From positions 1-64,000 of the forward strand of contig CAMYJU010000024.1 in NCBI GenBank assembly GCA_947258795.1: a stretch of 64,000 nucleotides of DNA, written 5' to 3'. The notes beneath the pieces were generated by a model, which saw only the letters and a list, made by a program, of their open reading frames with translations, made no database searches and had not been told where the DNA came from. Positions within the stretch are counted from its first letter, which is position 1. Every line of letters starts with the position of its first letter. Shown here one piece after another: positions 1 to 64,000 of this stretch. The position numbers and the translations under genes are program-made. Source of the DNA: an uncultured Gammaproteobacteria bacterium (lineage in GTDB: Bacteria > Pseudomonadota > Gammaproteobacteria > DRJJ01).

Positions 1-4
1 CGGA

Positions 5-373
5 GTGGCTGGTGTTTCCGCACGAACTCGATGCACTCACACCCGAGGAACTAAAGGAACGACGGCCCGACATTGCGGAAATCGTTCAGGGCGTGAAATC
101 ACAGGCGATGACGGCCTGGTCTTCCTGCAGGTCAATGCGCAATTTAAGGTAACCAATCAGGAATTAAAGGCACATCTGAACACCCATTTACCGGCCATTC
201 GGCACACCATGATGCTGGTCTTGAGTGAACAATCTCAAAATGACGTTCGAACCGTAGCAGGAAAAGAAAAGTTGCGTGCGAAAACCTTGGCAGAAGTTCA
301 GTCCTTATTAAAAGAACAAATCGGGAATGAAGCAATAGATGAGATTTACTTTACCGGGTTCATTATCCAGTAA
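5..373 (+). CDS. FliL-like protein, N-terminally incomplete
   Basis: The last 85 or so residues read like the conserved C-terminal domain of FliL, the single-pass inner-membrane protein of the flagellar basal body. Visible family features are FLQVNAQFKV, the HLPAIRHTMMLVLS helix, GKEKLR and the ending EIYFTGFIIQ. The residues before GDDGLVFLQV (codons from position 5 to about 107) do not look like FliL: there is no membrane anchor and no ATG in this frame. Another frame (positions 3 to 152) looks more protein-like over the same stretch. The gene is therefore either cut by the window edge and frameshifted, or is a fragment joined to an unrelated upstream gene. It ends one base before the stop of the convergent phosphatase gene. 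Confidence 0.6.
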   Translation: MAGVSARTRCTHTRGTKGTTARHCGNRSGREITGDDGLVFLQVNAQFKVTNQELKAHLNTHLPAIRHTMMLVLSEQSQNDVRTVAGKEKLRAKTLAEVQSLLKEQIGNEAIDEIYFTGFIIQ

Positions 374-374
374 A

Positions 375-857
375 CTATAAATCCGCCTTTTGCTTGATAT
401 CGTCAAGCAAACCTCGCGACGCAGCCTCAACCATATCGAAGACCTTTTCAAAACCTTGTTGACCACCATAATAAGGATCAGGCACATCACGGACATTTAG
501 ATCTGCCGCAAAATCCAGAAACATATAAATCCTGTCCTGCAAGTTTGCCGGAGATTCGCTCATCAGGATGGCATGATTATCTGAGTCCATAGCAATCACA
601 TAATCAAACTCATCAAAATCATTGCCATGTACGCGACGCGCGCGAAGATCAGAGATATCCAGGCCTCGGGAAACAGCCGTAGATTGTGCCCGACGATCAG
701 GCGGTTCACCAACATGATAGGCATGCGTTCCGGCTGAATCCGTGGTAATCGCATGCGACAGGCCTTCCTGTTCCACGATGTGACGGAAGACACCTTCCGC
801 AGTTGGAGATCGGCAGATATTGCCCATGCAGACGAATAGCACTTTGGTGTTTTTCAT
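375..857 (-). CDS. Low-molecular-weight protein-tyrosine phosphatase
   Basis: This 160-residue protein is a cytoplasmic LMW-PTP, a family that hydrolyses phosphotyrosine and in bacteria often controls exopolysaccharide tyrosine kinases. The P-loop is near the N-terminus: FVCMGNICRS contains the nucleophile Cys10 and the phosphate-binding Arg16 in CX5R spacing. The general-acid Asp lies in the DPYYGG loop near residue 130. Length is normal for the family (about 150 to 160). The related arsenate reductases share the fold, but no wzc kinase or ars gene is adjacent, so the substrate cannot be inferred. It converges on the FliL-like gene with one base between the stops. Confidence 0.88.
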   Translation of the reverse strand: MKNTKVLFVCMGNICRSPTAEGVFRHIVEQEGLSHAITTDSAGTHAYHVGEPPDRRAQSTAVSRGLDISDLRARRVHGNDFDEFDYVIAMDSDNHAILMSESPANLQDRIYMFLDFAADLNVRDVPDPYYGGQQGFEKVFDMVEAASRGLLDDIKQKADL

Positions 858-985
858 GGTTACTACTTAATGCTGGTTATGAAAAATGAAAGATGGAATT
901 CTACAATAAATAATGAAATAGATCTCAGAAAACAGATACCAGTAAACCGGTATCCGTGCCGAATCACCAGACTCAGCTAAGTTGT

Positions 986-2758
986 CTACATATCGTCAAG
1001 GTAGGATTTGGCTTCTTCTCCGGGATTCGGCAAACCAGCAACACGCCAGGCATTTAAGCATGAACCAAATAAACCATGTATCCAGTATTTATCCTGATCA
1101 TAGTGATAACAAACATTTTTCATAGCAGGGGCAACACCAAATTTTACAAAGTAGTTTCGTAAGGCATGGATCACAAGCCAGTGGTCATTGGTTAACTCAC
1201 CGACGCCATACATTGCAGCCAGCTCAGTGGCAACGGTTTCATCCCACACTTCAGGATCGACCAATAAACCGTTTTCGTCCAGCTCGGGTGTCGCGTTGAA
1301 ACTCAGGTAATGTTTGTTACCGTTCTTGTCCAGATGCACCGTCTCGTACTGACTTAATTTCTTGCCCCGCAGTACATCACGAAAAGTGATGGTGTCCTGT
1401 TCCATGGTTTCAGGTAACAGGAATTCACGCAGGTGCATGCCGGTCATCTGTTCGGGGGTGTAACCGTAGATCTGTACGGAAGCAGCATTGACATAGGTCC
1501 AGTGGCCTCCGGCATCCATGGTCCAGACCAGGTCCTGCGCGGTCTCGACCAGGTTACGATAACGCGCCTCGGCCTTGCGTTGCTGCTCAAGTAACTGCTG
1601 GCGTTCGGAGCGGTCCGCAACGATATAGGTAAACATGTGTTTGCTGCGCGTACGCATGTCGCTGACCATCACCGAAACCAGTACGCTGTGGCCATCACGG
1701 TGGATGCCGATCTCTTCACGCTCACTCGCAAACAGTTCGGGTTTGCCGCGGGTTTCACTCAGGAATGGCAGCAGGTTGGACAATGGTTTGCCGCGTACCT
1801 CGTGCGAGTGATAGCCAAACAGTTTTTGCGCAGCCTGGTTAAAGGTATCGATACGGCCGGCCTCGGTGACCACGATAATCCCTTCAGCGGCACGGTCAAC
1901 AACCGCGCGGATCTGCTGTTCCTGGTCGGACAGGCGTTCGAACACCCGGCCCAGGGTCTGGGTCAGGATGCCGATCTCGTCGGTCGATGCCGGGCGCACC
2001 CCGGCAAGCTCGTTATAAGCGGTTGCACCGGTGCGTCCGAGCGCATGTTGCACCGGCGTCAGTGAGTGCTTAAGGCTGCGTACCGTCAGCAAACTGATCA
2101 GGCCGGTGGCCAGCGCGAGCGAACTCCATAGTAACAAGGCGTACAGGTTCAGGAGTCCGGTCTGTTGCCAGTAGTACACCATCATGAACGAATAACTGAG
2201 GATCGGCAGGAACGCGCCAAGCAGCAGAATCTTGTTACGAATACTGTTCTGTACGTGAAACAGGCCGGTCCACTGTGCGATTTTGCTGAGTTGGTCCATG
2301 CAGATCAGGTAGGCGGGCAGCCCGATAATAATACTGACCGTCATCAGTAGGGCGCCGAGCATGGTTGCGTGGCCGACAGTTACTGCAATGCCGCCTGGTG
2401 CCTGGGTGTGGTAAAGGACAGGGGCGGCCAGTGTAGACAGGATCAGCAGTCCCCAGTAAAGCCGGTTGAAACGTTTCAGGTAGTGATACACCAGTTCCGG
2501 TGCGTCGCCGTCGCCTTCACGCCGACGGCTCCAGGTCTCGAGGTTCTGGAAAGTGTTGTATATCCAACCACTGGCGAGCAGCATCATGCCCAGGCCAATG
2601 GCCGGTACACGGCCCTTGTTTAGCATCGCCTGGACCACGGTCAAATCCATTAGGCCAAAAAACACCAGGGTGGTCAGGCCCAGGATCGGGCTAATCAGGA
2701 AAACCAGTGCGACGACCCAGGTTACCCGGTTTCTAATTTTGTCGACCTGTTTATCCAA
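986..2758 (-). CDS. Membrane PAS sensor fused to a DsrC/TusE-like domain
   Basis: This is a 590-residue protein of unusual architecture. Residues about 12 to 235 are hydrophobic with roughly six membrane segments. A HAMP-like linker follows (about 230 to 285), then two PAS domains (about 285 to 400 and 395 to 495; motifs NQAAQKLFGY and VNAASVQIYGY). No histidine kinase, GGDEF or methyl-accepting domain follows. From about residue 493 the chain becomes a DsrC/TusE-family domain: DENGLLVDPEVWDE, the DHWLVIHALRNYF helix, FGVAPAM and WRVAGLPNP. The sulfur-carrying C-terminal Cys of DsrC is absent, because the end is GEEAKSYLDDM. The upstream Cys position is Trp571, with a Cys four residues earlier (Cys567). 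Sulfur-carrier chemistry is therefore unlikely, and a sensing or protein-binding role is an inference. It is transcribed away from the TRAP binding-protein gene. Confidence 0.8.
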   Translation of the reverse strand: MDKQVDKIRNRVTWVVALVFLISPILGLTTLVFFGLMDLTVVQAMLNKGRVPAIGLGMMLLASGWIYNTFQNLETWSRRREGDGDAPELVYHYLKRFNRLYWGLLILSTLAAPVLYHTQAPGGIAVTVGHATMLGALLMTVSIIIGLPAYLICMDQLSKIAQWTGLFHVQNSIRNKILLLGAFLPILSYSFMMVYYWQQTGLLNLYALLLWSSLALATGLISLLTVRSLKHSLTPVQHALGRTGATAYNELAGVRPASTDEIGILTQTLGRVFERLSDQEQQIRAVVDRAAEGIIVVTEAGRIDTFNQAAQKLFGYHSHEVRGKPLSNLLPFLSETRGKPELFASEREEIGIHRDGHSVLVSVMVSDMRTRSKHMFTYIVADRSERQQLLEQQRKAEARYRNLVETAQDLVWTMDAGGHWTYVNAASVQIYGYTPEQMTGMHLREFLLPETMEQDTITFRDVLRGKKLSQYETVHLDKNGNKHYLSFNATPELDENGLLVDPEVWDETVATELAAMYGVGELTNDHWLVIHALRNYFVKFGVAPAMKNVCYHYDQDKYWIHGLFGSCLNAWRVAGLPNPGEEAKSYLDDM

Positions 2759-2951
2759 ACTTAATACCTTGCGTAGCCAGGCAGAGGATTGGCTTTGTGG
2801 AAGTATCTCAAATCAGCCTGCTTATTGCCATGTTTCGGATCATATAAAAGGAATAGATCAGCCTGATCCGGCTTGCCGACGACTGTGTCACGCTATGGAA
2901 CATTGCCAAAATCGGTTAAAGTAGACAGCAATAATAAAACAGGAGTGGGTC

Positions 2952-4058
2952 ATGAAACGTCGCGATTTTGTATCAAAGCTGGGTTTGGGTACGGTAGCCG
3001 GTGCCGGTCTGTTGGCAGCTTGTGGCGAGAAAACTACGCAACAGGACAAGAGTGGCAAGGATTTCAAGACCGAATACCAATGGAAAATGGTGACCACCTG
3101 GCCGAAGGACTTTCCGGGGCTGGGTACCGGTGCGAACACGCTGGCGCGACTGATCGGCGAGATGTCCGGCGGCCGCATTATGGTCAAGGTTTACGGCGCA
3201 AAGGAACTGGTGCCGGCATTCGAGATATTTGATGCCGTATCGGGTGGTACCGCCGAGATGGGGCATGGCGCCAGTTATTACTGGAAGGGTAAAAGCGAGG
3301 CGGCACAGTTTTTTGCCGCGGTGCCGTTTGGCCTGACCGCACAGGAAATGAACAGCTGGCTGTACTACGGCGGCGGCATGGAACTGTGGCACGAGGTGTA
3401 CGAGCCGTTTGGACTGGTACCGGCCGCGGCCGGTAATACCGGTGTGCAAATGGGTGGCTGGTTTAACCGGGAGATCAACAGCCTGGCCGACCTGCAGGGT
3501 CTGAAAATGCGCATCCCCGGCCTCGGCGGTGAAGTACTGAAGCGTGCCGGTGGCACGCCAGTGAGTCTGCCGGGTGGCGAGATCTTTACCTCGCTGCAGT
3601 CCGGCGCGATCGACGCGACTGAGTGGGTCGGGCCATACAACGACCTGGCCTTTGGTCTGTACAAGGCAGCGAAACATTATTACTACCCGGGTTGGCACGA
3701 ACCGGGTACCACGCTTGAGGCCTTTGTGAGCAAGAAGGCATTCGACGCGCTGCCCGAGGACTTGCAGAGTATAGTCATGAGCGCCTGCCGTATCGCCAAC
3801 CAGGACATGCTGGCCGAATACACCGCACGCAACAACCAGGCCCTGTATACCCTGGTCAATGAGCACCAGGTCGACCTGCGCCGCTTCCCGGACGAAGTGC
3901 TGGATAAATTGCGTAGCCTGTCAGATACCGTTGTTGCTGAAGTCGCCGACAAGGACCCGCTCAGCCGAAAGGTGTACGAGTCCTACAAGCAGTTCCGCGA
4001 TCAGGTCATAGACTGGCACGAGGTATCGGAACGCGCCTATCTGAATGCGCGGGGCTAA
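2952..4058 (+). CDS. TRAP transporter substrate-binding protein (DctP family)
   Basis: This 368-residue periplasmic solute receptor belongs to the DctP/TakP-type TRAP family, which delivers organic acids or related anions to a QM permease. The N-terminus (MKRRDFVSKLGLGTVAGAG) carries an RRDF Tat-like motif followed by LLAAC, a lipobox-like site, so it may be exported folded and lipid-anchored. Family-typical stretches are GGTAEMGHG, FNREINSLADLQGLKMRIPG and SLQSGAIDATEWVGP, which contains the Arg and Trp region that clamps the ligand carboxylate. A good GGAGTGG ribosome site precedes the ATG. Its permease genes lie on the opposite strand and converge on it, with stop codons overlapping by two bases. 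The substrate is not deducible. Confidence 0.9.
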   Translation: MKRRDFVSKLGLGTVAGAGLLAACGEKTTQQDKSGKDFKTEYQWKMVTTWPKDFPGLGTGANTLARLIGEMSGGRIMVKVYGAKELVPAFEIFDAVSGGTAEMGHGASYYWKGKSEAAQFFAAVPFGLTAQEMNSWLYYGGGMELWHEVYEPFGLVPAAAGNTGVQMGGWFNREINSLADLQGLKMRIPGLGGEVLKRAGGTPVSLPGGEIFTSLQSGAIDATEWVGPYNDLAFGLYKAAKHYYYPGWHEPGTTLEAFVSKKAFDALPEDLQSIVMSACRIANQDMLAEYTARNNQALYTLVNEHQVDLRRFPDEVLDKLRSLSDTVVAEVADKDPLSRKVYESYKQFRDQVIDWHEVSERAYLNARG

Positions 4059-5458
4059 CCCGGATACAGCACCTTCGGTAACCAGGTCGCCAGCGCCGGC
4101 CAGTAGGCGAGCATGGCCATGGCCAGTAGCTGGATCGCGATATACGGGATCACACCTTTATATATCTGTGCGGTCTGCACGGCAGCCGGCGCGACGCCGC
4201 GCAGGTAAAACAATGCAAAGCCGAACGGCGGGGTCAGGAATGAAGTCTGCAGGTTGATCGCAATCATCACGCCGAGCCACACCGGGTCCAGTCCCATGCC
4301 GAGCAGTACCGGCCCGACGATCGGTACGACCACAAAGGTGATCTCGATAAAGTCGAGCACGAAGCCGAGTACGAACATCAGTAACATGACCACCAGCATC
4401 GCGGTGAACACCCCGCCGGGCAGGTTGCCGAGAAAATCGGCGATGATCTCGTCACCGCCAAATCCGCGGAATACCACCGAGAAGATGGACGCACCGATCA
4501 GGATCAGGAACACCATGCTGGTGACCTCGGTGGTGTTGATCACGACTTTGCGCAGGATATCCAGGTTTAACTGTTTTCTGGATGCAGCCAGCAGTATCGC
4601 GCCGATGGCACCGACGGATGCGGCCTCGGTCGGTGTGGCCAGTCCGGTGATGATCGAACCGAGTACTGCGATAATCAGCAGTAGTGGTGGTAGCAGTGCA
4701 GAGAATACCTGCTGGAGTAATTTGTGTCCGGCCAGTTCATTTTGCTGATCCTGCGACAGGGCCGGTACGCTTTCTTTACGGAAAAAAGTAAGAAACATTA
4801 TATAAAGAATATACAACCCGACCAGCATCAGACCGGGGAGCAGTGCGCCGGCAAACAGGTCGCCAACCGACACGGTGGTCGGGGCGCTGTATTCGAAGAT
4901 GCCCTGGCTGGCCAGCTCCTGCTGTTTGCTCAGTTGCGACTGGCTGTATGCGTTAGCAATCACGTCACCGAGCAGGATCAGGATGATCGATGGCGGAATG
5001 ATCTGTCCGAGCGTACCGGACGCGCAGATCGTACCGGTGGCCACGGCCGGATCGTAGCCACGCTTGAGCATGGTCGGTAGTGCGAGCAGGCCCATGGTGA
5101 CCACGGTGGCGCCGACGATGCCGGTACTGGCCGCCATCAGCATGCCGACCAGTATGACCGAGATGCCAAGGCCACCGCGCCGTCGACCGAACAGCGCGGC
5201 CATGGTATCGAGCAGGTTTTCCGCGACCTGCGAGCGCTCCAGCATCACGCCCATGAACACGAACAGCGGGACCGCGATCAGGGTGGTGTTGGTCATGATG
5301 CCATACAGGCGGCTGGGCAGGGTTCCCAGTAATGGATCAAATGTGCCGGTCAGTGTACCGATTGCAGCAAACAGTAATGCGGTGCCGGCCAGCGTGATTG
5401 CGACCGGAAAACCGATCATCAGCATCAGGCAGATCACAATAAACAGGGTGATGGCCAT
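4055..5458 (-). CDS. dctM: TRAP transporter large permease subunit (DctM)
   Basis: This 467-residue integral membrane protein is the large, translocating subunit of a TRAP transporter. The hydrophobic profile suggests a dozen or so membrane segments. Family signatures include GFPVAITLAG near the N-terminus, PLFVFMGVMLERSQVAENL, IVGATVVTMGLLALP and the conserved ICASGTLGQIIPPSI, with FVLGFVLDFIEITFV further on. A hydrophilic insert of roughly 60 residues (about 180 to 245) is typical of the larger DctM variants. It starts inside the stop codon of dctQ (TAATG), showing translational coupling. The product should act with the DctQ subunit and the binding protein at 2952. Confidence 0.93.
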   Translation of the reverse strand: MAITLFIVICLMLMIGFPVAITLAGTALLFAAIGTLTGTFDPLLGTLPSRLYGIMTNTTLIAVPLFVFMGVMLERSQVAENLLDTMAALFGRRRGGLGISVILVGMLMAASTGIVGATVVTMGLLALPTMLKRGYDPAVATGTICASGTLGQIIPPSIILILLGDVIANAYSQSQLSKQQELASQGIFEYSAPTTVSVGDLFAGALLPGLMLVGLYILYIMFLTFFRKESVPALSQDQQNELAGHKLLQQVFSALLPPLLLIIAVLGSIITGLATPTEAASVGAIGAILLAASRKQLNLDILRKVVINTTEVTSMVFLILIGASIFSVVFRGFGGDEIIADFLGNLPGGVFTAMLVVMLLMFVLGFVLDFIEITFVVVPIVGPVLLGMGLDPVWLGVMIAINLQTSFLTPPFGFALFYLRGVAPAAVQTAQIYKGVIPYIAIQLLAMAMLAYWPALATWLPKVLYPG

Positions 5459-6009
5459 TATTCGGTTTTCTCACCCCGGGCCGCTGGTGTCCGGCCGGTC
5501 AATAACAGGATGTTGCGAAGTATCCAGCCGATGCCCTGCAGGATCATCAGTAGTGGCATGACCAGTAACAGGGTTTTGAGCAGGAACACCAGTGGTATAC
5601 CACCGGCCTCGGGCGAGCCTTCCAGTACGCTCCATGAGGCGGACACATAGTTCAGGCTGAGCCAGAACAGAGTGATGAATACCGGCATCAGCAACAGAAC
5701 CGTACCCAGCAGGTCTATCCAGTTGCGGGTGCGTTCACTGAATCTGCGGTTGAAAATATCCACACGTACATGGCGATCGCGTTGCAGGGTGTACGGGATA
5801 CCGAGCATGAACACCAACGCATGCAGATAGGTCACGGATTCCTGTAGCGCAATCCAGCCGATATCGAACAGGTAGCGCAATACGGCGACGACAAAGCTGA
5901 TCAGTACCATGAACACCACCAGCCAGGCGATACTGCGGCCACAAACACCGATCAGGGTGTCGATCCAGCCGATCAGGCGGTGCGGGAGTGTATTGTTATT
6001 GTCAGCCAT
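5458..6009 (-). CDS. dctQ: TRAP transporter small permease subunit (DctQ)
   Basis: This 183-residue protein has four predicted hydrophobic segments and the DctQ-family pattern. Visible marks are LRYLFDIGWIALQE after helix one, YTLQRDRHVRVDIF before helix two, and SWSVLEGSPEAGG in the loop before the last helix. DctQ stabilises DctM in the inner membrane. The gene is first in a two-gene minus-strand operon. A hairpin with a T-run on the minus strand (6046 to 6078) lies about 40 bases before its start codon, which could be a leader attenuator or the end of a small upstream transcript. Confidence 0.9.
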   Translation of the reverse strand: MADNNNTLPHRLIGWIDTLIGVCGRSIAWLVVFMVLISFVVAVLRYLFDIGWIALQESVTYLHALVFMLGIPYTLQRDRHVRVDIFNRRFSERTRNWIDLLGTVLLLMPVFITLFWLSLNYVSASWSVLEGSPEAGGIPLVFLLKTLLLVMPLLMILQGIGWILRNILLLTGRTPAARGEKTE

Positions 6010-6045
6010 GATGGCTGCTTATTATACGGGCAGAGTGTGGATAAA

Positions 6046-6078
6046 TAAAAAAACGGCAGGGTAGGGGGACCCTGCCGT
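6046..6078 (-). terminator. Rho-independent terminator on the minus strand, upstream of dctQ
   Basis: A perfect 10-bp stem (ACGGCAGGGT pairing with ACCCTGCCGT, loop of six) is followed on the minus strand by seven T residues. No minus-strand gene lies upstream before dsbA, which is on the plus strand. The terminator must therefore end either a leader RNA of dctQM or a small RNA transcribed from about 6.1 to 6.3 kb. Confidence 0.75.
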
Positions 6079-6330
6079 ACAATCGAGTCGTAACACTCTG
6101 AAATGAATCAGGCCAGGGAGGAGGTTGGCCCAATCTGTACAATATGACAGCTACTGGCACAAATGGTTCCCTGGGGGTACGGGATTGTGTAGATAAACGC
6201 CTGTTCAGCCCCTGTTCAGCATGAAACCCCTAGGCTATGAACAAATTACTTGTCATTGTGGTCAATACACCATATATATAGAGTCGTGCAGGTAAAAAAT
6301 GAGTGCCGCACAAAATCAGGGAGTTAAAAT
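6079..6330. other. Intergenic region between dctQ and dsbA
   Basis: No protein-coding gene is recognisable here. The stretch contains the hairpin GGCCA...TGGCC near 6111 to 6130, a tandem CTGTTCAGC repeat (near 6200 to 6220) and an AT-rich segment near 6270. The dsbA ribosome site GGGAG lies at 6320 to 6324. A short minus-strand RNA ending at the 6046 to 6078 terminator could originate here. Confidence 0.4.
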
Positions 6331-6963
6331 ATGTTACGTTTGAAATATCTGTTGTCTGGTCTGATTCTGTTATTACCGCTGGGTCTGCAGGCGGCCCCGA
6401 AGATCGTCGAGGGTTTTGAGTACAAACGCATTGTCCCGGCGCAGCAGACACAAGTCCCAAAGGGCAAAATCGAAGTTGTCGAGCTGTTCTGGTATGGCTG
6501 TCCAGCTTGCAATCGCTTTGAGCCTGATCTGAATAAATGGCTACAGGACAAACCAGAAGACGTGGTGTTTGTCCGGATGCCGGCGCAGTTCAACCCAGGC
6601 TGGGTGATCCATGCGCAGGCCTATTACACGGCCGAGGCACTGGGTGTAACAGAAAAATTGCATCACAAGCTGTTCGAGGCCATGCATAAGAAAAAGCGCA
6701 AACTGAAAACCGTTGACGAGATTGCGGCCGTGTTTGTCGAGAACGGCATCAGCCGGGAAAAATTCGACAAGGTATTCAATTCCTTTGGCGTGAAAACCAA
6801 ACTGGCGAATGCACGAGGTATGGCACAGCGTTATGGCGCTCACAGTGTGCCGACTGTGATTATCAATGGTAAATACCGTAGTGACGCGACTACGGCTGGT
6901 GGTACGTACAAGGATTTAATCAATGTTATCAATTTTCTGATTAACAAGGAGCGTAATCAGTAA
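6331..6963 (+). CDS. dsbA: Thiol:disulfide interchange protein DsbA
   Basis: This 210-residue periplasmic oxidase introduces disulfide bonds into exported proteins. It has a signal peptide (hydrophobic residues 5 to 20, ending LQAA), a thioredoxin fold with the active site FWYGCPAC (Cys57 and Cys60), an inserted helical domain, and the cis-proline segment HSVPTVIING. The CXXC dipeptide is PA rather than the PH of E. coli DsbA, which would alter the redox potential. It would serve cytochrome c biogenesis, relevant for the many haem proteins in this window. A GGGAG ribosome site lies seven bases before the ATG. The acetolactate synthase gene follows after 12 bases. Confidence 0.93.
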   Translation: MLRLKYLLSGLILLLPLGLQAAPKIVEGFEYKRIVPAQQTQVPKGKIEVVELFWYGCPACNRFEPDLNKWLQDKPEDVVFVRMPAQFNPGWVIHAQAYYTAEALGVTEKLHHKLFEAMHKKKRKLKTVDEIAAVFVENGISREKFDKVFNSFGVKTKLANARGMAQRYGAHSVPTVIINGKYRSDATTAGGTYKDLINVINFLINKERNQ

Positions 6964-6975
6964 AAATCATTCCGT

Positions 6976-8628
6976 ATGGATGAACAATATAAAAATGTGA
7001 AAGCAGCCGAGCTGTTTGTAAAATGCCTGGAAACGGAAGGTGTAGAGTACATATTCGGTATACCGGGTGAAGAAAACCTGGACCTGATGGATGCGCTGCT
7101 TGATTCCAGCATCCACTTTGTGACCACCCGGCACGAGCAGGGCGCGGCATTCATGGCCGACCTGTACGGGCGCCTGACCGGGCGTGCCGGTGTGTGTATG
7201 TCGACTCTGGGTCCCGGTGCGACCAACCTGATGACCGGTGTCGCCGATGCGAACATGGACCATGCGCCGCTGGTTGCGATTGCCGGGCAGGCCAGTACCC
7301 ACCGACTGCACAAGGAGTCCCACCAGGTACTGGACCTGGAAGAAATGTTCCGGCCGATCACCAAGTATTCCACGCGCCTGCTGACGCCGGGCGTGATTCC
7401 GGAAGTGGTGCGCAAGGTGTTCAAGGTCGCGCAGACCGAGAAGGCTGGCGCCTGCTTTATCGAGATCCCTGAGAATATCGCCGCAATGCGGCTCGACGGC
7501 AAGCCGATGGTGGCGCGACATCCGCAAGCGTCCGAACCGCCGGCTGACCGGGTGGCCAAGGCCGCTGATATCATCTCGAGTGCGCGCAGCCCGATCATCC
7601 TGGCCGGCAATGGTGTGATACGTGCGCGTGCCTGGAAACAGCTTGCTGAATTTGCCGAAAAGCTGAACATCCCGACCGCTAACACCTTTATGGCCAAGGG
7701 CGCGCTGCCATTCAAGCACCCGATGGCGCTGGGAAGTGCCGGTCTACAGACACATGATTATGTCAATTGCGGTTTCGATCGGGCCGATGTGGTCATTTGC
7801 ATCGGATATGACCTGGTCGAGTACCATCCTTATTTATGGCACCCGTCCGGTGACCGCCAGATTATTCATATCGACAGCCGTCACGCCGAGGTCGATGAGG
7901 CCTACGATGTCTGTGTCGGCGTGGTCGGTGATATCAAGAAAAGCCTGGTGCGTATCGGCGAACTGGCCACACCGCATGTCGGCCACCTGATGCGGCCGTT
8001 ACGTGACGCGTTGATCAAGGAAATGAACCGTCACTGTGAAGACATCGACTACCCGGTCAAGCCGCAGAAGCTGATCTGGGACCTGCGTACCGCGATGGAC
8101 CTGGAGGATATCGTGGTTTGTGATGTCGGTGCGCATAAGATGTGGATGGCACGCATGTTTCGCTGTGAATACCCGAATACCTGCATTATTTCCAACGGTT
8201 TTGCCAGCATGGGGGTTGCGGTACCGGGTGCGATCGCGGCCAAGCTGGTCAACCCGGACCGTGCCGTGGTGGCGGTCACGGGTGACGCCGGTTTTCTGAT
8301 GAATTCGCAGGAAATCGAGACCGCGATCAGGATGAATGTCGCGATCGTCATATTAATATGGAATGATGCCGGTTATGGCCTGATCGAGTGGAAGCAGATG
8401 GCGCAGTTCGGGCGTAAATCGAATGTGGACTTCGGCAACCCGGATTTCGTCAAATATGCCGAATCCTTCGGCGCGAAGGGCTACCGCATAGAACGTACCG
8501 AACAGCTACTGCCCACCCTGAACGAGGCCTTGCAACAGTCTACACTGTGTATAATTGATTGCCCGGTAGACTACAGCGAAAATATGAAGCTGACCCGGCA
8601 ACTGGGCGAGATGGTATCACCCATCTAG
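6976..8628 (+). CDS. Acetolactate synthase, large-subunit type
   Basis: This 550-residue thiamine-diphosphate enzyme condenses pyruvate to 2-acetolactate. The catalytic Glu lies in TTRHEQGAAFMAD (residue 54), STLGPGATNL follows, and the ThDP/Mg motif is in the C-terminal domain (VTGDAGFLMNSQEIETA with the downstream WNDAGYGLIEWKQ). No regulatory small subunit (ilvN/ilvH) is adjacent. The sequence style resembles the stand-alone catabolic AlsS/BudB group more than biosynthetic IlvB, but related ThDP carboligases cannot be excluded. It starts 12 bases after dsbA and may be cotranscribed with it. Confidence 0.85.
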   Translation: MDEQYKNVKAAELFVKCLETEGVEYIFGIPGEENLDLMDALLDSSIHFVTTRHEQGAAFMADLYGRLTGRAGVCMSTLGPGATNLMTGVADANMDHAPLVAIAGQASTHRLHKESHQVLDLEEMFRPITKYSTRLLTPGVIPEVVRKVFKVAQTEKAGACFIEIPENIAAMRLDGKPMVARHPQASEPPADRVAKAADIISSARSPIILAGNGVIRARAWKQLAEFAEKLNIPTANTFMAKGALPFKHPMALGSAGLQTHDYVNCGFDRADVVICIGYDLVEYHPYLWHPSGDRQIIHIDSRHAEVDEAYDVCVGVVGDIKKSLVRIGELATPHVGHLMRPLRDALIKEMNRHCEDIDYPVKPQKLIWDLRTAMDLEDIVVCDVGAHKMWMARMFRCEYPNTCIISNGFASMGVAVPGAIAAKLVNPDRAVVAVTGDAGFLMNSQEIETAIRMNVAIVILIWNDAGYGLIEWKQMAQFGRKSNVDFGNPDFVKYAESFGAKGYRIERTEQLLPTLNEALQQSTLCIIDCPVDYSENMKLTRQLGEMVSPI

Positions 8629-8668
8629 ACCGGTTTAAGGCCGCGCCCGGCCGGCCGATACGGTATTT

Positions 8669-9487
8669 ATGTCAATGACCAACGAAGCCTTTGATACCTC
8701 AACCCGTACCGGGGATGCCCCGGCGGGCCAGCGTATGCGCCTGGTTTCGTACAATATCCAGACTGGCACCACGACCAGCAAGTTCCGCGAGTATTTTACC
8801 CAGAGCTGGCGCCACGTGCTGCCGACCTCACAACGCATGGAAAACCTGCCCCAGATCGCCGATATGCTTGCCGAGTATGATCTGGTCGGCCTGCAGGAGG
8901 TCGATGCCGGTAGCCTGCGTTCCGGCTTCATCAACCAGACCCAGTACATCGCCGAACGGGCCCAATTTCCGTACTGGTTCCACCAGACCAACCGCAAACT
9001 GGGCAAGATCGCGCAGCACAGTAACGGGGTACTGAGCCGTTTCAAGCCGTCGCAGGTGTCTGACCACAAGCTGCCGGGCACGATACCCGGCCGGGGTGCG
9101 ATGATCGTGCGCTTTGGTGGCGATAAACACTCCCTGATTGTGGTTATCATGCATTTGTCACTGGGCAAGCGTAACCGTATCCGTCAGCTCGAGTATGTCA
9201 GCCACGCGGTCAGTGAGTACAAGAATGTGGTCATTATGGGCGACATGAACTGTGCCCCGCACAGCAAGGAAATGGAGGTGCTGCTAGAGGGCGCGAACCT
9301 GCTCGAACCCGAGCCCAACCTGTCGACCTTCCCGAGCTGGGAACCCAAGCACCACCTCGACCATATCCTGGTCTCGCCCAGTATCACCGTCGAAGACGTA
9401 TCGGTATTGACCCACACCTACTCAGACCACTTGCCGATCGCGATGTCGATACGCCTGCCTGAAACGGTGCAGTTCGACACCGACTAG
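8669..9487 (+). CDS. Endonuclease/exonuclease/phosphatase family protein
   Basis: This 272-residue soluble protein has the EEP fold, which covers metal-dependent nucleases and phosphodiesterases. Visible motifs are LVSYNIQTG at the start, the metal-binding Glu in YDLVGLQEVDAG, MGDMNCAP (Asp and Asn of the active centre), and HHLDHILVSPSI plus YSDHLPIAMSI, which provides the catalytic His. The substrate is not evident. The start may be six bases later at the second ATG. It is followed 22 bases later by a GGDEF gene, and the two are likely cotranscribed. Confidence 0.88.
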   Translation: MSMTNEAFDTSTRTGDAPAGQRMRLVSYNIQTGTTTSKFREYFTQSWRHVLPTSQRMENLPQIADMLAEYDLVGLQEVDAGSLRSGFINQTQYIAERAQFPYWFHQTNRKLGKIAQHSNGVLSRFKPSQVSDHKLPGTIPGRGAMIVRFGGDKHSLIVVIMHLSLGKRNRIRQLEYVSHAVSEYKNVVIMGDMNCAPHSKEMEVLLEGANLLEPEPNLSTFPSWEPKHHLDHILVSPSITVEDVSVLTHTYSDHLPIAMSIRLPETVQFDTD

Positions 9488-9509
9488 GCACGGCCATCCG
9501 GGGTGAATC

Positions 9510-11336
9510 ATGTCTGACGATAGCGCAGTCTGGAAAGACAAGTATTTCAAAAGCCTGGAAGAGCTGGAAAGCAAGGAAAAGACCTGGGCGGGTCTGGAGA
9601 CGCTGCTGCGCTCGGCGGTCAGCCGGATGAGTATCGCCCTGTCCGGTATCGATGAGAACCTGGACGATCAGCTCGGCAGCCTGCGCAAGTGCATACGCGA
9701 CAGTCAGGACAATGCACAACTGGACCGCATCATGCGCCAGATTACCGACCGGCTGGAAATAATCGAGGCCGAACGCCAGCAGGAAAACCCGCATGATATA
9801 GGCGCGGTATTCGAACAGCTTGTTGCGCAAATCGAGCTGCCACGTGGAACCGCACGGGCCAGCAAGGCCTTCCAGAAATCCCTGAAGCGTTACCGGCCCG
9901 GTGATCCGGTCGAGGAGCTCAGGGGTAGTTTTGTCGAACTGATCAAACAGGCGCTGATCGAGTCAGAAGCGCTGGCAAAAGACACGGACAAGACCGCGAA
10001 GGAAAAGGGTGGCTGGCTGTTTTCGCGCTTGCGCAAATCATCGGCAGAGCCGGCAGAGGAAAGCCCGGCTGATGTCGCGACGGCCAGGGCAGATGTCATC
10101 GATGAACTGAACAGTGGCCGTCGTGTGTTGGCCCAGCTGATCGACGGTCTCAATCGTGCCGGACTACAAATTTCCAAAGATACCCTGTCCAGTGTTAACC
10201 GCGCGAAGCTACAGTCCGAACTGGACAACATCGCGGCCGGTTTGAGTAGTCAGTTGGGTGGTACAGCGGTGCCAGCGGCCAACCTGCATGCCGAGGAGAT
10301 GTCGCTGAACGAGGCCTTTTTACGCCTGCTGGAACTGATCGAACTGGATGAAGAAGGCGCGACTGACCTGGAGGCCTTGCAGACCCGCCTGCACGAGGAT
10401 GTCGCGGACGAGGAATGGCCGGAGGTGCTGGCCGATATCGCCGCACTGGTGACCGGCATGCGTAACAAGGTGCAGGACGAGAAAAAGGAATTCGAGGACT
10501 TTCTGTCCGAACTGACCACGCGTCTGGGTGAGGTCGACGCGAGCTTCAAGCTGGCCGAGGATGACCGAAAAGAATCTTATCAACGCGGTGTCGTCCTTGG
10601 TGAAACCGTGCGCGACCATGTTCAGGACATCGAGTCCGATGTACGCGACGCAAACGACCTGGATCTGCTGAAGACCCGGGTGCAGCAGCGCATGGATCTG
10701 TTGGACGAGCACATGCGCCAGTTCCGTGATGAGGAAGACGGGCGTAACAGCCGCGCCGAGGCGCGTATCGAGGAGTTGAACGAACGCCTGCGGCAGATGG
10801 AACAGGAAACCGGTAGTCTGCGCCAGCGCGTGATCGACGAACGTGAACGCGCGCGCCGCGATCGTCTGACCGGCCTGTATAACCGCTATGCCTATGACGA
10901 GCGCATGGCACAGGAGTACGCGCGCTGGCAGCGTTACCGGGAAGCGCTGTCCTTGCTGGTAATGGATATCGATTTCTTCAAGAAAATTAATGACTCGTTC
11001 GGCCATATGGCTGGCGACAAGGTATTGCGTGCGATCGCGGTCAAGCTCAATGAGAGCGTGCGTGAGACCGATGTACTGGCGCGCTTTGGTGGTGAGGAAT
11101 TTGTACTGATCATGCCGGCAACAGCGCTGCCCGAGGCTGAAAAGGCGGCCGAGAAGTGTCGCGAGGCAGTGGCCGGCATGGGTTTTCACTTCCGTGACCA
11201 GGACGTGCCGATTACCGTATCGGTCGGGGTGACCAGTTTCACCGAACAGGACGATCCGGCGAAGGTATTCGAGCGTGCCGATAAGGCCCTGTACCAGGCC
11301 AAGCAGACCGGCAGGAATCGCTGCCAGAGCCTGTAA
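9510..11336 (+). CDS. Diguanylate cyclase with long helical N-terminal region
   Basis: This is a 608-residue cytoplasmic protein. The C-terminal GGDEF domain starts at RDRLTGLYNR (about residue 450) and has the intact catalytic signature ARFGGEEF. An inhibitory c-di-GMP site, RETD, sits five residues before GGEEF. It should therefore make c-di-GMP and be subject to product inhibition. The first 440 residues are mostly charged helices with coiled-coil character and contain no recognised sensory domain and no membrane segment. Partner proteins probably bind this region, but that is an inference. No EAL or HD-GYP gene is adjacent. Confidence 0.9.
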   Translation: MSDDSAVWKDKYFKSLEELESKEKTWAGLETLLRSAVSRMSIALSGIDENLDDQLGSLRKCIRDSQDNAQLDRIMRQITDRLEIIEAERQQENPHDIGAVFEQLVAQIELPRGTARASKAFQKSLKRYRPGDPVEELRGSFVELIKQALIESEALAKDTDKTAKEKGGWLFSRLRKSSAEPAEESPADVATARADVIDELNSGRRVLAQLIDGLNRAGLQISKDTLSSVNRAKLQSELDNIAAGLSSQLGGTAVPAANLHAEEMSLNEAFLRLLELIELDEEGATDLEALQTRLHEDVADEEWPEVLADIAALVTGMRNKVQDEKKEFEDFLSELTTRLGEVDASFKLAEDDRKESYQRGVVLGETVRDHVQDIESDVRDANDLDLLKTRVQQRMDLLDEHMRQFRDEEDGRNSRAEARIEELNERLRQMEQETGSLRQRVIDERERARRDRLTGLYNRYAYDERMAQEYARWQRYREALSLLVMDIDFFKKINDSFGHMAGDKVLRAIAVKLNESVRETDVLARFGGEEFVLIMPATALPEAEKAAEKCREAVAGMGFHFRDQDVPITVSVGVTSFTEQDDPAKVFERADKALYQAKQTGRNRCQSL

Positions 11337-11421
11337 GCCTCCAGTATGTAACTTTTGGCACTCGCCTTTATCTATTTCCTGGCAAAGTACTAAAGACCTT
11401 TGATGTGATTGCCATGGTTGT

Positions 11422-12198
11422 CTATATTGGCATCACAAAGGACTTGATGATCAGCGCGATGCCGCTGGCCATGGCCAGGATGCGCATCTCGCGTTTCATA
11501 GTCCAGTACTGCAAGCGCTTTTGCAGCAGGCCGCCGATCAACATGGCCAGCAACATGATCGGCACAGACACGACGAGTAATCTGAGCAGGTCGATGTCTA
11601 TCATGCCGGTTCCGGCGTAACCGGTCAGGCGAAAGCTGCCATCTAGCAGAAAGATAATCGCGAAGTTGGCCTTGAATACAAACGGGTGCAGGCCCTGCAA
11701 GCGCATGTAGCTCGCATAAAACGGACCGCCCATTCCGAGCAGGGTGCCGCTCATGCCACCGAACAAGCCGGCCGGCATCACCCACAGGATGGAACGGTGG
11801 CGACTGACGCGGATATCCGAAGCCAGATATAGCGAGAACAGAATGATAAACGCGCCCATGGTCTGGTACAGGGCCGGGGTGGATAACTGGTGTAGCAGGA
11901 TCAGGCCGGCCAGCACCCCGATCAGTGCAAACGGGATCAAAGGCAATATAAAATACCACTGTATGGCACTGCGGTTTTTGACACCCTGGGCGGCGGAACC
12001 GATGAAATCCAGCAGCACCACCATTGGAACCACGATCTGGATGGGTAGTACAATACTGAGTAACGGGATGGCGATCAGGCCGGAACCAAAGCCGGACAGA
12101 CCTCTGATAAAATAGGCAACGGCGATAACCAGTGCGCCGAATGAGAGCTGCCAGATATTGAATTCAACAAACATGGACTTGCTTCCCTGCAAACACAA
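11422..12198 (-). CDS. TauE/SafE family sulfite exporter-like membrane protein
   Basis: This 258-residue integral membrane protein has about eight hydrophobic segments arranged as an internal repeat. Family features are YFIRGLSGFGSGLIAIPLLSIVLP in the first half and AGLFGGMSGTLLGMGGPFYASYM in the second. Members export sulfite, sulfoacetate or related organosulfur anions, but many have unknown substrates. It stands alone on the minus strand between a GGDEF gene and a divergent spermidine-synthase-like gene. A sulfur role fits other genes in the window but is not shown by sequence alone. Confidence 0.85.
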   Translation of the reverse strand: MCLQGSKSMFVEFNIWQLSFGALVIAVAYFIRGLSGFGSGLIAIPLLSIVLPIQIVVPMVVLLDFIGSAAQGVKNRSAIQWYFILPLIPFALIGVLAGLILLHQLSTPALYQTMGAFIILFSLYLASDIRVSRHRSILWVMPAGLFGGMSGTLLGMGGPFYASYMRLQGLHPFVFKANFAIIFLLDGSFRLTGYAGTGMIDIDLLRLLVVSVPIMLLAMLIGGLLQKRLQYWTMKREMRILAMASGIALIIKSFVMPI

Positions 12199-12273
12199 CG
12201 TAACCTATCCTGAATTAAGCTGTACTCTATTTTAAACCAACTTCTGTGTGAATGACCATTGTGAAAGTCTGAT

Positions 12274-13023
12274 ATGGCTGTTATTTGGCAAAAAATTACG
12301 GGAAACACCCGTTATGAAGTGCGTTCAGCCGGCCGGACGCGCCGTCTGTACACCAATGGGGTGTTTCACAGCCAGTATCACCCGGGTCGTGCACTCAGTG
12401 GTGGTATCTGGGATTTGCTGATGTTGCCGGCGTTCCTTATGGAGCCCGGGAAGCTGAAACGGGTACTGGTACTGGGTGTCGGTGGTGGTGCGGTGATCAA
12501 GTTGTTACAGGCCAGCTTTGCGGATAGTCAGATTACCGCTGTCGATCTGGACCCGGTCCATTTACAAATCGCGACCGAGCATTTCGGTGTATCGCCTGCT
12601 ACAGTCAGTCTACATTGCGCGGATGCGCGGCAATGGGTCAAGGACTACCGGGGCGCGGCATTCGACATGATTATCGAAGACCTGTTTACAGACATAAATG
12701 GCGAACCGGAACGTGCGCTGGCGGCAACATCCGGCTGGATCAACCAGTTGTTACGGCACCTGAATCGCGAGGGTATGTTGGTAATGAACTTTATCGGCAG
12801 ACAGTCTTTTACAGGTAGTGGTTACTTTACCAACAAACGCACGCGCTCGCGGTTTCGATCGGTATACAGCCTGCAACTACAACAATATGAAAACCTGATT
12901 GTGGCCTTGTCCAGGAAACCGGTCAGTGCCTGGACGCTCAGGTCCAATCTAAACCGGGATCCCGGGCTGGGTGCGGCGATCAGGCGTGGCCTGCTGCCAT
13001 ACCGGATCAGCAAGATAGCCTGA
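12274..13023 (+). CDS. Spermidine synthase-like class I methyltransferase-fold protein
   Basis: This 249-residue soluble protein has the nucleotide-binding motif VLVLGVGGGAVIKLL, the acidic ribose-binding position in ITAVDLDP, a CADARQW segment and DMIIEDLFTDING in place of the usual catalytic D-x-x-D/P motif. This pattern is shared by spermidine synthases and by many proteins annotated that way which lack aminopropyltransferase activity. No speD is adjacent. Function is uncertain: either a polyamine synthase or an AdoMet-dependent methyltransferase. The downstream dksA-like gene starts three bases after its stop, so the two are probably one transcript. Confidence 0.7.
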   Translation: MAVIWQKITGNTRYEVRSAGRTRRLYTNGVFHSQYHPGRALSGGIWDLLMLPAFLMEPGKLKRVLVLGVGGGAVIKLLQASFADSQITAVDLDPVHLQIATEHFGVSPATVSLHCADARQWVKDYRGAAFDMIIEDLFTDINGEPERALAATSGWINQLLRHLNREGMLVMNFIGRQSFTGSGYFTNKRTRSRFRSVYSLQLQQYENLIVALSRKPVSAWTLRSNLNRDPGLGAAIRRGLLPYRISKIA

Positions 13024-13025
13024 CC

Positions 13026-13376
13026 ATGTTCAGTCAGGAACAATTGTCGGCGATCAGGCAGCGATTGCTAGAGCAACAGGAAATGCTGCGCGAGATCAGC
13101 AAGACCGGGGATGATGCGGCCGGTACGGTTGAGCTGGATCAGACACGCACAGGCCGCTTGTCGAGAATGGATGCACTACAGGCGCAGGAGATGGCGATCG
13201 ATGCGCAACGACGCAGAAAGCAGGAGCTGCTAATGATCGATGGTGCCCTGCATCGTATAGCGGATGACGTGTATGGCTACTGCCTGCATTGTGGGGAAGC
13301 GATAGCTGAAAAACGTCTACAGCATAATCCTGCCGTTGAACTATGTATCGATTGCGCGAATCGTCAGGAACAGTAG
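13026..13376 (+). CDS. DksA/TraR-family C4 zinc-finger protein
   Basis: This 116-residue protein has an N-terminal coiled coil (about 1 to 75) and a C-terminal four-cysteine zinc finger, YCLHCGEAIAEKRL...LCIDC (CX2C-X17-CX2C). Members bind the RNA polymerase secondary channel and modulate promoter response, or serve unknown roles. At 116 residues it is shorter than DksA (about 150) and closer to the DksA-like/YbiI type. It follows the spermidine-synthase-like gene by three bases and overlaps the start of the cytochrome c pseudogene. Confidence 0.85.
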   Translation: MFSQEQLSAIRQRLLEQQEMLREISKTGDDAAGTVELDQTRTGRLSRMDALQAQEMAIDAQRRRKQELLMIDGALHRIADDVYGYCLHCGEAIAEKRLQHNPAVELCIDCANRQEQ

Positions 13377-13836
13377 CGCGTTTACCGGGATGCGACAGGA
13401 TTCAAAACTTTCTGCTGTGCCTGCTGGTCTTGCTCTGTTGTTATCCTGTGACCAGGGAACCTGGAGCGGATACGGCTTTGCTAGCAAAGTAACGGCGTGC
13501 ACTGACTCCACATTGGACAAAACAGGTCATTGATATCCTGATACACGGAGAGGCCCTGTATCACAAGAACTGCGCAGCATGTCACAAACGCGATGGTGCT
13601 GGTGAGATTAGTATTAGCGCAGCAAAACTGCGCGGTAACCCGTGCTGTTGCGAACTGGTCATGATGCGATCAACAAGCTACTGCACACCCGCGAAGGCAG
13701 CACCATGCCGGCCTTTGCCGCGGTACTGGATAACGGCGAGATTGCGGCCATTATCAGCTATTGTGAAAACGCATGGGGTAATAACAGTGGACGCACCGTC
13801 AGGCTTGAGCAGGTGGAAGAGTTGCGAAAGAATTGA
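13343..13836 (+). pseudogene. Broken cytochrome c gene (in-frame stop plus frameshift)
   Basis: Reading from the ATG at 13343 gives a hydrophobic export signal (NFLLCLLVLLCCYPV), then TAA at 13490. The same frame continues past the stop with HGEALYHKNCAACHKRDGAG, a c-type haem site (CAACH), up to KLRGNP near 13640. There the frame shifts by one base, and the rest of a class I cytochrome c follows: LLRTGHDAINKLL, STMPAFAAVL with the axial Met, and IISYCENAWG to the stop at 13836. Two lesions in about 490 bases argue for decay, although sequencing errors cannot be ruled out. An intact gene would encode a small periplasmic or lipid-anchored monohaem cytochrome of about 160 residues. Confidence 0.75.
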
Positions 13837-13892
13837 ATTTTTTCGTATACCTGGCGTCAAACACATACCGGCGGGTAGTTATGGAGGATGTC

Positions 13893-14633
13893 ATGGATAG
13901 AACACGTAAACACACACTACTGATCCTGTTTATGCTGGCTAGTGTCAGCATGTTCGCATTGGCAGGACAGGAGATCCCGAATTATCAGCATTCTGTCGAC
14001 CAGATGGCAGAAAAACAGAAGGCGGATAAAAAAGCGTCGAAATTTTCCGAGACGGATATGCGCATTATGAAGCAGGCCGGCGCTGACCTGGCGAAGGCGA
14101 TGCCGGATCCGGGGCTCAAGGTCGGAGAGAAGGCACCCGACTTCAGCCTGCCGGATGCCTGGGGCAAAACGGTCAAGTTGTCCGATCAACTGAAACACGG
14201 TCCGGTGGTGCTGGTGTTCTACCGTGGTGCATGGTGCCCGTTTTGTAACCTGCACCTGAATGCCCTGCATCGCAGCCAGTCACATTTTAAAAGATATGAT
14301 GCACAGTTGATTGCGGTAACCCCACAAATACCGGACAAGTCACGTGAGCAGATCAACAAGGACAAGTATGCGTTTACGGTACTGAGCGATCTGGATGATC
14401 ATGTGATGAAATCCTATCGCTTGCTGTATTCGCTGAGTCCGGAACTGGTTGCGGTGTACAAAAAACATGGACTGGATGTAGAGGCCTTTAACGGTGAGGG
14501 GCGGACCATATTACCCATTCCCGGTACTTATGTGATCGATCAAAAAGGCATTATTCGCGCAGCCCATGCCGACACCGATTACAAGCAGCGCATGGAGCCG
14601 GCAGATATAATCAAGGTGCTCGCGAGTCTTTGA
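13893..14633 (+). CDS. Exported peroxiredoxin-like (AhpC/TSA) protein
   Basis: This is a 246-residue protein read from the ATG at 13893, which has a GGAGG ribosome site six bases upstream; the frame is open further upstream but lacks such a site. Residues 5 to 25 form a signal peptide (LLILFMLASVSMFALAG). The body is a thioredoxin fold of the AhpC/TSA group: KAPDFSLPDAWGKTVKL, then VLVFYRGAWCPFC with a CPFC active site, then AVTPQIPDKS. The CXXC and Trp make it resemble the redoxin-like family rather than classical two-Cys peroxiredoxins. It is probably periplasmic and acts on peroxides or disulfides. Confidence 0.82.
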   Translation: MDRTRKHTLLILFMLASVSMFALAGQEIPNYQHSVDQMAEKQKADKKASKFSETDMRIMKQAGADLAKAMPDPGLKVGEKAPDFSLPDAWGKTVKLSDQLKHGPVVLVFYRGAWCPFCNLHLNALHRSQSHFKRYDAQLIAVTPQIPDKSREQINKDKYAFTVLSDLDDHVMKSYRLLYSLSPELVAVYKKHGLDVEAFNGEGRTILPIPGTYVIDQKGIIRAAHADTDYKQRMEPADIIKVLASL

Positions 14634-14936
14634 ACTAAAATCGATTCTGGACAAGTGCTACAGACTTTCCAGAGTGACAACAGTGGGACCACCCTGTTGT
14701 TATTAAGGATAAAATGTCCTGCTGGATGCTAAAAATGTCACTGGCCGGCTGGCCTTTGACCCGCGTCACCAGGGGCACCAGATCCCGGCTGGTGGCAGTT
14801 TCTCGGACGGTCTGCCCTATGCGCCACGCTTTATCCTGTTTGAGTCGCTGGATGTAACCGGGCAGTCCTATATTCCACAGCCCGGTATTGCGAATGTCGG
14901 CTACAGTGTGGATGCCGGTCTGTGCCTGTTTGAATT
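14634..14936. other. Gene-free stretch between peroxiredoxin-like gene and rhodanese
   Basis: No gene is recognised here. A plus-strand frame is open from about 14727 into the rhodanese 3' end (containing AFDPRHQGHQIPAGG), and a minus-strand frame is open from 14982 to 14635. Neither has a convincing start, ribosome site or family match. It could be the remains of a lost gene. Confidence 0.3.
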
Positions 14937-15917
14937 TTATTCCATCTTCAGTGCCTTGACCGGATGCTTGTCCAGTGTCCATTCATGCATGGAGCCATCA
15001 TAGAGCTTTACATTTTTATTACCGAACAGTTCATGCATCACAAACCAGCCGCCCGCCGCGAGCTGGCCACTGTTGCAGTAGGTGATTGCCGGTTTGTCTA
15101 CATCGATACCCAGGCCTTTGGTCAGTTCGCGTACCTGATCATCAGGCAGGTAGCGCGCCGGCGCACCGTGCGAGGTCAGCACCGCATTGGGCCACAGTTT
15201 CGCGCCCGGGATATGGCCCTTGTCATAGACATAGGACTTGTTCCAGGTACCCAGATAAAGATCGATAGGACGATTGTCTATCAGTTGCGCCGACTTGTCC
15301 TTGACTGCGCTGGCCACGTCAGCAGTGCTGGCCAGTATCTCTCTTCGCTCTGCGCTTGCGACCCAGTTGCCTTTTCCAGGTTTGCTTGTATCAAACGCGA
15401 TTTTACGGCCGTCTATCAGCCACTGTGCCATACCGCCGTTGAGTATCGCCATGTTGGTGTTACCGTAATACATCAACTGCCAGTACAGGCGTGCGGCCAT
15501 GGTCATATCGGCATTGCTTTGCCCCTTGCTGACGATCACAACAGCGCTGTTCCTGTTTAGTCCGCTAACTTGCATGACTTTTTCAAAATCCGCCTTTGCC
15601 GGCAGCATCTTCTGCACTTTTTTGCCGCTGAGCTTGACGTTGTTAGTACGGATCTTCCTGTAATTGACCAGATTGGCACCGGGTATATGGCCGCCGACAC
15701 TGACCAGTTTTTTTTTGCCGGTTTTTTTATCTTTGCGGTAAACCGGTTTGCGGGTAAAACTTTTTACATCGACACGCAGGTCGAGGATGGTGACCTTGTT
15801 CAGGTTACTGGCCAGCCAATCGGTTTCCACCAACGGACCGGGTACCTGTACGGCGTGTGCGTATGAAACCAGTGATACATACAGCGTGAACAGTAATAGT
15901 GATTTTATAAACTTCAT
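14937..15917 (-). CDS. Periplasmic tandem-domain rhodanese (sulfurtransferase)
   Basis: This is a 326-residue protein read from the ATG at 15917, preceded by an AAGGATAGG ribosome site; an upstream in-frame ATG at 15953 has no such site. A signal peptide (FIKSLLLFTLYVSLVSYAHA) sends it to the periplasm. Two rhodanese domains follow. In the first the active-site loop reads VSKGQSN, with Ser instead of the catalytic Cys. The second has an intact loop, TYCNSGQLA, with the persulfide-forming Cys. It should transfer sulfane sulfur, for example from thiosulfate. It is last in the minus-strand run that starts with the YeeE/YedE thiosulfate transporter. Confidence 0.9.
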   Translation of the reverse strand: MKFIKSLLLFTLYVSLVSYAHAVQVPGPLVETDWLASNLNKVTILDLRVDVKSFTRKPVYRKDKKTGKKKLVSVGGHIPGANLVNYRKIRTNNVKLSGKKVQKMLPAKADFEKVMQVSGLNRNSAVVIVSKGQSNADMTMAARLYWQLMYYGNTNMAILNGGMAQWLIDGRKIAFDTSKPGKGNWVASAERREILASTADVASAVKDKSAQLIDNRPIDLYLGTWNKSYVYDKGHIPGAKLWPNAVLTSHGAPARYLPDDQVRELTKGLGIDVDKPAITYCNSGQLAAGGWFVMHELFGNKNVKLYDGSMHEWTLDKHPVKALKME

Positions 15918-15982
15918 AAGCCTATCCTTACCTGAATACCATCCGGGTGTCATGTCTGGTCTGAAGAGCCCGGGATTTCAGA

Positions 15983-16615
15983 TTATTTTATGTCTGTTTC
16001 AGTCATTATTGTCAGGTCACTAATTAAATCAACCGGTAATTCCGCCAGATCATAGATATTGCGATCGTTCATGGCCTGACTAAGATCATTATTGCTACAG
16101 AGTTCTTGCAGTTTCAGTTCACGTTGTCCCAGCAGTTCGAGCAGCTGTTCCTGGTACACCATGAGCATGTAAAACAGCCATCTTTCCACCATTGTTAACG
16201 AGCCGGTATCCTGACCGGAAAGCGCTGACAGTCTTTCCCGGGCCTCGTCGATATCCAGCCAGGCGCCACCGGTGACCCAGTTGTTGACACAGAACCAGTT
16301 GCGCGGCTGTCCCATCTTGTCGACTGACAGGGCGGCGAGATGGCTCCAGCCGGCTTGCCCGTGTTCGTGACTGTCGCGCAAAAAAATATGGAAATGTCCA
16401 TGCTCCAGTTTACGCAGCCAGGGTTCCGCGTGACTGTGATAATAGGCACGCAGGCCGATATCGGCGAAGCGTAAATCACCTTCGGGATATTTGATATCCC
16501 GCCTGATGTTGTCCGGATCGGAAAGTATGGCCAGTACCGGGTTGGTGTCCGCGTTACCCAGATCGAGCAGGCTCTGGTACAGGCCTTCTATCGCGGTGTT
16601 TCTGGAACTCGTCAT
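15983..16615 (-). CDS. Conserved protein of unknown function in the sulfur operon
   Basis: This is a 210-residue soluble protein with no signal peptide. I do not recognise a characterised family; the pattern recalls an uncharacterised DUF, possibly DUF6969, which I cannot verify here. Its most distinctive part is the His- and Trp-rich centre: LRAYYHSHAEPW, EHGHFHIFLRD, HGQAGWSHLAALS and NWFCVNNWVTGG. The clustered histidines suggest metal or haem binding, which is inference only. It lies 26 bases after the small Cys-repeat gene and 65 bases before the rhodanese gene, all on the minus strand, so a role in sulfur handling is plausible. Confidence 0.65.
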   Translation of the reverse strand: MTSSRNTAIEGLYQSLLDLGNADTNPVLAILSDPDNIRRDIKYPEGDLRFADIGLRAYYHSHAEPWLRKLEHGHFHIFLRDSHEHGQAGWSHLAALSVDKMGQPRNWFCVNNWVTGGAWLDIDEARERLSALSGQDTGSLTMVERWLFYMLMVYQEQLLELLGQRELKLQELCSNNDLSQAMNDRNIYDLAELPVDLISDLTIMTETDIK

Positions 16616-16641
16616 GCCGGCCTTTGCCAGGTATATGTGGT

Positions 16642-16869
16642 CTAGTCCAGGCCGCAGGGTGCGGCTTCATCATCCAGGCTGCAGGGATTGCCCAGGCCAC
16701 AGGGCATATCCAGACCGCACGGCGCCTCATCCTCACTATACGAACCGGCCTGTTCATACTGCTGTAGTTCCGGATCGGGCAACGGGTGACGAGTGTGATC
16801 GATCGCAGCAGCCAGTGCCGCCAGCCCGAGTGCAGAACCAATCACCAGTTTGCTTTGCTTGTGATTCAT
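16642..16869 (-). CDS. Small anchored protein with repeated PCGLD cysteine motifs
   Basis: This 75-residue protein has its ATG overlapping the stop of the YeeE/YedE gene (ATGA), which implies translational coupling. Residues about 8 to 22 (LVIGSALGLAALAAA) form a membrane anchor or signal. The C-terminal third carries four cysteines in near-identical units: APCGLD, MPCGLG, NPCSLD and APCGLD at the very end. Spacing is short and regular, with one Cys per unit. I know of no characterised family. Given the position, binding or relaying sulfur or a metal for the thiosulfate transporter or rhodanese is a reasonable inference, not a demonstration. Confidence 0.7.
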   Translation of the reverse strand: MNHKQSKLVIGSALGLAALAAAIDHTRHPLPDPELQQYEQAGSYSEDEAPCGLDMPCGLGNPCSLDDEAAPCGLD

Positions 16870-18068
16870 GATTTTTTCACCAACGTACGGTCCAGGCCGA
16901 CCAGGGAGCGGAGATACACGCCTGCAATGGTGCCGCAGAAACCGGCAACCAGCCACAGCCAGCCATGCACGCTGCCGGAGACTATACCACTGTACAGGCC
17001 GCCGATATTGCAACCGAATGCCAGACGGGCGCCATAGCCTAGCAACAGCCCGCCTGCTGCAGCACTGAGTATCAGGCCCATGTTGAGCTTCTTGGCCGGG
17101 GCAAAACTGCCGGCCAGTGCGGCGGCGAGCACCGCGCCGAGGATGATACCGAAATTCATGATCGAGGTGACATCGGCCAGTACACTGCTGTTCAGCGCAC
17201 GGGCCGGGTAGCCGCTACTCCAGTAGGACAGGGTGGCGATATCGCCACCCAGTGCATTCCAGATTTTTGCGCCCCATAGGCCATAGGCAAAGGTGATCGA
17301 CCACGGATGCCCGGCAATCAGCAGGGTCAGCAGGCTGAATAGCAACAGGCCGGCCACGCCCCAGCTCAACGGCCACGGTCCAAACACCAGCCGGTTCACA
17401 AAGCTGCGTTCCAACCGGGCTTGCCGGACCGGCTTGATACGCCCATGACGACGTTGTTCCAGAAAACGCACCAGCCAGTAAAGTGCCAGTAACAGCAGTA
17501 GTTGTAGTAACAGGGCCGGTAGCCAGCCGAACGAATCAATGAGTGAAATCTTGCCGTAGCTGGGCAGGTCCAGCCACCATTGCAAATGGGCCGTGCCAAT
17601 TACCGAGCCAATAATGAAAAAGACCAGTACCACCAGCATGTTGACATGGCCACCGCCAACGGTCCACAGGGTGCCTGAGCCGCAGCCGTTACCCAGTTCC
17701 ATACCGATGCCGAATAGAAAAGCGCCGGTTAGCACGGAGATCCCGACCGGCCCGATTGCCGGGGTGACTGACAGTTGCGGGAATATATGCCCGAAGATCG
17801 GAAAGAACAGTATCGAGGTGAGCATGAACAGGGCCAGCTGTGCACGGATACCTGCGCTTTCACGCCGGTGTATGAAATTGCGCCAGACGCTGGAAAAGCC
17901 AAACGCGGCATGCAGCAGGGATACCCCCAGGCCGATACCGGTCAGGAACAGGGCGGCCTGTCTGATGCCGAATATGGCAAACAAATACAGGGCCAGGCCA
18001 GTTGAGGCCAGCAGGCTTAGTAAGACGACACTGGTTTCGGGATGGGTTTGCTGTGCGGAGCTTGCCAT
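16866..18068 (-). CDS. YeeE/YedE (TsuA-type) thiosulfate transporter
   Basis: This 400-residue membrane protein has about ten hydrophobic segments in two related halves. The conserved Cys-containing loops of the family are present: GMELGNGCGSGTLWTVGGGH, ARLAFGCNIGGLYSGI near the C-terminus and GFCGTIAGVY. In the studied member (TsuA of Spirochaeta) such cysteines line the path and bind thiosulfate by S-H...S contacts. It heads a minus-strand operon with the small Cys-repeat protein, an unknown protein and a periplasmic rhodanese. There is no TusA/YeeD-type partner gene next to it. Confidence 0.9.
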   Translation of the reverse strand: MASSAQQTHPETSVVLLSLLASTGLALYLFAIFGIRQAALFLTGIGLGVSLLHAAFGFSSVWRNFIHRRESAGIRAQLALFMLTSILFFPIFGHIFPQLSVTPAIGPVGISVLTGAFLFGIGMELGNGCGSGTLWTVGGGHVNMLVVLVFFIIGSVIGTAHLQWWLDLPSYGKISLIDSFGWLPALLLQLLLLLALYWLVRFLEQRRHGRIKPVRQARLERSFVNRLVFGPWPLSWGVAGLLLFSLLTLLIAGHPWSITFAYGLWGAKIWNALGGDIATLSYWSSGYPARALNSSVLADVTSIMNFGIILGAVLAAALAGSFAPAKKLNMGLILSAAAGGLLLGYGARLAFGCNIGGLYSGIVSGSVHGWLWLVAGFCGTIAGVYLRSLVGLDRTLVKKS

Positions 18069-18336
18069 ATACTGTGGTCATGCACCTTTGTGCTACAAAA
18101 GAACATGTGCATTAGCATAGCAGTTCAGCGATGATTGACGAAACTTATATTATTAAGGAGTACGTGCATACTTGCCGGTAACCGGCCTCTGTTCGGGGCA
18201 TGTCAAAGACAGGACTGTCCGAGAATGTTCAGTTCTGGTGCATCGCTGCTCTATTATGGTCGGTTATATTACCTTAATAGCGCAAATTTGATCACAGAAG
18301 TCACTAATATGCTGATTTTCAGAGCATTGCTTTTGT
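18069..18336. promoter_or_regulatory. Intergenic region upstream of the nasT-like gene
   Basis: No gene is seen. The region contains TGGTGCA at 18236 to 18242, a perfect match to half of the NtrC site. It lies roughly 120 bases before the start site predicted from the sigma-54 promoter at 18337, a normal enhancer distance. The hairpin GCCGGTAACCGGC lies near 18174 to 18187. The other NtrC half-site is not clearly present, so the assignment is tentative. Confidence 0.4.
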
Positions 18337-18352
18337 TGGCATCAAACTTGCT
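18337..18352 (+). promoter_or_regulatory. Sigma-54 promoter of the nasT-like gene
   Basis: The sequence TGGCATCAAACTTGCT matches the -24/-12 consensus TGGCACG-N4-TTGCA/T at all key positions, with GG and GC separated by exactly ten bases. It lies 43 bases before the ATG of the ANTAR regulator, so transcription would begin near 18362. Confidence 0.8.
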
Positions 18353-18394
18353 CATAGTCTATCAGTCTTAATCAATCAGGTTTGTTGGACAGTC

Positions 18395-18979
18395 ATGAAC
18401 GTAACACCGGGTGTCTTGCTGGTTAGTGAAACACCGGACAAGACGGAGGCATTAGAGGATACAATCAGGGAAGCGGGTTACCAGATCAAATCGCACATCA
18501 ATGTAGCGGATGATGTGCTGGAAGAGGTAAACAGTTGTGACCCGGATATCGTGATAGTGAAAACCGAGGTATCCAGCAACTATCTGATGAACCAGTTATA
18601 CAATTTGAATCAGGAGAACCCGAGACCGATAGTTATTTTCACGGACAAGAGTGAAAGAGGATTGATAGACAGTGCGATCAAGGCGGGTGTGAGTGCCTAC
18701 GTGGTGGACGGACTGACTGCCGATCGGGTGGAACCGGTACTGGAAGTCGCCATAGCGAGGTTTGTACAGGACCAGTCCTTGCGTAACGAACTGGAGAAGA
18801 CGAAGTCTCAGCTCGAAGAGCGCAAGATCATCGAAAAGGCCAAGGGCCTGATCATGAAAAGTCGCAATCTGAGTGAAGATGAGGCCTACAAGGCATTACG
18901 CAAACTGGCCATGGACCGGAACCAGAGGCTGATTGATGTAGCGACCGATGTGGTATCGGTGTCAGAATTACTGATGTAA
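18395..18979 (+). CDS. NasT-like ANTAR-domain antiterminator
   Basis: This 194-residue protein has an N-terminal receiver-like domain (about 1 to 125), a helical linker, and a C-terminal ANTAR RNA-binding domain (about 140 to 192: KIIEKAKGLIMKSRNLSEDEAYKALRKLAMD). ANTAR proteins bind paired hexaloop hairpins in leader RNAs and prevent terminator formation. Two such leaders are present in this window, one directly after this gene. The receiver looks non-phosphorylatable: the strand-3 position normally Asp is Lys (DIVIVKTEV), and the usual N-terminal acidic pair reads SE. AYVVDGL is typical of NasT. No nasS-like sensor is adjacent. The gene has its own sigma-54 promoter. Confidence 0.92.
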   Translation: MNVTPGVLLVSETPDKTEALEDTIREAGYQIKSHINVADDVLEEVNSCDPDIVIVKTEVSSNYLMNQLYNLNQENPRPIVIFTDKSERGLIDSAIKAGVSAYVVDGLTADRVEPVLEVAIARFVQDQSLRNELEKTKSQLEERKIIEKAKGLIMKSRNLSEDEAYKALRKLAMDRNQRLIDVATDVVSVSELLM

Positions 18980-19011
18980 GCAGCTCGACGTAGAGCTAAA
19001 AAGTTATTATC

Positions 19012-19091
19012 GAGGCCAACGCCGGCCTCAAATATAGACAAAGACGTCATTCGTGTGGGTACAACCTACATGGATCGACGTCTTTTTTTTT
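19012..19091 (+). ncRNA. ANTAR leader RNA: two hexaloop hairpins and a terminator
   Basis: Hairpin P1 is a perfect 6-bp stem GAGGCC/GGCCTC (19012 to 19029) around the loop AACGCC. Hairpin P2 is GAC/GTC (19037 to 19048) around the loop AAAGAC; its stem is short. Both loops have A at position 1 and G at position 4, the signature recognised by ANTAR proteins. The P2 loop and 3' arm form the start of a long terminator: AAAGACGTC at 19040 pairs with GACGTCTTT at 19077, with further pairing inside and nine T residues (19083 to 19091). P2 and terminator are mutually exclusive, so the binding of the ANTAR protein should allow readthrough into the oxidoreductase operon. Confidence 0.85.
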
Positions 19092-19102
19092 GGAGCGGAA
19101 AA

Positions 19103-21094
19103 GTGAACACAGCGGTTCATTTGGTAAATGAAAGCATGGCTAAAGAGAGCCTGGAAAACCCGGTAGTGATCATCGGCACAGGGCCTGTGGGTATCAAGGC
19201 ACTGTTGACCTTGCTGGAAAAGAATCCGGAAGAAAAAATCGTGATTTACGGGGATGAGCCCTGGGAGCCGTATAACCGGGTCAAGCTGTCATCGTTCCTG
19301 GCTGGCGAGCTGGGCTGGTCAGACCTTACCGAATCGCAAAGAGTTCCCGATCTGGAAAATCTGGTGCAGCATCATAATTGCAGGATCACTGGCATAGACA
19401 GGGAAGCTAGACTGGTTACCGATGAGACCGGCAGAAGGCAGGGCTACAGCAAACTGATACTGGCGCTGGGATCTAGCCCGCACGTGCCAGCGATAGAAGG
19501 TACTGATTTGCAGGGTGTATTTACCTTTCGTGATATGACCGACACACAAAGTCTGTTGGCCAGGCGCGCCAGGAGTAGGACGGTGGTGATTGTTGGTGGC
19601 GGTGTATTGGGCCTGGAAACAGCCAGGGCCATGTCGCGTGACAATACCAGGGTAATTGTTGTCGATCATGCCTTGAACCTGATGTCCAACCAGCTCGATG
19701 ACGATGCGGCCGAGTTGTTGAAGGAGCACATCCTGTCACTGGGTATCTATCTGTACCTGGGTTCAGGGATCAAGCGTGTGATTGGTGAATCCAGTGTTAG
19801 TGGTGTTTTGTTACATGATGGCAGAACCATAGTTTGCGATACCGTGGTTTTTTCGACCGGGATAAAACCAAACATCAAGCTGGCGCGTAATGCACGACTG
19901 ATCGTCGGCCGCGGTATCCGTGTGTCCGACACGATGCAGACCAATGATCCGGATATCTATGCAGTCGGTGAGTGTGCCGAGCATCGTAACAAGGTTTATG
20001 GTTTGGTTGCCCCGGGCTATGAGCAGGCCAAAGTCGCGGTTGCGGACATGCTCGAACAAAAAACCGCATACAAGGGTTCGGTTACGGCAACACAGCTAAA
20101 GGTGGTCGGGCTACCTGTGTTCAGTATGGGGCATACCGGAGAGGGCGAGAGTAAAAGTATCTATACCGAGTATGTGTATAACAAACCGGATTCCGGTCAC
20201 TACCAGAAAATCATCGTGTTCAGGAACCGGCTGGTCGGCGCAATATCGGTAGGTGAATGGGAATCCCTGCACCGCGTACAGGAGAGTATTTGCAAGAAAC
20301 GATATGTGTGGCCCTGGCAATTGAAGCGGTTTGAAAGGACTGGTGATCTATGGCCTGCAGTCGAAGGCAAGCATGTAGCGCAATGGCCGTCCAGTGCAAT
20401 CGTATGTAATTGCATGAGTGTCACGCGGAGTGAATGCAGCAAAGCGATTAATGCCGGTTGTACGACGGTGCCGGAAATCATGCAAAAGACCTCGGCTTCG
20501 ACCGTATGTGGTGGATGCCGGCCGTTACTCGGCGAGCTGCTTGGTGGTGTGGTCAAGGCCGAAAAAATAAAGGCGGCAAAATCCTTCCTGCTCTATTCGT
20601 TGCTGGCGATGTTGCTGGCCGGCGCCGCCTTTTTAACACCAGGTATCAGCTATAACACATCTGCAACTGATGCGTTGCAATGGGACATGGTGTGGCGCGA
20701 GAACCTGCTCAAGCAGATCAGTGGTTACAGCATGCTCGCAATACTGGCTGTTGGCTTGCTGGTGTCATTGAGAAAGCGGTGGAAACGCTTTCGTCTGTTT
20801 GACTATTCCGTCTGGCGATATGTGCATGTTCTGCTTGGCGTGCTGGTCGTTGCAGCATTGGTTACACATACCGGCTTGCGTTTTGGCAACAATCTGAATG
20901 CCTGGCTTATGATCAGCTTCAGCGGGCTGGTCCTCGCGGGCAGTGTGTATGGCGCCTTTATGTCATTCCAGCACCGGTTCGATGGCGTGCTGGTGCAACG
21001 TATTCGCGGATATATGAACTGGATACACCTGTTGCTGTTCTGGCCGGTACCGGTGTTGTTGACCTTTCATGTTTTCAAAACCTATTACTTCTAG
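19103..21094 (+). CDS. FAD oxidoreductase / BFD [2Fe-2S] / membrane b-type haem fusion
   Basis: This is a 663-residue protein read from GTG at 19103, seven bases after a GGAG site; earlier codons fall inside the terminator and are not used. Residues about 20 to 390 are a two-dinucleotide-binding oxidoreductase like the N-terminus of NirB, with VVIIGTGPVGIKAL (FAD), VVIVGGGVLGLETA (NAD(P)H) and DIYAVGECAEH. A bacterioferritin-ferredoxin-like [2Fe-2S] domain follows with Cys435, 437, 469 and 472 (CXC-X31-CXXC). From about residue 490 there are four to five membrane helices with four histidines (YVHVLL, VTHTGL, WIHLLL, TFHVFK), as in b-type cytochromes. NirB's sirohaem domain is absent. The layout suggests electrons pass from NAD(P)H through the membrane to the multihaem cytochrome encoded ten bases downstream. 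Confidence 0.85.
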   Translation: MNTAVHLVNESMAKESLENPVVIIGTGPVGIKALLTLLEKNPEEKIVIYGDEPWEPYNRVKLSSFLAGELGWSDLTESQRVPDLENLVQHHNCRITGIDREARLVTDETGRRQGYSKLILALGSSPHVPAIEGTDLQGVFTFRDMTDTQSLLARRARSRTVVIVGGGVLGLETARAMSRDNTRVIVVDHALNLMSNQLDDDAAELLKEHILSLGIYLYLGSGIKRVIGESSVSGVLLHDGRTIVCDTVVFSTGIKPNIKLARNARLIVGRGIRVSDTMQTNDPDIYAVGECAEHRNKVYGLVAPGYEQAKVAVADMLEQKTAYKGSVTATQLKVVGLPVFSMGHTGEGESKSIYTEYVYNKPDSGHYQKIIVFRNRLVGAISVGEWESLHRVQESICKKRYVWPWQLKRFERTGDLWPAVEGKHVAQWPSSAIVCNCMSVTRSECSKAINAGCTTVPEIMQKTSASTVCGGCRPLLGELLGGVVKAEKIKAAKSFLLYSLLAMLLAGAAFLTPGISYNTSATDALQWDMVWRENLLKQISGYSMLAILAVGLLVSLRKRWKRFRLFDYSVWRYVHVLLGVLVVAALVTHTGLRFGNNLNAWLMISFSGLVLAGSVYGAFMSFQHRFDGVLVQRIRGYMNWIHLLLFWPVPVLLTFHVFKTYYF

Positions 21095-21103
21095 GCGCAG
21101 GTC

Positions 21104-22489
21104 ATGAGTAGCGGAAACAGGGCCTGGTGGGGTTTGTGGCTGATATTGAGTGCAGGCACAGGCATATTTTTAACGATGCAGTTAACGGGTGAAGACAAAT
21201 CGGTGTTTTTGCCGGGTAAAACCAGTAATGGCCATTACCAGATCGAGCTGGCCTGTTCGGCATGCCATACCGATCCACTTGGTGGTGGCGAAGTATTGCA
21301 ACAGGCCTGTATGAACTGTCATGGCGAAGAGCTGGAAGTGGCTGATGACTCTCATCCAAAGTCCAAGTTTACCAATCCAAGGAATGCAGACCGAGTGAAA
21401 AAACTGGATGCCAGAAAATGCGTTACCTGTCATACCGAGCACAGGGAGGACATCACTCTGGAAATGGGAGTTACCTTACCGGCTGACTTCTGCTTCAAAT
21501 GCCATAGTGATGTGGCTGAGAACAGACCCAGTCATCAGGGTATGGCGTTTACGACCTGTGCTTCAGCAGGTTGTCACAACTTTCACGATAATCGCGGACT
21601 GTATGAAGACTTCCTGATCAAGCATCTGGATGAACCGGATTTACATGATGAGCTGAAACTGAACCCCCTGTCACTGGCGGACGCTTACCTGGCCACAGAT
21701 AGCTACCCGACTGAGCGATATCCGTACAGGGTGTTGGGAGATTCTGAGGCTGACCGGCCCGAGTCTGTCAGGAGTGATGCCAGGATCATGCAGGACTGGA
21801 TGGACAGCTCGCACCGTAAAGCCGGCGTGAACTGTAGTGCTTGTCATGAACAGCGGCTGGATGGAGAGGCCGCTCCTGTCTGGGTCGACAGACCTGGTCA
21901 TCAGGCGTGTAGCGCTTGTCATGGTGGCCAGGCTACAGGTTTTCTGGCCGGCAAGCACGGTATGCGCCTGGCGCAGAATCTGCCGGCAATGGTGCCCGGA
22001 CAGGCACGCAGCAAGATGAAGAAGAATGTGCATGAACGGGAAGTGGGTTGTGTGTCCTGTCATGGTGCCCATCGATTTGAGCGAGCACATGCGGCAGTGG
22101 ATGCCTGCCTGGGCTGTCATGACGATCAGCACAGCCTGGCCTACAAGGACTCGCCCCATTTCGATCTCTGGTATCGGGAGACAAACGGGCTGGCAGAAAA
22201 AAATACCGGTGTCTCCTGTGCCACCTGCCACCTACCCAGGAAAACGGTGCGCCTGGATGGCAAGGACATGGTCATGGCCGAACACAACCAGAACGATAAT
22301 CTGCGCCCGAATGAAAAAATGTTGCGCAGCGTCTGTATGCAGTGTCATGGGTTGAGGTTCTCAATCGATGCACTGGCTGATGAAAATCTAATCGGAAATA
22401 ATTTTTCGGAAAAGCCTGGCGTATATATCGAAAGCCTGGATCTTGTGAAAAAACGCCTGGATTTAAAAAAAGACATTCAGGATTTGTAA
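21104..22489 (+). CDS. Membrane-anchored 11-haem cytochrome c
   Basis: This 461-residue protein has an uncleaved N-terminal anchor (residues 8 to 25) and a periplasmic body. I count ten CXXCH haem sites (starting at Cys51, 69, 106, 130, 244, 269, 316, 335, 372 and 411) and one CX4CH site (Cys152, CASAGCH), so eleven potential haems. No NrfA-type CWNCK or CXXCK active-site motif is present. The spacing resembles the octahaem nitrite reductase/hydroxylamine oxidoreductase superfamily only loosely. It may be a reductase for a nitrogen oxide or an electron conduit. It is the second gene of the ANTAR-controlled operon and probably accepts electrons from the preceding fusion protein. Confidence 0.87.
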   Translation: MSSGNRAWWGLWLILSAGTGIFLTMQLTGEDKSVFLPGKTSNGHYQIELACSACHTDPLGGGEVLQQACMNCHGEELEVADDSHPKSKFTNPRNADRVKKLDARKCVTCHTEHREDITLEMGVTLPADFCFKCHSDVAENRPSHQGMAFTTCASAGCHNFHDNRGLYEDFLIKHLDEPDLHDELKLNPLSLADAYLATDSYPTERYPYRVLGDSEADRPESVRSDARIMQDWMDSSHRKAGVNCSACHEQRLDGEAAPVWVDRPGHQACSACHGGQATGFLAGKHGMRLAQNLPAMVPGQARSKMKKNVHEREVGCVSCHGAHRFERAHAAVDACLGCHDDQHSLAYKDSPHFDLWYRETNGLAEKNTGVSCATCHLPRKTVRLDGKDMVMAEHNQNDNLRPNEKMLRSVCMQCHGLRFSIDALADENLIGNNFSEKPGVYIESLDLVKKRLDLKKDIQDL

Positions 22490-22512
22490 TTGTAAAACGT
22501 AGGAGAGAAACC

Positions 22513-23085
22513 ATGAAATTGAAAAACGTAGTGTTGGTAAGTGGGATCATCAGTTCGTCTTTATTGCTGTCTGCATGTGGCGGTGAGGAGAAATCGAGCG
22601 GCATTGATCCCAAGGTAATGGCCGACTCGCTCCACAGTGTTATGGAAGCGGACAGAACGGTTTATACCAAGCTGATCATCAATCGGCTGGCCAAGGATGA
22701 GAAGGTGATCAAGGCCTCCGAGCACTGGAAGGATGACAAGGCCCTGGTATTGCCTGCACAGATGTTCCGCTATGGCGCTGAACGAGTTGCCGAGAAAGGT
22801 GCGCCATTCAGTTACTCGCTGTTGTCCTTATGGCCGGTCAACAAGCAGAACAAGCCCAAGACCGATGCCGAGGTAAGCGGGCTTAACTATATAGCCGAGA
22901 ACCCGGGCAAGAATTTCTATTCCGAGGAAGAACTCGGTGGCATCAAGTACTTCACAGCCGTGTACCCGGATATCGCGGTCGCACCGGCATGTACTTCATG
23001 TCACAACAAGCACAAGGACAGCCCGCGTACCGACTTCAAGATGGGTGAGGTCATGGGCGGCGTTGTCATCCGTATTCCACTTTAA
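22513..23085 (+). CDS. DUF3365/Tll0287-like haem lipoprotein
   Basis: This is a 190-residue protein with a lipoprotein signal (LLLSACGG, Cys22). A Tll0287-like domain follows, recognisable by PAQMFRYGAERV, FSYSLLSLWPVNKQN and FYSEEELGGIKYFTAVYPDIAVAPACTSCHNKH, with a single c-type haem site CTSCH near residue 160. Such domains occur as sensor modules and as small periplasmic cytochromes. Here it is free-standing, so an electron-transfer or small-ligand-binding (for example NO) role is more likely than signalling, by inference. An AGGAGAG ribosome site precedes the ATG. It lies between the 11-haem cytochrome and the globin in one operon. Confidence 0.85.
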   Translation: MKLKNVVLVSGIISSSLLLSACGGEEKSSGIDPKVMADSLHSVMEADRTVYTKLIINRLAKDEKVIKASEHWKDDKALVLPAQMFRYGAERVAEKGAPFSYSLLSLWPVNKQNKPKTDAEVSGLNYIAENPGKNFYSEEELGGIKYFTAVYPDIAVAPACTSCHNKHKDSPRTDFKMGEVMGGVVIRIPL

Positions 23086-23114
23086 ATCAAAACTGACAAA
23101 ACAGGAGAGTTGTT

Positions 23115-23531
23115 ATGACACCAGAACAAATCAAACTTGTACAGGAAAGCTGGGCCAGCGTAAAACCAATTTCCGAAAAGGCAGCGGAGCTGTTTTACGG
23201 CAAGTTGTTTGAACTTAACCCGGCATACAGGGAGCTGTTTCCTGAAGACATGGTTGAGCAAGGCCGCAAGCTGATGGCCATGATCAACACGGCGGTCAAC
23301 AGCCTGAACAACCTTGAAGCCGTGGTTCCTGCGGTTGAAGAAATGGGCAAGCGTCATGTCGGCTATGGCGTCAAGGAAGAAGATTACGATGTCGTCGGCG
23401 AGGCCCTGTTATGGACCCTGGGCGCAGGTCTCGGTGATGCCTTTACCGATGAGGTCAAGCAGGCCTGGACCGACACCTATGTACTTCTAGCAACAACAAT
23501 GAAAAATGCTGCAGCTAGCATGGCTGCATAA
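23115..23531 (+). CDS. Single-domain bacterial haemoglobin
   Basis: This 138-residue globin resembles the haem domain of flavohaemoglobins and Vitreoscilla haemoglobin. Key residues visible are Tyr B10 in LFYGKLFELNP, the CD-corner Phe in ELFPEDM, Gln E7 in VEQGRKLM, and the proximal His F8 in EEMGKRHVGYGV. There is no reductase domain. Tyr/Gln distal pairs bind oxygen and NO tightly. As the last gene of an operon for nitrogen-oxide chemistry it probably protects against nitric oxide, which is an inference from context. A strong terminator follows at 23554. Confidence 0.93.
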   Translation: MTPEQIKLVQESWASVKPISEKAAELFYGKLFELNPAYRELFPEDMVEQGRKLMAMINTAVNSLNNLEAVVPAVEEMGKRHVGYGVKEEDYDVVGEALLWTLGAGLGDAFTDEVKQAWTDTYVLLATTMKNAAASMAA

Positions 23532-23553
23532 CGCTCAAACCTCCTGAGCCTTG

Positions 23554-23586
23554 GCCCTGTGCTTCGCCACACAGGGCTTTTTTTTT
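23554..23586 (+). terminator. Rho-independent terminator after the globin gene
   Basis: An 8-bp stem (GCCCTGTG/CACAGGGC, 23554 to 23577) is followed by nine T residues. It closes the oxidoreductase-cytochrome-globin operon. Confidence 0.92.
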
Positions 23587-23776
23587 GCCCGCTGCTTTTG
23601 CACCAAAACAGGACAGATATCACTAGCGTATGCCCAAATAATCAGCCGATCCTGGTGCAGCGCTTCGAAGAATCGCTCTGTATTAGTGCAAATGCCCGGC
23701 TACAGTGATGCAGCCACCGTACATACTTGCAATAAATCACTATATAAAACAGCTAGATAAGTATTTCCTAATGTTT
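23587..23776. promoter_or_regulatory. Upstream region of the nrt promoter with NtrC-like half-sites
   Basis: No gene is seen. TGCACCA (23599 to 23605) and TGGTGCA (23653 to 23659) are both perfect NtrC half-sites, lying about 200 and 150 bases before the predicted sigma-54 start. They are 48 bases apart rather than forming one compact palindrome, so they are candidate enhancers only. Confidence 0.45.
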
Positions 23777-23792
23777 TGGCACAGTGCTTGCA
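23777..23792 (+). promoter_or_regulatory. Sigma-54 promoter of the nrt operon
   Basis: TGGCACAGTGCTTGCA is a near-perfect -24/-12 element: TGGCAC, GG-N10-GC spacing and TTGCA. The predicted start near 23803 lies seven bases before the first hairpin of the ANTAR leader, so the transcript would begin almost directly with that element. Confidence 0.88.
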
Positions 23793-23809
23793 ATATACCG
23801 ATTAAGTTG

Positions 23810-23895
23810 ATGGCCCAATGGCGGGTCATGTTGAATCGAAGGCAAAGGCGCCTATGAGTACACGTGTTTCGCGTGTGTTCGTAGGCGCCTTTTTT
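23810..23895 (+). ncRNA. ANTAR leader RNA of the nrt operon with overlapping terminator
   Basis: P1 is ATGGCCC/GGGTCAT (23810 to 23829, one G-U pair) around the hexaloop AATGGC. P2 is TCGAAGGC/GCCTATGA (23836 to 23857, one mismatch) around AAAGGC. Both loops carry A1 and G4. The 3' arm of P2 is also part of the 5' arm of a 20-bp terminator stem (AAGGCGCCTA at 23845 pairing with TAGGCGCCTT ending at 23891), followed by TTTTTT. Binding of the NasT-like protein to P1-P2 should block the terminator and let transcription enter nrtA. Same design as the leader at 19012, with a stronger P2. Confidence 0.9.
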
Positions 23896-23939
23896 ATTGG
23901 CAGGATTTTTTACGGAAAGCAAAGAGGTTGAAAAGCAGT

Positions 23940-25325
23940 ATGAACATAATAACTAAGCGCAAGCGTTTTTTGAAATCGAGTATGGCCATGATCGCCGGTC
24001 TGGCCATGTCGGTATTCGGCAGCCAGGCCGTCGCCGAAGTTGGAGAGCCTGAAAAGGAAGAGCTCAAGTTCGGCTTTATCAAGCTGACCGATATGGCGCC
24101 CTTGGCCGTGGCCTATGAGAAAGGCTACTTCGAGGACGAAGGTCTGTATGTGACGCTGGAGGCCCAGGCTAACTGGAAAGTCCTGCTCGACCGTGTCATT
24201 GACGGTGAACTGGACGGCGCGCACATGCTGGCCGGTCAGCCGCTGGGCGCGACCATCGGTTTTGGTACCAAGGCCCATATAATTACTGCGTTCAGTATGG
24301 ACCTGAATGGTAACGGCATCACGGTTTCCAATGAAATCTGGAAACAGATGAAGAAACATGTCCCTCACAAGGACGGCAAACCGGTTCATCCAATCAAGGC
24401 GGACTACCTGAAACCGGTAGTTGACCAGTACCAGAAGGAAGGCAAGCCGTTCAAGATGGGTATGGTATTCCCGGTATCGACGCATAACTATGAGTTGCGT
24501 TACTGGTTGGCCGCCGGCGGTATCCATCCCGGTTACTATGCCCCGCACAAGGGTGATACCAGTGGCAACCTGGATGCCGATGCATTGCTTTCGGTTACAC
24601 CACCACCACAGATGCCATCGACCATGGAGGCTGGAACCATCTATGGCTATTGCGTCGGTGAACCGTGGAACCAGCAGGCCGTATTCAAGGGCATCGGCGT
24701 ACCGGTGATTACTGACTACGAAATCTGGAAAGATAACCCTGAAAAGGTTTTTGGTGTCAGCAAGGGCTGGGCCGACAAGTATCCGAACACCCACATCCGT
24801 GTGGTCAAGGCGATGATCCGTGCTGCGCAGTGGCTGGACGAGGGTAACAACAAGAACCGTCCGGAGGCGGTCAAGATTCTGTCCAAGAGCCAGTATGTAG
24901 GCGCCGACTATGATGTGATCGCGAACAGCATGACCGGTACTTTTGAATATGAAAAGGGCGACAAGCGTGAAGTGCCGGACTTCAACGTGTTCTTCCGTTA
25001 TAACGCGACCTATCCGTATTACAGTGATGCGATCTGGTATCTGACCCAGATGCGCCGCTGGGGCCAGATTTCCGAACAGAAACCGGATAGCTGGTACAAG
25101 GACATCGCCAAGAAGGTCTACCGTCCGGACATTTATGCGCAGGCTGCGAAAGAGCTGATCAAGGAAGGCAAGGTCAAGGCCTCGGACTTCCCCGAGTTCA
25201 AAACCGAGACCGGTTTCCGCAAACCTCAGACCGAATTCATAGATGGGGTGACCTATGACGGTACCAAGCCGAATGAGTATCTGAAGAAGTTCAAGATCGG
25301 TCTGAAAGGGAAGGACAAGATCTGA
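23940..25325 (+). CDS. nrtA: Nitrate ABC transporter substrate-binding protein (NrtA-like)
   Basis: This is a 461-residue periplasmic receptor read from the ATG at 23940; a TTG at 23928 is in frame but abuts the AGAGG ribosome site. The N-terminus ([29 protein letters not shown]) is an export signal. The body matches the NrtA/CmpA group of nitrate, cyanate and bicarbonate receptors: [84 protein letters not shown]. Length is normal. Nitrate specificity is inferred from the ANTAR leader and neighbours, since residues binding the ligand cannot be assigned by eye. Confidence 0.9.
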
Positions 25326-25346
25326 TAGCTGTAGATAAAGGCAGTA

Positions 25347-25368
25347 ACCCCGGCATTGATGCCGGGGT
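25347..25368 (+). repeat. GC-rich intercistronic hairpin between nrtA and nrtB
   Basis: ACCCCGGCAT pairs with ATGCCGGGGT across a tiny loop. Only a short T-run (TTTT) follows after a few bases. Such hairpins often stabilise the 3' end of binding-protein mRNA and reduce downstream expression rather than ending all transcription. Confidence 0.65.
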
Positions 25369-25388
25369 GATTTTAGAGGACACACACA

Positions 25389-26396
25389 ATGAGCACACAA
25401 GTTATAAACATCATCGGAAATCTGAACATCAGAAATCAGACGACAAAGTTTATTGAATGGATAACGGATGCACCTAAGGTATTCAATGCGATTGGTATCC
25501 CGGCGTTATCCATCATGATCTTTCTTATGGTCTGGGGTGGTCTGGCAGCACAGGTGAATACATCACTTGGGCAGTTGCCAGGGCCCTCAAAGGTCTGGGA
25601 GCAAACCAAAACGCTTTATGCCGAACATGTCGAGGAACGGAATAAAGAAGTTGCATTTTACGAACGCCAGGAAAAGCGTAACGCGAAAAAGCTGGAGAAG
25701 AATCCGGATGCAAAGGTAAAAATCCGTCCCTATACTGGCAAGCCAACGTTTTTCGACCAGGTACTGACCAGTATCGTTACGGTAATAACCGGGTTCCTGC
25801 TGGCCAGCCTGATCGCGATACCGGTCGGAATCGTCTGTGGCCTGAGTACCACCCTGTATACCGCGTTGAACCCGTTGATCCAGACCTTCAAGCCGGTATC
25901 GCCACTGGCCTGGCTGCCGATTGTGACCATGATCGTCAGTGCGGTCTATATCAGCGATGACCCGATGTTCGATAAATCATTCATTAACTCGGCGATTACC
26001 GTGATGCTGTGTTGTATGTGGCCAACCATTATCAATACCACGGTCGGCGTGTCCACGATTGACAAGGACCTGGTCAATGTCAGTCGCGTACTCCGCCTGG
26101 GCTGGATGACCAATGTGTTCAAGATCGTATTGCCATCATCCATACCGATGATGTTTGCCGGTCTGCGTGTTTCACTGGGTATTGGCTGGATGGTACTGAT
26201 CGCGGCCGAGATGCTGGCGCAAAACCCGGGACTGGGCAAGTTCGTCTGGGATGAGTTCCAGAATGGCAGTTCCAACTCACTGGCCCGTATCATGGTGGCT
26301 GTTTTTGCAATCGGTTTAATCGGATTTCTGCTGGATTGGCTAATGCTATCGTTACAAAAGTCGGTTAGCTGGGATAAATCAGCGGTTATTCGCTAG
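25389..26396 (+). CDS. nrtB: Nitrate ABC transporter permease (NrtB-like)
   Basis: This 335-residue inner-membrane permease is of the NitT/TauT type. After a first membrane helix (IPALSIMIFLMVWGGLAA) there is a charged insert of about 40 residues (EERNKEVAFYERQEKRNAKKLEKN), longer than in simple permeases and typical of NrtB-like members. The remaining five helices include the EAA-type coupling loop (VSRVLRLGWMTNVFKIVLPSSIPMMFAGLRVSLG). It should pair as a dimer with the ATPase encoded next. An AGAGGA ribosome site precedes the ATG. Confidence 0.92.
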   Translation: MSTQVINIIGNLNIRNQTTKFIEWITDAPKVFNAIGIPALSIMIFLMVWGGLAAQVNTSLGQLPGPSKVWEQTKTLYAEHVEERNKEVAFYERQEKRNAKKLEKNPDAKVKIRPYTGKPTFFDQVLTSIVTVITGFLLASLIAIPVGIVCGLSTTLYTALNPLIQTFKPVSPLAWLPIVTMIVSAVYISDDPMFDKSFINSAITVMLCCMWPTIINTTVGVSTIDKDLVNVSRVLRLGWMTNVFKIVLPSSIPMMFAGLRVSLGIGWMVLIAAEMLAQNPGLGKFVWDEFQNGSSNSLARIMVAVFAIGLIGFLLDWLMLSLQKSVSWDKSAVIR

Positions 26397-26407
26397 GAGG
26401 TATGACA

Positions 26408-27262
26408 ATGAAACATCTTGAAATATCACAGGTATCGATGGAATTTGAAACTCCGGCCGGGCCGTTTGTCGCGTTGGAGAATGTGGATCTGACGATCGCA
26501 GAGGGTGAATTCGTATCCCTGATCGGCCACTCGGGCTGTGGTAAGTCCACCGTATTGAATATCGTTGCCGGACTACATCAGGCGACACGTGGTGGCGTGA
26601 TCCTGGACGGTAAGGAGGTGAATGAGCCAGGGCCGGACCGGGCCGTGGTGTTCCAGAACCACTCACTGTTGCCCTGGCTGACTGCCTATGAAAATGTCGA
26701 GTTGGCCGTAAAGCAGGTATTCAGGGGCAGTAAGTCAAATGCTGAAATGCGTGACTGGATCAAACACAACCTTGAACTGGTGCATATGGAACACGCGATG
26801 GACAAGCGCCCGAGCGAAATATCAGGCGGCATGAAACAGCGTGTCGGAATCGCTCGGGCCCTGGCCATGGAACCGAAGGTGCTGCTTATGGATGAACCGT
26901 TCGGTGCGCTGGATGCGCTGACCCGTGCGCATATGCAGGATTCCCTGATTGAGATCCAGGCCAGGTTAAATAACACGGTAATCATGATTACCCATGATGT
27001 GGATGAGGCGGTATTGCTGTCTGACCGGATCGTGATGATGACTAACGGCCCGGCAGCAACAGTGGGCGAGATACTTCCGATTGATCTGCCACGACCACGT
27101 AACCGTGTCAAGCTGGCCGGTGACGCGCAGTATAACGAGTATCGTGCTGAAGTATTGAAGTTCCTGTACGAACGTCAGCGCAAGATCGAGTCGGTACCAA
27201 CTGCCTCTGAAGACAAGGGAACGAAGGACAAGCAGGATGATAAGGAAGGAATAGCTGCATAA
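26408..27262 (+). CDS. Nitrate ABC transporter ATP-binding protein (NrtC/NrtD-like)
   Basis: This 284-residue ATPase is read from the second ATG (26408), which has the better distance to the AGGAGG site at 26395; an ATG at 26402 is too close. Motifs in order are Walker A GHSGCGKST, Q-loop VVFQNHSLLPWL, signature SGGMKQRVGIARAL, Walker B VLLMDEPFGALDA and switch TMITHDVDEAV-type IMITHDVDEA. There is one ATPase gene only, so NrtC's C-terminal receptor domain is absent and the transporter resembles a homodimeric NrtD arrangement. A charged tail of about 25 residues ends it. Confidence 0.92.
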   Translation: MKHLEISQVSMEFETPAGPFVALENVDLTIAEGEFVSLIGHSGCGKSTVLNIVAGLHQATRGGVILDGKEVNEPGPDRAVVFQNHSLLPWLTAYENVELAVKQVFRGSKSNAEMRDWIKHNLELVHMEHAMDKRPSEISGGMKQRVGIARALAMEPKVLLMDEPFGALDALTRAHMQDSLIEIQARLNNTVIMITHDVDEAVLLSDRIVMMTNGPAATVGEILPIDLPRPRNRVKLAGDAQYNEYRAEVLKFLYERQRKIESVPTASEDKGTKDKQDDKEGIAA

Positions 27263-27327
27263 GTACTTAACGAGTTTGTGTGTATGCCAGGGAAGGCCTT
27301 TTTTAATCGTGAATCTTATGAAGAAAA

Positions 27328-28263
27328 ATGCTGAAAATTGCAAACAATCAGGATACTGTCAGTCGGGCTAAAGAAACGGCTGCAATTACCTCGGTCGCGA
27401 GATATCTGCACCAGTTAAGGGCTATTACGATAATCCGTCATCTGATCCCCGTTATTATCGTGAGCCAACAGCATCGTGGCGCAAGCCTCGCCTTGTTGGA
27501 AGGCGATAAGGCCTACCAGGGCAAGGTTGTCGAATTTCAGAACGAGATCGAATACCGTCTGACGACACTGCAGTTGCTGAACCAGGAATTATCCAGGCCG
27601 GTTAATGACCTTGAATTAGAACATTTGCGCCAGGAGTGGATCAATATCAGGGCCTGGTCAGGCGGCAAGGTGCTCGAGAACTTCAATCTGCAAAGCCATT
27701 TTATCGAAAAGCAGATGAAGCTGGTCTGGCGCGCGAAGGAAAAGACCAACTATTTCTATATAGGTGTGAGCAAGACCAATACGTACAGGGATACAAATGA
27801 TAGTGAAATTAACGATGGTTATGCGCTGCTGATACAGTTTATTCTGCATGAGACGCTGGAGCTGATTGAGCTACTGGCCAAGACCCGCGGCCTGTCCACT
27901 CACGCGATGGTGATTGGGACATGTGACAGCGACCATTACTCCTGGCTGGAATACCTGCTCAGGGAAATCAATATCAAGAAAGAACGTTTCCGTAATCTGT
28001 TCCAGACCCTGCAAAAATACATGCTAAGTGATATCCCGTGCCTGGCCGATTTACAGATGCAGGATAGCCGGATGGTTCAGCTGGTACAGTTTGTCGAAAA
28101 AAATATTCTGAGACAGTCGTTGATAAAACAGGATAGTCAGGAAATATTCAACATGGCGACCGCAATTATCCAGTCTCATACCGAACTGGTATACCAGGGT
28201 CTGGATTTTATCCAGAACATGATGCACCGGCAGTTTGACGGTGCAAAGTTCGAGCTGGTCTGA
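27328..28263 (+). CDS. Stand-alone NIT-like (nitrate/nitrite sensing) domain protein
   Basis: This is a 311-residue all-helical soluble protein. Its sequence resembles the NIT domain of NasR: VSQQHRGASLALLEGDKAYQGKVVEFQNEIEYRL matches the first helical half (pattern QxxRGxS), and LELIELLAKTRGLSTHAMVIGTC...LLREINIKKERFRNL matches the second. No output domain follows (no ANTAR, methyl-accepting, kinase or cyclase). The gene lies 65 bases after nrtC and is probably in the same transcript. In Klebsiella NasR the NIT and ANTAR domains are fused; here they may work as two separate proteins. The NIT assignment rests on pattern, not on a profile search. Confidence 0.65.
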   Translation: MLKIANNQDTVSRAKETAAITSVARYLHQLRAITIIRHLIPVIIVSQQHRGASLALLEGDKAYQGKVVEFQNEIEYRLTTLQLLNQELSRPVNDLELEHLRQEWINIRAWSGGKVLENFNLQSHFIEKQMKLVWRAKEKTNYFYIGVSKTNTYRDTNDSEINDGYALLIQFILHETLELIELLAKTRGLSTHAMVIGTCDSDHYSWLEYLLREINIKKERFRNLFQTLQKYMLSDIPCLADLQMQDSRMVQLVQFVEKNILRQSLIKQDSQEIFNMATAIIQSHTELVYQGLDFIQNMMHRQFDGAKFELV

Positions 28264-28401
28264 ATAGAAGCCGAGACGCTTGCTCGAGCAAAGGTAACTA
28301 ACCGGGTTGCGCCTATCCTTGTCAGGCGTATATAGTTGTACAGGTGATATATGACTCCGGAGTTAGAACCTGACGACGTAAATATACGGATGGGGGTAAC
28401 T

Positions 28402-28878
28402 ATGACAGGGCGTATACTGGTGCCGTTCGGGCTGTTTTCCGTATCTGTTTTTATGATTCTTCTGACTGCCTGCGCGGCTGGCGATTCTCAATTTACTACG
28501 GAGGCGCCGGCCGGATTTTGGTATGGACTCTGGCATGGCATTATATCGGTAATCAGCCTGATAATTCATATCTTCAATGATTCTGTAGTTGTGTATGAAA
28601 CCAACAATACCGGCGGCTGGTACGATTTCGGTTTTCTGCTGGGTGTGATCGGCATCTGGGGTGGTGGTTGCAAGATGTCCTGCAAGAGCGCGGCTGAAAA
28701 ACAGCATGAAAAGGAGTGGGATGAGATCGGCGAAAAGGTCGAGGCTAAGGTCATGCGTAAATTAAAGGAATGGGCGGAAGACGAGAACTCAGCTGACAAG
28801 GGAGACTGGGATGAAATCGGTGAGAAAGTCGAGAAGAAACTGAAACGCAAAATTCGTGAGTGGGCGGAGAAGGACTAA
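28402..28878 (+). CDS. Putative lipoprotein with duplicated charged C-terminal helix
   Basis: This is a 158-residue protein read from the ATG at 28402 (GGGGG site upstream). A signal with the lipobox LTAC (Cys24) is followed by two further hydrophobic stretches (about 39 to 60 and 73 to 90). The C-terminus is a tandem duplication: the unit starting WDEIGEKVE and ending EWAE occurs at about residues 105 to 128 and again at 135 to 158, a 30-residue (90-base) period. The units are charged and helical. I recognise no family. It lies between the nrt and nap operons and is not clearly part of either. Confidence 0.6.
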   Translation: MTGRILVPFGLFSVSVFMILLTACAAGDSQFTTEAPAGFWYGLWHGIISVISLIIHIFNDSVVVYETNNTGGWYDFGFLLGVIGIWGGGCKMSCKSAAEKQHEKEWDEIGEKVEAKVMRKLKEWAEDENSADKGDWDEIGEKVEKKLKRKIREWAEKD

Positions 28879-29258
28879 TCCTGACCATCCGGTAAGCTAC
28901 GGTACGCCTGGGTATTGGCAATTACCTTAACACAAGCATTATTCCCCTAAAATGACATGGTTTTAACTGATGTCATTTTAAGCACGTTTGACGACTGAAA
29001 ATATATAAAAATCGTTTACTTTTCAGATAAACAAGAATAGTTACGATTAGTATTTACAGGCTGAAACGGTTTTATTGATCCAAATCAATCCTTGTTCAGT
29101 CTACTGTCAGCATCTGTATCTGGGCAGCATGGTTTCTGTTATTAATAGTATATTAGTAAATTTGTAACTTTTAATAGCGCTCTGATGTTGTTTTCTCGAA
29201 TTCGTCTACACTTTATCTACGATCCAGGATGACAGCACAAAATAGTTAACTGTATTTT
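28879..29258. promoter_or_regulatory. AT-rich upstream region of the nap operon
   Basis: No gene is seen. An imperfect ATGACA...TGTCAT inverted repeat lies near 28951 to 28977. The FNR/Anr box is at 29075. The stretch from there to napF is AT-rich, as expected for an anaerobically induced promoter, and includes GTAACTTT and TTGTTTT runs near 29160 to 29200. Confidence 0.5.
29075..29088 (+). promoter_or_regulatory. FNR/Anr-type binding site upstream of napF
   Basis: TTGATCCAAATCAA is an exact match to the FNR consensus TTGAT-N4-ATCAA. It lies about 170 bases before the napF start codon, leaving room for a promoter and leader. Oxygen-dependent control of nap is the expected consequence. Confidence 0.85.
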
Positions 29259-29759
29259 ATGAAGCGTACAATCACTCGGGCCCAGTTCTTACGGGGCAAC
29301 TTTCGTGGTCGCAATCACCTAATACGTCCACCCTGGCATGCCAGTGAGCCACATTTCGTTGATGCCTGCACACGCTGTAGTGAGTGCATAGCGGCATGTC
29401 CAGAAAAAATCATCCAGAAAGACAGGCATGGCTTTCCAATGGTCAGTTTTCAATCAGGTGAATGCACTTTTTGTGCTGCCTGTGCGCAGCAGTGTCCAAC
29501 CCAGGCATTAAATTATGATCAGTCAGCCAGTCCCTGGAGCATCAGGGCGGGCATCGGTGATGCCTGTCTGCCGCTGAAAGGGGTTGTCTGTATGAGCTGT
29601 GCAGACGAATGTGAGCTCAGGGCGATCCGCTTACGAATGGTTGCCGGTGGGGTGGCGATACCCGTACTGGATACCGAAACCTGCAATGGCTGTGGCGCTT
29701 GTGTCCAGATCTGCCCGACATCCGCCATAGCCATGCATTCCTACGGAGAAGACAGATGA
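29259..29759 (+). CDS. napF: NapF ferredoxin-type protein
   Basis: This 166-residue cytoplasmic iron-sulfur protein is involved in maturation of NapA. It has three clear [4Fe-4S] motifs of CX2CX2CX3C type (CTRCSECIAACPE, CTFCAACAQQCPT, CNGCGACVQICPT) and a fourth Cys cluster (CMSCADEC). The N-terminal RAQFLRGNF segment is typical of NapF. It overlaps napD by four bases (ATGA), so translation is coupled. First gene of the nap operon. Confidence 0.95.
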   Translation: MKRTITRAQFLRGNFRGRNHLIRPPWHASEPHFVDACTRCSECIAACPEKIIQKDRHGFPMVSFQSGECTFCAACAQQCPTQALNYDQSASPWSIRAGIGDACLPLKGVVCMSCADECELRAIRLRMVAGGVAIPVLDTETCNGCGACVQICPTSAIAMHSYGEDR

Positions 29760-30019
29760 ATACCGCTGCTGAAATTGAACAGGCAGGCTCGATCAATATA
29801 TGCGGATTACTGGTGCATGCGCGGCCTGAAAATGTACACAAGGTCCAGCACAGGCTGCTCGAATTCGAGGGCGTTGAAGTGCATGATCTGAGCGACGACG
29901 GGCGCATGGTTGTGACCATCGACAAGCGCGACCCGGGAGAGATGATCGACACCATTAACAGTATCAATACAGTGGAGGGCATACTCTCCGCTGCAATGGT
30001 TTATCAACATCACGAATAA
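29756..30019 (+). CDS. napD: NapD chaperone for NapA
   Basis: This is an 87-residue protein; the ATG overlaps the napF stop and has a GGAG site eight bases ahead, so longer in-frame starts are rejected. It matches Nap[49 protein letters not shown]. NapD binds the Tat signal of NapA and delays export until the molybdenum cofactor is inserted. Confidence 0.95.
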
Positions 30020-30047
30020 TCAAGGACTGCCTACAGGAGGCTTTCTA

Positions 30048-32558
30048 ATGAAACAAACGAGGCGTGAATTTATCAAGAACAACGCGATTGCTGCGACAGC
30101 CGCAGCCGCCGGTGTGACCCTGCCTGGCGTCAAGCTGGCCGAGGCTACGCAGACGCGTGACATGATTCGGTGGGACAAGGCGCCATGCCGGTTCTGCGGG
30201 ACCGGGTGCAGCGTGCTGGTCGGTACACAAAACGACAGGGTGGTAGCAACACAGGGTGACCCTGATGCGCCGGTTAATCGTGGCCTGAATTGTATCAAGG
30301 GCTATTTCCTGTCCAAGATCATGTATGGCAGAGACCGATTGACCAAACCCCTGCTGCGCATGACCAACGGCAAGTACGACAAGAATGGTGAATTTGCCGA
30401 GGTCAGCTGGGACCAAGCGTTTGATGTGATGGCTGAAAAATGGAAACAGGCGTTAAAGAAAAAAGGACCTACGTCGGTGGGGATGTTTGGTTCCGGTCAA
30501 TGGACGGTATGGGAGGGCTATGCCGCTTCAAAACTGTTCAAGGCAGGTTTTCGTTCGAATAACATCGATCCGAATGCCCGTCATTGTATGGCCTCGGCGG
30601 TGGGTGCGTTTATCCGTGGTTTTGGCGCCGATGAGCCGATGGGTTGTTACGATGATCTGGAGCACGCGGATGTATTTGTACTCTGGGGTGCGAATATGGC
30701 AGAAATGCACCCGATCCTGTGGTCACGCCTGTCAGACACGCGTCTAACCCGGCCCGGCAGCGAAGTCCATGTATTGTCCACTTTCGAGCACCGTTGTTTT
30801 GACCTGGCGGACAATGGCATGGTGTTTACACCACAGACCGATCTGGCGATCCTGAATTACATCGCCAATTACATCATCCAGAACAAGGCCTATAACAAGG
30901 ACTTTGTTGACAAGCATGTCAATTTCACCAAAACAGCAACTGATATCGGTTATGGACTTCGTCCTGAGCACCCACTGGAAAAGAAAGCCAAAAATCCGGG
31001 TAAGGGCAAGCTCAGCAAAATCAGTTTCGATGAATACGCGAAATCCGTTTCAAAATATACGCTGGATTATGCTTCCGAACTGAGTGGTGTGCCGAAGGAG
31101 CAGCTGGAGCGCCTGGCCAAGGTCTATGCAGACCCGAACAAGAAAGTGGCCTCCTACTGGACCATGGGCTTCAACCAGCACACCCGCGGCGTGTGGGTAA
31201 ACGGTCTGCTGTACAATGTGCATTTGCTGATGGGCAAGATATCCGAGCCCGGTAACAGCCCGTTCTCGCTGACCGGGCAACCGTCAGCCTGTGGTACGGC
31301 GCGTGAAGTGGGTACCTTTGCACATCGCCTGCCGGCCGACCTGGTGGTCAAGAACAAAAAGCACCGGGATTTTTCTGAAAAGATCTGGAAACTGCCGGAA
31401 GGCACCATCCCGGGCAAGCCCGGTTACCATGCCGTTCTGCAAAACCGCATGCTGAAAGATGGCAAGCTCAATGCCTATTGGGTCATGTGCAATAACAATA
31501 TGCAGGCAGCGCCCAATATGAATGAAGAGGGCTATCCGGGTTATCGCAATCCCGAAAACTTTATTGTGGTATCCGATCCTTATCCAACGGTTACTGCTCA
31601 GGCTGCCGATTTGATTTTACCGACCGCGATGTGGGTCGAAAAGGAAGGTGCCTATGGTAATGCTGAACGCCGTACCCAGTTTTGGCGTCAGCAGGTAACG
31701 CCACCGGGCGAGTCCAGATCTGACCTGTGGCAGTTAATGGAGTTTTCCAAGCGCTTTAAGGTGGAAGAGGTCTGGCCTGAAGAGCTGGTTGCAAAGATGC
31801 CGGAGTACAAAGGCAAGACCCTGTACGACATCCTGTACAAAAACGGTCAGGTCGACAAGTATCCGGTTCAGCAGGTTACCGATGGACGAGATGGTATATA
31901 CCACAATCAGGAAATGGAGGACTTCGGTTTCTATGTGCAAAAGGGGCTTTACGAGGAATATCGCCTGTTTGGACTGCAGGGGCCGAAAAAAGGCCATGAA
32001 CTGGCCGAGTTCGATCACTATCACCAGGTACGTGGCCTGCGTTGGCCGGTAATCGATGGCAAGGAAACACTGTGGCGCTATCGTGAAGGTTATGACCCGT
32101 TGGTCAAAAAAGGCGCCGGGGTCGAGTTCTATGGCAAACCTGATGGCCGTGCGAATATCATTTTTGCACCGTATGAGCCTGCAGCCGAAGCGCCAGACCA
32201 GGAATATGATCTGTGGCTATCCACCGGCCGTGTACTGGAGCACTGGCATTCCGGATCGATGACCCGGCGGGTACCCGAGCTGTATCGCGCGTTCCCCGAT
32301 GCTGTCATTTTCATGCATCCGGCTGATGCGAAGAAACGTGGTTTGCGCCGGGGCATGACCGCGAAAATCCAGTCGCGGCGCGGTGAAATCGTCGCCCAGG
32401 TCGAGACCCGCGGGCGTAACCGTGTACCGGAAGGTCTGGTGTTTGTACCGTGGTTTGATGCCAGCCGTCTGATCAACAAACTCACGCTGGATGCAACCGA
32501 TCCACTTTCCAAAGAAACGGACTATAAAAAATGTGCGGTGAAGGTTGTAAGGGCCTGA
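30048..32558 (+). CDS. napA: Periplasmic nitrate reductase catalytic subunit NapA
   Basis: This is an 836-residue molybdoenzyme reducing nitrate to nitrite in the periplasm. The Tat signal ([19 protein letters not shown]) is followed by the [4Fe-4S] ligands Cys47, 50, 54 and 82. The Mo-coordinating Cys is in [14 protein letters not shown]. Later segments such as [37 protein letters not shown] and [20 protein letters not shown] are characteristic of the bis-MGD family. Length agrees with NapA (about 830). It receives electrons through NapB and NapC. Confidence 0.97.
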
Positions 32559-32569
32559 GATAGGTATGT

Positions 32570-33433
32570 ATGACAGAACCTTCAAACAAGGCACGCATCA
32601 GTCGGCGGTACTTCCTGACGCGTTTGGCAAGCAGTGCCTGTGGCGTTGCCTTACTCGGCACCGGGTTGCTGATTTATTCACGTCAGGCCAGTTCACTGCC
32701 GGCGATGGCCTTACGGCCACCGGGGGCACTGCCAGAAGCGGATTTTTTGGGCGCCTGTGTGCGTTGCGGCCTGTGTGTCCGGGATTGTCCATACGATACG
32801 CTGAAGCTGGCCAGGTTGGGTGAAGATGTGGCCACCGGTACGCCCTACTTTACCGCGCGACACATTCCATGCGAGATGTGTGAGGATATTCCATGCGTTG
32901 TGGCCTGTCCTACCGGGGCACTGGAAAAGTCGCTGACCGATATCGACGATTCACGCATGGGGCTGGCCGTACTGGTTGATCAGGAGACCTGCCTGAACTT
33001 TCTGGGTCTGCGCTGTGATGTCTGTTTTCGCGTATGCCCGTTAATCAACAAGGCGATTACGCTGGAGCCGCGCCACAACCCCAGAACCGGCAAGCACACG
33101 CTGTTTATACCGGTGGTGCATTCGGATGCCTGTACTGGCTGTGGCAAGTGTGAGAAGGCCTGTGTATTACCTGAAGCGGCGATCAAGGTGTTTCCACAGC
33201 GTATGGCAAAAGGACAGGCGGCCGAACATTACCGCCTGGGCTGGGAAGAAAAACAGAAAGCTGGTGGCAGCCTGGTATCTCCTGATAAGGAGCATCAATA
33301 CACGTTGCCGGAAGGTTATCGTTATGATTATGAAGGCCAGGGGCTGATTAAAGAGGAGATTAACAAAGGAACCCCATTTGCCGATAACCCGCTGGATACC
33401 CTGAGCAGGCCACAGCAGGAGCGTGGGCAATGA
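32570..33433 (+). CDS. napG: NapG ferredoxin-type quinol oxidation protein
   Basis: This 287-residue exported iron-sulfur protein has an [14 protein letters not shown] Tat-like signal and four cysteine clusters for [4Fe-4S] centres ([50 protein letters not shown]). With NapH it forms a membrane quinol dehydrogenase feeding NapC/NapB. It overlaps napH by four bases. Confidence 0.95.
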
Positions 33434-34329
33434 ATAGTGTTACACGTCCTGGTGCCGAAGCGGTAGCCAGCAAAGGCTGGCTGGCAGCAAACAAATGGTT
33501 GCTGCTGCGGCGTATGACGCAATTCGGCGTGTTGCTGCTGTTCCTGTCAGGTCCCTGGCTGGGTGTCTGGATTATCAAGGGCAATATCGCCTCGAGCCTG
33601 ACGCTGGACGTGTTGCCGCTCAGTGATCCGTTTGTGCTGATGCAAAGTCTGTTTGCCGGTCACTGGCCGGAGACGAGCGTGTTGATCGGCGCTGCAATCA
33701 TACTGGTGTTTTATTTTCTGGTCGGCGGGCGCGTGTACTGTGGTTGGATATGTCCGGTCAATGTTATCACGGATGCAGCCGCGTGGTTACGCCTGCGACT
33801 CGGTATCAAGACCGGGGCGCGGATACCGAGGCAGAGCCGCTACTGGATACTGGGTATGACTTTTGTCATCGCCGCTTTGACAGGTGGTCTGGTCTGGGAG
33901 CTGGTCAATCCGGTTACGATGCTGTATCGCGGCCTGATTTTCGGCATGGGGATGGTCTGGTGGCTGGTGCTGGCGCTGTTTCTGTTTGACCTGCTGGTCA
34001 GCCCTCGCGGCTGGTGCAGTCACTTGTGTCCGATGGGTGCCTTTTACAGTCTGTTGGCGCTTTACACACCGGTACGTGTCAGCGCAGTCAGCCGCGAACA
34101 ATGCAATGATTGCATGGACTGTTATGCCATCTGCCCTGAGCCCCAGGTTATTCCGCCGGCATTGAAAGGTGCTGACAAGGGCGTGGGGCCGCGAATAACC
34201 GGTATCAATTGCACCAACTGTGCACGTTGTATCGATGTGTGCTCGAAAGACGTTTTTAAATTTACCATCCGTTATGACAAACGGACGGATTCGTACAAAA
34301 AACTAGACCAAAGTGAGGTCATGCCATGA
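33430..34329 (+). CDS. napH: NapH membrane ferredoxin-type protein
   Basis: This 299-residue protein has four membrane helices and cytoplasmic CXXXCP motifs after helices ([20 protein letters not shown]), then two C-terminal [4Fe-4S] motifs ([26 protein letters not shown]). It forms the membrane partner of NapG. It overlaps napG and napB by four bases each, indicating tight coupling. Confidence 0.95.
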
Positions 34330-34772
34330 AAAACAGTATGATGTATACGCTTTTGTGTGTGCTTGGTGCGTTACTTTTACTGCCTGTGTCACAGGCCGAG
34401 GAACTGAGATCCTTACGCGGGATCAATCCTCTAAATTCCGATGCCAGCAAACCCGAGATAAAAAGCTGGCAGGCTGATCGCTCACCGATCGAAAGGGAGT
34501 TTGTGCATCAGCCACCACTGATCCCGCATACCATTGAAGGCTATGTGATTAATGTGAAGTTCAATAAATGCCTGACCTGTCATAGCTGGGCGAATTACAA
34601 GGAACGAGGTGCTACCAAGATCAGCCTGACACATTTTTCAGACCGGGATGGCAATGATCTGGCCAATGTGTCTGCGCGGCGCTATTTCTGTACACAATGT
34701 CATGTTTCGCAGGTCGACGCGAAACCGCTGGTGGAAAACACATTCAAGCCTGCAGGAAATATCGGAAGATAG
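34326..34772 (+). CDS. napB: NapB dihaem cytochrome subunit
   Basis: This 148-residue periplasmic electron-transfer subunit of NapAB has a signal peptide (LLCVLGALLLLPVSQA) and two haem sites, CLTCHSW and CTQCHVS. The segments LRGINPLNSD and PPLIPHTIEGYVINVKFNKC are characteristic of NapB. Start overlaps the napH stop. Confidence 0.96.
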   Translation: MKNSMMYTLLCVLGALLLLPVSQAEELRSLRGINPLNSDASKPEIKSWQADRSPIEREFVHQPPLIPHTIEGYVINVKFNKCLTCHSWANYKERGATKISLTHFSDRDGNDLANVSARRYFCTQCHVSQVDAKPLVENTFKPAGNIGR

Positions 34773-34813
34773 TTGCTGTAGTCGTTTAGGTTTTAAAGTC
34801 TTGGGAAGCCGCT

Positions 34814-35413
34814 ATGTCAAACAATAAAACCAGTTGGTTTAAAAGCCTGAAGCAGCCCAGTGCCAAATATTCCCTGGGCGGCATTCTGATAGTCGGAATC
34901 ATTACCGGTGTGATCCTTTGGGGTGGTTTCAATACAGCGCTGGAAGTCAGTAACACGGAAACTTTCTGCATCTCGTGTCACGAGATGGAGGAAAATGTTT
35001 ACAAGGAATACCAGAATACTATTCACTATAACAACCGCAGTGGTGTGCGTGCGACCTGTCCGGATTGTCATGTACCGAAAGAATGGCACTGGAAAGTGGC
35101 AAGAAAGATAAAAGCCACGAATGAGCTGTATCACAAGGTTATGGGCTCAATCAGTACACCTGAAAAGTTCGAAGAGAAAAGACTGCAGCTCGCGCGTAAT
35201 GTCTGGAAAGTGATGAAGAAAACCGATTCACGTGAATGCCGCAACTGCCATGAATTTGAATCCATGGATTATCTGAAGCAGGGCCGGCGGGCGGTGGACA
35301 ACCATACCCGGGGTTTTGATGAAGGCAAGACCTGTATCGACTGCCATAAGGGGATAGCGCATTCGTTACCGGCCATGTACGAGGAGGACCCGAGTGCGGC
35401 GGTGGGACCTTAG
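34814..35413 (+). CDS. napC: NapC tetrahaem quinol dehydrogenase
   Basis: This 199-residue membrane-anchored cytochrome of the NapC/NirT family has one N-terminal helix (LGGILIVGIITGVILWGG) and four haem sites (CISCHEM, CPDCHVP, CRNCHEF, CIDCHKG). It transfers electrons from membrane quinol to NapB. Last gene of the nap operon; a terminator follows at 35586. Confidence 0.96.
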   Translation: MSNNKTSWFKSLKQPSAKYSLGGILIVGIITGVILWGGFNTALEVSNTETFCISCHEMEENVYKEYQNTIHYNNRSGVRATCPDCHVPKEWHWKVARKIKATNELYHKVMGSISTPEKFEEKRLQLARNVWKVMKKTDSRECRNCHEFESMDYLKQGRRAVDNHTRGFDEGKTCIDCHKGIAHSLPAMYEEDPSAAVGP

Positions 35414-35548
35414 TATCCTTTTAGGGTTTTACCATAGATAGTCATAAGGTTGGCCCCATAGACCTTGTGCAGGGATTATCTTGGGTATCTCATTCATGTC
35501 CCGCAAACCTAGGTATTTGTGCACCATTCGGGCCGGCCTATTTGATAC

Positions 35549-35564
35549 GTCAGAGGTTCGAATC
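35549..35564 (+). other. Possible tRNA T-arm fragment
   Basis: GTCAGAGGTTCGAATC matches the T-arm of bacterial tRNA-Arg(CCG) genes as I remember them, but on the plus strand, whereas the 5' half of a tRNA-Arg beyond the IS element is on the minus strand. The stretch GTTCGAATCGCGTTCGAAC around it is also an inverted repeat, so the resemblance could be chance. Confidence 0.4.
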
Positions 35565-35585
35565 GCGTTCGAACAACAAACATAC

Positions 35586-35616
35586 AAAAAAAGGGCCCTT
35601 GTTAGGACCCTTTTTT
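35586..35616. terminator. Terminator-like hairpin after napC
   Basis: A run of A residues plus GGGCC pairs with GGACCC and six T residues, giving a hairpin with T-runs on both strands. It can stop transcription from nap, and also transcription coming from the IS side. Confidence 0.75.
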
Positions 35617-35617
35617 A

Positions 35618-36910
35618 TGTAGTACCCGAGAGATAGTTTACAGCGGATACCGGAGACATGGTTTACACATAGAGGCATTTGGGGAGGATCCCGGATGCCC
35701 TGGAAAGAGTGTAAATCGATGGATGAACGCCTGAAGTTTATAGCCCGCCTGCTCGATGGCGAGAAGATGGCACCACTGTGTCGGGAGTTTGGCATTTCCC
35801 GGGTCACCGGCTATAAGATCTTTAACCGCTACAAGAACTGCGGCCTGGATGGCCTGCAAGACCGAAGCCGCCGACCCTATCGGCATGCCAACAAACTGCC
35901 CTACCAGATCGAACGGACAATCCTGCATCTCAAGCGTCAACACCCCTCCTGGGGTGCACCAAAAATCCGTGACAAGCTGATCAAGGAATACCCCATGATC
36001 AAGCCACCGGCCAAGAGCACAGTACATGCCGTGCTGGACCGGCACGGTCTGGTCAAACGGCGCAAGCGGCGCCGTTACAAGGCCGAGGGAACTCCGCTCA
36101 GTGACACCCATGCCCCCAACGGACTGTGGTGTGCTGACTACAAGGGTGAGTTCTTGCTGGGTAACAAGCAGTACTGTTATCCGCTCACCATCACTGACTA
36201 TCGCTCCCGTTACCTGCTGGCCTGTGAGGGGCTGGAGTCTACCCGGTCGGCCTTTGCCTTTAGCGTCTTTGAACGGGTGTTTAAGGACTACGGGTTGCCC
36301 AGAGCCATTCGTACCGACAACGGCGTGCCGTTCTCAAGTCCCAATGCCCTGTTTGGCCTGAGCAAGCTCTCGGTGTGGTGGCTGCGCCTGGGCATCCGCA
36401 TCGAGCGCATCCAGCCCGGCCACCCCGAGCAGAACGGCCGCCACGAACGCATGCACCTGACCCTGAAGAAGGAAGCAACTCAGCCCGCATCCTTCAACTG
36501 CCTGCAGCAGCAGGGCCGGTTCGATGATTTCATCGAGGTTTACAATAATCAGCGACCGCACCAGGCGCTTAACGGTAACTACCCGGGCGAAGTGTATACA
36601 CCCTCAACCCGAATATACGAGCAACCCCAGGAGCCAGAGTACCCGTTTCACGACCGTACAGCCAGAGTGACCCAATGCGGGAGAATCTGCATCAAACAAC
36701 GCAAAATCAACCTGAGTGTTGTATTTGCCGGGCAAACCGTGGGGATTAAGGAAGTCGCCGACAATATCTGGCTTGTCAGCTTCATGGATTATGATCTAGG
36801 ATTCTTTGATGAGGAGGTTGGCCGGATTGAACCGGCCACCAACCCTTTTGATCCGGAAAAGTGTTAACTATGTCTCCGGTATAAAATGTAAACCATGTTT
36901 CCGGTCTACA
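35618..36910 (+). mobile_element. IS481-family-like insertion sequence
   Basis: The element is bounded by inverted ends starting TGTAG (35618 and complement of 36910). Each end contains two tandem copies, 25 bases apart, of a motif like ACCGGAGACATGGTTTAC; spacing is identical at both ends. One transposase gene fills the middle. No target-site duplication is visible: the left flank is T-rich and the right flank is the interior of a tRNA gene. The missing duplication suggests recombination after insertion. Confidence 0.85.
35695..36867 (+). CDS. IS481-family DDE transposase
   Basis: This is a 390-residue transposase, apparently intact. The N-terminus is a helix-turn-helix of the Leu-rich type (LCREFGISRVTGYKIFNRY, LDGLQDRSRRP). 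The DDE integrase core shows Asp in LWCADYKGEF, Asp in IRTDNGVPFSS and Glu in HPEQNGRHERMH, followed by the YNNQRPHQAL motif. A GGGGAGGA ribosome site lies six bases ahead of the ATG. The C-terminal 80 residues form a small beta-rich extension seen in some IS481 members. Confidence 0.93.
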   Translation: MPWKECKSMDERLKFIARLLDGEKMAPLCREFGISRVTGYKIFNRYKNCGLDGLQDRSRRPYRHANKLPYQIERTILHLKRQHPSWGAPKIRDKLIKEYPMIKPPAKSTVHAVLDRHGLVKRRKRRRYKAEGTPLSDTHAPNGLWCADYKGEFLLGNKQYCYPLTITDYRSRYLLACEGLESTRSAFAFSVFERVFKDYGLPRAIRTDNGVPFSSPNALFGLSKLSVWWLRLGIRIERIQPGHPEQNGRHERMHLTLKKEATQPASFNCLQQQGRFDDFIEVYNNQRPHQALNGNYPGEVYTPSTRIYEQPQEPEYPFHDRTARVTQCGRICIKQRKINLSVVFAGQTVGIKEVADNIWLVSFMDYDLGFFDEEVGRIEPATNPFDPEKC

Positions 36911-36952
<42 letters not shown>

Positions 36953-37329
36953 ACAGTAAAACGCATTATCGCCGTCCTGGCGTCGCAGTGTTGCTTTCGC
37001 TAACCACCGGCCCCGCCGTCCGTGGCGGGGCGCTCGTCAGGAGGAGGGTCCACCGGACCTTCCTCGATATTTCTGTCTCGCCCAGTTGAGCTACGGGCGC
37101 AGCCTGTCCCAGGCGATCTAAAGATCAGATATCATTCTGGCACAGTATGTTACCGGTTGCTATTACAGCCGTCCATATGGATATTTCAGAGCTTGCGCTA
37201 CTGTGACAAGCGCCTGATTTCCCTAGAGTCAGAATGGCTGTATAATCAATGTCTCGGAATATCAGATAGGCAAATTCATCGCTAGCCGACCTGGGTCAGG
37301 CGGTGACTGACACGATGGGAGAGAACTTC
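36953..37329. other. Gene-free scar region between tRNA fragment and cytochrome gene
   Basis: No protein gene is convincing. The region holds the GC hairpin GCCCCGCC...GGCGGGGC (about 37010 to 37031), a second tRNA-Arg 5' end (37081 to 37100), and the upstream region of the cytochrome gene. ORFs here are short and lack family features. Confidence 0.5.
37081..37100 (-). repeat. Second copy of the tRNA-Arg 5' end
   Basis: The minus strand reads GCGCCCGTAGCTCAACTGGG, matching the first 18 or so bases of the truncated tRNA at 36952 with one change, in the same orientation and 148 bases away; the match then stops. It could be a recombination scar or attachment-type duplication. Confidence 0.7.
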
Positions 37330-37794
37330 GTGAGCGACGATACAACAGCAAAACGCAATTTAACGTTATTTATTCTGGCTCTGATAGCGCTGGGTGTGGT
37401 GATTTATATCATCGCCCAGGTGGTTTCAGAGGATGTTTCCAGGCCCAGACTCAGCAAGCTGGGTGAGAAGGCCATGCTCGAACGGATCAAACCGGTCGGC
37501 GAGGTCACTGTTGGTGAGGCGCCGGCAGCAGCGGCAGCAACAGGTACGGCAGCAGCGGGATCTGAGGTGCCAGCCGCCTGCATGGGTTGCCATGCTGCCG
37601 GTGTGCTGGGTGCACCGAAGGTAGGTAGCGCAGATGACTGGTCAGCCCGTGTAGGACAGGGTATGGCAGCATTAGTCGCAAGTGCGAAAAATGGCAAGGG
37701 CAGTATGCCTCCGCAGGCCGCACTGATGGACGAAGCGGGATTACAGGCGGCGATTTCTGCGATGCTGGAAAAATCCGGTGTCAGCGCACAGTAA
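37330..37794 (+). CDS. Membrane-anchored cytochrome c5-like protein
   Basis: This is a 154-residue protein read from GTG at 37330, which follows a GGGAGAG site; an ATG at 37315 is the alternative. One N-terminal helix (LTLFILALIALGVVIYIIAQVV) anchors it. An Ala-rich linker (about 60 to 80) leads to a class I cytochrome domain with haem site ACMGCHAAG and an axial Met in GKGSMPPQAAL. The domain resembles cytochrome c5, a small electron carrier to terminal reductases or oxidases. A strong terminator follows. Confidence 0.88.
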   Translation: MSDDTTAKRNLTLFILALIALGVVIYIIAQVVSEDVSRPRLSKLGEKAMLERIKPVGEVTVGEAPAAAAATGTAAAGSEVPAACMGCHAAGVLGAPKVGSADDWSARVGQGMAALVASAKNGKGSMPPQAALMDEAGLQAAISAMLEKSGVSAQ

Positions 37795-37812
37795 GTAGTT
37801 TGCAGAGCTGTT

Positions 37813-37850
37813 AAAGGCCCGCACGGTGAAAAACCTGCGGGCCTTTTTTT
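37813..37850 (+). terminator. Rho-independent terminator after the cytochrome c5-like gene
   Basis: The stem AAAGGCCCGCA/TGCGGGCCTTT with a loop of about a dozen bases is followed by a run of T residues. Confidence 0.92.
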
Positions 37851-37982
37851 ATTATTTGGGTAGAGCGGGATTTCCGTCTAGAATCCCTGTCATTGTGAGT
37901 ACAGCATAAAGCCGTGGTGATTCTGGGTATTGGAACCCTGCCAGGCTTCGTTAAGGCAACCCTGCAAAAAAGAATAAGAGAA

Positions 37983-39983
37983 TTAATCCACCAGCATACC
38001 GCGCATCTGTGCGATATGTGCCCGACCACGTTCCTTGCGCTGCTCGGGTGTACGTTCGACCCTGCTTTCCCATGACACCAGTTCTTGCGGCAGCTCGTTC
38101 AGGAAGCGGCTGGGCTCGCAGTCGATGATGTCACCAAAGCGCTTGCGTTGGCGTGCATGGGTCAGGGTCAGGGTCTCACGGGCGCGGGTAATACCGACAT
38201 AGGCCAGGCGGCGTTCCTCCTCCAGCGAGCTGTCATCCATGCAGTTGCGATGTGGCAGTAGTTCTTCCTCGACACCGACCAGGAATACATGATCAAACTC
38301 CAGGCCCTTGGCAGCGTGCAGGGTCATCAATTGTACCTGGTTGTTCTGTGCATCTTCCTCGTCACGGTCCAGCCGATCGAGTAGCTGGATGGTATTCAGG
38401 ATATGCTGCAGTTTGTGTTGCGGATTCTTTTGCGACAAGCGCTTGCACCAGTCTATCAGTTCATCGACATTGTCCAGCCGCCGCTGCGCGCTATCCGGGT
38501 CCGGACTCTGGTCGCGCAACCAGTCATTATAATCGGTCTGGCTGATCAGGTCCTGTATGACCCCGATCGGATCTCCATCCTCGGCCTGTTCGGTCAATGG
38601 CAGGAACCAGCCGGCGAATTCGCGCAGTCGCCTGGCCGCGTCCGGCTTGAGATGGTTATCCAGTTGATCGTCTATGCAGGCCAGCAGCAGGCTGGTGTGC
38701 TGTTGATGCGCAAAATCAGTGAGTCGCTCCATGGTCGCCGGACCCAGGCCGCGCCTGGGTGTGTTGATCACACGCAGGAAGGCGGCATCGTCTTCTACAT
38801 TGACGACCAGGCGACAATAGGCAAACAGGTCCTTGATTTCGCTACGTTCGAAAAAAGACGTGCCACCACTGATCTGGTAGGGTATCTGGTGTTCGCGCAA
38901 CACGCGCTCAAATGGACGCGACTGGTGATTGCCGCGGTACAGGATCGCATAAGCCGAGTATGCGGTGTTTTTCTGGAAGCGATGATGCAATAACTGCGAT
39001 ACTACGCGTTCGGCTTCGTGATCGGTATGTTTGCAGGTCAGTATCCGGACCGGCTCACCGGCCCCCTGTTCACTCCACAGACGCTTTTCAAACACGTGGG
39101 GATTGTTTGCGATCAGGTGGTTCGCTGTATGCAGAATGTTGTTCATCGACCGGTAGTTCTGTTCCAGCAGCACGACCTCCAGTTTCGGGTAATCGTTTTT
39201 CAGGTGCACCAGGTTGTCAGCCTGTGCGCCGCGCCAGCCATAGATGGACTGGTCGTCATCACCGACCACCGTCAGGCCGCTACGATCACCGACCAGTAGC
39301 TGTAACAGGCGATACTGGCTGGTATTGGTGTCCTGGTATTCGTCAACCAACAGGTAGCGAATACGTTCGCGCCATTTGTCCAGTATGTCCGGATGTTCTG
39401 TAAACAGCTGTAATGGGCGACTGATCAGGTCGTCGAAATCAAACGCGTTATAGGTGTGCAGGTAGTGGCTGTACTGTAAATACAGGCGCGCCGCGGCCAG
39501 TTGTTTTTCATCAGCCGCATCGCTATGGGCCTGTTCGGGCGAGATTGCCGCATTTTTCCACGATGAGATTTGCCAGTGGATCGCCTGTGCCTGTTCATAT
39601 GCCTGCAGGCCGGTTTTGCGCATTAGTTCCTGTACCAGCGAGGCGCTGTCCTGCGCATCGTAGAGGGTGAAGTTTTTGCGGTAATCCAGTTTGCGGTATT
39701 CGCGGCGCAGGATGTCCAGGCCCAGACGATGAAACGTGGAGACACGCAGCCCCTCACAGTCCAGGCCGGTTTTTTCCAGGCGCTGTTTCATCTCGCGCGC
39801 GGCCTTGTTGGTAAAGGTCAGCGCGGCGATGTGCTTTGCCTGGTATTTACCTTCGCGAATCAGGTAGGCAATTTTCTCGGTAATGACACGGGTCTTGCCG
39901 CTGCCGGCCCCGGCTAGTACCAGTAGTGGCCTGTTTGTACAGCTGATTGCTTTTTTTTGTCGGGGATTTAACTTTAACTTCAT
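37983..39983 (-). CDS. rep: ATP-dependent DNA helicase Rep
   Basis: This is a 666-residue superfamily I 3'-to-5' helicase, close to the 673 residues of E. coli Rep. Motif I LVLAGAGSGKTRVIT, Ia ALTFTNKAAREM, II LLVDEYQDTN, III VVGDDDQSIYGWRGA, IV VVLLEQNYRS, V QLMTLHAAKGLEFDHVFLVG and VI RRLAYVGITRARETL are all present. Rep helps replication forks pass bound proteins. The sequence follows Rep rather than UvrD in the opening MKLKLNPRQKKAI and in KYQAKHIAALTFTNKAAREMK. Confidence 0.95.
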   Translation of the reverse strand: MKLKLNPRQKKAISCTNRPLLVLAGAGSGKTRVITEKIAYLIREGKYQAKHIAALTFTNKAAREMKQRLEKTGLDCEGLRVSTFHRLGLDILRREYRKLDYRKNFTLYDAQDSASLVQELMRKTGLQAYEQAQAIHWQISSWKNAAISPEQAHSDAADEKQLAAARLYLQYSHYLHTYNAFDFDDLISRPLQLFTEHPDILDKWRERIRYLLVDEYQDTNTSQYRLLQLLVGDRSGLTVVGDDDQSIYGWRGAQADNLVHLKNDYPKLEVVLLEQNYRSMNNILHTANHLIANNPHVFEKRLWSEQGAGEPVRILTCKHTDHEAERVVSQLLHHRFQKNTAYSAYAILYRGNHQSRPFERVLREHQIPYQISGGTSFFERSEIKDLFAYCRLVVNVEDDAAFLRVINTPRRGLGPATMERLTDFAHQQHTSLLLACIDDQLDNHLKPDAARRLREFAGWFLPLTEQAEDGDPIGVIQDLISQTDYNDWLRDQSPDPDSAQRRLDNVDELIDWCKRLSQKNPQHKLQHILNTIQLLDRLDRDEEDAQNNQVQLMTLHAAKGLEFDHVFLVGVEEELLPHRNCMDDSSLEEERRLAYVGITRARETLTLTHARQRKRFGDIIDCEPSRFLNELPQELVSWESRVERTPEQRKERGRAHIAQMRGMLVD

Positions 39984-40185
39984 ATATGGTCTTTACAGTA
40001 GCCATTCAGCGGTACGCTCAGGCAGTAGTTATTGTAAAGAATTCGACTATTACTGAGAAGTGTCAATTGGTCATTGTCTGGAAGTTTTTTTATGAGACAA
40101 TGCGTATGTCACAGAACGGCCTGTTGATATGCTTGTCCATAGAAGTATGAACAGACCCTGAAAACCGATCGTTGGAGAATTGAGT

Positions 40186-41169
40186 ATGACTCAGGCTGAG
40201 CAGCCTGGAAGCCTGCCGTCCTTGCAGGCCGTTATCACCAGGCAACGTGATTCGCTGAACGAGATGCTACGGCAGCCATTCGCTGAAATGGCCCGGCAGT
40301 TCGCGCGTGTCTGGACGGATCGTGAAAAACTGAATGATCTGTTGCAGGAAAACATCAAGGCATTTCCGTATTGCACATTCATGTATGCACTGGACCAGCA
40401 GGCTGTGCAAATTACTGATAATGCCTCACAGTACGGGCTGCATAGCGAGCACTATGGTCGCGACCGCTCTACCAGGCCTTATATCAATAACATGGATCGT
40501 ACGCGTGACTTCAACCTGTCTGGTTCCTATATCAGTTTGCGCGCACAGCGGCCGTCGATAACGGCGGTACAATGTGTGCGTAATGATGACGGTGATTTGC
40601 TCGGCTACCTCGGCGCCGATTTTGACCTGCGCGACCTGCCCCTGACCAGTGAGGTCTATGAGGAGCCGGTCGGCTGGCGGCAGATGAAAGGCGATCCGGC
40701 CATCCGCGGTACGGTGTTTGCTCAAACCCGCAACGAGAGCATGATGGACCGGCACATGGATACCATACTGAGCATCATGGAGGAGCTGTTCCTGGAGCGC
40801 GGCGTGTTCCATGGCAAGCTGCATTTCTCCAGCAGCCGTCTGTCTATCTGGCTGTACGACGATCCGTATCGTTATCGCATCCTCGAGTTTGATGCTTTGC
40901 AAAACCCGGATATCTGCCTGGCCTACCCGCATCGGGAATATCCTGAAGGTTCACTGGTACCGGAGCAGGCGATCAGGCCGATACTGGATCAGTTCCGTGC
41001 CCTGCGCTTTGCTGATGACATGGTCTACCTGCGTTCGGGTTCCCTGAATCTGTTCAATGGCGTGGTCGGTCTGACCTTTTCATGCGACGGTTCGCACTAT
41101 GTGTCCTATGACACCTTCCTGGACAAGGGCCTGCCGTTCTGGATCGGCGCGACCGGGCAGTTGTCCTGA
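40186..41169 (+). CDS. Soluble PDC/dCache-type sensor protein
   Basis: This is a 327-residue protein without signal peptide or membrane segment; start at 40186 has a GGAG site upstream (the ORF is open slightly earlier). The first half resembles a PDC (Cache-like) ligand-binding domain: helix of about 40 residues, then FMYALDQQAVQITDN, YGRDRSTRPYINN, FNLSGSYISLRAQRPSITAVQCV and LGYLGADFDLRDLP. Such domains are usually extracellular parts of receptors, so a cytoplasmic stand-alone form is unusual. The second half is unrecognised. It stands alone next to the urease operon; a link is not shown. Confidence 0.65.
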   Translation: MTQAEQPGSLPSLQAVITRQRDSLNEMLRQPFAEMARQFARVWTDREKLNDLLQENIKAFPYCTFMYALDQQAVQITDNASQYGLHSEHYGRDRSTRPYINNMDRTRDFNLSGSYISLRAQRPSITAVQCVRNDDGDLLGYLGADFDLRDLPLTSEVYEEPVGWRQMKGDPAIRGTVFAQTRNESMMDRHMDTILSIMEELFLERGVFHGKLHFSSSRLSIWLYDDPYRYRILEFDALQNPDICLAYPHREYPEGSLVPEQAIRPILDQFRALRFADDMVYLRSGSLNLFNGVVGLTFSCDGSHYVSYDTFLDKGLPFWIGATGQLS

Positions 41170-41355
41170 TTGCCGGCTGCTTTTATTGTGGTGTATATTG
41201 CCAACTGGCATTACCTGAAGTTATAAATAGGGTGAAAAACAATATCTCCTGGAAGGAGGGTTTTCCGGTGCAACATTGAGCCCGATGTTGTTAATACCCC
41301 TCTTGATTATGATAAGAAACCTGAGCGTAACCGCTAACGGGAAAGGAGCTGACAG
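41170..41355 (+). promoter_or_regulatory. Upstream region of the urease operon with potential RNA structure
   Basis: Several short inverted repeats lie in order on the plus strand: GGAA...TTCC (around 41251 to 41266), CAACAT...ATGTTG (41270 to 41289) and AGCG-TAAC-CGCT (41324 to 41335) within CC...GGG. The last part reads AACCTGAGCGTAACCGC, slightly like the end of a TPP riboswitch, but the required CTGAGA core is absent. An AAGGAG site precedes the GTG start. No sigma-54 match was found here. Confidence 0.35.
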
Positions 41356-42036
41356 GTGCCCGAGTCAAGTAGCTTACTGGCGATTCTGGGCCTGGCGTTT
41401 GGTCTGGGTCTTACCCATGCACTGGATGCCGACCACATCATGGCTGTGTCCAGCCTGTCCGGTAAACGTGCCAGCTTGCGTGATACCCTGAAATTTTGTG
41501 GCAACTGGGCGATCGGGCATGGCATGACACTGCTGATTGTTGGTATAGCCGTGTTAATGATGGGAATGGCGATACCAGCCGAAATGAGTCAACTCGCTGA
41601 ATATGCAGTCGGATGGATGCTGGTGGGACTTGGTCTATATGTTTTCTGGAATTTGCACCATTCTGATGCACATTTGCACTTTCACAATCACGACGATGCC
41701 ACACGGCATGCGCACTGGCATAGACATCAAAATCAGGAAGATCATCACCATTTCCATGGGGCCGTCATGGTAGGTGTACTGCATGGCATGGCCGGTTCGG
41801 CACCATTATTGGCGTTACTTCCACTGGGGGCACAGGGTTCGCCCTGGTATGGTATGGTTTATTTGCTGGTGTTTGGTCTGGGTGTCTTGATGGCCATGCT
41901 GGTTTTTGGTGGTGCACTGGGCGCCGTATACGCATGGCTGAGTCGCTCCGGCCTGACCGTGATTAAAATAGTCCGCACCTGTGTAGCGTCCGGAACGATT
42001 GTCATAGGCGGTTACCTGATAGCCGGTCATTCCTGA
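41356..42036 (+). CDS. ureH: UreH/NicO-type nickel transporter
   Basis: This 226-residue membrane protein starts at GTG with an AAAGGAG site. It has about six helices, the nickel-transporter signature GLTHALDADHIMAV (HX4DH), and a His-rich cytoplasmic loop (residues about 96 to 135, with HHSDAHLHFHNHDD and HHHFHG). It should import nickel for the urease encoded downstream. Its stop overlaps the start of ureD (TGATG). Confidence 0.9.
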   Translation: MPESSSLLAILGLAFGLGLTHALDADHIMAVSSLSGKRASLRDTLKFCGNWAIGHGMTLLIVGIAVLMMGMAIPAEMSQLAEYAVGWMLVGLGLYVFWNLHHSDAHLHFHNHDDATRHAHWHRHQNQEDHHHFHGAVMVGVLHGMAGSAPLLALLPLGAQGSPWYGMVYLLVFGLGVLMAMLVFGGALGAVYAWLSRSGLTVIKIVRTCVASGTIVIGGYLIAGHS

Positions 42037-42878
42037 TGCCTGGATGCATGATGCCGCAAAACGATAGTGGCTGGCAGGCCAGTCTGCAACTTGAATTCGA
42101 ACAGCGCGATTCACGTACTGTGCTTGCATACAGGAAACATCATGGACCACTCGGTGTCCAGCGGGCGTTTTATCCCGAGCAGGCCTGCCCTCACATTTAC
42201 ATCCTTCATCCACCGGGTGGTGTTGTCGGTGGTGACCAGTTAAGCATCGATATCAGTCTACAGTCAGGCGCACATGCGCTGGTGACCAGTCCGGCCGCAG
42301 CCAAGTTTTACCGTAGCGCCGGTGATCAGGCAAAATTGCATCAAACCTTGCACCTGGCGGATTACGCGAAACTGGAGTGGCTGCCGCAGGAGACGATTTA
42401 CTACAACGCCGCGGAAGTATGCAGTACTACCCGGGTTGAGCTAGACGAGAACAGCTGCTTTATAGGCTGGGAGATGTACTGTCTTGGACGTCCCGCGGCG
42501 AACGAATACTTCACACAAGGCCATATCAGCCAGCGACTTGAAATCCGGCGCAAGGATATACCCCTGTGGCTGGAACAGACAGCAATAAGTGGTAATGGGG
42601 AGATGCTGCAGGCGCCATGGGGTATGTCCGGCCGGGCACTGGCAGCAACCATGGTTGCTGTTGGTCCCGTGGACGGACTGGCTGAGGAGATAAGACAGCA
42701 TGTTAGTGCGATAGCAGGCGATTATTTTTCTGTGACTCGGCTTGATGATGTGCTGGTGTGCCGTTATCTTGGTACCGAGGCGCAACGTGCCAGGCAGTGT
42801 CTGGTTGCAGCCTGGCAATTAATACGGCCAAAGTTACTGGGCCTTCCGGCCTGCGAACCGCGAATCTGGAACACTTGA
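42036..42878 (+). CDS. ureD: Urease accessory protein UreD
   Basis: This 280-residue protein belongs to the UreD/UreH scaffold family. Family segments are FYPEQACPHIYILHPPGGVVGGDQL, HALVTSPAAAKFYRS and WLPQETIYYNAA, with SCFIGWEMYCLGRPAANE later. UreD recruits UreF and UreG to apo-urease for nickel delivery. Starts one base inside the ureH stop. Confidence 0.94.
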   Translation: MPGCMMPQNDSGWQASLQLEFEQRDSRTVLAYRKHHGPLGVQRAFYPEQACPHIYILHPPGGVVGGDQLSIDISLQSGAHALVTSPAAAKFYRSAGDQAKLHQTLHLADYAKLEWLPQETIYYNAAEVCSTTRVELDENSCFIGWEMYCLGRPAANEYFTQGHISQRLEIRRKDIPLWLEQTAISGNGEMLQAPWGMSGRALAATMVAVGPVDGLAEEIRQHVSAIAGDYFSVTRLDDVLVCRYLGTEAQRARQCLVAAWQLIRPKLLGLPACEPRIWNT

Positions 42879-42897
42879 TCGTACAAGAGGATAGCTT

Positions 42898-43200
42898 ATG
42901 GAGCTTTCACCCAGAGAAAAAGACAAGTTGCTGTTGTTTACGGCAGCGCTATTGGCTGAGCGACGTCTGGCGCGTGGGTTGAAACTGAATTATCCGGAGG
43001 CTGTGGCCTATATCAGCGCCGCGATTATGGAAGGTGCGCGTGATGGCAAGACGGTCGCCGAGCTGATGAGTTACGGCGCAACCTTGTTGAGTCGTGACCA
43101 GGTAATGGAAGGCATCGCCGAAATGATTCCCGAAGTACAGGTCGAGGCCACTTTTCCTGACGGGACCAAGCTGGTTACCGTCCATGCACCGATAGTATAG
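42898..43200 (+). CDS. ureA: Urease gamma subunit
   Basis: This 100-residue subunit matches Ure[42 protein letters not shown] and [21 protein letters not shown] ribosome site upstream. It assembles with UreB and UreC into the urease core. Confidence 0.97.
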
Positions 43201-43212
43201 AGGAGCATAGCG

Positions 43213-43530
43213 ATGATACCCGGAGAAATCGTAACAGCTGATGGTGAACTGGAATTGAACGTCGACCGTGATACCGTCACAGTAACGGTCGCCAACAGTG
43301 GCGATCGTCCAATACAGGTAGGCTCACACTACCATTTTTATGAAACCAACAGTGCGCTGGATTTCGATCGCGAGGCAGCCAGGGGGTATCGGCTGAATAT
43401 TCCGGCAGGGACTTCGGTGCGCTTCGAGCCGGGGCAGAGTCGTGAGGTAGAACTGGTAGCCTATGGGGGAGACCGGAAGGTGTTTGGCTTTAATGCCAAA
43501 GTGATGGGGGAACTGGAGGCACAGTCATGA
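43213..43530 (+). CDS. ureB: Urease beta subunit
   Basis: This 105-residue subunit matches UreB: MIPGEI at the start, [46 protein letters not shown]. It overlaps ureC by four bases (ATGA). Confidence 0.97.
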
Positions 43531-45230
43531 CGCGTATCAGCAGACAGGCCTATGCAGAGATGTATGGCCCGACGACCGGGGATCGTGTGCGTCTTGGTGA
43601 TACCGAGCTATGGATACAGGTCGAGGATGACAAGACCCTATATGGTGAAGAAGTGAAATTTGGTGGCGGCAAGGTTATCCGTGATGGTATGGGGCAAAGC
43701 CAGCGCAGTAGTGATGAAGTGGTTGATGTTGTTATAACCAATGCACTGATTCTGGACCATTGGGGCATTATCAAGGCCGATGTCGGTATCAAGGACGGCC
43801 GTATCAGTGGTATCGGCAAGGCCGGTAATCCGGATGTGCAGTCCGGTGTGGATGTCATCATTGGACCGGGTACCGAGGCAATTGCCGGTGAGGGTCAGAT
43901 TCTGACAGCCGGCGCGATTGATGCGCATATTCACTTTATTTGTCCACAGCAGGTCGAGGATGCCATGATGTCCGGTGTCACCACCATGCTGGGAGGCGGT
44001 ACCGGACCGGCTGCCGGTACCAATGCAACAACCTGTACGCCAGGGCCCTGGAATATCCATCGTATGTATCAGGCCGTTGAAGAGTTGCCTATCAATTTCG
44101 GTTTTCTCGGCAAGGGAAATGCCAGCCTGCCAGCGCCACTTGAGGAACAGATCAAGGCCGGCGCCATGGGGCTAAAGCTGCATGAGGACTGGGGGACAAC
44201 ACCGGCTGCGATCGATAACTGTCTCAGTGTCGCCGAGACCTATGATATACAGGTTGCAATTCACACGGACACACTGAACGAGTCAGGCTTTGTTGAAGAC
44301 ACCCTGGCTGCGATGAAGGATCGTACGATCCATACCTATCATACCGAGGGTGCCGGTGGCGGGCATGCACCGGATATTATCAAGGCCTGTGGTGCGGCCA
44401 ATGTACTGCCGTCATCAACCAACCCGACCCGGCCCTATACGATCAATACGATTGATGAACACCTGGATATGCTGATGGTCTGTCACCATCTGGATCCGAA
44501 TATCGCTGAGGATATCGCGTTTGCCGAATCACGTATCCGCCGCGAGACCATTGCAGCTGAGGATATCCTGCATGACCTGGGCGCATTTTCCATGATTGCA
44601 TCCGATTCGCAGGCAATGGGGCGTATTGGTGAAGTGATTACCCGTACCTGGCAAACCGCACACAAGATGAAAGTGCAACGTGGTAGCCTGGACAGTGACC
44701 CGGCCGAGCACGATAATTTCCGTGCAAAACGTTACATTGCCAAGTACACGATCAATCCGGCACTGACCCACGGTATTGCCGATGAAGTTGGTTCGGTCGA
44801 AGTCGGTAAGCTGGCAGACCTGGTATTGTGGAAGCCGGCGTTTTTCGCTGCCAAGCCGGCTACCATTATCAAAGGCGGGATGATTGTTGCCGCACCGATG
44901 GGCGATCCGAATGCATCGATCCCGACACCGCAGCCGGTACATTATCGTCCGATGTTCGGCGCACTGGGCAAGGCGCGGACTGCGACCAGTGTCAGCTTTG
45001 TATCCCAGGCATCACTGCAGCAGAACATTGGTGAAACACTGGGGCTACACAAGCGCCTGGTTGGTGTCAGGGGATGCAGAACGGTGCGTAAGCAGGATAT
45101 GATCCATAACAGCCTGCAACCGCAGATCGACGTCGATCCGCAGACCTATGAAGTACGTGCCGACGGTGAGTTATTGGTATGTGAGCCGGCGCAGGAGTTG
45201 CCGTTGGCACAACGGTATTTTCTGTTTTAG
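43527..45230 (+). CDS. ureC: Urease alpha (catalytic) subunit
   Basis: This 567-residue dinickel hydrolase converts urea to ammonia and carbon dioxide. Metal ligands and active site are visible: HIHF (both His), the carbamylated Lys in [37 protein letters not shown], and the mobile-flap [19 protein letters not shown] and the Asp-containing segment follow. Length equals typical UreC (about 567), so the enzyme looks functional. Confidence 0.98.
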
Positions 45231-45683
45231 ATGATCGAAATCCATACCATACTGGAACAACCCGAACCGGCTGATGCGGTGCTGACCCTGAGTTTCCAGG
45301 ACCGCCAGCGCAGCCGTTTACGCGCCAATCTGGATAGCGGTGAAGAGGTCGGCTGGATGCTACCACGTGGCCATGTATTACGCGATGGTGATTGTCTGCG
45401 TGCCGATACTGGCCAGGTCATTGAGGTGCGTGCTGCACCCGAAAGTGTGTCGACTGCGCGTGCTGAAGACCCCCGATTGCTGGCAAGAGCAGCCTATCAT
45501 CTGGGTAATCGCCACATGCCATTACAGGTTGGCGACGGTTGGCTGCGATATCACCATGACCATGTTCTGGATCATATGGTCGAGGAAATGGGGCTACAAG
45601 TTACGCAGGAGCAGGCTGTGTTTGAACCCGAGGCCGGCGCCTATAGCGGCGGCGGGTATGGGCACCATCATGGCCATGACTGA
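45231..45683 (+). CDS. ureE: Urease accessory protein UreE
   Basis: This 150-residue nickel metallochaperone has an ATG directly after the ureC stop. It contains the peptide-binding and metal-binding domains (LGNRHMPLQVGDGWLRYHHDHVLDHMVEEMG, with the conserved His) and a short His-rich tail GHHHGHD. It donates nickel to UreG. Overlaps ureF slightly. Confidence 0.95.
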   Translation: MIEIHTILEQPEPADAVLTLSFQDRQRSRLRANLDSGEEVGWMLPRGHVLRDGDCLRADTGQVIEVRAAPESVSTARAEDPRLLARAAYHLGNRHMPLQVGDGWLRYHHDHVLDHMVEEMGLQVTQEQAVFEPEAGAYSGGGYGHHHGHD

Positions 45684-46368
45684 TACACAGCGTGGTACGA
45701 GCTGTACAGTGCCGTTACCCTTGCTACAACTGGTTAGTCCGGCCTTACCGGTGGGTGCTTATGCCTATTCACAGGCACTGGAATATGCGGTTGATGCAGG
45801 CTGGGTGACTAACGAACAGCAGGCTGCAGACTGGATAGCCGGCTTGATGAGGCATGCACAGGTTCATCTGGATGCCCCCGTGCTATTGCGCTTGCATCAG
45901 GCCTGGCAGGCAGATGATCATGAACGGGTGATGTACTGGAACCAATACCTGTATGCCAGTCGTGAAACGGCAGAGTTGCAAGCAGAAGACTATACGCTTG
46001 CACGCGCCCTGATACGTTTGCTGATCGATCTGGACATCAGACATACGTCGCTGTTAAAAGAAAAAAAACGCCTGAGTTATGCATGTCCGTTTGCACTGGC
46101 TGCTGTGCAGTGGCAAATTAGTGCAGGCGATACCATTGCTGGTTACTTGTGGTCATGGGCAGAGAACCAGGTCGCCGCTGCAATCAAGCTTGTACCATTG
46201 GGCCAAACGGCCGGACAACGTATCCTGTTACAACTCGGTCAGACAATACCAGCGCTGGTCGAATCGGCACAGCAGATCAAGGATGATGAGATCGGGCAGG
46301 TTGCCCATATGCAGGCCATGGCCAGTGCCTGGCATGAACACCAATACTCTCGATTATTCAGGTCGTGA
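45676..46368 (+). CDS. ureF: Urease accessory protein UreF
   Basis: This is a 230-residue helical protein. Family features: LLQLVSPALPVGAYAYSQALEYAVDAGWV near the start and GQTAGQRILLQLGQTIPALV near the end. Several ATG codons (45658, 45670, 45676) are in frame and all overlap the end of ureE; I chose the last, but the true start among them is unresolved. UreF acts as an activating factor for UreG on the UreD-urease complex. Confidence 0.92.
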   Translation: MTDTQRGTSCTVPLPLLQLVSPALPVGAYAYSQALEYAVDAGWVTNEQQAADWIAGLMRHAQVHLDAPVLLRLHQAWQADDHERVMYWNQYLYASRETAELQAEDYTLARALIRLLIDLDIRHTSLLKEKKRLSYACPFALAAVQWQISAGDTIAGYLWSWAENQVAAAIKLVPLGQTAGQRILLQLGQTIPALVESAQQIKDDEIGQVAHMQAMASAWHEHQYSRLFRS

Positions 46369-46515
46369 GTGGCTATCAGCACTCCATAGTAGATAGATGC
46401 TATTGGAGGACATCCTCTCCCTGGGGGATAGGGGGTTAAAACTGTGGCGGGATTAAAACAATGATCCCTTCTCCCTCAGGGAGAAGGACAGGATGAGGGG
46501 ATATCAAAGATTCAT
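46369..46515. repeat. ureF-ureG intercistronic region with REP-like palindrome
   Basis: This 147-base gap splits an otherwise compact operon. It contains CCTTCTCCCT-C-AGGGAGAAGG (46467 to 46487), a perfect 10-bp palindrome, followed by GACAGGATGAGGGG, plus a related block CCTCTCCCTGGGGG (46408 to 46423). The pattern resembles dispersed REP/MITE-type repeats found in gammaproteobacteria. It probably inserted within the operon and may alter ureG expression. Confidence 0.65.
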
Positions 46516-47124
46516 ATGATAAATAAACAGACATTAAGGGTAGGTGTTGGCGGACCAGTAGGCTCCGGTAAAACAGCACTGGTCGAGGCGCTGTGTCGCG
46601 ACATGCGTGATGACTACAACATTGCCGTAGTTACCAATGATATCTATACACGTGAAGATGCCGAATTCCTGACCCGGCGCGAAGCACTGGATGCAGACCG
46701 GATTATCGGCGTTGAGACCGGTGGTTGTCCGCATACAGCCATACGCGAGGATGCCTCGATGAACCTGACCGCCGTGGAGCAGCTGAATAGCCGCTTCCAG
46801 AACCTGGATTTGGTGATGATCGAAAGTGGCGGTGATAATCTCAGTGCTACGTTCAGCCCGGAATTATCCGACCTGACCATCTATGTGATTGATGTCTCTG
46901 CCGGTGACAAGATCCCCCGCAAGGGTGGTCCTGGTATTACACGTTCGGACCTGCTGGTGATCAACAAGATCGACCTCGCACCATACGTCGGTGCCTCACT
47001 GGAGGTGATGGAACGCGATACGAATAAAATGCGCGGTGAGCGACCCTTCGTATTCACCAACCTGAAGACCGGACAAGGTGTCGATGTCGTACGCGATTTC
47101 ATCGTCCATCACGGTATGCTGTAA
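46516..47124 (+). CDS. ureG: Urease accessory GTPase UreG
   Basis: This 202-residue SIMIBI-class GTPase powers nickel insertion. P-loop [15 protein letters not shown], metal-binding CPH in [17 protein letters not shown], Walker B-like [16 protein letters not shown], and the guanine motif NKIDLAP are present. Start is ATG at 46516, after the repeat-containing gap. Confidence 0.96.
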
Positions 47125-47289
47125 CAAAACCTTCATCTTTCCCGTAACCACGTAAAGCCCTCAATCTGGCCATTAATACGCATCATTTTGGTGTGCGCGC
47201 ACCATAACCGTGCACCATTATCACAGACAAATGTTGCAAGAAAGCTACAGATGTTGCTAATCGGCTGATTCAACACAAAAATTTTAATT
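47125..47289. promoter_or_regulatory. Enhancer-like region upstream of the porin-urt promoter
   Basis: TTGGTGTGCGCGCACCA (47188 to 47204) is an imperfect palindrome of NtrC-type half-sites, and TGCACCA (47211 to 47217) is a perfect half-site. Both lie about 100 to 130 bases before the start predicted from the sigma-54 promoter, a usual enhancer position. Confidence 0.55.
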
Positions 47290-47305
47290 TGGCACGTGCT
47301 ATGCA
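47290..47305 (+). promoter_or_regulatory. Sigma-54 promoter of the porin/urt region
   Basis: TGGCACGTGCTATGCA matches the -24/-12 consensus with one mismatch (A for the first T of TTGC) and the correct GG-N10-GC spacing. The predicted start near 47316 leaves about 100 bases of leader before the porin ATG. Confidence 0.78.
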
Positions 47306-47417
47306 TAGTAGCTACGCAGTGAATGTCTGGATCGCATGCAGGACTGGGGTTCAAGCAGTTATTAACGATAAGACATTTCATTTACAACCGAATATCCAAG
47401 AACACGGGAGATCAAAC

Positions 47418-48224
47418 ATGAAATTAAGTAAAAAACTATTACCAGTCGCTATTGCTGCCGCTATGACTGCACCGGTTATGGTGACACCGGTCACCGCACA
47501 GGCTGACAGCTTCACCGGTAACATAGGCGTCCACTCCAAGTACCTGTTACGCGGTATTTTTGAAGAAGCGCCTGATGGTGCGGTACAGGGTGGCCTGGAC
47601 TATGGCCTGGACAACGGTTTTTATGCCGGCTGGTGGTTCTCTAATCTGGGGTATTCATATGATTCAGACCTGGCTGGCGATCCAGATACTATGGGTATAG
47701 ATACTAAAGCCAGAGGTTTCGAAAATGACTTTTATTTAGGCTTTGCCGGTGAATTCGGTGATACCGGTATTGGTTGGGACGCCCAGCTGTTGCAGTATGT
47801 ATACTTGAATGTTGATGACTCCAACCTGACTGAGTTTGTTGGATCGCTGTCGTACAACAATTTCTACGTCGGCCTGCAATACCTGCTCAATGATGGCTGG
47901 TGGGGTAACGCCGGTGATATCTACTGGAAGGCCGGTTATTCAATGGATCTGCCGAAGGGCTTCGGTCTGGCCTTCGACCTGGGTTATTACACCTATGATG
48001 ATGACGATAACTCTGATCTCGGTGGCTGCGCCGGTTTTCCTGGTCCTTGCAGTGTGACTACCGAAGACAGTGCCTTCCGTCATTTCAATATCACCCTGTC
48101 ACATGCGGTCGGCAATACAGGTGCCGACATGTATGTACAGTATACGTTTGCTGGTGATGATCGCACCGGTGCCGAATATGACGATACTATCGTTGCAGGT
48201 ATCACCTACGACTTCGATATCTGA
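47418..48224 (+). CDS. TorF-family (TIGR02001) putative outer-membrane porin
   Basis: This is a 268-residue protein read from the ATG at 47418, which has a GGGAG site; earlier in-frame codons lack one. A cleavable signal (LLPVAIAAAMTAPVMVTPVTAQA) precedes a body rich in Gly, Tyr and Asp with alternating strands (SKYLLRGIFEEAPDGAVQGGLDYGLDNGFYAGWWFSN), ending in an aromatic-rich strand GITYDFDI as for beta-barrels. Families of this type sit beside amide and urea transporters. It may let urea or short amides cross the outer membrane; an inference from location just before urtA. Confidence 0.8.
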   Translation: MKLSKKLLPVAIAAAMTAPVMVTPVTAQADSFTGNIGVHSKYLLRGIFEEAPDGAVQGGLDYGLDNGFYAGWWFSNLGYSYDSDLAGDPDTMGIDTKARGFENDFYLGFAGEFGDTGIGWDAQLLQYVYLNVDDSNLTEFVGSLSYNNFYVGLQYLLNDGWWGNAGDIYWKAGYSMDLPKGFGLAFDLGYYTYDDDDNSDLGGCAGFPGPCSVTTEDSAFRHFNITLSHAVGNTGADMYVQYTFAGDDRTGAEYDDTIVAGITYDFDI

Positions 48225-48240
48225 TCGTTTGATATCAGAC

Positions 48241-48278
48241 GGATTGTCCCGGGACCTCAGCCCGGGACAATCCTTTTT
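48241..48278 (+). terminator. Terminator after the porin gene
   Basis: A perfect 13-bp stem GGATTGTCCCGGG/CCCGGGACAATCC is followed by TTTTT. It separates the porin from urtA, so urtA expression depends on readthrough or on a promoter in the short gap. Confidence 0.9.
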
Positions 48279-48343
48279 GTCGCAGAGGAATTGTGACAAC
48301 AATAATATACAGCGTCTTAACAAAAATTAACTGGAGATACCAG

Positions 48344-49636
48344 ATGAGCATGATACGCAGGTTAAACGTAGTTAAATTTGCGCTTGCCGGTGCTGCATTA
48401 TCGTTTTCCGCACTGACACAGGCGGCAGATACAATCAAGGTGGGTGTATTGCACTCCCTGTCAGGCACGATGGCGATCAGTGAAACGACACTGAAAGACA
48501 CCGTGTTGATGATGATTGATGAACAGAACAAGGCTGGCGGTGTCATGGGCAAGAAGCTCGAGGCCGTTGTTGTCGACCCGGCATCCAACTGGCCGTTGTT
48601 CGCAGAAAAAACCCGTGAATTGCTGGCCAAGAAAAAAGTTGATGTAATTTTCGGTTGCTGGACTTCCGTTTCACGCAAGTCTGTGTTGCCGGTGATTGAA
48701 GAATTAAATGGATTGCTTTTCTACCCGGTTCAGTATGAGGGCGAAGAATCTTCCAAGAATGTGTTTTACACCGGTGCTGCACCGAACCAGCAGGCTATCC
48801 CTGCGGTTGATTATTTGATGAATGACCTGGGTGTGAAACGTTGGGTGCTGGCCGGTACCGACTACGTCTATCCGCGTACTACCAACAAGATTCTCGAGGC
48901 CTATCTGAAAGCCAAGGGTGTCAAGCAAAAAGACATCATGATCAACTATACACCGTTTGGTCATTCTGACTGGCAGAGTATTGTATCTGATATCAAGAAA
49001 TTCGGATCCAAGGGCAAGAAAACCGCTGTTGTTTCAACCATCAACGGTGATGCCAATGTACCCTTCTACAAGGAGCTCGGTAACCAGGGCATTGGTTCTG
49101 ATGACATCCCTGTGGTTGCCTTCTCCGTTGGTGAAGAAGAACTTTCCGGTATTGATACCAAGCCACTGGTTGGTCACCTGGCTGCATGGAACTATTTCCA
49201 GAGTGTTGATGCCGACGTGAACAGTGATTTCATCAAGGCATGGAAGAAGTTCATCAAGAGCGACAAGCGTGTTACCAATGACCCGATGGAGGCAACCTAT
49301 ATCGGCTTCAAGATGTGGGTGAAGGCCGTTGAAAAGGCCGGTACCACCGATACCGATGCTGTTGAGGCTGCAATGATCGGTATCTCTGTGCCTAATCTGA
49401 CCGGCGGTATTGCAACCATGATGCCTAATCATCATTTGACCAAACCGGTACTGATCGGTGAGATCCAGGAAGACGGGCAGTTCGAAGTGGTCTGGCAGAC
49501 TGACGGTACAGTCGTCGGCGATGCCTGGTCTGATTTCCTGCCAGGTTCCAAGGATCTTATCTCTGATTGGCGTGCCCCGCTAACTTGCGGAAACTATAAC
49601 GTCAAGACAGGCAAGTGTTCTGGTCAGAATTTCTGA
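48344..49636 (+). CDS. urtA: Urea ABC transporter substrate-binding protein UrtA
   Basis: This is a 430-residue periplasmic receptor read from the ATG at 48344 (GGAG site). After a signal peptide (VVKFALAGAALSFSALTQA) it shows UrtA/amide-binding features: KVGVLHSLSGTMAISETTLKDTVLMMIDEQNKAGGV, VIFGCWTSVSRKSVLPVIEE, LLFYPVQYEGEESSKNVFYTGAAPNQQ. The YPVQYEG segment is characteristic of UrtA. Delivers urea to UrtBC. Confidence 0.96.
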   Translation: MSMIRRLNVVKFALAGAALSFSALTQAADTIKVGVLHSLSGTMAISETTLKDTVLMMIDEQNKAGGVMGKKLEAVVVDPASNWPLFAEKTRELLAKKKVDVIFGCWTSVSRKSVLPVIEELNGLLFYPVQYEGEESSKNVFYTGAAPNQQAIPAVDYLMNDLGVKRWVLAGTDYVYPRTTNKILEAYLKAKGVKQKDIMINYTPFGHSDWQSIVSDIKKFGSKGKKTAVVSTINGDANVPFYKELGNQGIGSDDIPVVAFSVGEEELSGIDTKPLVGHLAAWNYFQSVDADVNSDFIKAWKKFIKSDKRVTNDPMEATYIGFKMWVKAVEKAGTTDTDAVEAAMIGISVPNLTGGIATMMPNHHLTKPVLIGEIQEDGQFEVVWQTDGTVVGDAWSDFLPGSKDLISDWRAPLTCGNYNVKTGKCSGQNF

Positions 49637-49646
49637 TCCGGACCAT

Positions 49647-49683
49647 GGCCGGGGTTTGCTGACCCCGGCCTGTCTGTTTTTTT
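49647..49683 (+). terminator. Terminator-like hairpin between urtA and urtB
   Basis: A 9-bp stem GGCCGGGGT/ACCCCGGCC with a six-base loop is followed by TGTCTG and a T-run. Probably a partial terminator that keeps UrtA more abundant than the membrane components. Confidence 0.8.
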
Positions 49684-49780
49684 GTTGTACCCCTCTTTAA
49701 ATAACCGTTACACTGACTGTTCGCGCAGGGTTGTTCAGTGGGCGACTGTAACGGGCGTTAAATAAAACAAAGAAGTGAAT

Positions 49781-51436
49781 ATGGATCACTGTTCCGCAGT
49801 CCAAAAAACCTTCAGCAGGATTCGGTATGGTAGCCGTTTACTGCTACTGTTATTTGGTTTGGTTGTGGCATGGACAAATGCAAACAGTGTCATGGCCGAA
49901 ACCACCGGTTTTGAGCAGATTGTACAATCACTGACCACCAGCAAGTTCAGGGATAAGGAAAAAGCGGTACGTGAACTGGCCGCTGTTCAGGACAAGCGTA
50001 CCATGCCCGTATTGCAGGCCCTGCTGGACGCACGTCTTTACTATCGCAAGGCTGACAAGCGTGTTGTTATCGTTGAACGGGTTGATGGTCAGTTCAGGAT
50101 GACTGACCCCGTTACGGCTGAAGAACTGGGTACGGTACCCAAGCGAAAAATCAAAAAAATCGGTATCAATAACAAGCTGCGAAAACTGCTTAAGTCGAAA
50201 CTGGCCAGCCTGAGCCTGGAAGGTCCGGACCCGTCGGTACGCCTTTCGGCCATCGAGCAGATGCAGGGCCAGCTCGATGAGTCACAGTATTTATACATCA
50301 AAAAGCTGCTAGAACAGGAAAGGGATGATGATGTGCGTTCAGCCATGGTGGCGGCACTGGCGTTGTATGAGCTGGATAATGGGTCAGCCGATCAACGCAT
50401 AAAGGCGATAGAAGTTCTTTCAGGCAATCTTGCGCAGGTGGTTAGCAATCGGCTTCAGGCCTTACTGGAGCAGGATGATCTGGAGAAGGAAGTACGCAAG
50501 GCGGCAATCAAGGCTCTCGACAGGATAAACGAACGCCTGAAGATAAATTCCATTATCGAGACCACCTTTTTCGGGCTGAGTCTGGGTTCGGTATTGTTGT
50601 TGGCTGCGATCGGTCTGGCTATCACCTTTGGTGTCATGGGTGTGATCAATATGGCCCATGGTGAGCTGATCATGATCGGTGCCTATACTACCTACCTGGT
50701 ACAGTCGGTCATGCCTAATTACACGGATTTGTCTCTATTGGTTGCAATACCTGCTGCATTTCTGGTGTCCGCCATTTTTGGCATACTGATTGAACGATTT
50801 ATTATTCGTCACCTGTATGGCCGTCCACTGGAAACCCTGCTGGCTACATTCGGGGTGAGTCTTATTCTGCAACAGCTGGTACGTACTGTGGTATCGGCTC
50901 AAAATGTAGCGGTTTCCAATCCTTCCTGGATGAGTGGGTCAATCCAGATCAATGCAGCACTTTCGTTGACCTATAATCGCCTGTTTATTTTTATTTTCGC
51001 GATGATTGTGTTTGTTGCATTGTTGCTGATTCTGAAAAAGACGGCATTGGGTCTGCAGGTACGTGCGGTATCCCAGAATCGTTCGATGGCGAAGGCGATG
51101 GGTATACGTAGTGATTGGGTGGACGCAATGACCTTTGGACTCGGCTCCGGCGTTGCCGGTATTGCCGGCGTTGCCCTGAGTCAGCTGACCAATGTCGGTC
51201 CCAATATGGGCCAGTCTTATATTATCGATTCCTTCATGGTCGTGGTGTTTGGCGGTGTTGGAAATCTGTGGGGGACCTTTGTCGGCGCCCTGTCACTTGG
51301 TGTGGCTAACAAGTTTATTGAGCCTTTTTCAGGTGCGGTGCTGGCAAAAATACTGGTGCTGGTCTTTATTATCATGTTTATCCAGAAATACCCGCGTGGA
51401 CTATTCCCGCAAAAGGGTCGATCGGCGGAGAACTGA
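49781..51436 (+). CDS. urtB: Urea ABC transporter permease UrtB
   Basis: This is a 551-residue membrane protein read from ATG at 49781 (AAAGAAG site). A signal-like first helix is followed by an extra region of about 220 residues with helical HEAT-like repeats (AVRELAAVQDKRTMPVLQALLDARL, SVRLSAIEQMQ, AMVAALALYEL), common in UrtB. The permease domain of about eight helices follows (SLGSVLLLAAIGLAITFGVMGVINMAHGELIMIGAY). Confidence 0.95.
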   Translation: MDHCSAVQKTFSRIRYGSRLLLLLFGLVVAWTNANSVMAETTGFEQIVQSLTTSKFRDKEKAVRELAAVQDKRTMPVLQALLDARLYYRKADKRVVIVERVDGQFRMTDPVTAEELGTVPKRKIKKIGINNKLRKLLKSKLASLSLEGPDPSVRLSAIEQMQGQLDESQYLYIKKLLEQERDDDVRSAMVAALALYELDNGSADQRIKAIEVLSGNLAQVVSNRLQALLEQDDLEKEVRKAAIKALDRINERLKINSIIETTFFGLSLGSVLLLAAIGLAITFGVMGVINMAHGELIMIGAYTTYLVQSVMPNYTDLSLLVAIPAAFLVSAIFGILIERFIIRHLYGRPLETLLATFGVSLILQQLVRTVVSAQNVAVSNPSWMSGSIQINAALSLTYNRLFIFIFAMIVFVALLLILKKTALGLQVRAVSQNRSMAKAMGIRSDWVDAMTFGLGSGVAGIAGVALSQLTNVGPNMGQSYIIDSFMVVVFGGVGNLWGTFVGALSLGVANKFIEPFSGAVLAKILVLVFIIMFIQKYPRGLFPQKGRSAEN

Positions 51437-51439
51437 GGC

Positions 51440-52531
51440 ATGAGTTACCTGCAACAGTATTTCCAGAGTGACCGGGCTGGTAACAGCATGCTGGGCGCCC
51501 TGTTGGCGATTGCCATACTGGTTCCGATTTTAAATCTGGCCGTACCGGAATCGTCTGTTTTTCATGTATCGACCTACACGGTTACGCTGATCGGCAAGTA
51601 TCTGACTTATGCACTGCTGGCCCTGGCGGTGGATCTGATCTGGGGTTACTGCGGCATTCTGAGCCTGGGGCATGGCGCGTTTTTTGCGCTGGGTGGGTAT
51701 GTAATGGGCATGTACCTGATGCGCCAGATCGGAGACCGGGGTGTTTACGGTAATCCGGAATTACCCGACTTCATGGTTTTCCTGAACTGGCAGGAGCTGC
51801 CATGGTACTGGTATGGCTTTGACATGTTCTGGTTCGCGGCATTGATGGTGATCCTCGTACCAGGCCTGCTTGCCTTTGTGTTTGGCTGGCTTGCGTTTCG
51901 ATCCCGCGTGACCGGTGTCTACCTTTCCATTATTACCCAGGCCCTGACCTATGCCTTGATGCTGGCCTTTTTCAGGAATGAAATGGGGTTTGGTGGTAAC
52001 AACGGTCTGACTGATTTCAAGGATATACTGGGATACAGTCTGCAATCTGATTATACACGTGCAGGTCTGTTTGCTGCTTCCGCCCTTATCCTGGTGTTGG
52101 CGTATTTACTATGTCGCAATATTGTAAATTCCAAGCTGGGGCGGGTTGTGGTTGCAGTCAGGGATTCCGAAGACAGAACGCGGTTCCTTGGTTACCGTGT
52201 TGAGTATTACAAGCTCTGGTTATTCGTACTGTCTGCGGTACTGGCTGGTATCGCCGGTGCACTATATGTACCCCAGGTCGGTATCATCAATCCCGGTGAA
52301 TTTTCTCCACTAAATTCAATTGAGCTGGTGATCTGGGTGGCGATAGGTGGTCGCGGAACCCTGTATGGCGCGATAGCAGGTGCGATACTGGTCAACCTGT
52401 CCAAAACCTGGTTTACCGGGGTGTTGCCTGAGGGCTGGATATTTGCGCTCGGTGCGATGTTTGTTGTGGTTACACTCTATCTGCCAAGAGGTCTGGCAGG
52501 TCTCATTACTCGTAAGCAGGCACAGACATGA
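51440..52531 (+). CDS. urtC: Urea ABC transporter permease UrtC
   Basis: This 363-residue membrane permease is of the LivM type. Segments LTYALLALAVDLIWGYCGILSLGHGAFFALGGYVMGMYLMRQIGDRG, NNGLTDFKDILG and AVRDSEDRTRFLGYRVEYYKL are typical of UrtC. Overlaps urtD by four bases (ATGA). Confidence 0.95.
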   Translation: MSYLQQYFQSDRAGNSMLGALLAIAILVPILNLAVPESSVFHVSTYTVTLIGKYLTYALLALAVDLIWGYCGILSLGHGAFFALGGYVMGMYLMRQIGDRGVYGNPELPDFMVFLNWQELPWYWYGFDMFWFAALMVILVPGLLAFVFGWLAFRSRVTGVYLSIITQALTYALMLAFFRNEMGFGGNNGLTDFKDILGYSLQSDYTRAGLFAASALILVLAYLLCRNIVNSKLGRVVVAVRDSEDRTRFLGYRVEYYKLWLFVLSAVLAGIAGALYVPQVGIINPGEFSPLNSIELVIWVAIGGRGTLYGAIAGAILVNLSKTWFTGVLPEGWIFALGAMFVVVTLYLPRGLAGLITRKQAQT

Positions 52532-53364
52532 GCGGGCTGGATAAAATGCGCGAGACCTTCCGCCGTGATCAGGTATGGAACTTCCTGATGCCGCGCTATA
52601 CCTATGAAGATGTGCTGGATACCAGTAAGGGCCCCATCCTGTATCTGGAAGATGTCACTGTCAGCTTCGACGGATTCAGGGCGCTGGATGATCTCACGCT
52701 GTACATTAATGATGGTGAGCTGCGTTGTATTATCGGGGCCAACGGGGCGGGCAAGACGACCATGATGGACGTTATAACCGGCAAGACCCGGCCGGATCAC
52801 GGATCGGTGTTTTATGGTCAGCGAATAGACCTGTTACGTCTGTCCGAACCCGAGATTGCCGCACTGGGAATCGGGCGAAAGTTCCAGAAGCCGACGGTAT
52901 TCGAACAACACGATGTGCTGGTAAATCTGGAATTGTCCATGCGTATGGACAAGCGAGTCTGGACAACCCTGTCTGCCAGACTGAGTGGTGAGCAACGAGA
53001 CCGGATCGACGAGGTACTGGAGATAATCGGGCTGAAAAACGAGGCTTACAAACGGGCCGGCCTGCTTTCGCATGGTCAGAAGCAATGGCTCGAAATTGGC
53101 ATGTTACTGATGCAGGACCCACGCCTGTTGCTGGTGGATGAGCCGGTAGCTGGTATGACCGGACACGAAACCGAACGCACAGCAGAGCTGCTGACCTCAC
53201 TGGCCGGTCAGCATTCCGTTGTGGTAGTTGAGCATGATATGGAGTTTGTGCGTTCGATTGCGCGTACGGTCACGGTGCTCCATCAAGGTAGCGTACTGGC
53301 ACAAGGTGATATGGATACGGTCCAGAATGATCCCCGGGTAAGGGAAGTTTATCTGGGAGACTGA
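52528..53364 (+). CDS. urtD: Urea ABC transporter ATPase UrtD
   Basis: This 278-residue ATPase is of the LivG type. Walker A GANGAGKTTMMDV, Q-loop GRKFQKPTVFEQ, signature LLSHGQKQWLEIGM, Walker B LLLVDEPVAGMT and switch VVVEHDMEFV. The signature reads SHGQKQ as usual for UrtD. Overlaps urtE by one base. Confidence 0.96.
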   Translation: MSGLDKMRETFRRDQVWNFLMPRYTYEDVLDTSKGPILYLEDVTVSFDGFRALDDLTLYINDGELRCIIGANGAGKTTMMDVITGKTRPDHGSVFYGQRIDLLRLSEPEIAALGIGRKFQKPTVFEQHDVLVNLELSMRMDKRVWTTLSARLSGEQRDRIDEVLEIIGLKNEAYKRAGLLSHGQKQWLEIGMLLMQDPRLLLVDEPVAGMTGHETERTAELLTSLAGQHSVVVVEHDMEFVRSIARTVTVLHQGSVLAQGDMDTVQNDPRVREVYLGD

Positions 53365-54062
53365 TGATGCTGTCAATCGAGAAACTCAATCAGTTCTACG
53401 GAGAAAGCCATATTCTTTGGGACCTGGATTTACATATCGAACCGGGTAGTTGTACCTGTCTGATGGGACGCAACGGAGTGGGCAAGACCACCTTGCTCAA
53501 ATGCATTATGGGTCTGCTGCCGGTTAGATCCGGACAGATAAACTACCAGGACCAGGACCTGAGCGTGAAACCGGCGGATTATCGGGCACGGGTCGGGATT
53601 GGATATGTGCCACAGGGTCGTGAGATCTTTTCACAGCTGACGGTGGAGGAAAACCTGCGTACCGGCCTGGCTGCGCGACAGGATGGTCTGAAGGAAATTC
53701 CTGAACGGATATTCGACCTGTTTCCGGTACTCAAATCCATGCTGAACCGGCGTGGAGGCGATTTGTCAGGTGGGCAGCAACAACAGCTCGCGATAGGCAG
53801 GGCATTGGCAATTGATCCAAAGGTCCTGATACTGGATGAGCCAACGGAGGGTATCCAGCCGAATATCGTTAGCGAAATAGGCGATATTATCCTGAAGTTG
53901 AATCGGGATGAGCATCTTACCGTGTTACTGGTCGAGCAAAAACTCGCCTTTGCGAGGCGGGTTGGCCAGTATTTTCACTTGATGGAAAAAGGCCGGATAG
54001 TTGCACAGGGTCCAATGGCTGACCTGGATGACGACCTGGTGCACCGCCATCTGGCCGTGTAA
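53364..54062 (+). CDS. urtE: Urea ABC transporter ATPase UrtE
   Basis: This 232-residue ATPase is of the LivF type. Walker A GRNGVGKTTLLKC, signature LSGGQQQQLAIGRAL, Walker B LILDEPTEGIQPNI and switch VLLVEQKLAF. It completes the urtABCDE operon; the minus-strand kinase gene converges 20 bases later. An ATG one codon downstream is an alternative start. Confidence 0.96.
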   Translation: MMLSIEKLNQFYGESHILWDLDLHIEPGSCTCLMGRNGVGKTTLLKCIMGLLPVRSGQINYQDQDLSVKPADYRARVGIGYVPQGREIFSQLTVEENLRTGLAARQDGLKEIPERIFDLFPVLKSMLNRRGGDLSGGQQQQLAIGRALAIDPKVLILDEPTEGIQPNIVSEIGDIILKLNRDEHLTVLLVEQKLAFARRVGQYFHLMEKGRIVAQGPMADLDDDLVHRHLAV

Positions 54063-54081
54063 GCCGGGACAATAGGCTATG

Positions 54082-56373
54082 TTAATCCTGTCTTAGCGCC
54101 ACGGAACCGTCCGTATTAGCAGACCCCATAATCTGTCGGCACAATTTTTCAAGCTGCTGCATTAGCCCGGGTAGTTTGTCATAAGCACCATCCTTCAGCT
54201 GCTGTTCGATGTCAGTGGCCAGATCCGTCAGCATTGGGTAGCCCATATTGCCGCCCAGCCCTTTCAGGTCATGGATCTGGCGTTGCATTTCTTGCCAGTT
54301 ACCGTCCTGGTGCAAACGCTGGATGTTTTTTTTGATATCAGGCAGACGCGCAAGAAAGAGGTCGACGACTTCGCGAAATTCGTCACCCAGATCGAGCAGG
54401 CTGGAGTTGATAGTTGGGGCATTGCTCACGACATCCGTCGATGCGGACAGGTAACGTTGCAGCACGTCGTAAAACACATTCTGGGTGATAGGCTTGGTAA
54501 TAAAGTCGTTGCAACCCGCATCCAGGCATGCTTCACGATCCTGCATCGAGGCGTTGGCCGTCAAGGCAACTATGGGACCCTTGTAGCCCAGGTTGCGTAA
54601 TCGGCGTGTTGCGGTCAGGCCATCCATAACCGGCATCTGCATATCCATCAGTACCAGATCGTATTCACTGCCCAGTCCGGCATTGACCGCCGCCAGTCCG
54701 GAGTCAACGATCTTGACTTCAACGCCTGCGCGACGCAGGAAGATACTGATCAGCCGCTGGTTATCGGGCATGTCTTCGGCGAGCAGTACGTGACCCTGCA
54801 TTGCCGGCCGGTCATTGCTATGGGTGCCGGATGCGGTACCGGCTTTCCGCTGCATGGGCAGGGAATTCAGTATGCGTACCTGGCTGGTGTCACCGCTATC
54901 GATGGTGACAGAGAATTTGCTGCCGCGGCCCGGTCTGCTGTCCACGGCGATCGAGCCACCCAGCATATTGGCCAATTGCAGTGACAGGCTCAGGCCCAGA
55001 CCGGTACCACCGAACTCGCGTGTTGTGGAAGAGTCGGCCTGGGTAAATGGCTCGAAGATCTTTTTCTGTTGTTCCCTGGACATGCCGATACCGGTGTCGA
55101 CGATATCGATACACAGCTTCTGGTTCAGCTGGTCAAAGCCCACCTCGATATAGACGCTGCCCTTGTCGGTAAACTTGATCGCGTTGTTACACAGATTAAT
55201 CAGGATCTGTTTCAGTCGTAACGGGTCGGTATAAATCAGTTCCGGCAATGGAAAGCGATAGTTGATGCCGCTGACCAGACCCTTCTGTTTGGCCTGCATG
55301 GTCAGCAGTGAATCCAGGTCGCTGATCAGGTCAAAAATGGGCAGCGGGATAATATCGATATCGAGCCGGTCGGCCTCGATTTTCGACAGGTCGAGGATAT
55401 CGTTAATGATATGCAACAGGTGCTGGCCGTTGCGAATAATGGTCTGTACCGAGGTCTGACGGTCTGATGGTGTGGCGGTATTGTCCATCATGGTCTCGGC
55501 AAAACCGATGATTGCAGTCAGCGGGGTGCGGATCTCGTGACTCATGCTGGCCAGGAAGGCGCTCTTGGCGCGCGTCGCGGTCTCCAGCTGGTGATTGGCA
55601 TCGCGCAGTTTTTCCATGATCTGGTCTTTTTCATCGGTACTGGCGCGTATTGCGCGGGTCATTTCGTTAAATGAACTGGCCAGCTCACCCAGTTCGTCAC
55701 GTGAATTGATCTGCGTGCGATGATTCAGGTTGCCACTGGCTACTTCCTTGGCGCTGTGGATCAGGTCGCGTATCGGGTGCAGGGCGTCATAGCGAAACAC
55801 CAGGTAGATACACAGACTCAGAAAGATAATGATCACACTGCCTTCGACCAGTTGCTGGTATAGCACCTGCTCCGACAGCTCATTGACACGACGGTCGCTG
55901 ATGCCCAACGCGACGGTGCCGATCAACTGGCCGTTGGACAGGATCGGGAAGCGCATAGGCAAGATATCTTCCTGTTTGTCCACGTAGGACAGCGTATCGG
56001 TCAGATTGGCGCGGATGTTACCGGCCAGATGCGGGTTATCCGGGTCCAGGTAGGAGGTCAGGTTATCGTTGGCCGGCGACAGGATTACACCATAGACCAC
56101 ATCCTCCTGCTGCGTGATTTCACGCATGTACTGTTCCAACAGCACGAAATCATAGCCCAGTATCGCTTCCGGGCTGATCAGCGCAACAAACGAGCCCAGC
56201 ATGTTGCCTTGCTGGATCAGCTGGTCATGGAAGTTTTTTTTCTGGGTGTAATAGTTAATGAATGCGCCGATGCTCATGGTGATCGCCAGTATCACGATCA
56301 CCACGATAATAAACTTCATGCCCAGGCTGATCCTGTGGCGTATTGTGCGTGATGCGGGCACAGTAGCTGTCAT
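54082..56373 (-). CDS. Hybrid sensor histidine kinase (HAMP-HisKA-HATPase-REC-HPT)
   Basis: This 763-residue membrane kinase has helix one at about 15 to 42, a periplasmic domain of about 130 residues, helix two at about 175 to 195, and HAMP (HPIRDLIHSAKEVASGNL). The HisKA phospho-His is in ASMSHEIRTPLTAI; the ATPase has N-box NLCNNAIKFTDKG and G-boxes IVDTGIGM and GGTGLGLSLS. A receiver follows with Asp in VLMDMQMPVMDG, and a C-terminal HPT with His in QIHDLKGLGGNMG. BarA-like order. Its start overlaps the stop of the PhnD-like receptor gene by four bases, suggesting a receptor-kinase pair. Confidence 0.93.
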   Translation of the reverse strand: MTATVPASRTIRHRISLGMKFIIVVIVILAITMSIGAFINYYTQKKNFHDQLIQQGNMLGSFVALISPEAILGYDFVLLEQYMREITQQEDVVYGVILSPANDNLTSYLDPDNPHLAGNIRANLTDTLSYVDKQEDILPMRFPILSNGQLIGTVALGISDRRVNELSEQVLYQQLVEGSVIIIFLSLCIYLVFRYDALHPIRDLIHSAKEVASGNLNHRTQINSRDELGELASSFNEMTRAIRASTDEKDQIMEKLRDANHQLETATRAKSAFLASMSHEIRTPLTAIIGFAETMMDNTATPSDRQTSVQTIIRNGQHLLHIINDILDLSKIEADRLDIDIIPLPIFDLISDLDSLLTMQAKQKGLVSGINYRFPLPELIYTDPLRLKQILINLCNNAIKFTDKGSVYIEVGFDQLNQKLCIDIVDTGIGMSREQQKKIFEPFTQADSSTTREFGGTGLGLSLSLQLANMLGGSIAVDSRPGRGSKFSVTIDSGDTSQVRILNSLPMQRKAGTASGTHSNDRPAMQGHVLLAEDMPDNQRLISIFLRRAGVEVKIVDSGLAAVNAGLGSEYDLVLMDMQMPVMDGLTATRRLRNLGYKGPIVALTANASMQDREACLDAGCNDFITKPITQNVFYDVLQRYLSASTDVVSNAPTINSSLLDLGDEFREVVDLFLARLPDIKKNIQRLHQDGNWQEMQRQIHDLKGLGGNMGYPMLTDLATDIEQQLKDGAYDKLPGLMQQLEKLCRQIMGSANTDGSVALRQD

Positions 56374-57281
56374 TGGGCTACTTTGGCAATCAGTCGCCTG
56401 TGCGGATCAAAGTCCTTGTCAGTTACCCGGTACAGGCCAGTCAGTTTGGCACTGGCCAGAATCCGCTGGCCTCGTTCGGACCGCTTAAGGGTAAGCATGG
56501 CGCGGGTGATTTGCTGTTTCAGTTGTTGCCCAAGGCGTTTATTGACCGCCCAGGGCAGGTGTACCAGTGGTTCGGATTTCGCCAGGAACTTGATTTTGTT
56601 GATGTCGATGCTGGATCTGACCATCGGCATTTTCAATGCCGGTGAACCGACACCGGCCGCATCGGATTGATGGTGCCAGGTAGCCAGGCTGGCGTTCGGC
56701 GGATTTTTCGCAAACAGTTCGCGGTAATCACCGGCCTTTAAACCGGCATCGCGTAACATCGCAGTGGTTGCGATATAGGAAATCATTGCCTTGCGTCCTC
56801 CGCCAAAGATAACGCGCTTGCCTTTCAGGTCGGACAGTTTGTCTATGCCACCGTCAGTGCGGGCAATGATCGCGGCACTGATAGTTTTAATTCCGAATTC
56901 CTCATTGGCAAGAATCACCTGGTATCCGTGGTCCTTGTTGCTCTCAATATAATGGAGCTGGTTGTAATGCACTATATCATATTCCTGTTTTGCCACGCCT
57001 TCCCAGAATGAACCGAAGTCATGTGCCGTGACCAGTTTGACCGGCCGGCCGAGTTGTTCGCTCAGATAGTCGGTCAGTGGCTGGAACATCCTGATGGTGT
57101 TGATTGCATTCCGGCGTGGGAAGATCCCCATCACCAGGGGTTGCTGTTGTGCTGCATTGGGGCCGTTGGCATCAGGTACACTGGCAGTGAATCCGGTGGT
57201 CAGGAAACCGATCAATGGCAGTAACAGCAGTTGTTTGCTCAGGAACATCATTTTTTGATACATATTGGTATTCAGGGCCAT
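56370..57281 (-). CDS. PhnD-like periplasmic binding protein paired with the kinase
   Basis: This is a protein of about 303 residues; ATG codons at 57320, 57281 and 57263 are in frame without clear ribosome sites, and I chose 57281. Signal peptide QLLLLPLIGFLTTGFTAS. Family pattern of phosphate/phosphite/phosphonate receptors: PLVMGIFPRRNAINTIRMFQPLTDYLSEQLGRPVKLV, QEYDIVHYNQLHYIE, LKGKRVIFGGGRKAMISYI. No ABC permease or ATPase is adjacent; the next gene, overlapping by four bases, is a histidine kinase. It probably presents a ligand to the kinase rather than to a transporter; the ligand is unknown. Confidence 0.82.
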   Translation of the reverse strand: MALNTNMYQKMMFLSKQLLLLPLIGFLTTGFTASVPDANGPNAAQQQPLVMGIFPRRNAINTIRMFQPLTDYLSEQLGRPVKLVTAHDFGSFWEGVAKQEYDIVHYNQLHYIESNKDHGYQVILANEEFGIKTISAAIIARTDGGIDKLSDLKGKRVIFGGGRKAMISYIATTAMLRDAGLKAGDYRELFAKNPPNASLATWHHQSDAAGVGSPALKMPMVRSSIDINKIKFLAKSEPLVHLPWAVNKRLGQQLKQQITRAMLTLKRSERGQRILASAKLTGLYRVTDKDFDPHRRLIAKVAQ

Positions 57282-57536
57282 GTCTGTCTGCCAGGTATAA
57301 TCGCCCGGTGTATGCCTCATTGTCTCTGGCAGCTATATCGGTATGCCTGATTCCGGGGCTTCACCGTTTGCGGCTGTGCAACAGGATTGTCTTATCCCAT
57401 TTGATGTCAACGACGGCCAGTCACAATATCCAGACATAAACTGTAGTATGAACAGCGGCATAAAGCATCAAACCTGTGGTAAAACAAGGTTAAATTTTGT
57501 TGCAGCCCTGTATCATGGGAAGCAGTTCACAGCTTG

Positions 57537-59051
57537 TCAGATGATCGCGTGGATACGTCCTGGGTCGCGCTGGTGATAGCTCAGTGCCTCGGTCAAGTGT
57601 GCGGTACTGATTACGGCTGACTGGTCAAGATCGGCTATCGTGCGCGCCAGTTTCAGTGCGCGATGGTAGGAGCGAGACGACATCGACAGCTTGTCGATGG
57701 CCTTTTGCAGTATCGAGGCATCGGCTTCCGACAGGTTGCAGTGTGCCTCGATGTCGTTGGCATCCAGGCGCGCGTTCAGCTTGCCTGAACGTTGCTGCTG
57801 GACGGCGTGGGCCTGACAGACCCGTGTACGGACCGTGGCGCTATCCTCGACGGTTTGATCCTTCTGGAGCAGGGTCAGTGGCTGCCTGGGTACATCGATA
57901 TGCAGGTCGATGCGGTCCAGCAACGGTCCTGACAGGCGGCTATGGTAGCGGCTGATCAGCCCTGGGCTGCAACGGCAACGGCCACTGTTGTCACCCAGGT
58001 AACCGCAAGGGCAGGGGTTCATCGCCGCGATCAGCTGGAACTGAGCCGGGAATTCGGATTGCCGCGCGGCACGCGAGATCACGATACGGCCGGATTCCAG
58101 CGGTTCGCGCAGCACTTCCAGGCTGCGTCGTTCAAATTCAGGCAGCTCGTCCAGAAACAGAACGCCGTGATGCGCGCGCGAGATCTCGCCTGGGCGCGGG
58201 TGGGTGCTGCCGCCAACCAGGGCCACGGCAGAGGTGGTGTGATGGGGTGTCCTGAACGGCCGCTGGGCCCACTGTTTGCTGATATCGCGCTCCCCGCACA
58301 AAGACGCGATACTGGCCACCTCCAGCGCCTGCTGTTCGTTCAGTTCGGGCAGTATGCCGGGCAGGCAGCTGGCCAGCATGGTTTTGCCGGTACCGGGCGG
58401 GCCGCACATGAGCAGGTTATGCCCCCCGGCCGCTGCGACTTCCAGTGCCCGGCGGGCGGCGCTCTGGCCCTGCACCTGGCCCATATCGGTCAGCGGTCCG
58501 GTCGCGCTCGGGGTGGCGTGGCGGGCGCAGGACAGCTGCAACGAGCCGGCCAGGTGTGCACAGACATCGCTCAGGTGACCGGCGGTATAGACATTACCGG
58601 CATCGACCAGTGCCGCCTCGGCCTCATTTTCAGTTGGACAGATCAGACGGCGCCCGGCACGGCGGGTATGCAGGCTGACCGGCAGCACACCGTGGACCGG
58701 TCGCAGCACACCACTAAGCGCCAGCTCACCGATAAATTCGTACTGATCCAGCTCCTCAACCGGGATCTGTCCGGACGCGGCCAGCACGCCCAGTGCGATC
58801 GGTAGGTCATAACGACTGCCTTCCTTGGGTATATCGGCCGGTGCCAGGTTGATGGTGATGCGGCGGTTCGGGAACTCGAAATGACTGTTCTGGATCGCGC
58901 CACGTACGCGGTCCTTGCTCTCGCGTACAGCGGTTTCAGGCAGACCAACGATAGACAGGCCGGGCAGGCCATTCGACAGATGCACCTCGACCGTGACCGG
59001 CGGGGCATCGACGCCGTCCTGGGCGCGGGTAGAGATAATGGCAAGTGCCAT
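57537..59051 (-). CDS. comM: ComM/YifB-type Mg-chelatase-like AAA+ ATPase
   Basis: This 504-residue protein has an N-terminal Lon-protease-like fold (residues about 20 to 150; GLPGLSIVGLPETAVRESKDRVRGAI), Walker A CGPPGTGKTMLA, Walker B GVLFLDELPEF, sensor NPCPCGYLGD with zinc-type Cys motif, and a C-terminal Mg-chelatase domain (SSRSYHRALKLARTIADL). ComM is a helicase that promotes branch migration during natural transformation. Length matches the family. Confidence 0.95.
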   Translation of the reverse strand: MALAIISTRAQDGVDAPPVTVEVHLSNGLPGLSIVGLPETAVRESKDRVRGAIQNSHFEFPNRRITINLAPADIPKEGSRYDLPIALGVLAASGQIPVEELDQYEFIGELALSGVLRPVHGVLPVSLHTRRAGRRLICPTENEAEAALVDAGNVYTAGHLSDVCAHLAGSLQLSCARHATPSATGPLTDMGQVQGQSAARRALEVAAAGGHNLLMCGPPGTGKTMLASCLPGILPELNEQQALEVASIASLCGERDISKQWAQRPFRTPHHTTSAVALVGGSTHPRPGEISRAHHGVLFLDELPEFERRSLEVLREPLESGRIVISRAARQSEFPAQFQLIAAMNPCPCGYLGDNSGRCRCSPGLISRYHSRLSGPLLDRIDLHIDVPRQPLTLLQKDQTVEDSATVRTRVCQAHAVQQQRSGKLNARLDANDIEAHCNLSEADASILQKAIDKLSMSSRSYHRALKLARTIADLDQSAVISTAHLTEALSYHQRDPGRIHAII

Positions 59052-59138
59052 AGCAGGAATCCTTTCCTAGTAGTTGGACCCCAGAAGATACTAGATATAT
59101 TGCGATTTGTACAATTGCATGCACCGTCCCGGTGCAAT

Positions 59139-60038
59139 TCAGCAAGGCCCGTTTGTGAACAGCTGCTGGAACTGCGCCGCCAGTTCCCGGGTAGCCGGAC
59201 CAGGCTCAGCGCTACAGCCGTAAACCAGGTACAGATGGCTGCGGTAGCAGCGGCCCTGTTGTAACGGCAGGGGTCTGAGCAGCCCCTGGTCCAGGGCTGG
59301 GCGGATATGATGGGTCGGCAGCCAGCTAAACCCGAGCCCGGCCATCACTGCCTCGACCGCGCTGTTCAGGTGGGTCACCGTCCATTGTAGCTCGGATGGC
59401 AGAAAGCCGGCATCGCGCTGTTTACGTATTCCGGAATCGCTGATTACTACATGCAGTTCGGATTGCAGGTCGGCCAGGGTCAGTTCACGGCCGAGTTGAT
59501 GCAGCCTGTGATCAGGATGGGCGACCGCGACGAATTCGATTTCGGTCAGCAGTTCGCCAAGATAGCCGGCCGGCAGGGTGCCGGTGATGACCAGGTCGGC
59601 CCGGTCCTGTTCCAGCGCATCGTCCGCGCCGGACATCACCACCTGGGTCAGCCTGACCTGGCTGCCGCGACTGAGCGGGTGAAATCCCTGCAGGGCCTGC
59701 ATTAACAGCCGGTCCGGAAAGGCCGCATCGACCACCAGCCGGATTTCCGCCTCCCATCCCTGTTCCAGGCTCTGTGCAAAGGCCTCGATTGTGGCGGCGT
59801 CATCGAGCAGGTGACGCGCGCGTTGCAGCAGCGCGCGGCCTTGATCGGTGAGTTCGGCCTTGCGCCCGTTGATGACCAGTAGCTCGACACCAAGCTGCGT
59901 TTCCAGCTTGTCGATTGCATAACTGATGGTCGACTGGCTGCGATGCAGGTACTGCGCAGCCTGGGCATAACCATTGTGGTCGACCACCGCCTGCAGCGCG
60001 CGCCATTGTTCCAATGTGGTACGTGGATGGTAAGACAT
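59139..60038 (-). CDS. LysR-family transcriptional regulator
   Basis: This 299-residue protein has an N-terminal winged helix-turn-helix (TLEQWRALQAVVDHNGYAQAAQYLHRSQSTISYAIDKLE) and a C-terminal periplasmic-binding-like effector domain (from about residue 92). It is divergent from the doxX-pirin pair, with 111 AT-rich bases between that contain ATTATnnnATAAT-like symmetric stretches, the usual position of LysR sites. It likely controls doxX and pirin; effector unknown. Confidence 0.93.
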   Translation of the reverse strand: MSYHPRTTLEQWRALQAVVDHNGYAQAAQYLHRSQSTISYAIDKLETQLGVELLVINGRKAELTDQGRALLQRARHLLDDAATIEAFAQSLEQGWEAEIRLVVDAAFPDRLLMQALQGFHPLSRGSQVRLTQVVMSGADDALEQDRADLVITGTLPAGYLGELLTEIEFVAVAHPDHRLHQLGRELTLADLQSELHVVISDSGIRKQRDAGFLPSELQWTVTHLNSAVEAVMAGLGFSWLPTHHIRPALDQGLLRPLPLQQGRCYRSHLYLVYGCSAEPGPATRELAAQFQQLFTNGPC

Positions 60039-60149
60039 ATCGATATTTTAGATCATTATTAACAATATTATGAACTTTATTATCTAAAATTATAAACGAT
60101 AATGAATCCCGAGTAGTTATTACGTGTTTGACAACTGGAGGGAAGAATC

Positions 60150-60539
60150 ATGGACAAAGTTATGAATATCGCCGGGCGGGTGTTACTGGCCCAGATCTTT
60201 ATACTGGCCGGGATCAACAAGATCGGTGCCTACGCCGCAACCCAGGCCTATATGGAGGCGATGGGGGTTGCCGCTATGCTGTTGCCACTGGTAATAGTGC
60301 TGGAACTGGGCGCCGGGATAGCGCTGCTGGTGGGCTGGAAGACCCGTTGGGCGGCCTGGGCGCTGGCCGTGTTTACATTGGTTGCGGCCTTCGTGTTTCA
60401 CGGCAATCTCAATGATCAGATTCAGGGCATACTGTTTATGAAAAATCTGGCTATTGCCGGTGGACTGCTGGTCGTATCCGTTAGCGCAACACAACATGGT
60501 TGGAGCGTCGACCGTTATTTGCAGGCCGAACAGGCATAG
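60150..60539 (+). CDS. DoxX-family membrane protein
   Basis: This 129-residue protein has four hydrophobic segments and the DoxX pattern (GRVLLAQIFILAGINKIGAYAATQAYMEAMGV, ALLVGWKTRWAAWALAVFTLVAAFVFHGN). DoxX-like proteins are associated with redox or thiosulfate:quinone chemistry in some organisms, but most are uncharacterised. GGAGGGA ribosome site. It is followed 52 bases later by the pirin gene, and both probably answer to the divergent LysR regulator. Confidence 0.9.
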   Translation: MDKVMNIAGRVLLAQIFILAGINKIGAYAATQAYMEAMGVAAMLLPLVIVLELGAGIALLVGWKTRWAAWALAVFTLVAAFVFHGNLNDQIQGILFMKNLAIAGGLLVVSVSATQHGWSVDRYLQAEQA

Positions 60540-60591
60540 CTACTCGACAGGCCAGGATCGGGAAACCGGTATGGGTTAAGGAGAACAGGTA

Positions 60592-61320
60592 ATGAACAAA
60601 GTTATCCATCGGGCAGACAGTCGCGGCGCGGCCGAACATGGCTGGCTGCATAGCAAGCACAGTTTCAGTTTCGCAAGTTATTACAATCCGGAGCGTATGG
60701 GGTTCGGACTGTTGCGTGTGCTGAACGATGACCTGGTCGAACCCGGAGCCGGCTTCCCGACCCATCCGCATCAGGACATGGAGATCATCTCAATTCCACT
60801 ATCGGGTAGTCTGCGTCACCAGGACAGTATGGGCAATGTGCATCAGATCAGCGCCGGCGAGATCCAGGTGATGTCGGCTGGTACCGGCATTACGCATTCT
60901 GAATATAACGGTTCGAACGACGATCCGGTCAATTTCCTGCAAATATGGGTGCAACCGAAACTCTATGGTATCGAACCGCGTTATGCGCAACAACGATTTG
61001 ATCCGGCGCAGCGACAGAACCGCTTGCAGTTCGTGATTACGACCGACGCCAGAGAGGATGCGATGCAGATCAACCAGGATGCCTGGTTTGCACTAAGCGA
61101 TCTGGATGCCGGCAACTCGATCAAATATCAACTACAAGGACAGGGTACCGGTGTGTATGTGTTTGTCCTCGAAGGGCAGATCGAAGTGGCCGGTGAGCGC
61201 TTGAACAAATGCGATGCGATCGGTGTGAATGGCGAGAACAAGATAGAGATCACGGCACTTGGTAATGGGTCTGCTTCGATATTGTTTATCGAGATACCTC
61301 ACGATGACAGCCTTTTGTAG
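60592..61320 (+). CDS. Pirin-family protein (YhhW-like, possible quercetinase)
   Basis: This 242-residue bicupin protein has metal ligands in the first cupin: THPHQDMEII, with further His in GTGITHSEYN and the Glu position nearby. Opening VIHRADSRGAAEHGWLHSKHSFSFASYYNPERMGFG is typical of YhhW/pirin. E. coli YhhW has quercetin 2,3-dioxygenase activity; physiological role is unclear. A LysR-DoxX-pirin group is a common bacterial arrangement for electrophile or redox response. Confidence 0.93.
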   Translation: MNKVIHRADSRGAAEHGWLHSKHSFSFASYYNPERMGFGLLRVLNDDLVEPGAGFPTHPHQDMEIISIPLSGSLRHQDSMGNVHQISAGEIQVMSAGTGITHSEYNGSNDDPVNFLQIWVQPKLYGIEPRYAQQRFDPAQRQNRLQFVITTDAREDAMQINQDAWFALSDLDAGNSIKYQLQGQGTGVYVFVLEGQIEVAGERLNKCDAIGVNGENKIEITALGNGSASILFIEIPHDDSLL

Positions 61321-61372
61321 TCGTCATAGCGAATTGCCCTGAATCACCGTAGGTGGTTAGGGCAATTGCGCA

Positions 61373-64000
61373 CTACGCCATATCGTCCTGATAATTCTCA
61401 TATCGCCTGCGCAGGATGGCTTTTTCTATCTCAACCAGAAACAGTACGGACGACGACACCACGATCACTCTTGCCCAGGTTTGCGGATCAATCGAAGCCG
61501 TGCCGAACAGGGTGTGCATGAATGGCAGATAGGTAAAGGCCATCTGAAACAACAACAGTAAGCTGATCGCATACAACACATAGCGGTTACCGAGCAGACC
61601 ATCGCGATTGAAAATCGGCGCGGTGATATAGCGCGAGTTAAACAGGTAAAATATCTCGAACATGACCAGAGTGTTGACCGCGACCGTACGCCCCTTTTCG
61701 ATACTGGCCCCCTGTTGCATTTCCCAGATAAACAGGCCAAAGGTGCCGCTCAGCAGAATGATGGAAACAAACGCGATGCGCCACATGAACAGGGTGCCCA
61801 GCAGGGGCTCTTTTGCGTTACGAGGAGGGCGTCGCATGACACTGACCTCCCCCGGTTCAAACGCCAGTGCCAGCGCCAGTGTGATTGCGGTAACCATGTT
61901 TACCCACAGTATCTGTGCCGGTGTCAACGGCAGTTCCTGAAAGCCGAACAGGATCGCGGCCAGGATCACCAGCGCCTCACCGCCGTTGGTCGGCAATATA
62001 AACAGGATCGCCTTTCTCAGGTTGTCGTAGACGGTGCGGCCTTCCTCGACCGCATGGGCGATGGATGCGAAATTGTCGTCCGCCAGTACCATTTCCGAGG
62101 CCTCGCGTGCCGCATCGGTACCGGAATGCCCCATCGCGGTACCGACATCGGCGCGTTTCAGAGCCGGGGCGTCATTGACGCCATCGCCGGTCATTGCCAC
62201 GATCAGTCCGCTGGATTGCAGGGCCTTGACCAGATTGAGTTTGTGCTCCGGACTGACGCGGGCGTATACATCGACTTGCTGAACGCGCTGTTGCAGTTGC
62301 TCCTCGCTCATCTGCTGCAGCGCGTTGCCAGTGATGGCCTCGTCAGGATGCTCTAGACCAAGCTGGTGTGCAATTGCGCAGGCGGTCGAGGCGTGGTCGC
62401 CGGTAATCATCTTCACACGTATGCCGGCAGACTGGCATTTCTGTACCGCGGTAATAGCCTGGTTACGCGGCGGGTCGATCAGGCCGAACAGGCCGAGGAA
62501 CACCAGGTCATTATTGATATCGCTGAATTCCAGTTCCGACTGGTTGGCTGTGGTCGCCTTGCATGCAATCGCGAGGACCCGTTCGCCGCGGGCGGCGAGT
62601 TGGTCTACCAGTTTATCCCAGTAGTCCTTGTCCAGGGCGATGTCGCCACCCATGCTGCGCTGGCTGCTACAGATCTCCAGCACCCGTTCCGGTGCGCCTT
62701 TCAGTAGTATCATGCCTTCGCCGGTATGGCTGTGATGCAGCGTGGCCATAAACCGATGTTCAGACTCAAACGGGATCAGGTCATCGCGAGGGTAATACTT
62801 GTTTTCCTGCTCGGGATCGAGGTTGGCCTTGTGTGCGGCCACCAGCAGGGCGCCTTCCATCGGGCTGCCATGGACCTGCCACTGTTGATCTTTCTGGAAC
62901 AGGCTGGCGTCGTTGCACAGCGTGGCTGCGCGTATGGTTTCGATCAAAACCGGGTGCTGGTCAAAGTCGACAGGACGGTTGTCGAGCAGGATATCGCCAT
63001 GGATATCGTAGCCGGTACCGGTCAGCCCAAACACATCATGGTCACAGGCAATATGATGCACCGTCATTTGATTGCGCGTCAGGGTGCCCGTCTTGTCCGA
63101 GCAGATCACTGATACCGCACCCAGGGTTTCCACAGCCGGCAGGCGGCGGATAATCGCACGTCGCCTGGCCATGCGTTGCACGCCGATCGCCAGTGTGATG
63201 GTCATGATCGCAGGCAGGCCCTCCGGTATTGCGGCGACGGCCAGTCCGACCGAGGCCAGAAACATATCGGTCAGGCTGTAATCGCGTACCAGTATGCCAA
63301 ACAGGAACAGTGCGGCGGCGACCGTGAGTATCACCGTGGTCAGCCAGCGGCCGAACTGTGCAATCTGCCGTAACAGCGGTGTGGTCAACTTATCTACCTG
63401 GGCAACCATCTCGCTGATGCGGCCGATCTCGGTATTCGCCCCGGTCGCGATCACCACGCCGTTACCCAGACCGGAGCTGACCAGCGTTCCCGAGTAGGCC
63501 ATGCACAGGCGGTCGCCGAGCACGGTCTGTTCAGTCAGCTGCCCGCTGTGCTTTTCAACAGCCAGTGACTCGCCGGTCAATACCGCTTCCTGTATCAGCA
63601 GCCCCCTGCTATGCAGCAGGCGCAGATCCGCCGGTACCTTGTCACCGGATTGCAATACCACGATATCACCGGGTACCAGGTTGACCGCATCGATGCTGAC
63701 ACGATGGCCATCGCGTACCACCATAGCCTTTGGTGACAGCATCTGGCGTATAGCCTTGAGCGCATCCTCGGCCTTGCCTTCCTGAACGAAACCGATCACC
63801 GCATTCGCAATTATGACACCGAAGATCACACTGGAGTCGATCAGGTGGCCAAGCACGAAGGTGATCACACCGGCGATCAGCAGCACATAGATCAGCACAT
63901 TGTGAAACTGCAGCGCAAAGCGTACCAGGGCTCCTTGCGGCTTGAGCTCGGGCAACCGGTTGGGTCCATAGCGCTGCCGGCGTGTCTCTGCCTCACGGCT
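61373..64000 (-). CDS. P-type cation ATPase (type II, calcium-pump-like), 5' end outside window
   Basis: At least 875 residues are in the window; the reading frame continues to the edge (RRQRYGPNRLPELK is seen before the first internal start), so the true start lies outside. Features: actuator motif LTGESLAVEKHSG, ion-site helix AAIPEGLPAIMTITLAIGVQRMARR with PEGLP typical of calcium pumps, phosphorylation site ICSDKTGTLTRNQ, and hinge MTGDGVNDAPALKRADVG. About ten membrane helices. Calcium is the likely ion, with manganese or others possible. Confidence 0.92.
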   Translation of the reverse strand, partial: SREAETRRQRYGPNRLPELKPQGALVRFALQFHNVLIYVLLIAGVITFVLGHLIDSSVIFGVIIANAVIGFVQEGKAEDALKAIRQMLSPKAMVVRDGHRVSIDAVNLVPGDIVVLQSGDKVPADLRLLHSRGLLIQEAVLTGESLAVEKHSGQLTEQTVLGDRLCMAYSGTLVSSGLGNGVVIATGANTEIGRISEMVAQVDKLTTPLLRQIAQFGRWLTTVILTVAAALFLFGILVRDYSLTDMFLASVGLAVAAIPEGLPAIMTITLAIGVQRMARRRAIIRRLPAVETLGAVSVICSDKTGTLTRNQMTVHHIACDHDVFGLTGTGYDIHGDILLDNRPVDFDQHPVLIETIRAATLCNDASLFQKDQQWQVHGSPMEGALLVAAHKANLDPEQENKYYPRDDLIPFESEHRFMATLHHSHTGEGMILLKGAPERVLEICSSQRSMGGDIALDKDYWDKLVDQLAARGERVLAIACKATTANQSELEFSDINNDLVFLGLFGLIDPPRNQAITAVQKCQSAGIRVKMITGDHASTACAIAHQLGLEHPDEAITGNALQQMSEEQLQQRVQQVDVYARVSPEHKLNLVKALQSSGLIVAMTGDGVNDAPALKRADVGTAMGHSGTDAAREASEMVLADDNFASIAHAVEEGRTVYDNLRKAILFILPTNGGEALVILAAILFGFQELPLTPAQILWVNMVTAITLALALAFEPGEVSVMRRPPRNAKEPLLGTLFMWRIAFVSIILLSGTFGLFIWEMQQGASIEKGRTVAVNTLVMFEIFYLFNSRYITAPIFNRDGLLGNRYVLYAISLLLLFQMAFTYLPFMHTLFGTASIDPQTWARVIVVSSSVLFLVEIEKAILRRRYENYQDDMA

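Follow-up and report, generated by a model that had tools for sequence, protein, structure and literature searches.

A conserved four-gene module beside nitrate-uptake genes in an uncultured gammaproteobacterium is predicted to pass electrons from NAD(P)H into the periplasm

A four-gene module adjoining the nitrate-uptake genes nrtABC in an uncultured Gammaproteobacteria genome probably encodes an electron conduit from cytoplasmic NAD(P)H to the periplasm, judging from sequence features. The module is kept in nearly unchanged form across many bacterial phyla and is apparently undescribed so far; no description was found in the literature searched, most subscription journals being outside reach. 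More tentatively, the gene context suggests that the conduit may be nitrate-induced and may act on nitric oxide (NO) or a related nitrogen oxide, of which we infer NO to be the most likely.

Gene Content of the Module

The features of the window (the whole 64,000-nucleotide stretch of DNA analyzed) are given in Table 1. The preliminary description had read the module as an operon with intergenic gaps of 9, 23, and 29 bases; this layout, the coordinates, the GTG start at 19103, and the domain content all hold.

Table 1. Features of the module and its surroundings in the window
Feature	Position	Strand	Description	Evidence
nasT-like regulator	18395..18979	+	Receiver-like and ANTAR RNA-binding domains	PF03861 ANTAR E=4.3e-21; Response_reg 2.4e-5
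Leader hairpin P1	19012..19029	+	Stem GAGGCC/GGCCTC, hexaloop AACGCC (A1, G4)	Fold
Leader hairpin P2	19037..19048	+	GAC(AAAGAC)GTC, at 5' base of terminator	Sequence reading
Intrinsic terminator	19040..19091	+	With T tract, alternative to P2	Fold
Fusion protein	19103..21094	+	NirB N-terminal half (FAD/NAD(P)H), BFD [2Fe-2S], five-helix membrane domain	TIGR02374, Pyr_redox_2, Rubredoxin_C, Fer2_BFD
MHC11	21104..22489	+	Membrane-anchored undecahaem cytochrome c	
DUF3365/Tll0287-like (sCache_haem) lipoprotein	22513..23085	+	One c haem	PF11845 E=5.9e-20
Single-domain globin	23115..23531	+		PF00042; PDB 3wfw E=3e-31, 3s1i E=7e-26
Second ANTAR dual hairpin	23811..23853	+	TGGCCC(AATGGC)GGGTCA and AGGC(AAAGGC)GCCT, before nrtA	Sequence, fold
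NrtA	23940..25325	+	Nitrate-transporter-type substrate-binding protein	PF13379 E=5.9e-100
NrtB	25389..26396	+	Nitrate ABC permease	TIGR01183 E=7e-47, under TIGR01183 cut-off
NrtC	26402..27262	+	Nitrate ABC ATPase	TIGR01184 348 bits, cut-off 292 exceeded
napF-A-G-H-napC cluster	29259-35413			

The Eleven-Haem Cytochrome

The eleven haem sites initially counted in MHC11 were confirmed, and all 89 homologues compared carry exactly ten CXXCH motifs and one CX4CH motif. The N-terminal part comprises a c3-type tetrahaem unit and the CX4CH haem, and the C-terminal part a hexahaem core resembling hydroxylamine oxidoreductase (HAO). Eleven invariant extra His match the eleven haems, five for five in the N-terminal half and six for six in the C-terminal half. 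The C-terminal half aligns with HAO (hhalign 99.5%, E=1.7e-22), its six haems falling in order with HAO haems 2, 3, 5, 6, 7, and 8 and sharing their ligand His; HAO haem 1 and catalytic haem 4 are missing, an alignment gap falling exactly on the haem 4 motif. The catalytic haem of this superfamily (HAO haem 4, NrfA haem 1) is usually bound by CXXCK in NrfA and ONR, a motif present in none of the 89 MHC11 sequences. Because the catalytic haem is absent and the extra His equal the haems in number, MHC11 looks like an electron wire instead of an enzyme acting on nitrite or hydroxylamine.

The preliminary description had favored a periplasmic reductase of nitrite, NO, or hydroxylamine, a proposal that the missing catalytic haem of the HAO-like half counts against. 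A version in which MHC11 reduces one of these compounds to ammonium by means of a haem that does not correspond to HAO haem 4 is unlikely. It is consistent with homology to the HAO/ONR/NrfA superfamily, with the invariant polar stretches HNQN..NLRPNEKM.R and CHNFHDN, and with a Binatia genome (G129) that has the module but no sirohaem reductase; moreover, haem 10, the counterpart of HAO haem 7, where HAO uses a C-terminal distal His, may lack this ligand and could be open. Against it stand the exact deletion of the haem 4 motif, the lack of CXXCK, the sufficiency of the eleven invariant His for all haems, and the co-occurrence of NirB or other sirohaem-reductase domain proteins described below.

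The predicted MHC11 model (pLDDT 85, pTM 0.85) gave HAO (6t5e) as the best and only significant Foldseek match (E=8.5e-4, with a low TM-score), and superposes on HAO only loosely (TM 0.29, rmsd 15.5); the argument from HAO is therefore carried by the sequence-profile register. Membership of a characterized extracellular-electron-transfer family, named beforehand as a refuting result, was not observed: DmsE/MtrA-type profiles scored far under cut-off (TIGR03508, DmsE, 48 bits vs. cut-off 192), and DmsE/MtrA was rejected as the main relationship on profile comparison (74 vs. 175 for HAO). Porin-like genes lie near 8/63 loci, without a family match confirming their type, and no Mtr-type porin was recognized. 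Apparently long MHC11 open reading frames in four loci (L050, L053, L055, and L063) look more like out-of-frame extensions in GC-rich DNA than like gene fusions.

The NirB-Derived Flavocytochrome

The match of the fusion protein to TIGR02374 covers only positions 1-479 of 794, at 394.6 bits vs. a cut-off of 578, and spans the FAD/NAD(P)H part and the BFD [2Fe-2S] domain with cysteines C435, C437, C469, and C472. The His-bearing membrane domain proposed earlier was borne out, but not its single b haem: four membrane His are invariant in 77 sequences, as the pairs 575/589 and 642/656, each 14 residues apart, and two b haems are thus predicted. Ferric_reduct (PF01794) reached only 20.4 bits vs. 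a cut-off of 28, with any match in just 2/46 members, and Foldseek returned no significant match for the membrane domain.

These features support the supposed passage of electrons from cytoplasmic NAD(P)H across the membrane into a multihaem protein of the periplasm. The same route could serve as a general supply of reductant to the envelope (for redox balance, or the reduction of metals or periplasmic proteins) that is merely co-regulated with nitrate uptake. The layout, like that of NOX/ferric reductases and MsrQ, and the weak PF01794 matches would suit such a supply, as would the lack of nitrate reduction genes in some carriers; nevertheless, we consider it quite improbable given the NasT-type leader, the frequent globin, the enrichment of NasA, and the scarcity of porin-like genes.

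Regulation by ANTAR Leaders

Targets of ANTAR proteins consist of two hairpins ahead of a terminator, each with a hexaloop that has A1 and G4 (PMC3369931). The leader of the module, earlier described as an ANTAR antitermination leader, is indeed of this type: the loops AACGCC and AAAGAC both have A1 and G4, the terminator lies downstream, and the fold has a z-score of -5.6. The placement of P2 relative to the terminator is matched in two other loci (L016 and L017). The dual hairpin before nrtA is likewise followed by a terminator, extending to about 23896. An AnnGnn hexaloop occurs in 24/72 regions upstream of the module vs. 5% of shuffles, and dual-hexaloop leaders are present on the module operon, on nrtABC, and in other lineages. 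The suggestion of ANTAR-mediated control by nitrate is supported by leaders of the same kind on the operon and nrtABC. As for a partner sensor NasS, this genome yields a single NrtA/NasS-like match, which is nrtA of the transporter itself; nasS-like genes adjoin the module in loci L076 and L084. An NsrR-like repressor gene is found beside the operon in seven loci, with scores below the NsrR cut-off.

Conservation and Nitrogen Context

Comparison of gene neighborhoods, recommended at the outset, found the core set in 62 to 63 of 63 well-flanked loci from many phyla: the DUF3365 protein in all 63, the fusion in 62, and a globin or truncated hemoglobin in 54. No relatives of the module were found in the plasmid collection. 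NasA is encoded by 22/26 carriers vs. 140/343 non-carriers (p=1.6e-5). Carriers lacking NasA include the Binatia genome G129 as well as G011, G183, and G225 (two copies), and a nitrate-assimilation marker lies within 10 kb of only 31/63 loci. The nitrogen-oxide context suggested earlier is supported.

Full-length NirB is encoded in 44/53 carrier genomes, this one included, and NirB or another sirohaem-reductase domain protein in 52/53, although PF03460 alone cannot separate NirA from sulfite reductase, so the latter count is weaker for the eight NirB-poor carriers. A true NrfA was found in one carrier only (G130). The statement that nirBD, nasA, and nrfA are missing from the window is literally true but incomplete: the window holds a nap cluster, and another contig of the same genome (C1) encodes a narK-like transporter as well as nirBD and a molybdoenzyme of the nitrate-reductase type. 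The idea that the module stands in for an absent nitrite reductase was accordingly abandoned, as was replacement of NirBD in general, because this genome and most carriers have NirB.

We also rejected the conduit as a feed for the downstream periplasmic nitrate reductase Nap, which we regard as highly improbable: the two share the window, but a Nap-like gene is near only 1/88 module loci, so that the pairing is not conserved, and the Nap cluster has its own NapGH/NapC.

The DUF3365 Lipoprotein and the Globin

The lipoprotein matches PF11845 and has a CXXCH motif. DUF3365 domains are c-haem Cache domains, the signaling members of which bind NO; the only stand-alone protein tested, from P. putida, bound NO weakly and was judged to be of the redox type (PMC12889525). 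In the 87 module sequences compared, Cys is conserved only in the lipobox and CXXCH, with no conserved distal Cys, and the Cys/His haem ligation of the redox subtype was not found. The motifs LPAQMFR, SLWPiNkQN, and CHNxHKDSP are very strongly conserved.

The closest solved relatives of the globin are of the Methylacidiphilum HGb type. In Bradyrhizobium, a nas-linked globin and flavoprotein protect against NO, and the flavoprotein Flp may donate electrons to the globin Bjgb (PMC4724949). By analogy, the fusion could be mainly a reductase of the globin, acting as a cytoplasmic NO dioxygenase, with the membrane and haem branch venting surplus electrons. The resemblance of the fusion to NorW (E=1.6e-50) agrees with this, whereas the globin is missing from 9/63 loci and the DUF3365 protein from none, and four membrane His are invariant; we judge such a role very unlikely.

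Proposed Function

In the conduit reading that we prefer, electrons would pass in the fusion from NAD(P)H to FAD, the [2Fe-2S] cluster, and the two b haems in turn, then to the eleven haems of MHC11, all predicted to be bis-His, and from there to the haem of the DUF3365 protein or to a small cytochrome of the c type. At that end, NO or a different reactive nitrogen oxide arising from nitrate assimilation may be bound and reduced, while the globin would clear NO in the cytoplasm. The module would thereby accompany nitrate assimilation based on NirBD or NirA instead of replacing these enzymes. Speculatively, an HAO-derived scaffold without its catalytic haem could have become a wire, driven by a NirB-derived flavocytochrome and ending at a new NO-reducing or NO-sensing sCache lipoprotein that guards nitrate assimilation.

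If correct, this would reveal an unrecognized NAD(P)H-driven periplasmic redox system in many nitrate-assimilating bacteria. It would show that a scaffold of the HAO family has been turned into a wire, that the flavin/[2Fe-2S] module of NirB can work across a membrane, and that stand-alone DUF3365 haem proteins have a role in physiology. Cultured carriers (strains of Alcanivorax, Spongiibacter, Cerasicoccus, and Sedimenticola) are open to direct testing. The result would also caution metagenome surveys against scoring genes of this kind as reductases of nitrite or hydroxylamine.

Comparison With Known Systems

NirB shares the FAD/NAD(P)H part and the BFD [2Fe-2S] domain with the fusion, but has a sirohaem half where the fusion has the five-helix domain predicted to hold two b haems. 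As in the conduit proposed here, NOX/ferric reductases and MsrQ keep flavin and NAD(P)H toward the cytoplasm, span the membrane with two b haems, and have an outside acceptor. The His pairs spaced 13-14 apart on two membrane helices are common to these proteins and the fusion, which differs in having another kind of flavoprotein, in its added [2Fe-2S], and its predicted delivery to an eleven-haem cytochrome; the sequence link is marginal. Unlike HAO, ONR, and NrfA, MHC11 is without the C-terminal helical domain and has an N-terminal five-haem part and a membrane anchor. Tll0287/DUF3365 sCache_haem proteins have in common with the module a stand-alone lipoprotein with a CXXCH c-haem Cache domain, whereas the Cys distal ligand of the P. 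putida redox type is not conserved in the module. Although a membrane cytochrome b, a multihaem cytochrome, and a DUF3365 lipoprotein are not reported for narK-bjgb-flp-nasC of Bradyrhizobium, this system, like the module, links a globin and an FAD oxidoreductase to nitrate assimilation, the control being through NasS-NasT (PMC4724949).

Operon organisation and regulatory leaders

The four genes of the putative redox operon (see table) are separated by gaps of 9, 23, and 29 bases, at the coordinates of a preliminary description of this DNA, which was right on this point and understated it. The ANTAR leader it proposed was found between the NasT-like gene and the fusion gene: two hexaloop hairpins, GAGGCC(AACGCC)GGCCTC and GAC(AAAGAC)GTC, are followed by a strong terminator (fold z -5.6), and each loop starts with A and has G as its fourth base, as is characteristic of ANTAR targets (PMC3369931). 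A second dual-hairpin leader, TGGCCC(AATGGC)GGGTCA and AGGC(AAAGGC)GCCT plus terminator, precedes nrtABC. Given ANTAR-type leaders on both, the operon and nitrate uptake appear to form one regulon. Upstream of the fusion gene, AnnGnn hexaloops occurred in 24 of 72 regions, versus 5% of shuffled sequences. No dedicated NasS for the NasT-like regulator was identified in the genome, where the sole NasS/NrtA-like match is nrtA (at 23940); in two relatives (L076 and L084) a nasS-like gene adjoins nasT.

Features of the redox operon and its surroundings in the window
Feature	Position	Remarks
nasT-like ANTAR regulator	18395-18979	PF03861, E=4.3e-21; upstream of fusion
Fusion gene	19103-21094	
MHC11 (11-haem cytochrome) gene	21104-22489	
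DUF3365 lipoprotein gene	22513-23085	
Globin gene	23115-23531	
nrtABC	23940-27262	nitrate ABC transporter

Conservation of the module

A scan of genome contigs recovered 143 cytochrome relatives; by record names, the best 80 of these loci derive from Gamma-, Beta-, and Alphaproteobacteria, Nitrospirota, Verrucomicrobia, Planctomycetes, Poribacteria, Dadabacteria, Binatia, Bryobacterales, and Myxococcales. Neighbourhood conservation was confirmed at 63 loci flanked on both sides by 3 kb or more: a DUF3365 gene was present in all 63 and the fusion gene in 62 (directly upstream in 61), so that these genes and the cytochrome gene form an almost invariant unit, of which a globin or truncated haemoglobin (54/63) is the usual fourth member. 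A nitrate-assimilation marker was present in 31/63. Also recurrent near the module are genes for a small c-type cytochrome and a ferredoxin-reductase-like protein and, at 7 loci, for an NsrR-like repressor.

Predicted electron-transfer proteins

As first described, the fusion protein lacks the sirohaem part of NirB. Its NirB match is confined to positions 1-479 of 794, comprising FAD/NAD(P)H domains and a BFD [2Fe-2S] domain with four conserved Cys; the NirB sirohaem half is replaced by a five-helix membrane domain, in which four His are invariant (77 sequences), in pairs 575/589 and 642/656 with a spacing of 14. Two His pairs so spaced would be the expected ligands of a stack of two b haems spanning the membrane, as in NOX/ferric-reductase and bc1-type cytochromes. 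The Ferric_reduct and DUF4405 profiles matched this domain only marginally, and PDB fold comparison of the model (pLDDT 91) gave no significant match.

The membrane-anchored cytochrome with eleven haem sites likewise held, with exactly ten CXXCH and one CX4CH motifs in 89/89 compared homologues. The anchor and the CX4CH haem lie in the N-terminal part of MHC11, as does a c3-type tetrahaem region (Cytochrom_c3_2 in 65/65 members). Sequence profiles and modelled fold place the six C-terminal haems in the HAO/ONR/NrfA superfamily: NrfA and ONR were matched in profile searches at about 4e-10, the sole significant Foldseek match was HAO (6t5e), and hhalign alignment with HAO reached 99.5% (E=1.7e-22), scoring 175 against 74 for a control alignment with DmsE-type decahaem cytochromes. 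MHC11 haems 6, 7, 8, 9, 10, and 11 correspond to HAO haems 2, 3, 5, 6, 7, and 8, a register anchored by a common signature (CxxCHxxHxF, 9-10 residues, ACxxCH, and a subsequent His). In HAO the catalytic haem is haem 4, immediately preceding haem 5, and exactly this haem is absent from MHC11. Heme 4 is also the active site of octahaem nitrite reductases (PMC12285233).

Besides the eleven motif His, MHC11 has another eleven that are invariant, and the two kinds are equal in number in each half (5 + 5 N-terminal, 6 + 6 C-terminal), so bis-His ligation is possible at every haem; an electron wire is the simplest reading. Alternatively, MHC11 may contain an open haem, because H343, one of the extra His, aligns with the active-site His of HAO, and the C-terminal distal His of HAO lacks a counterpart. 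At another locus (L151:2912-7000), genes for a tetrahaem and a pentahaem cytochrome and for a hepta-haem/cytochrome b-like fusion cluster with an HAO-like octahaem gene and may represent a further HAO-linked redox system.

Domains of the DUF3365/Tll0287 type are Cache domains with a c haem: signalling members act as NO sensors, and one stand-alone member showed Cys/His ligation and redox-protein behaviour (PMC12889525). The module's DUF3365 proteins are stand-alone, with extremely conserved motifs (LPAQMFR, SLWPiNkQN, CHNxHKDSP), and sequence comparison revealed no conserved distal Cys in the family, which is therefore unlike either tested example. The solved structures nearest to the globin are 3wfw and 3s1i, which are Methylacidiphilum HGb-type proteins.

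Relationship to nitrate assimilation

nirBD and nasA are missing from the window, as noted previously, but another contig of the source genome encodes a NarK-like transporter, NirB, a NirD-like Rieske protein, and a nitrate-reductase-type molybdoenzyme, the gene for which adjoins one for a DmsB/DmsC-like protein. Among 53 carrier genomes, 44 encode full NirB, and one genome encodes a true NrfA; the carriers without full NirB, apart from a single Binatia genome, have proteins with sirohaem-reductase domains. NasA was found in 22/26 carriers versus 140/343 non-carriers (369 genomes of the class; Fisher p=1.6e-5, phylogeny ignored). These gene inventories point to the module as an accessory of assimilatory nitrate reduction. 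The preliminary interpretation therefore stands in part: a conduit is supported at the sequence level, whereas the module is probably not the periplasmic nitrite reductase of nitrate assimilation, since MHC11 lacks catalytic haem 4 and most carriers have full NirB. Four exceptions (G011, G183, G225, and Binatia G129, in which the module adjoins urease genes) show that the module does not strictly require nitrate reduction.

The 1.7 Mb genome G225 has two module-core copies (L146 and L147) and no NasA match. On a complete Binatia chromosome (L075), the module lies beside urease and urea-transporter genes; NirB, other sirohaem reductases, and clear NasA are all absent from the L075 genome. In the window, urease and urea-ABC-transporter genes make up a large region at about 41-54 kb, within which Rfam 5_ureB_sRNA (RF02514, E=4.7e-25; 43676-43962, minus strand) is antisense to the urease alpha-subunit gene. 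A napF-napA-napG-napH-napC-like periplasmic nitrate reductase cluster lies at 29259-35413; a Nap-like gene was near 1/88 other module loci. An Integrase-type transposase-like (IS-like) gene (35695-36867) separates napC from a cytochrome c gene. At L096:5108-8352, a PP2C-phosphatase/protein-kinase fusion gene adjoins a NarK-like MFS transporter gene and nirBD, with a similar pair in L099 and L103; conserved phosphorylation control of nitrate uptake is possible.

Proposed function

Cofactor sites, membrane His pairs, a wire-like 11-haem protein, an obligatory haem lipoprotein, and a NasT-type leader are all evident in the predicted gene products and leader. Electrons would pass from NAD(P)H via FAD, [2Fe-2S], and two b haems to MHC11 and the DUF3365 haem. 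No description of, or experiment on, the module was found in the literature searched, coverage of which was incomplete. The substrate would most likely be NO or a related nitrogen oxide, on account of the globin, the NsrR-like genes, the ability of some DUF3365 domains to bind NO, and the precedent of Bradyrhizobium, in which a nas-linked globin and flavoprotein guard against NO (PMC4724949).
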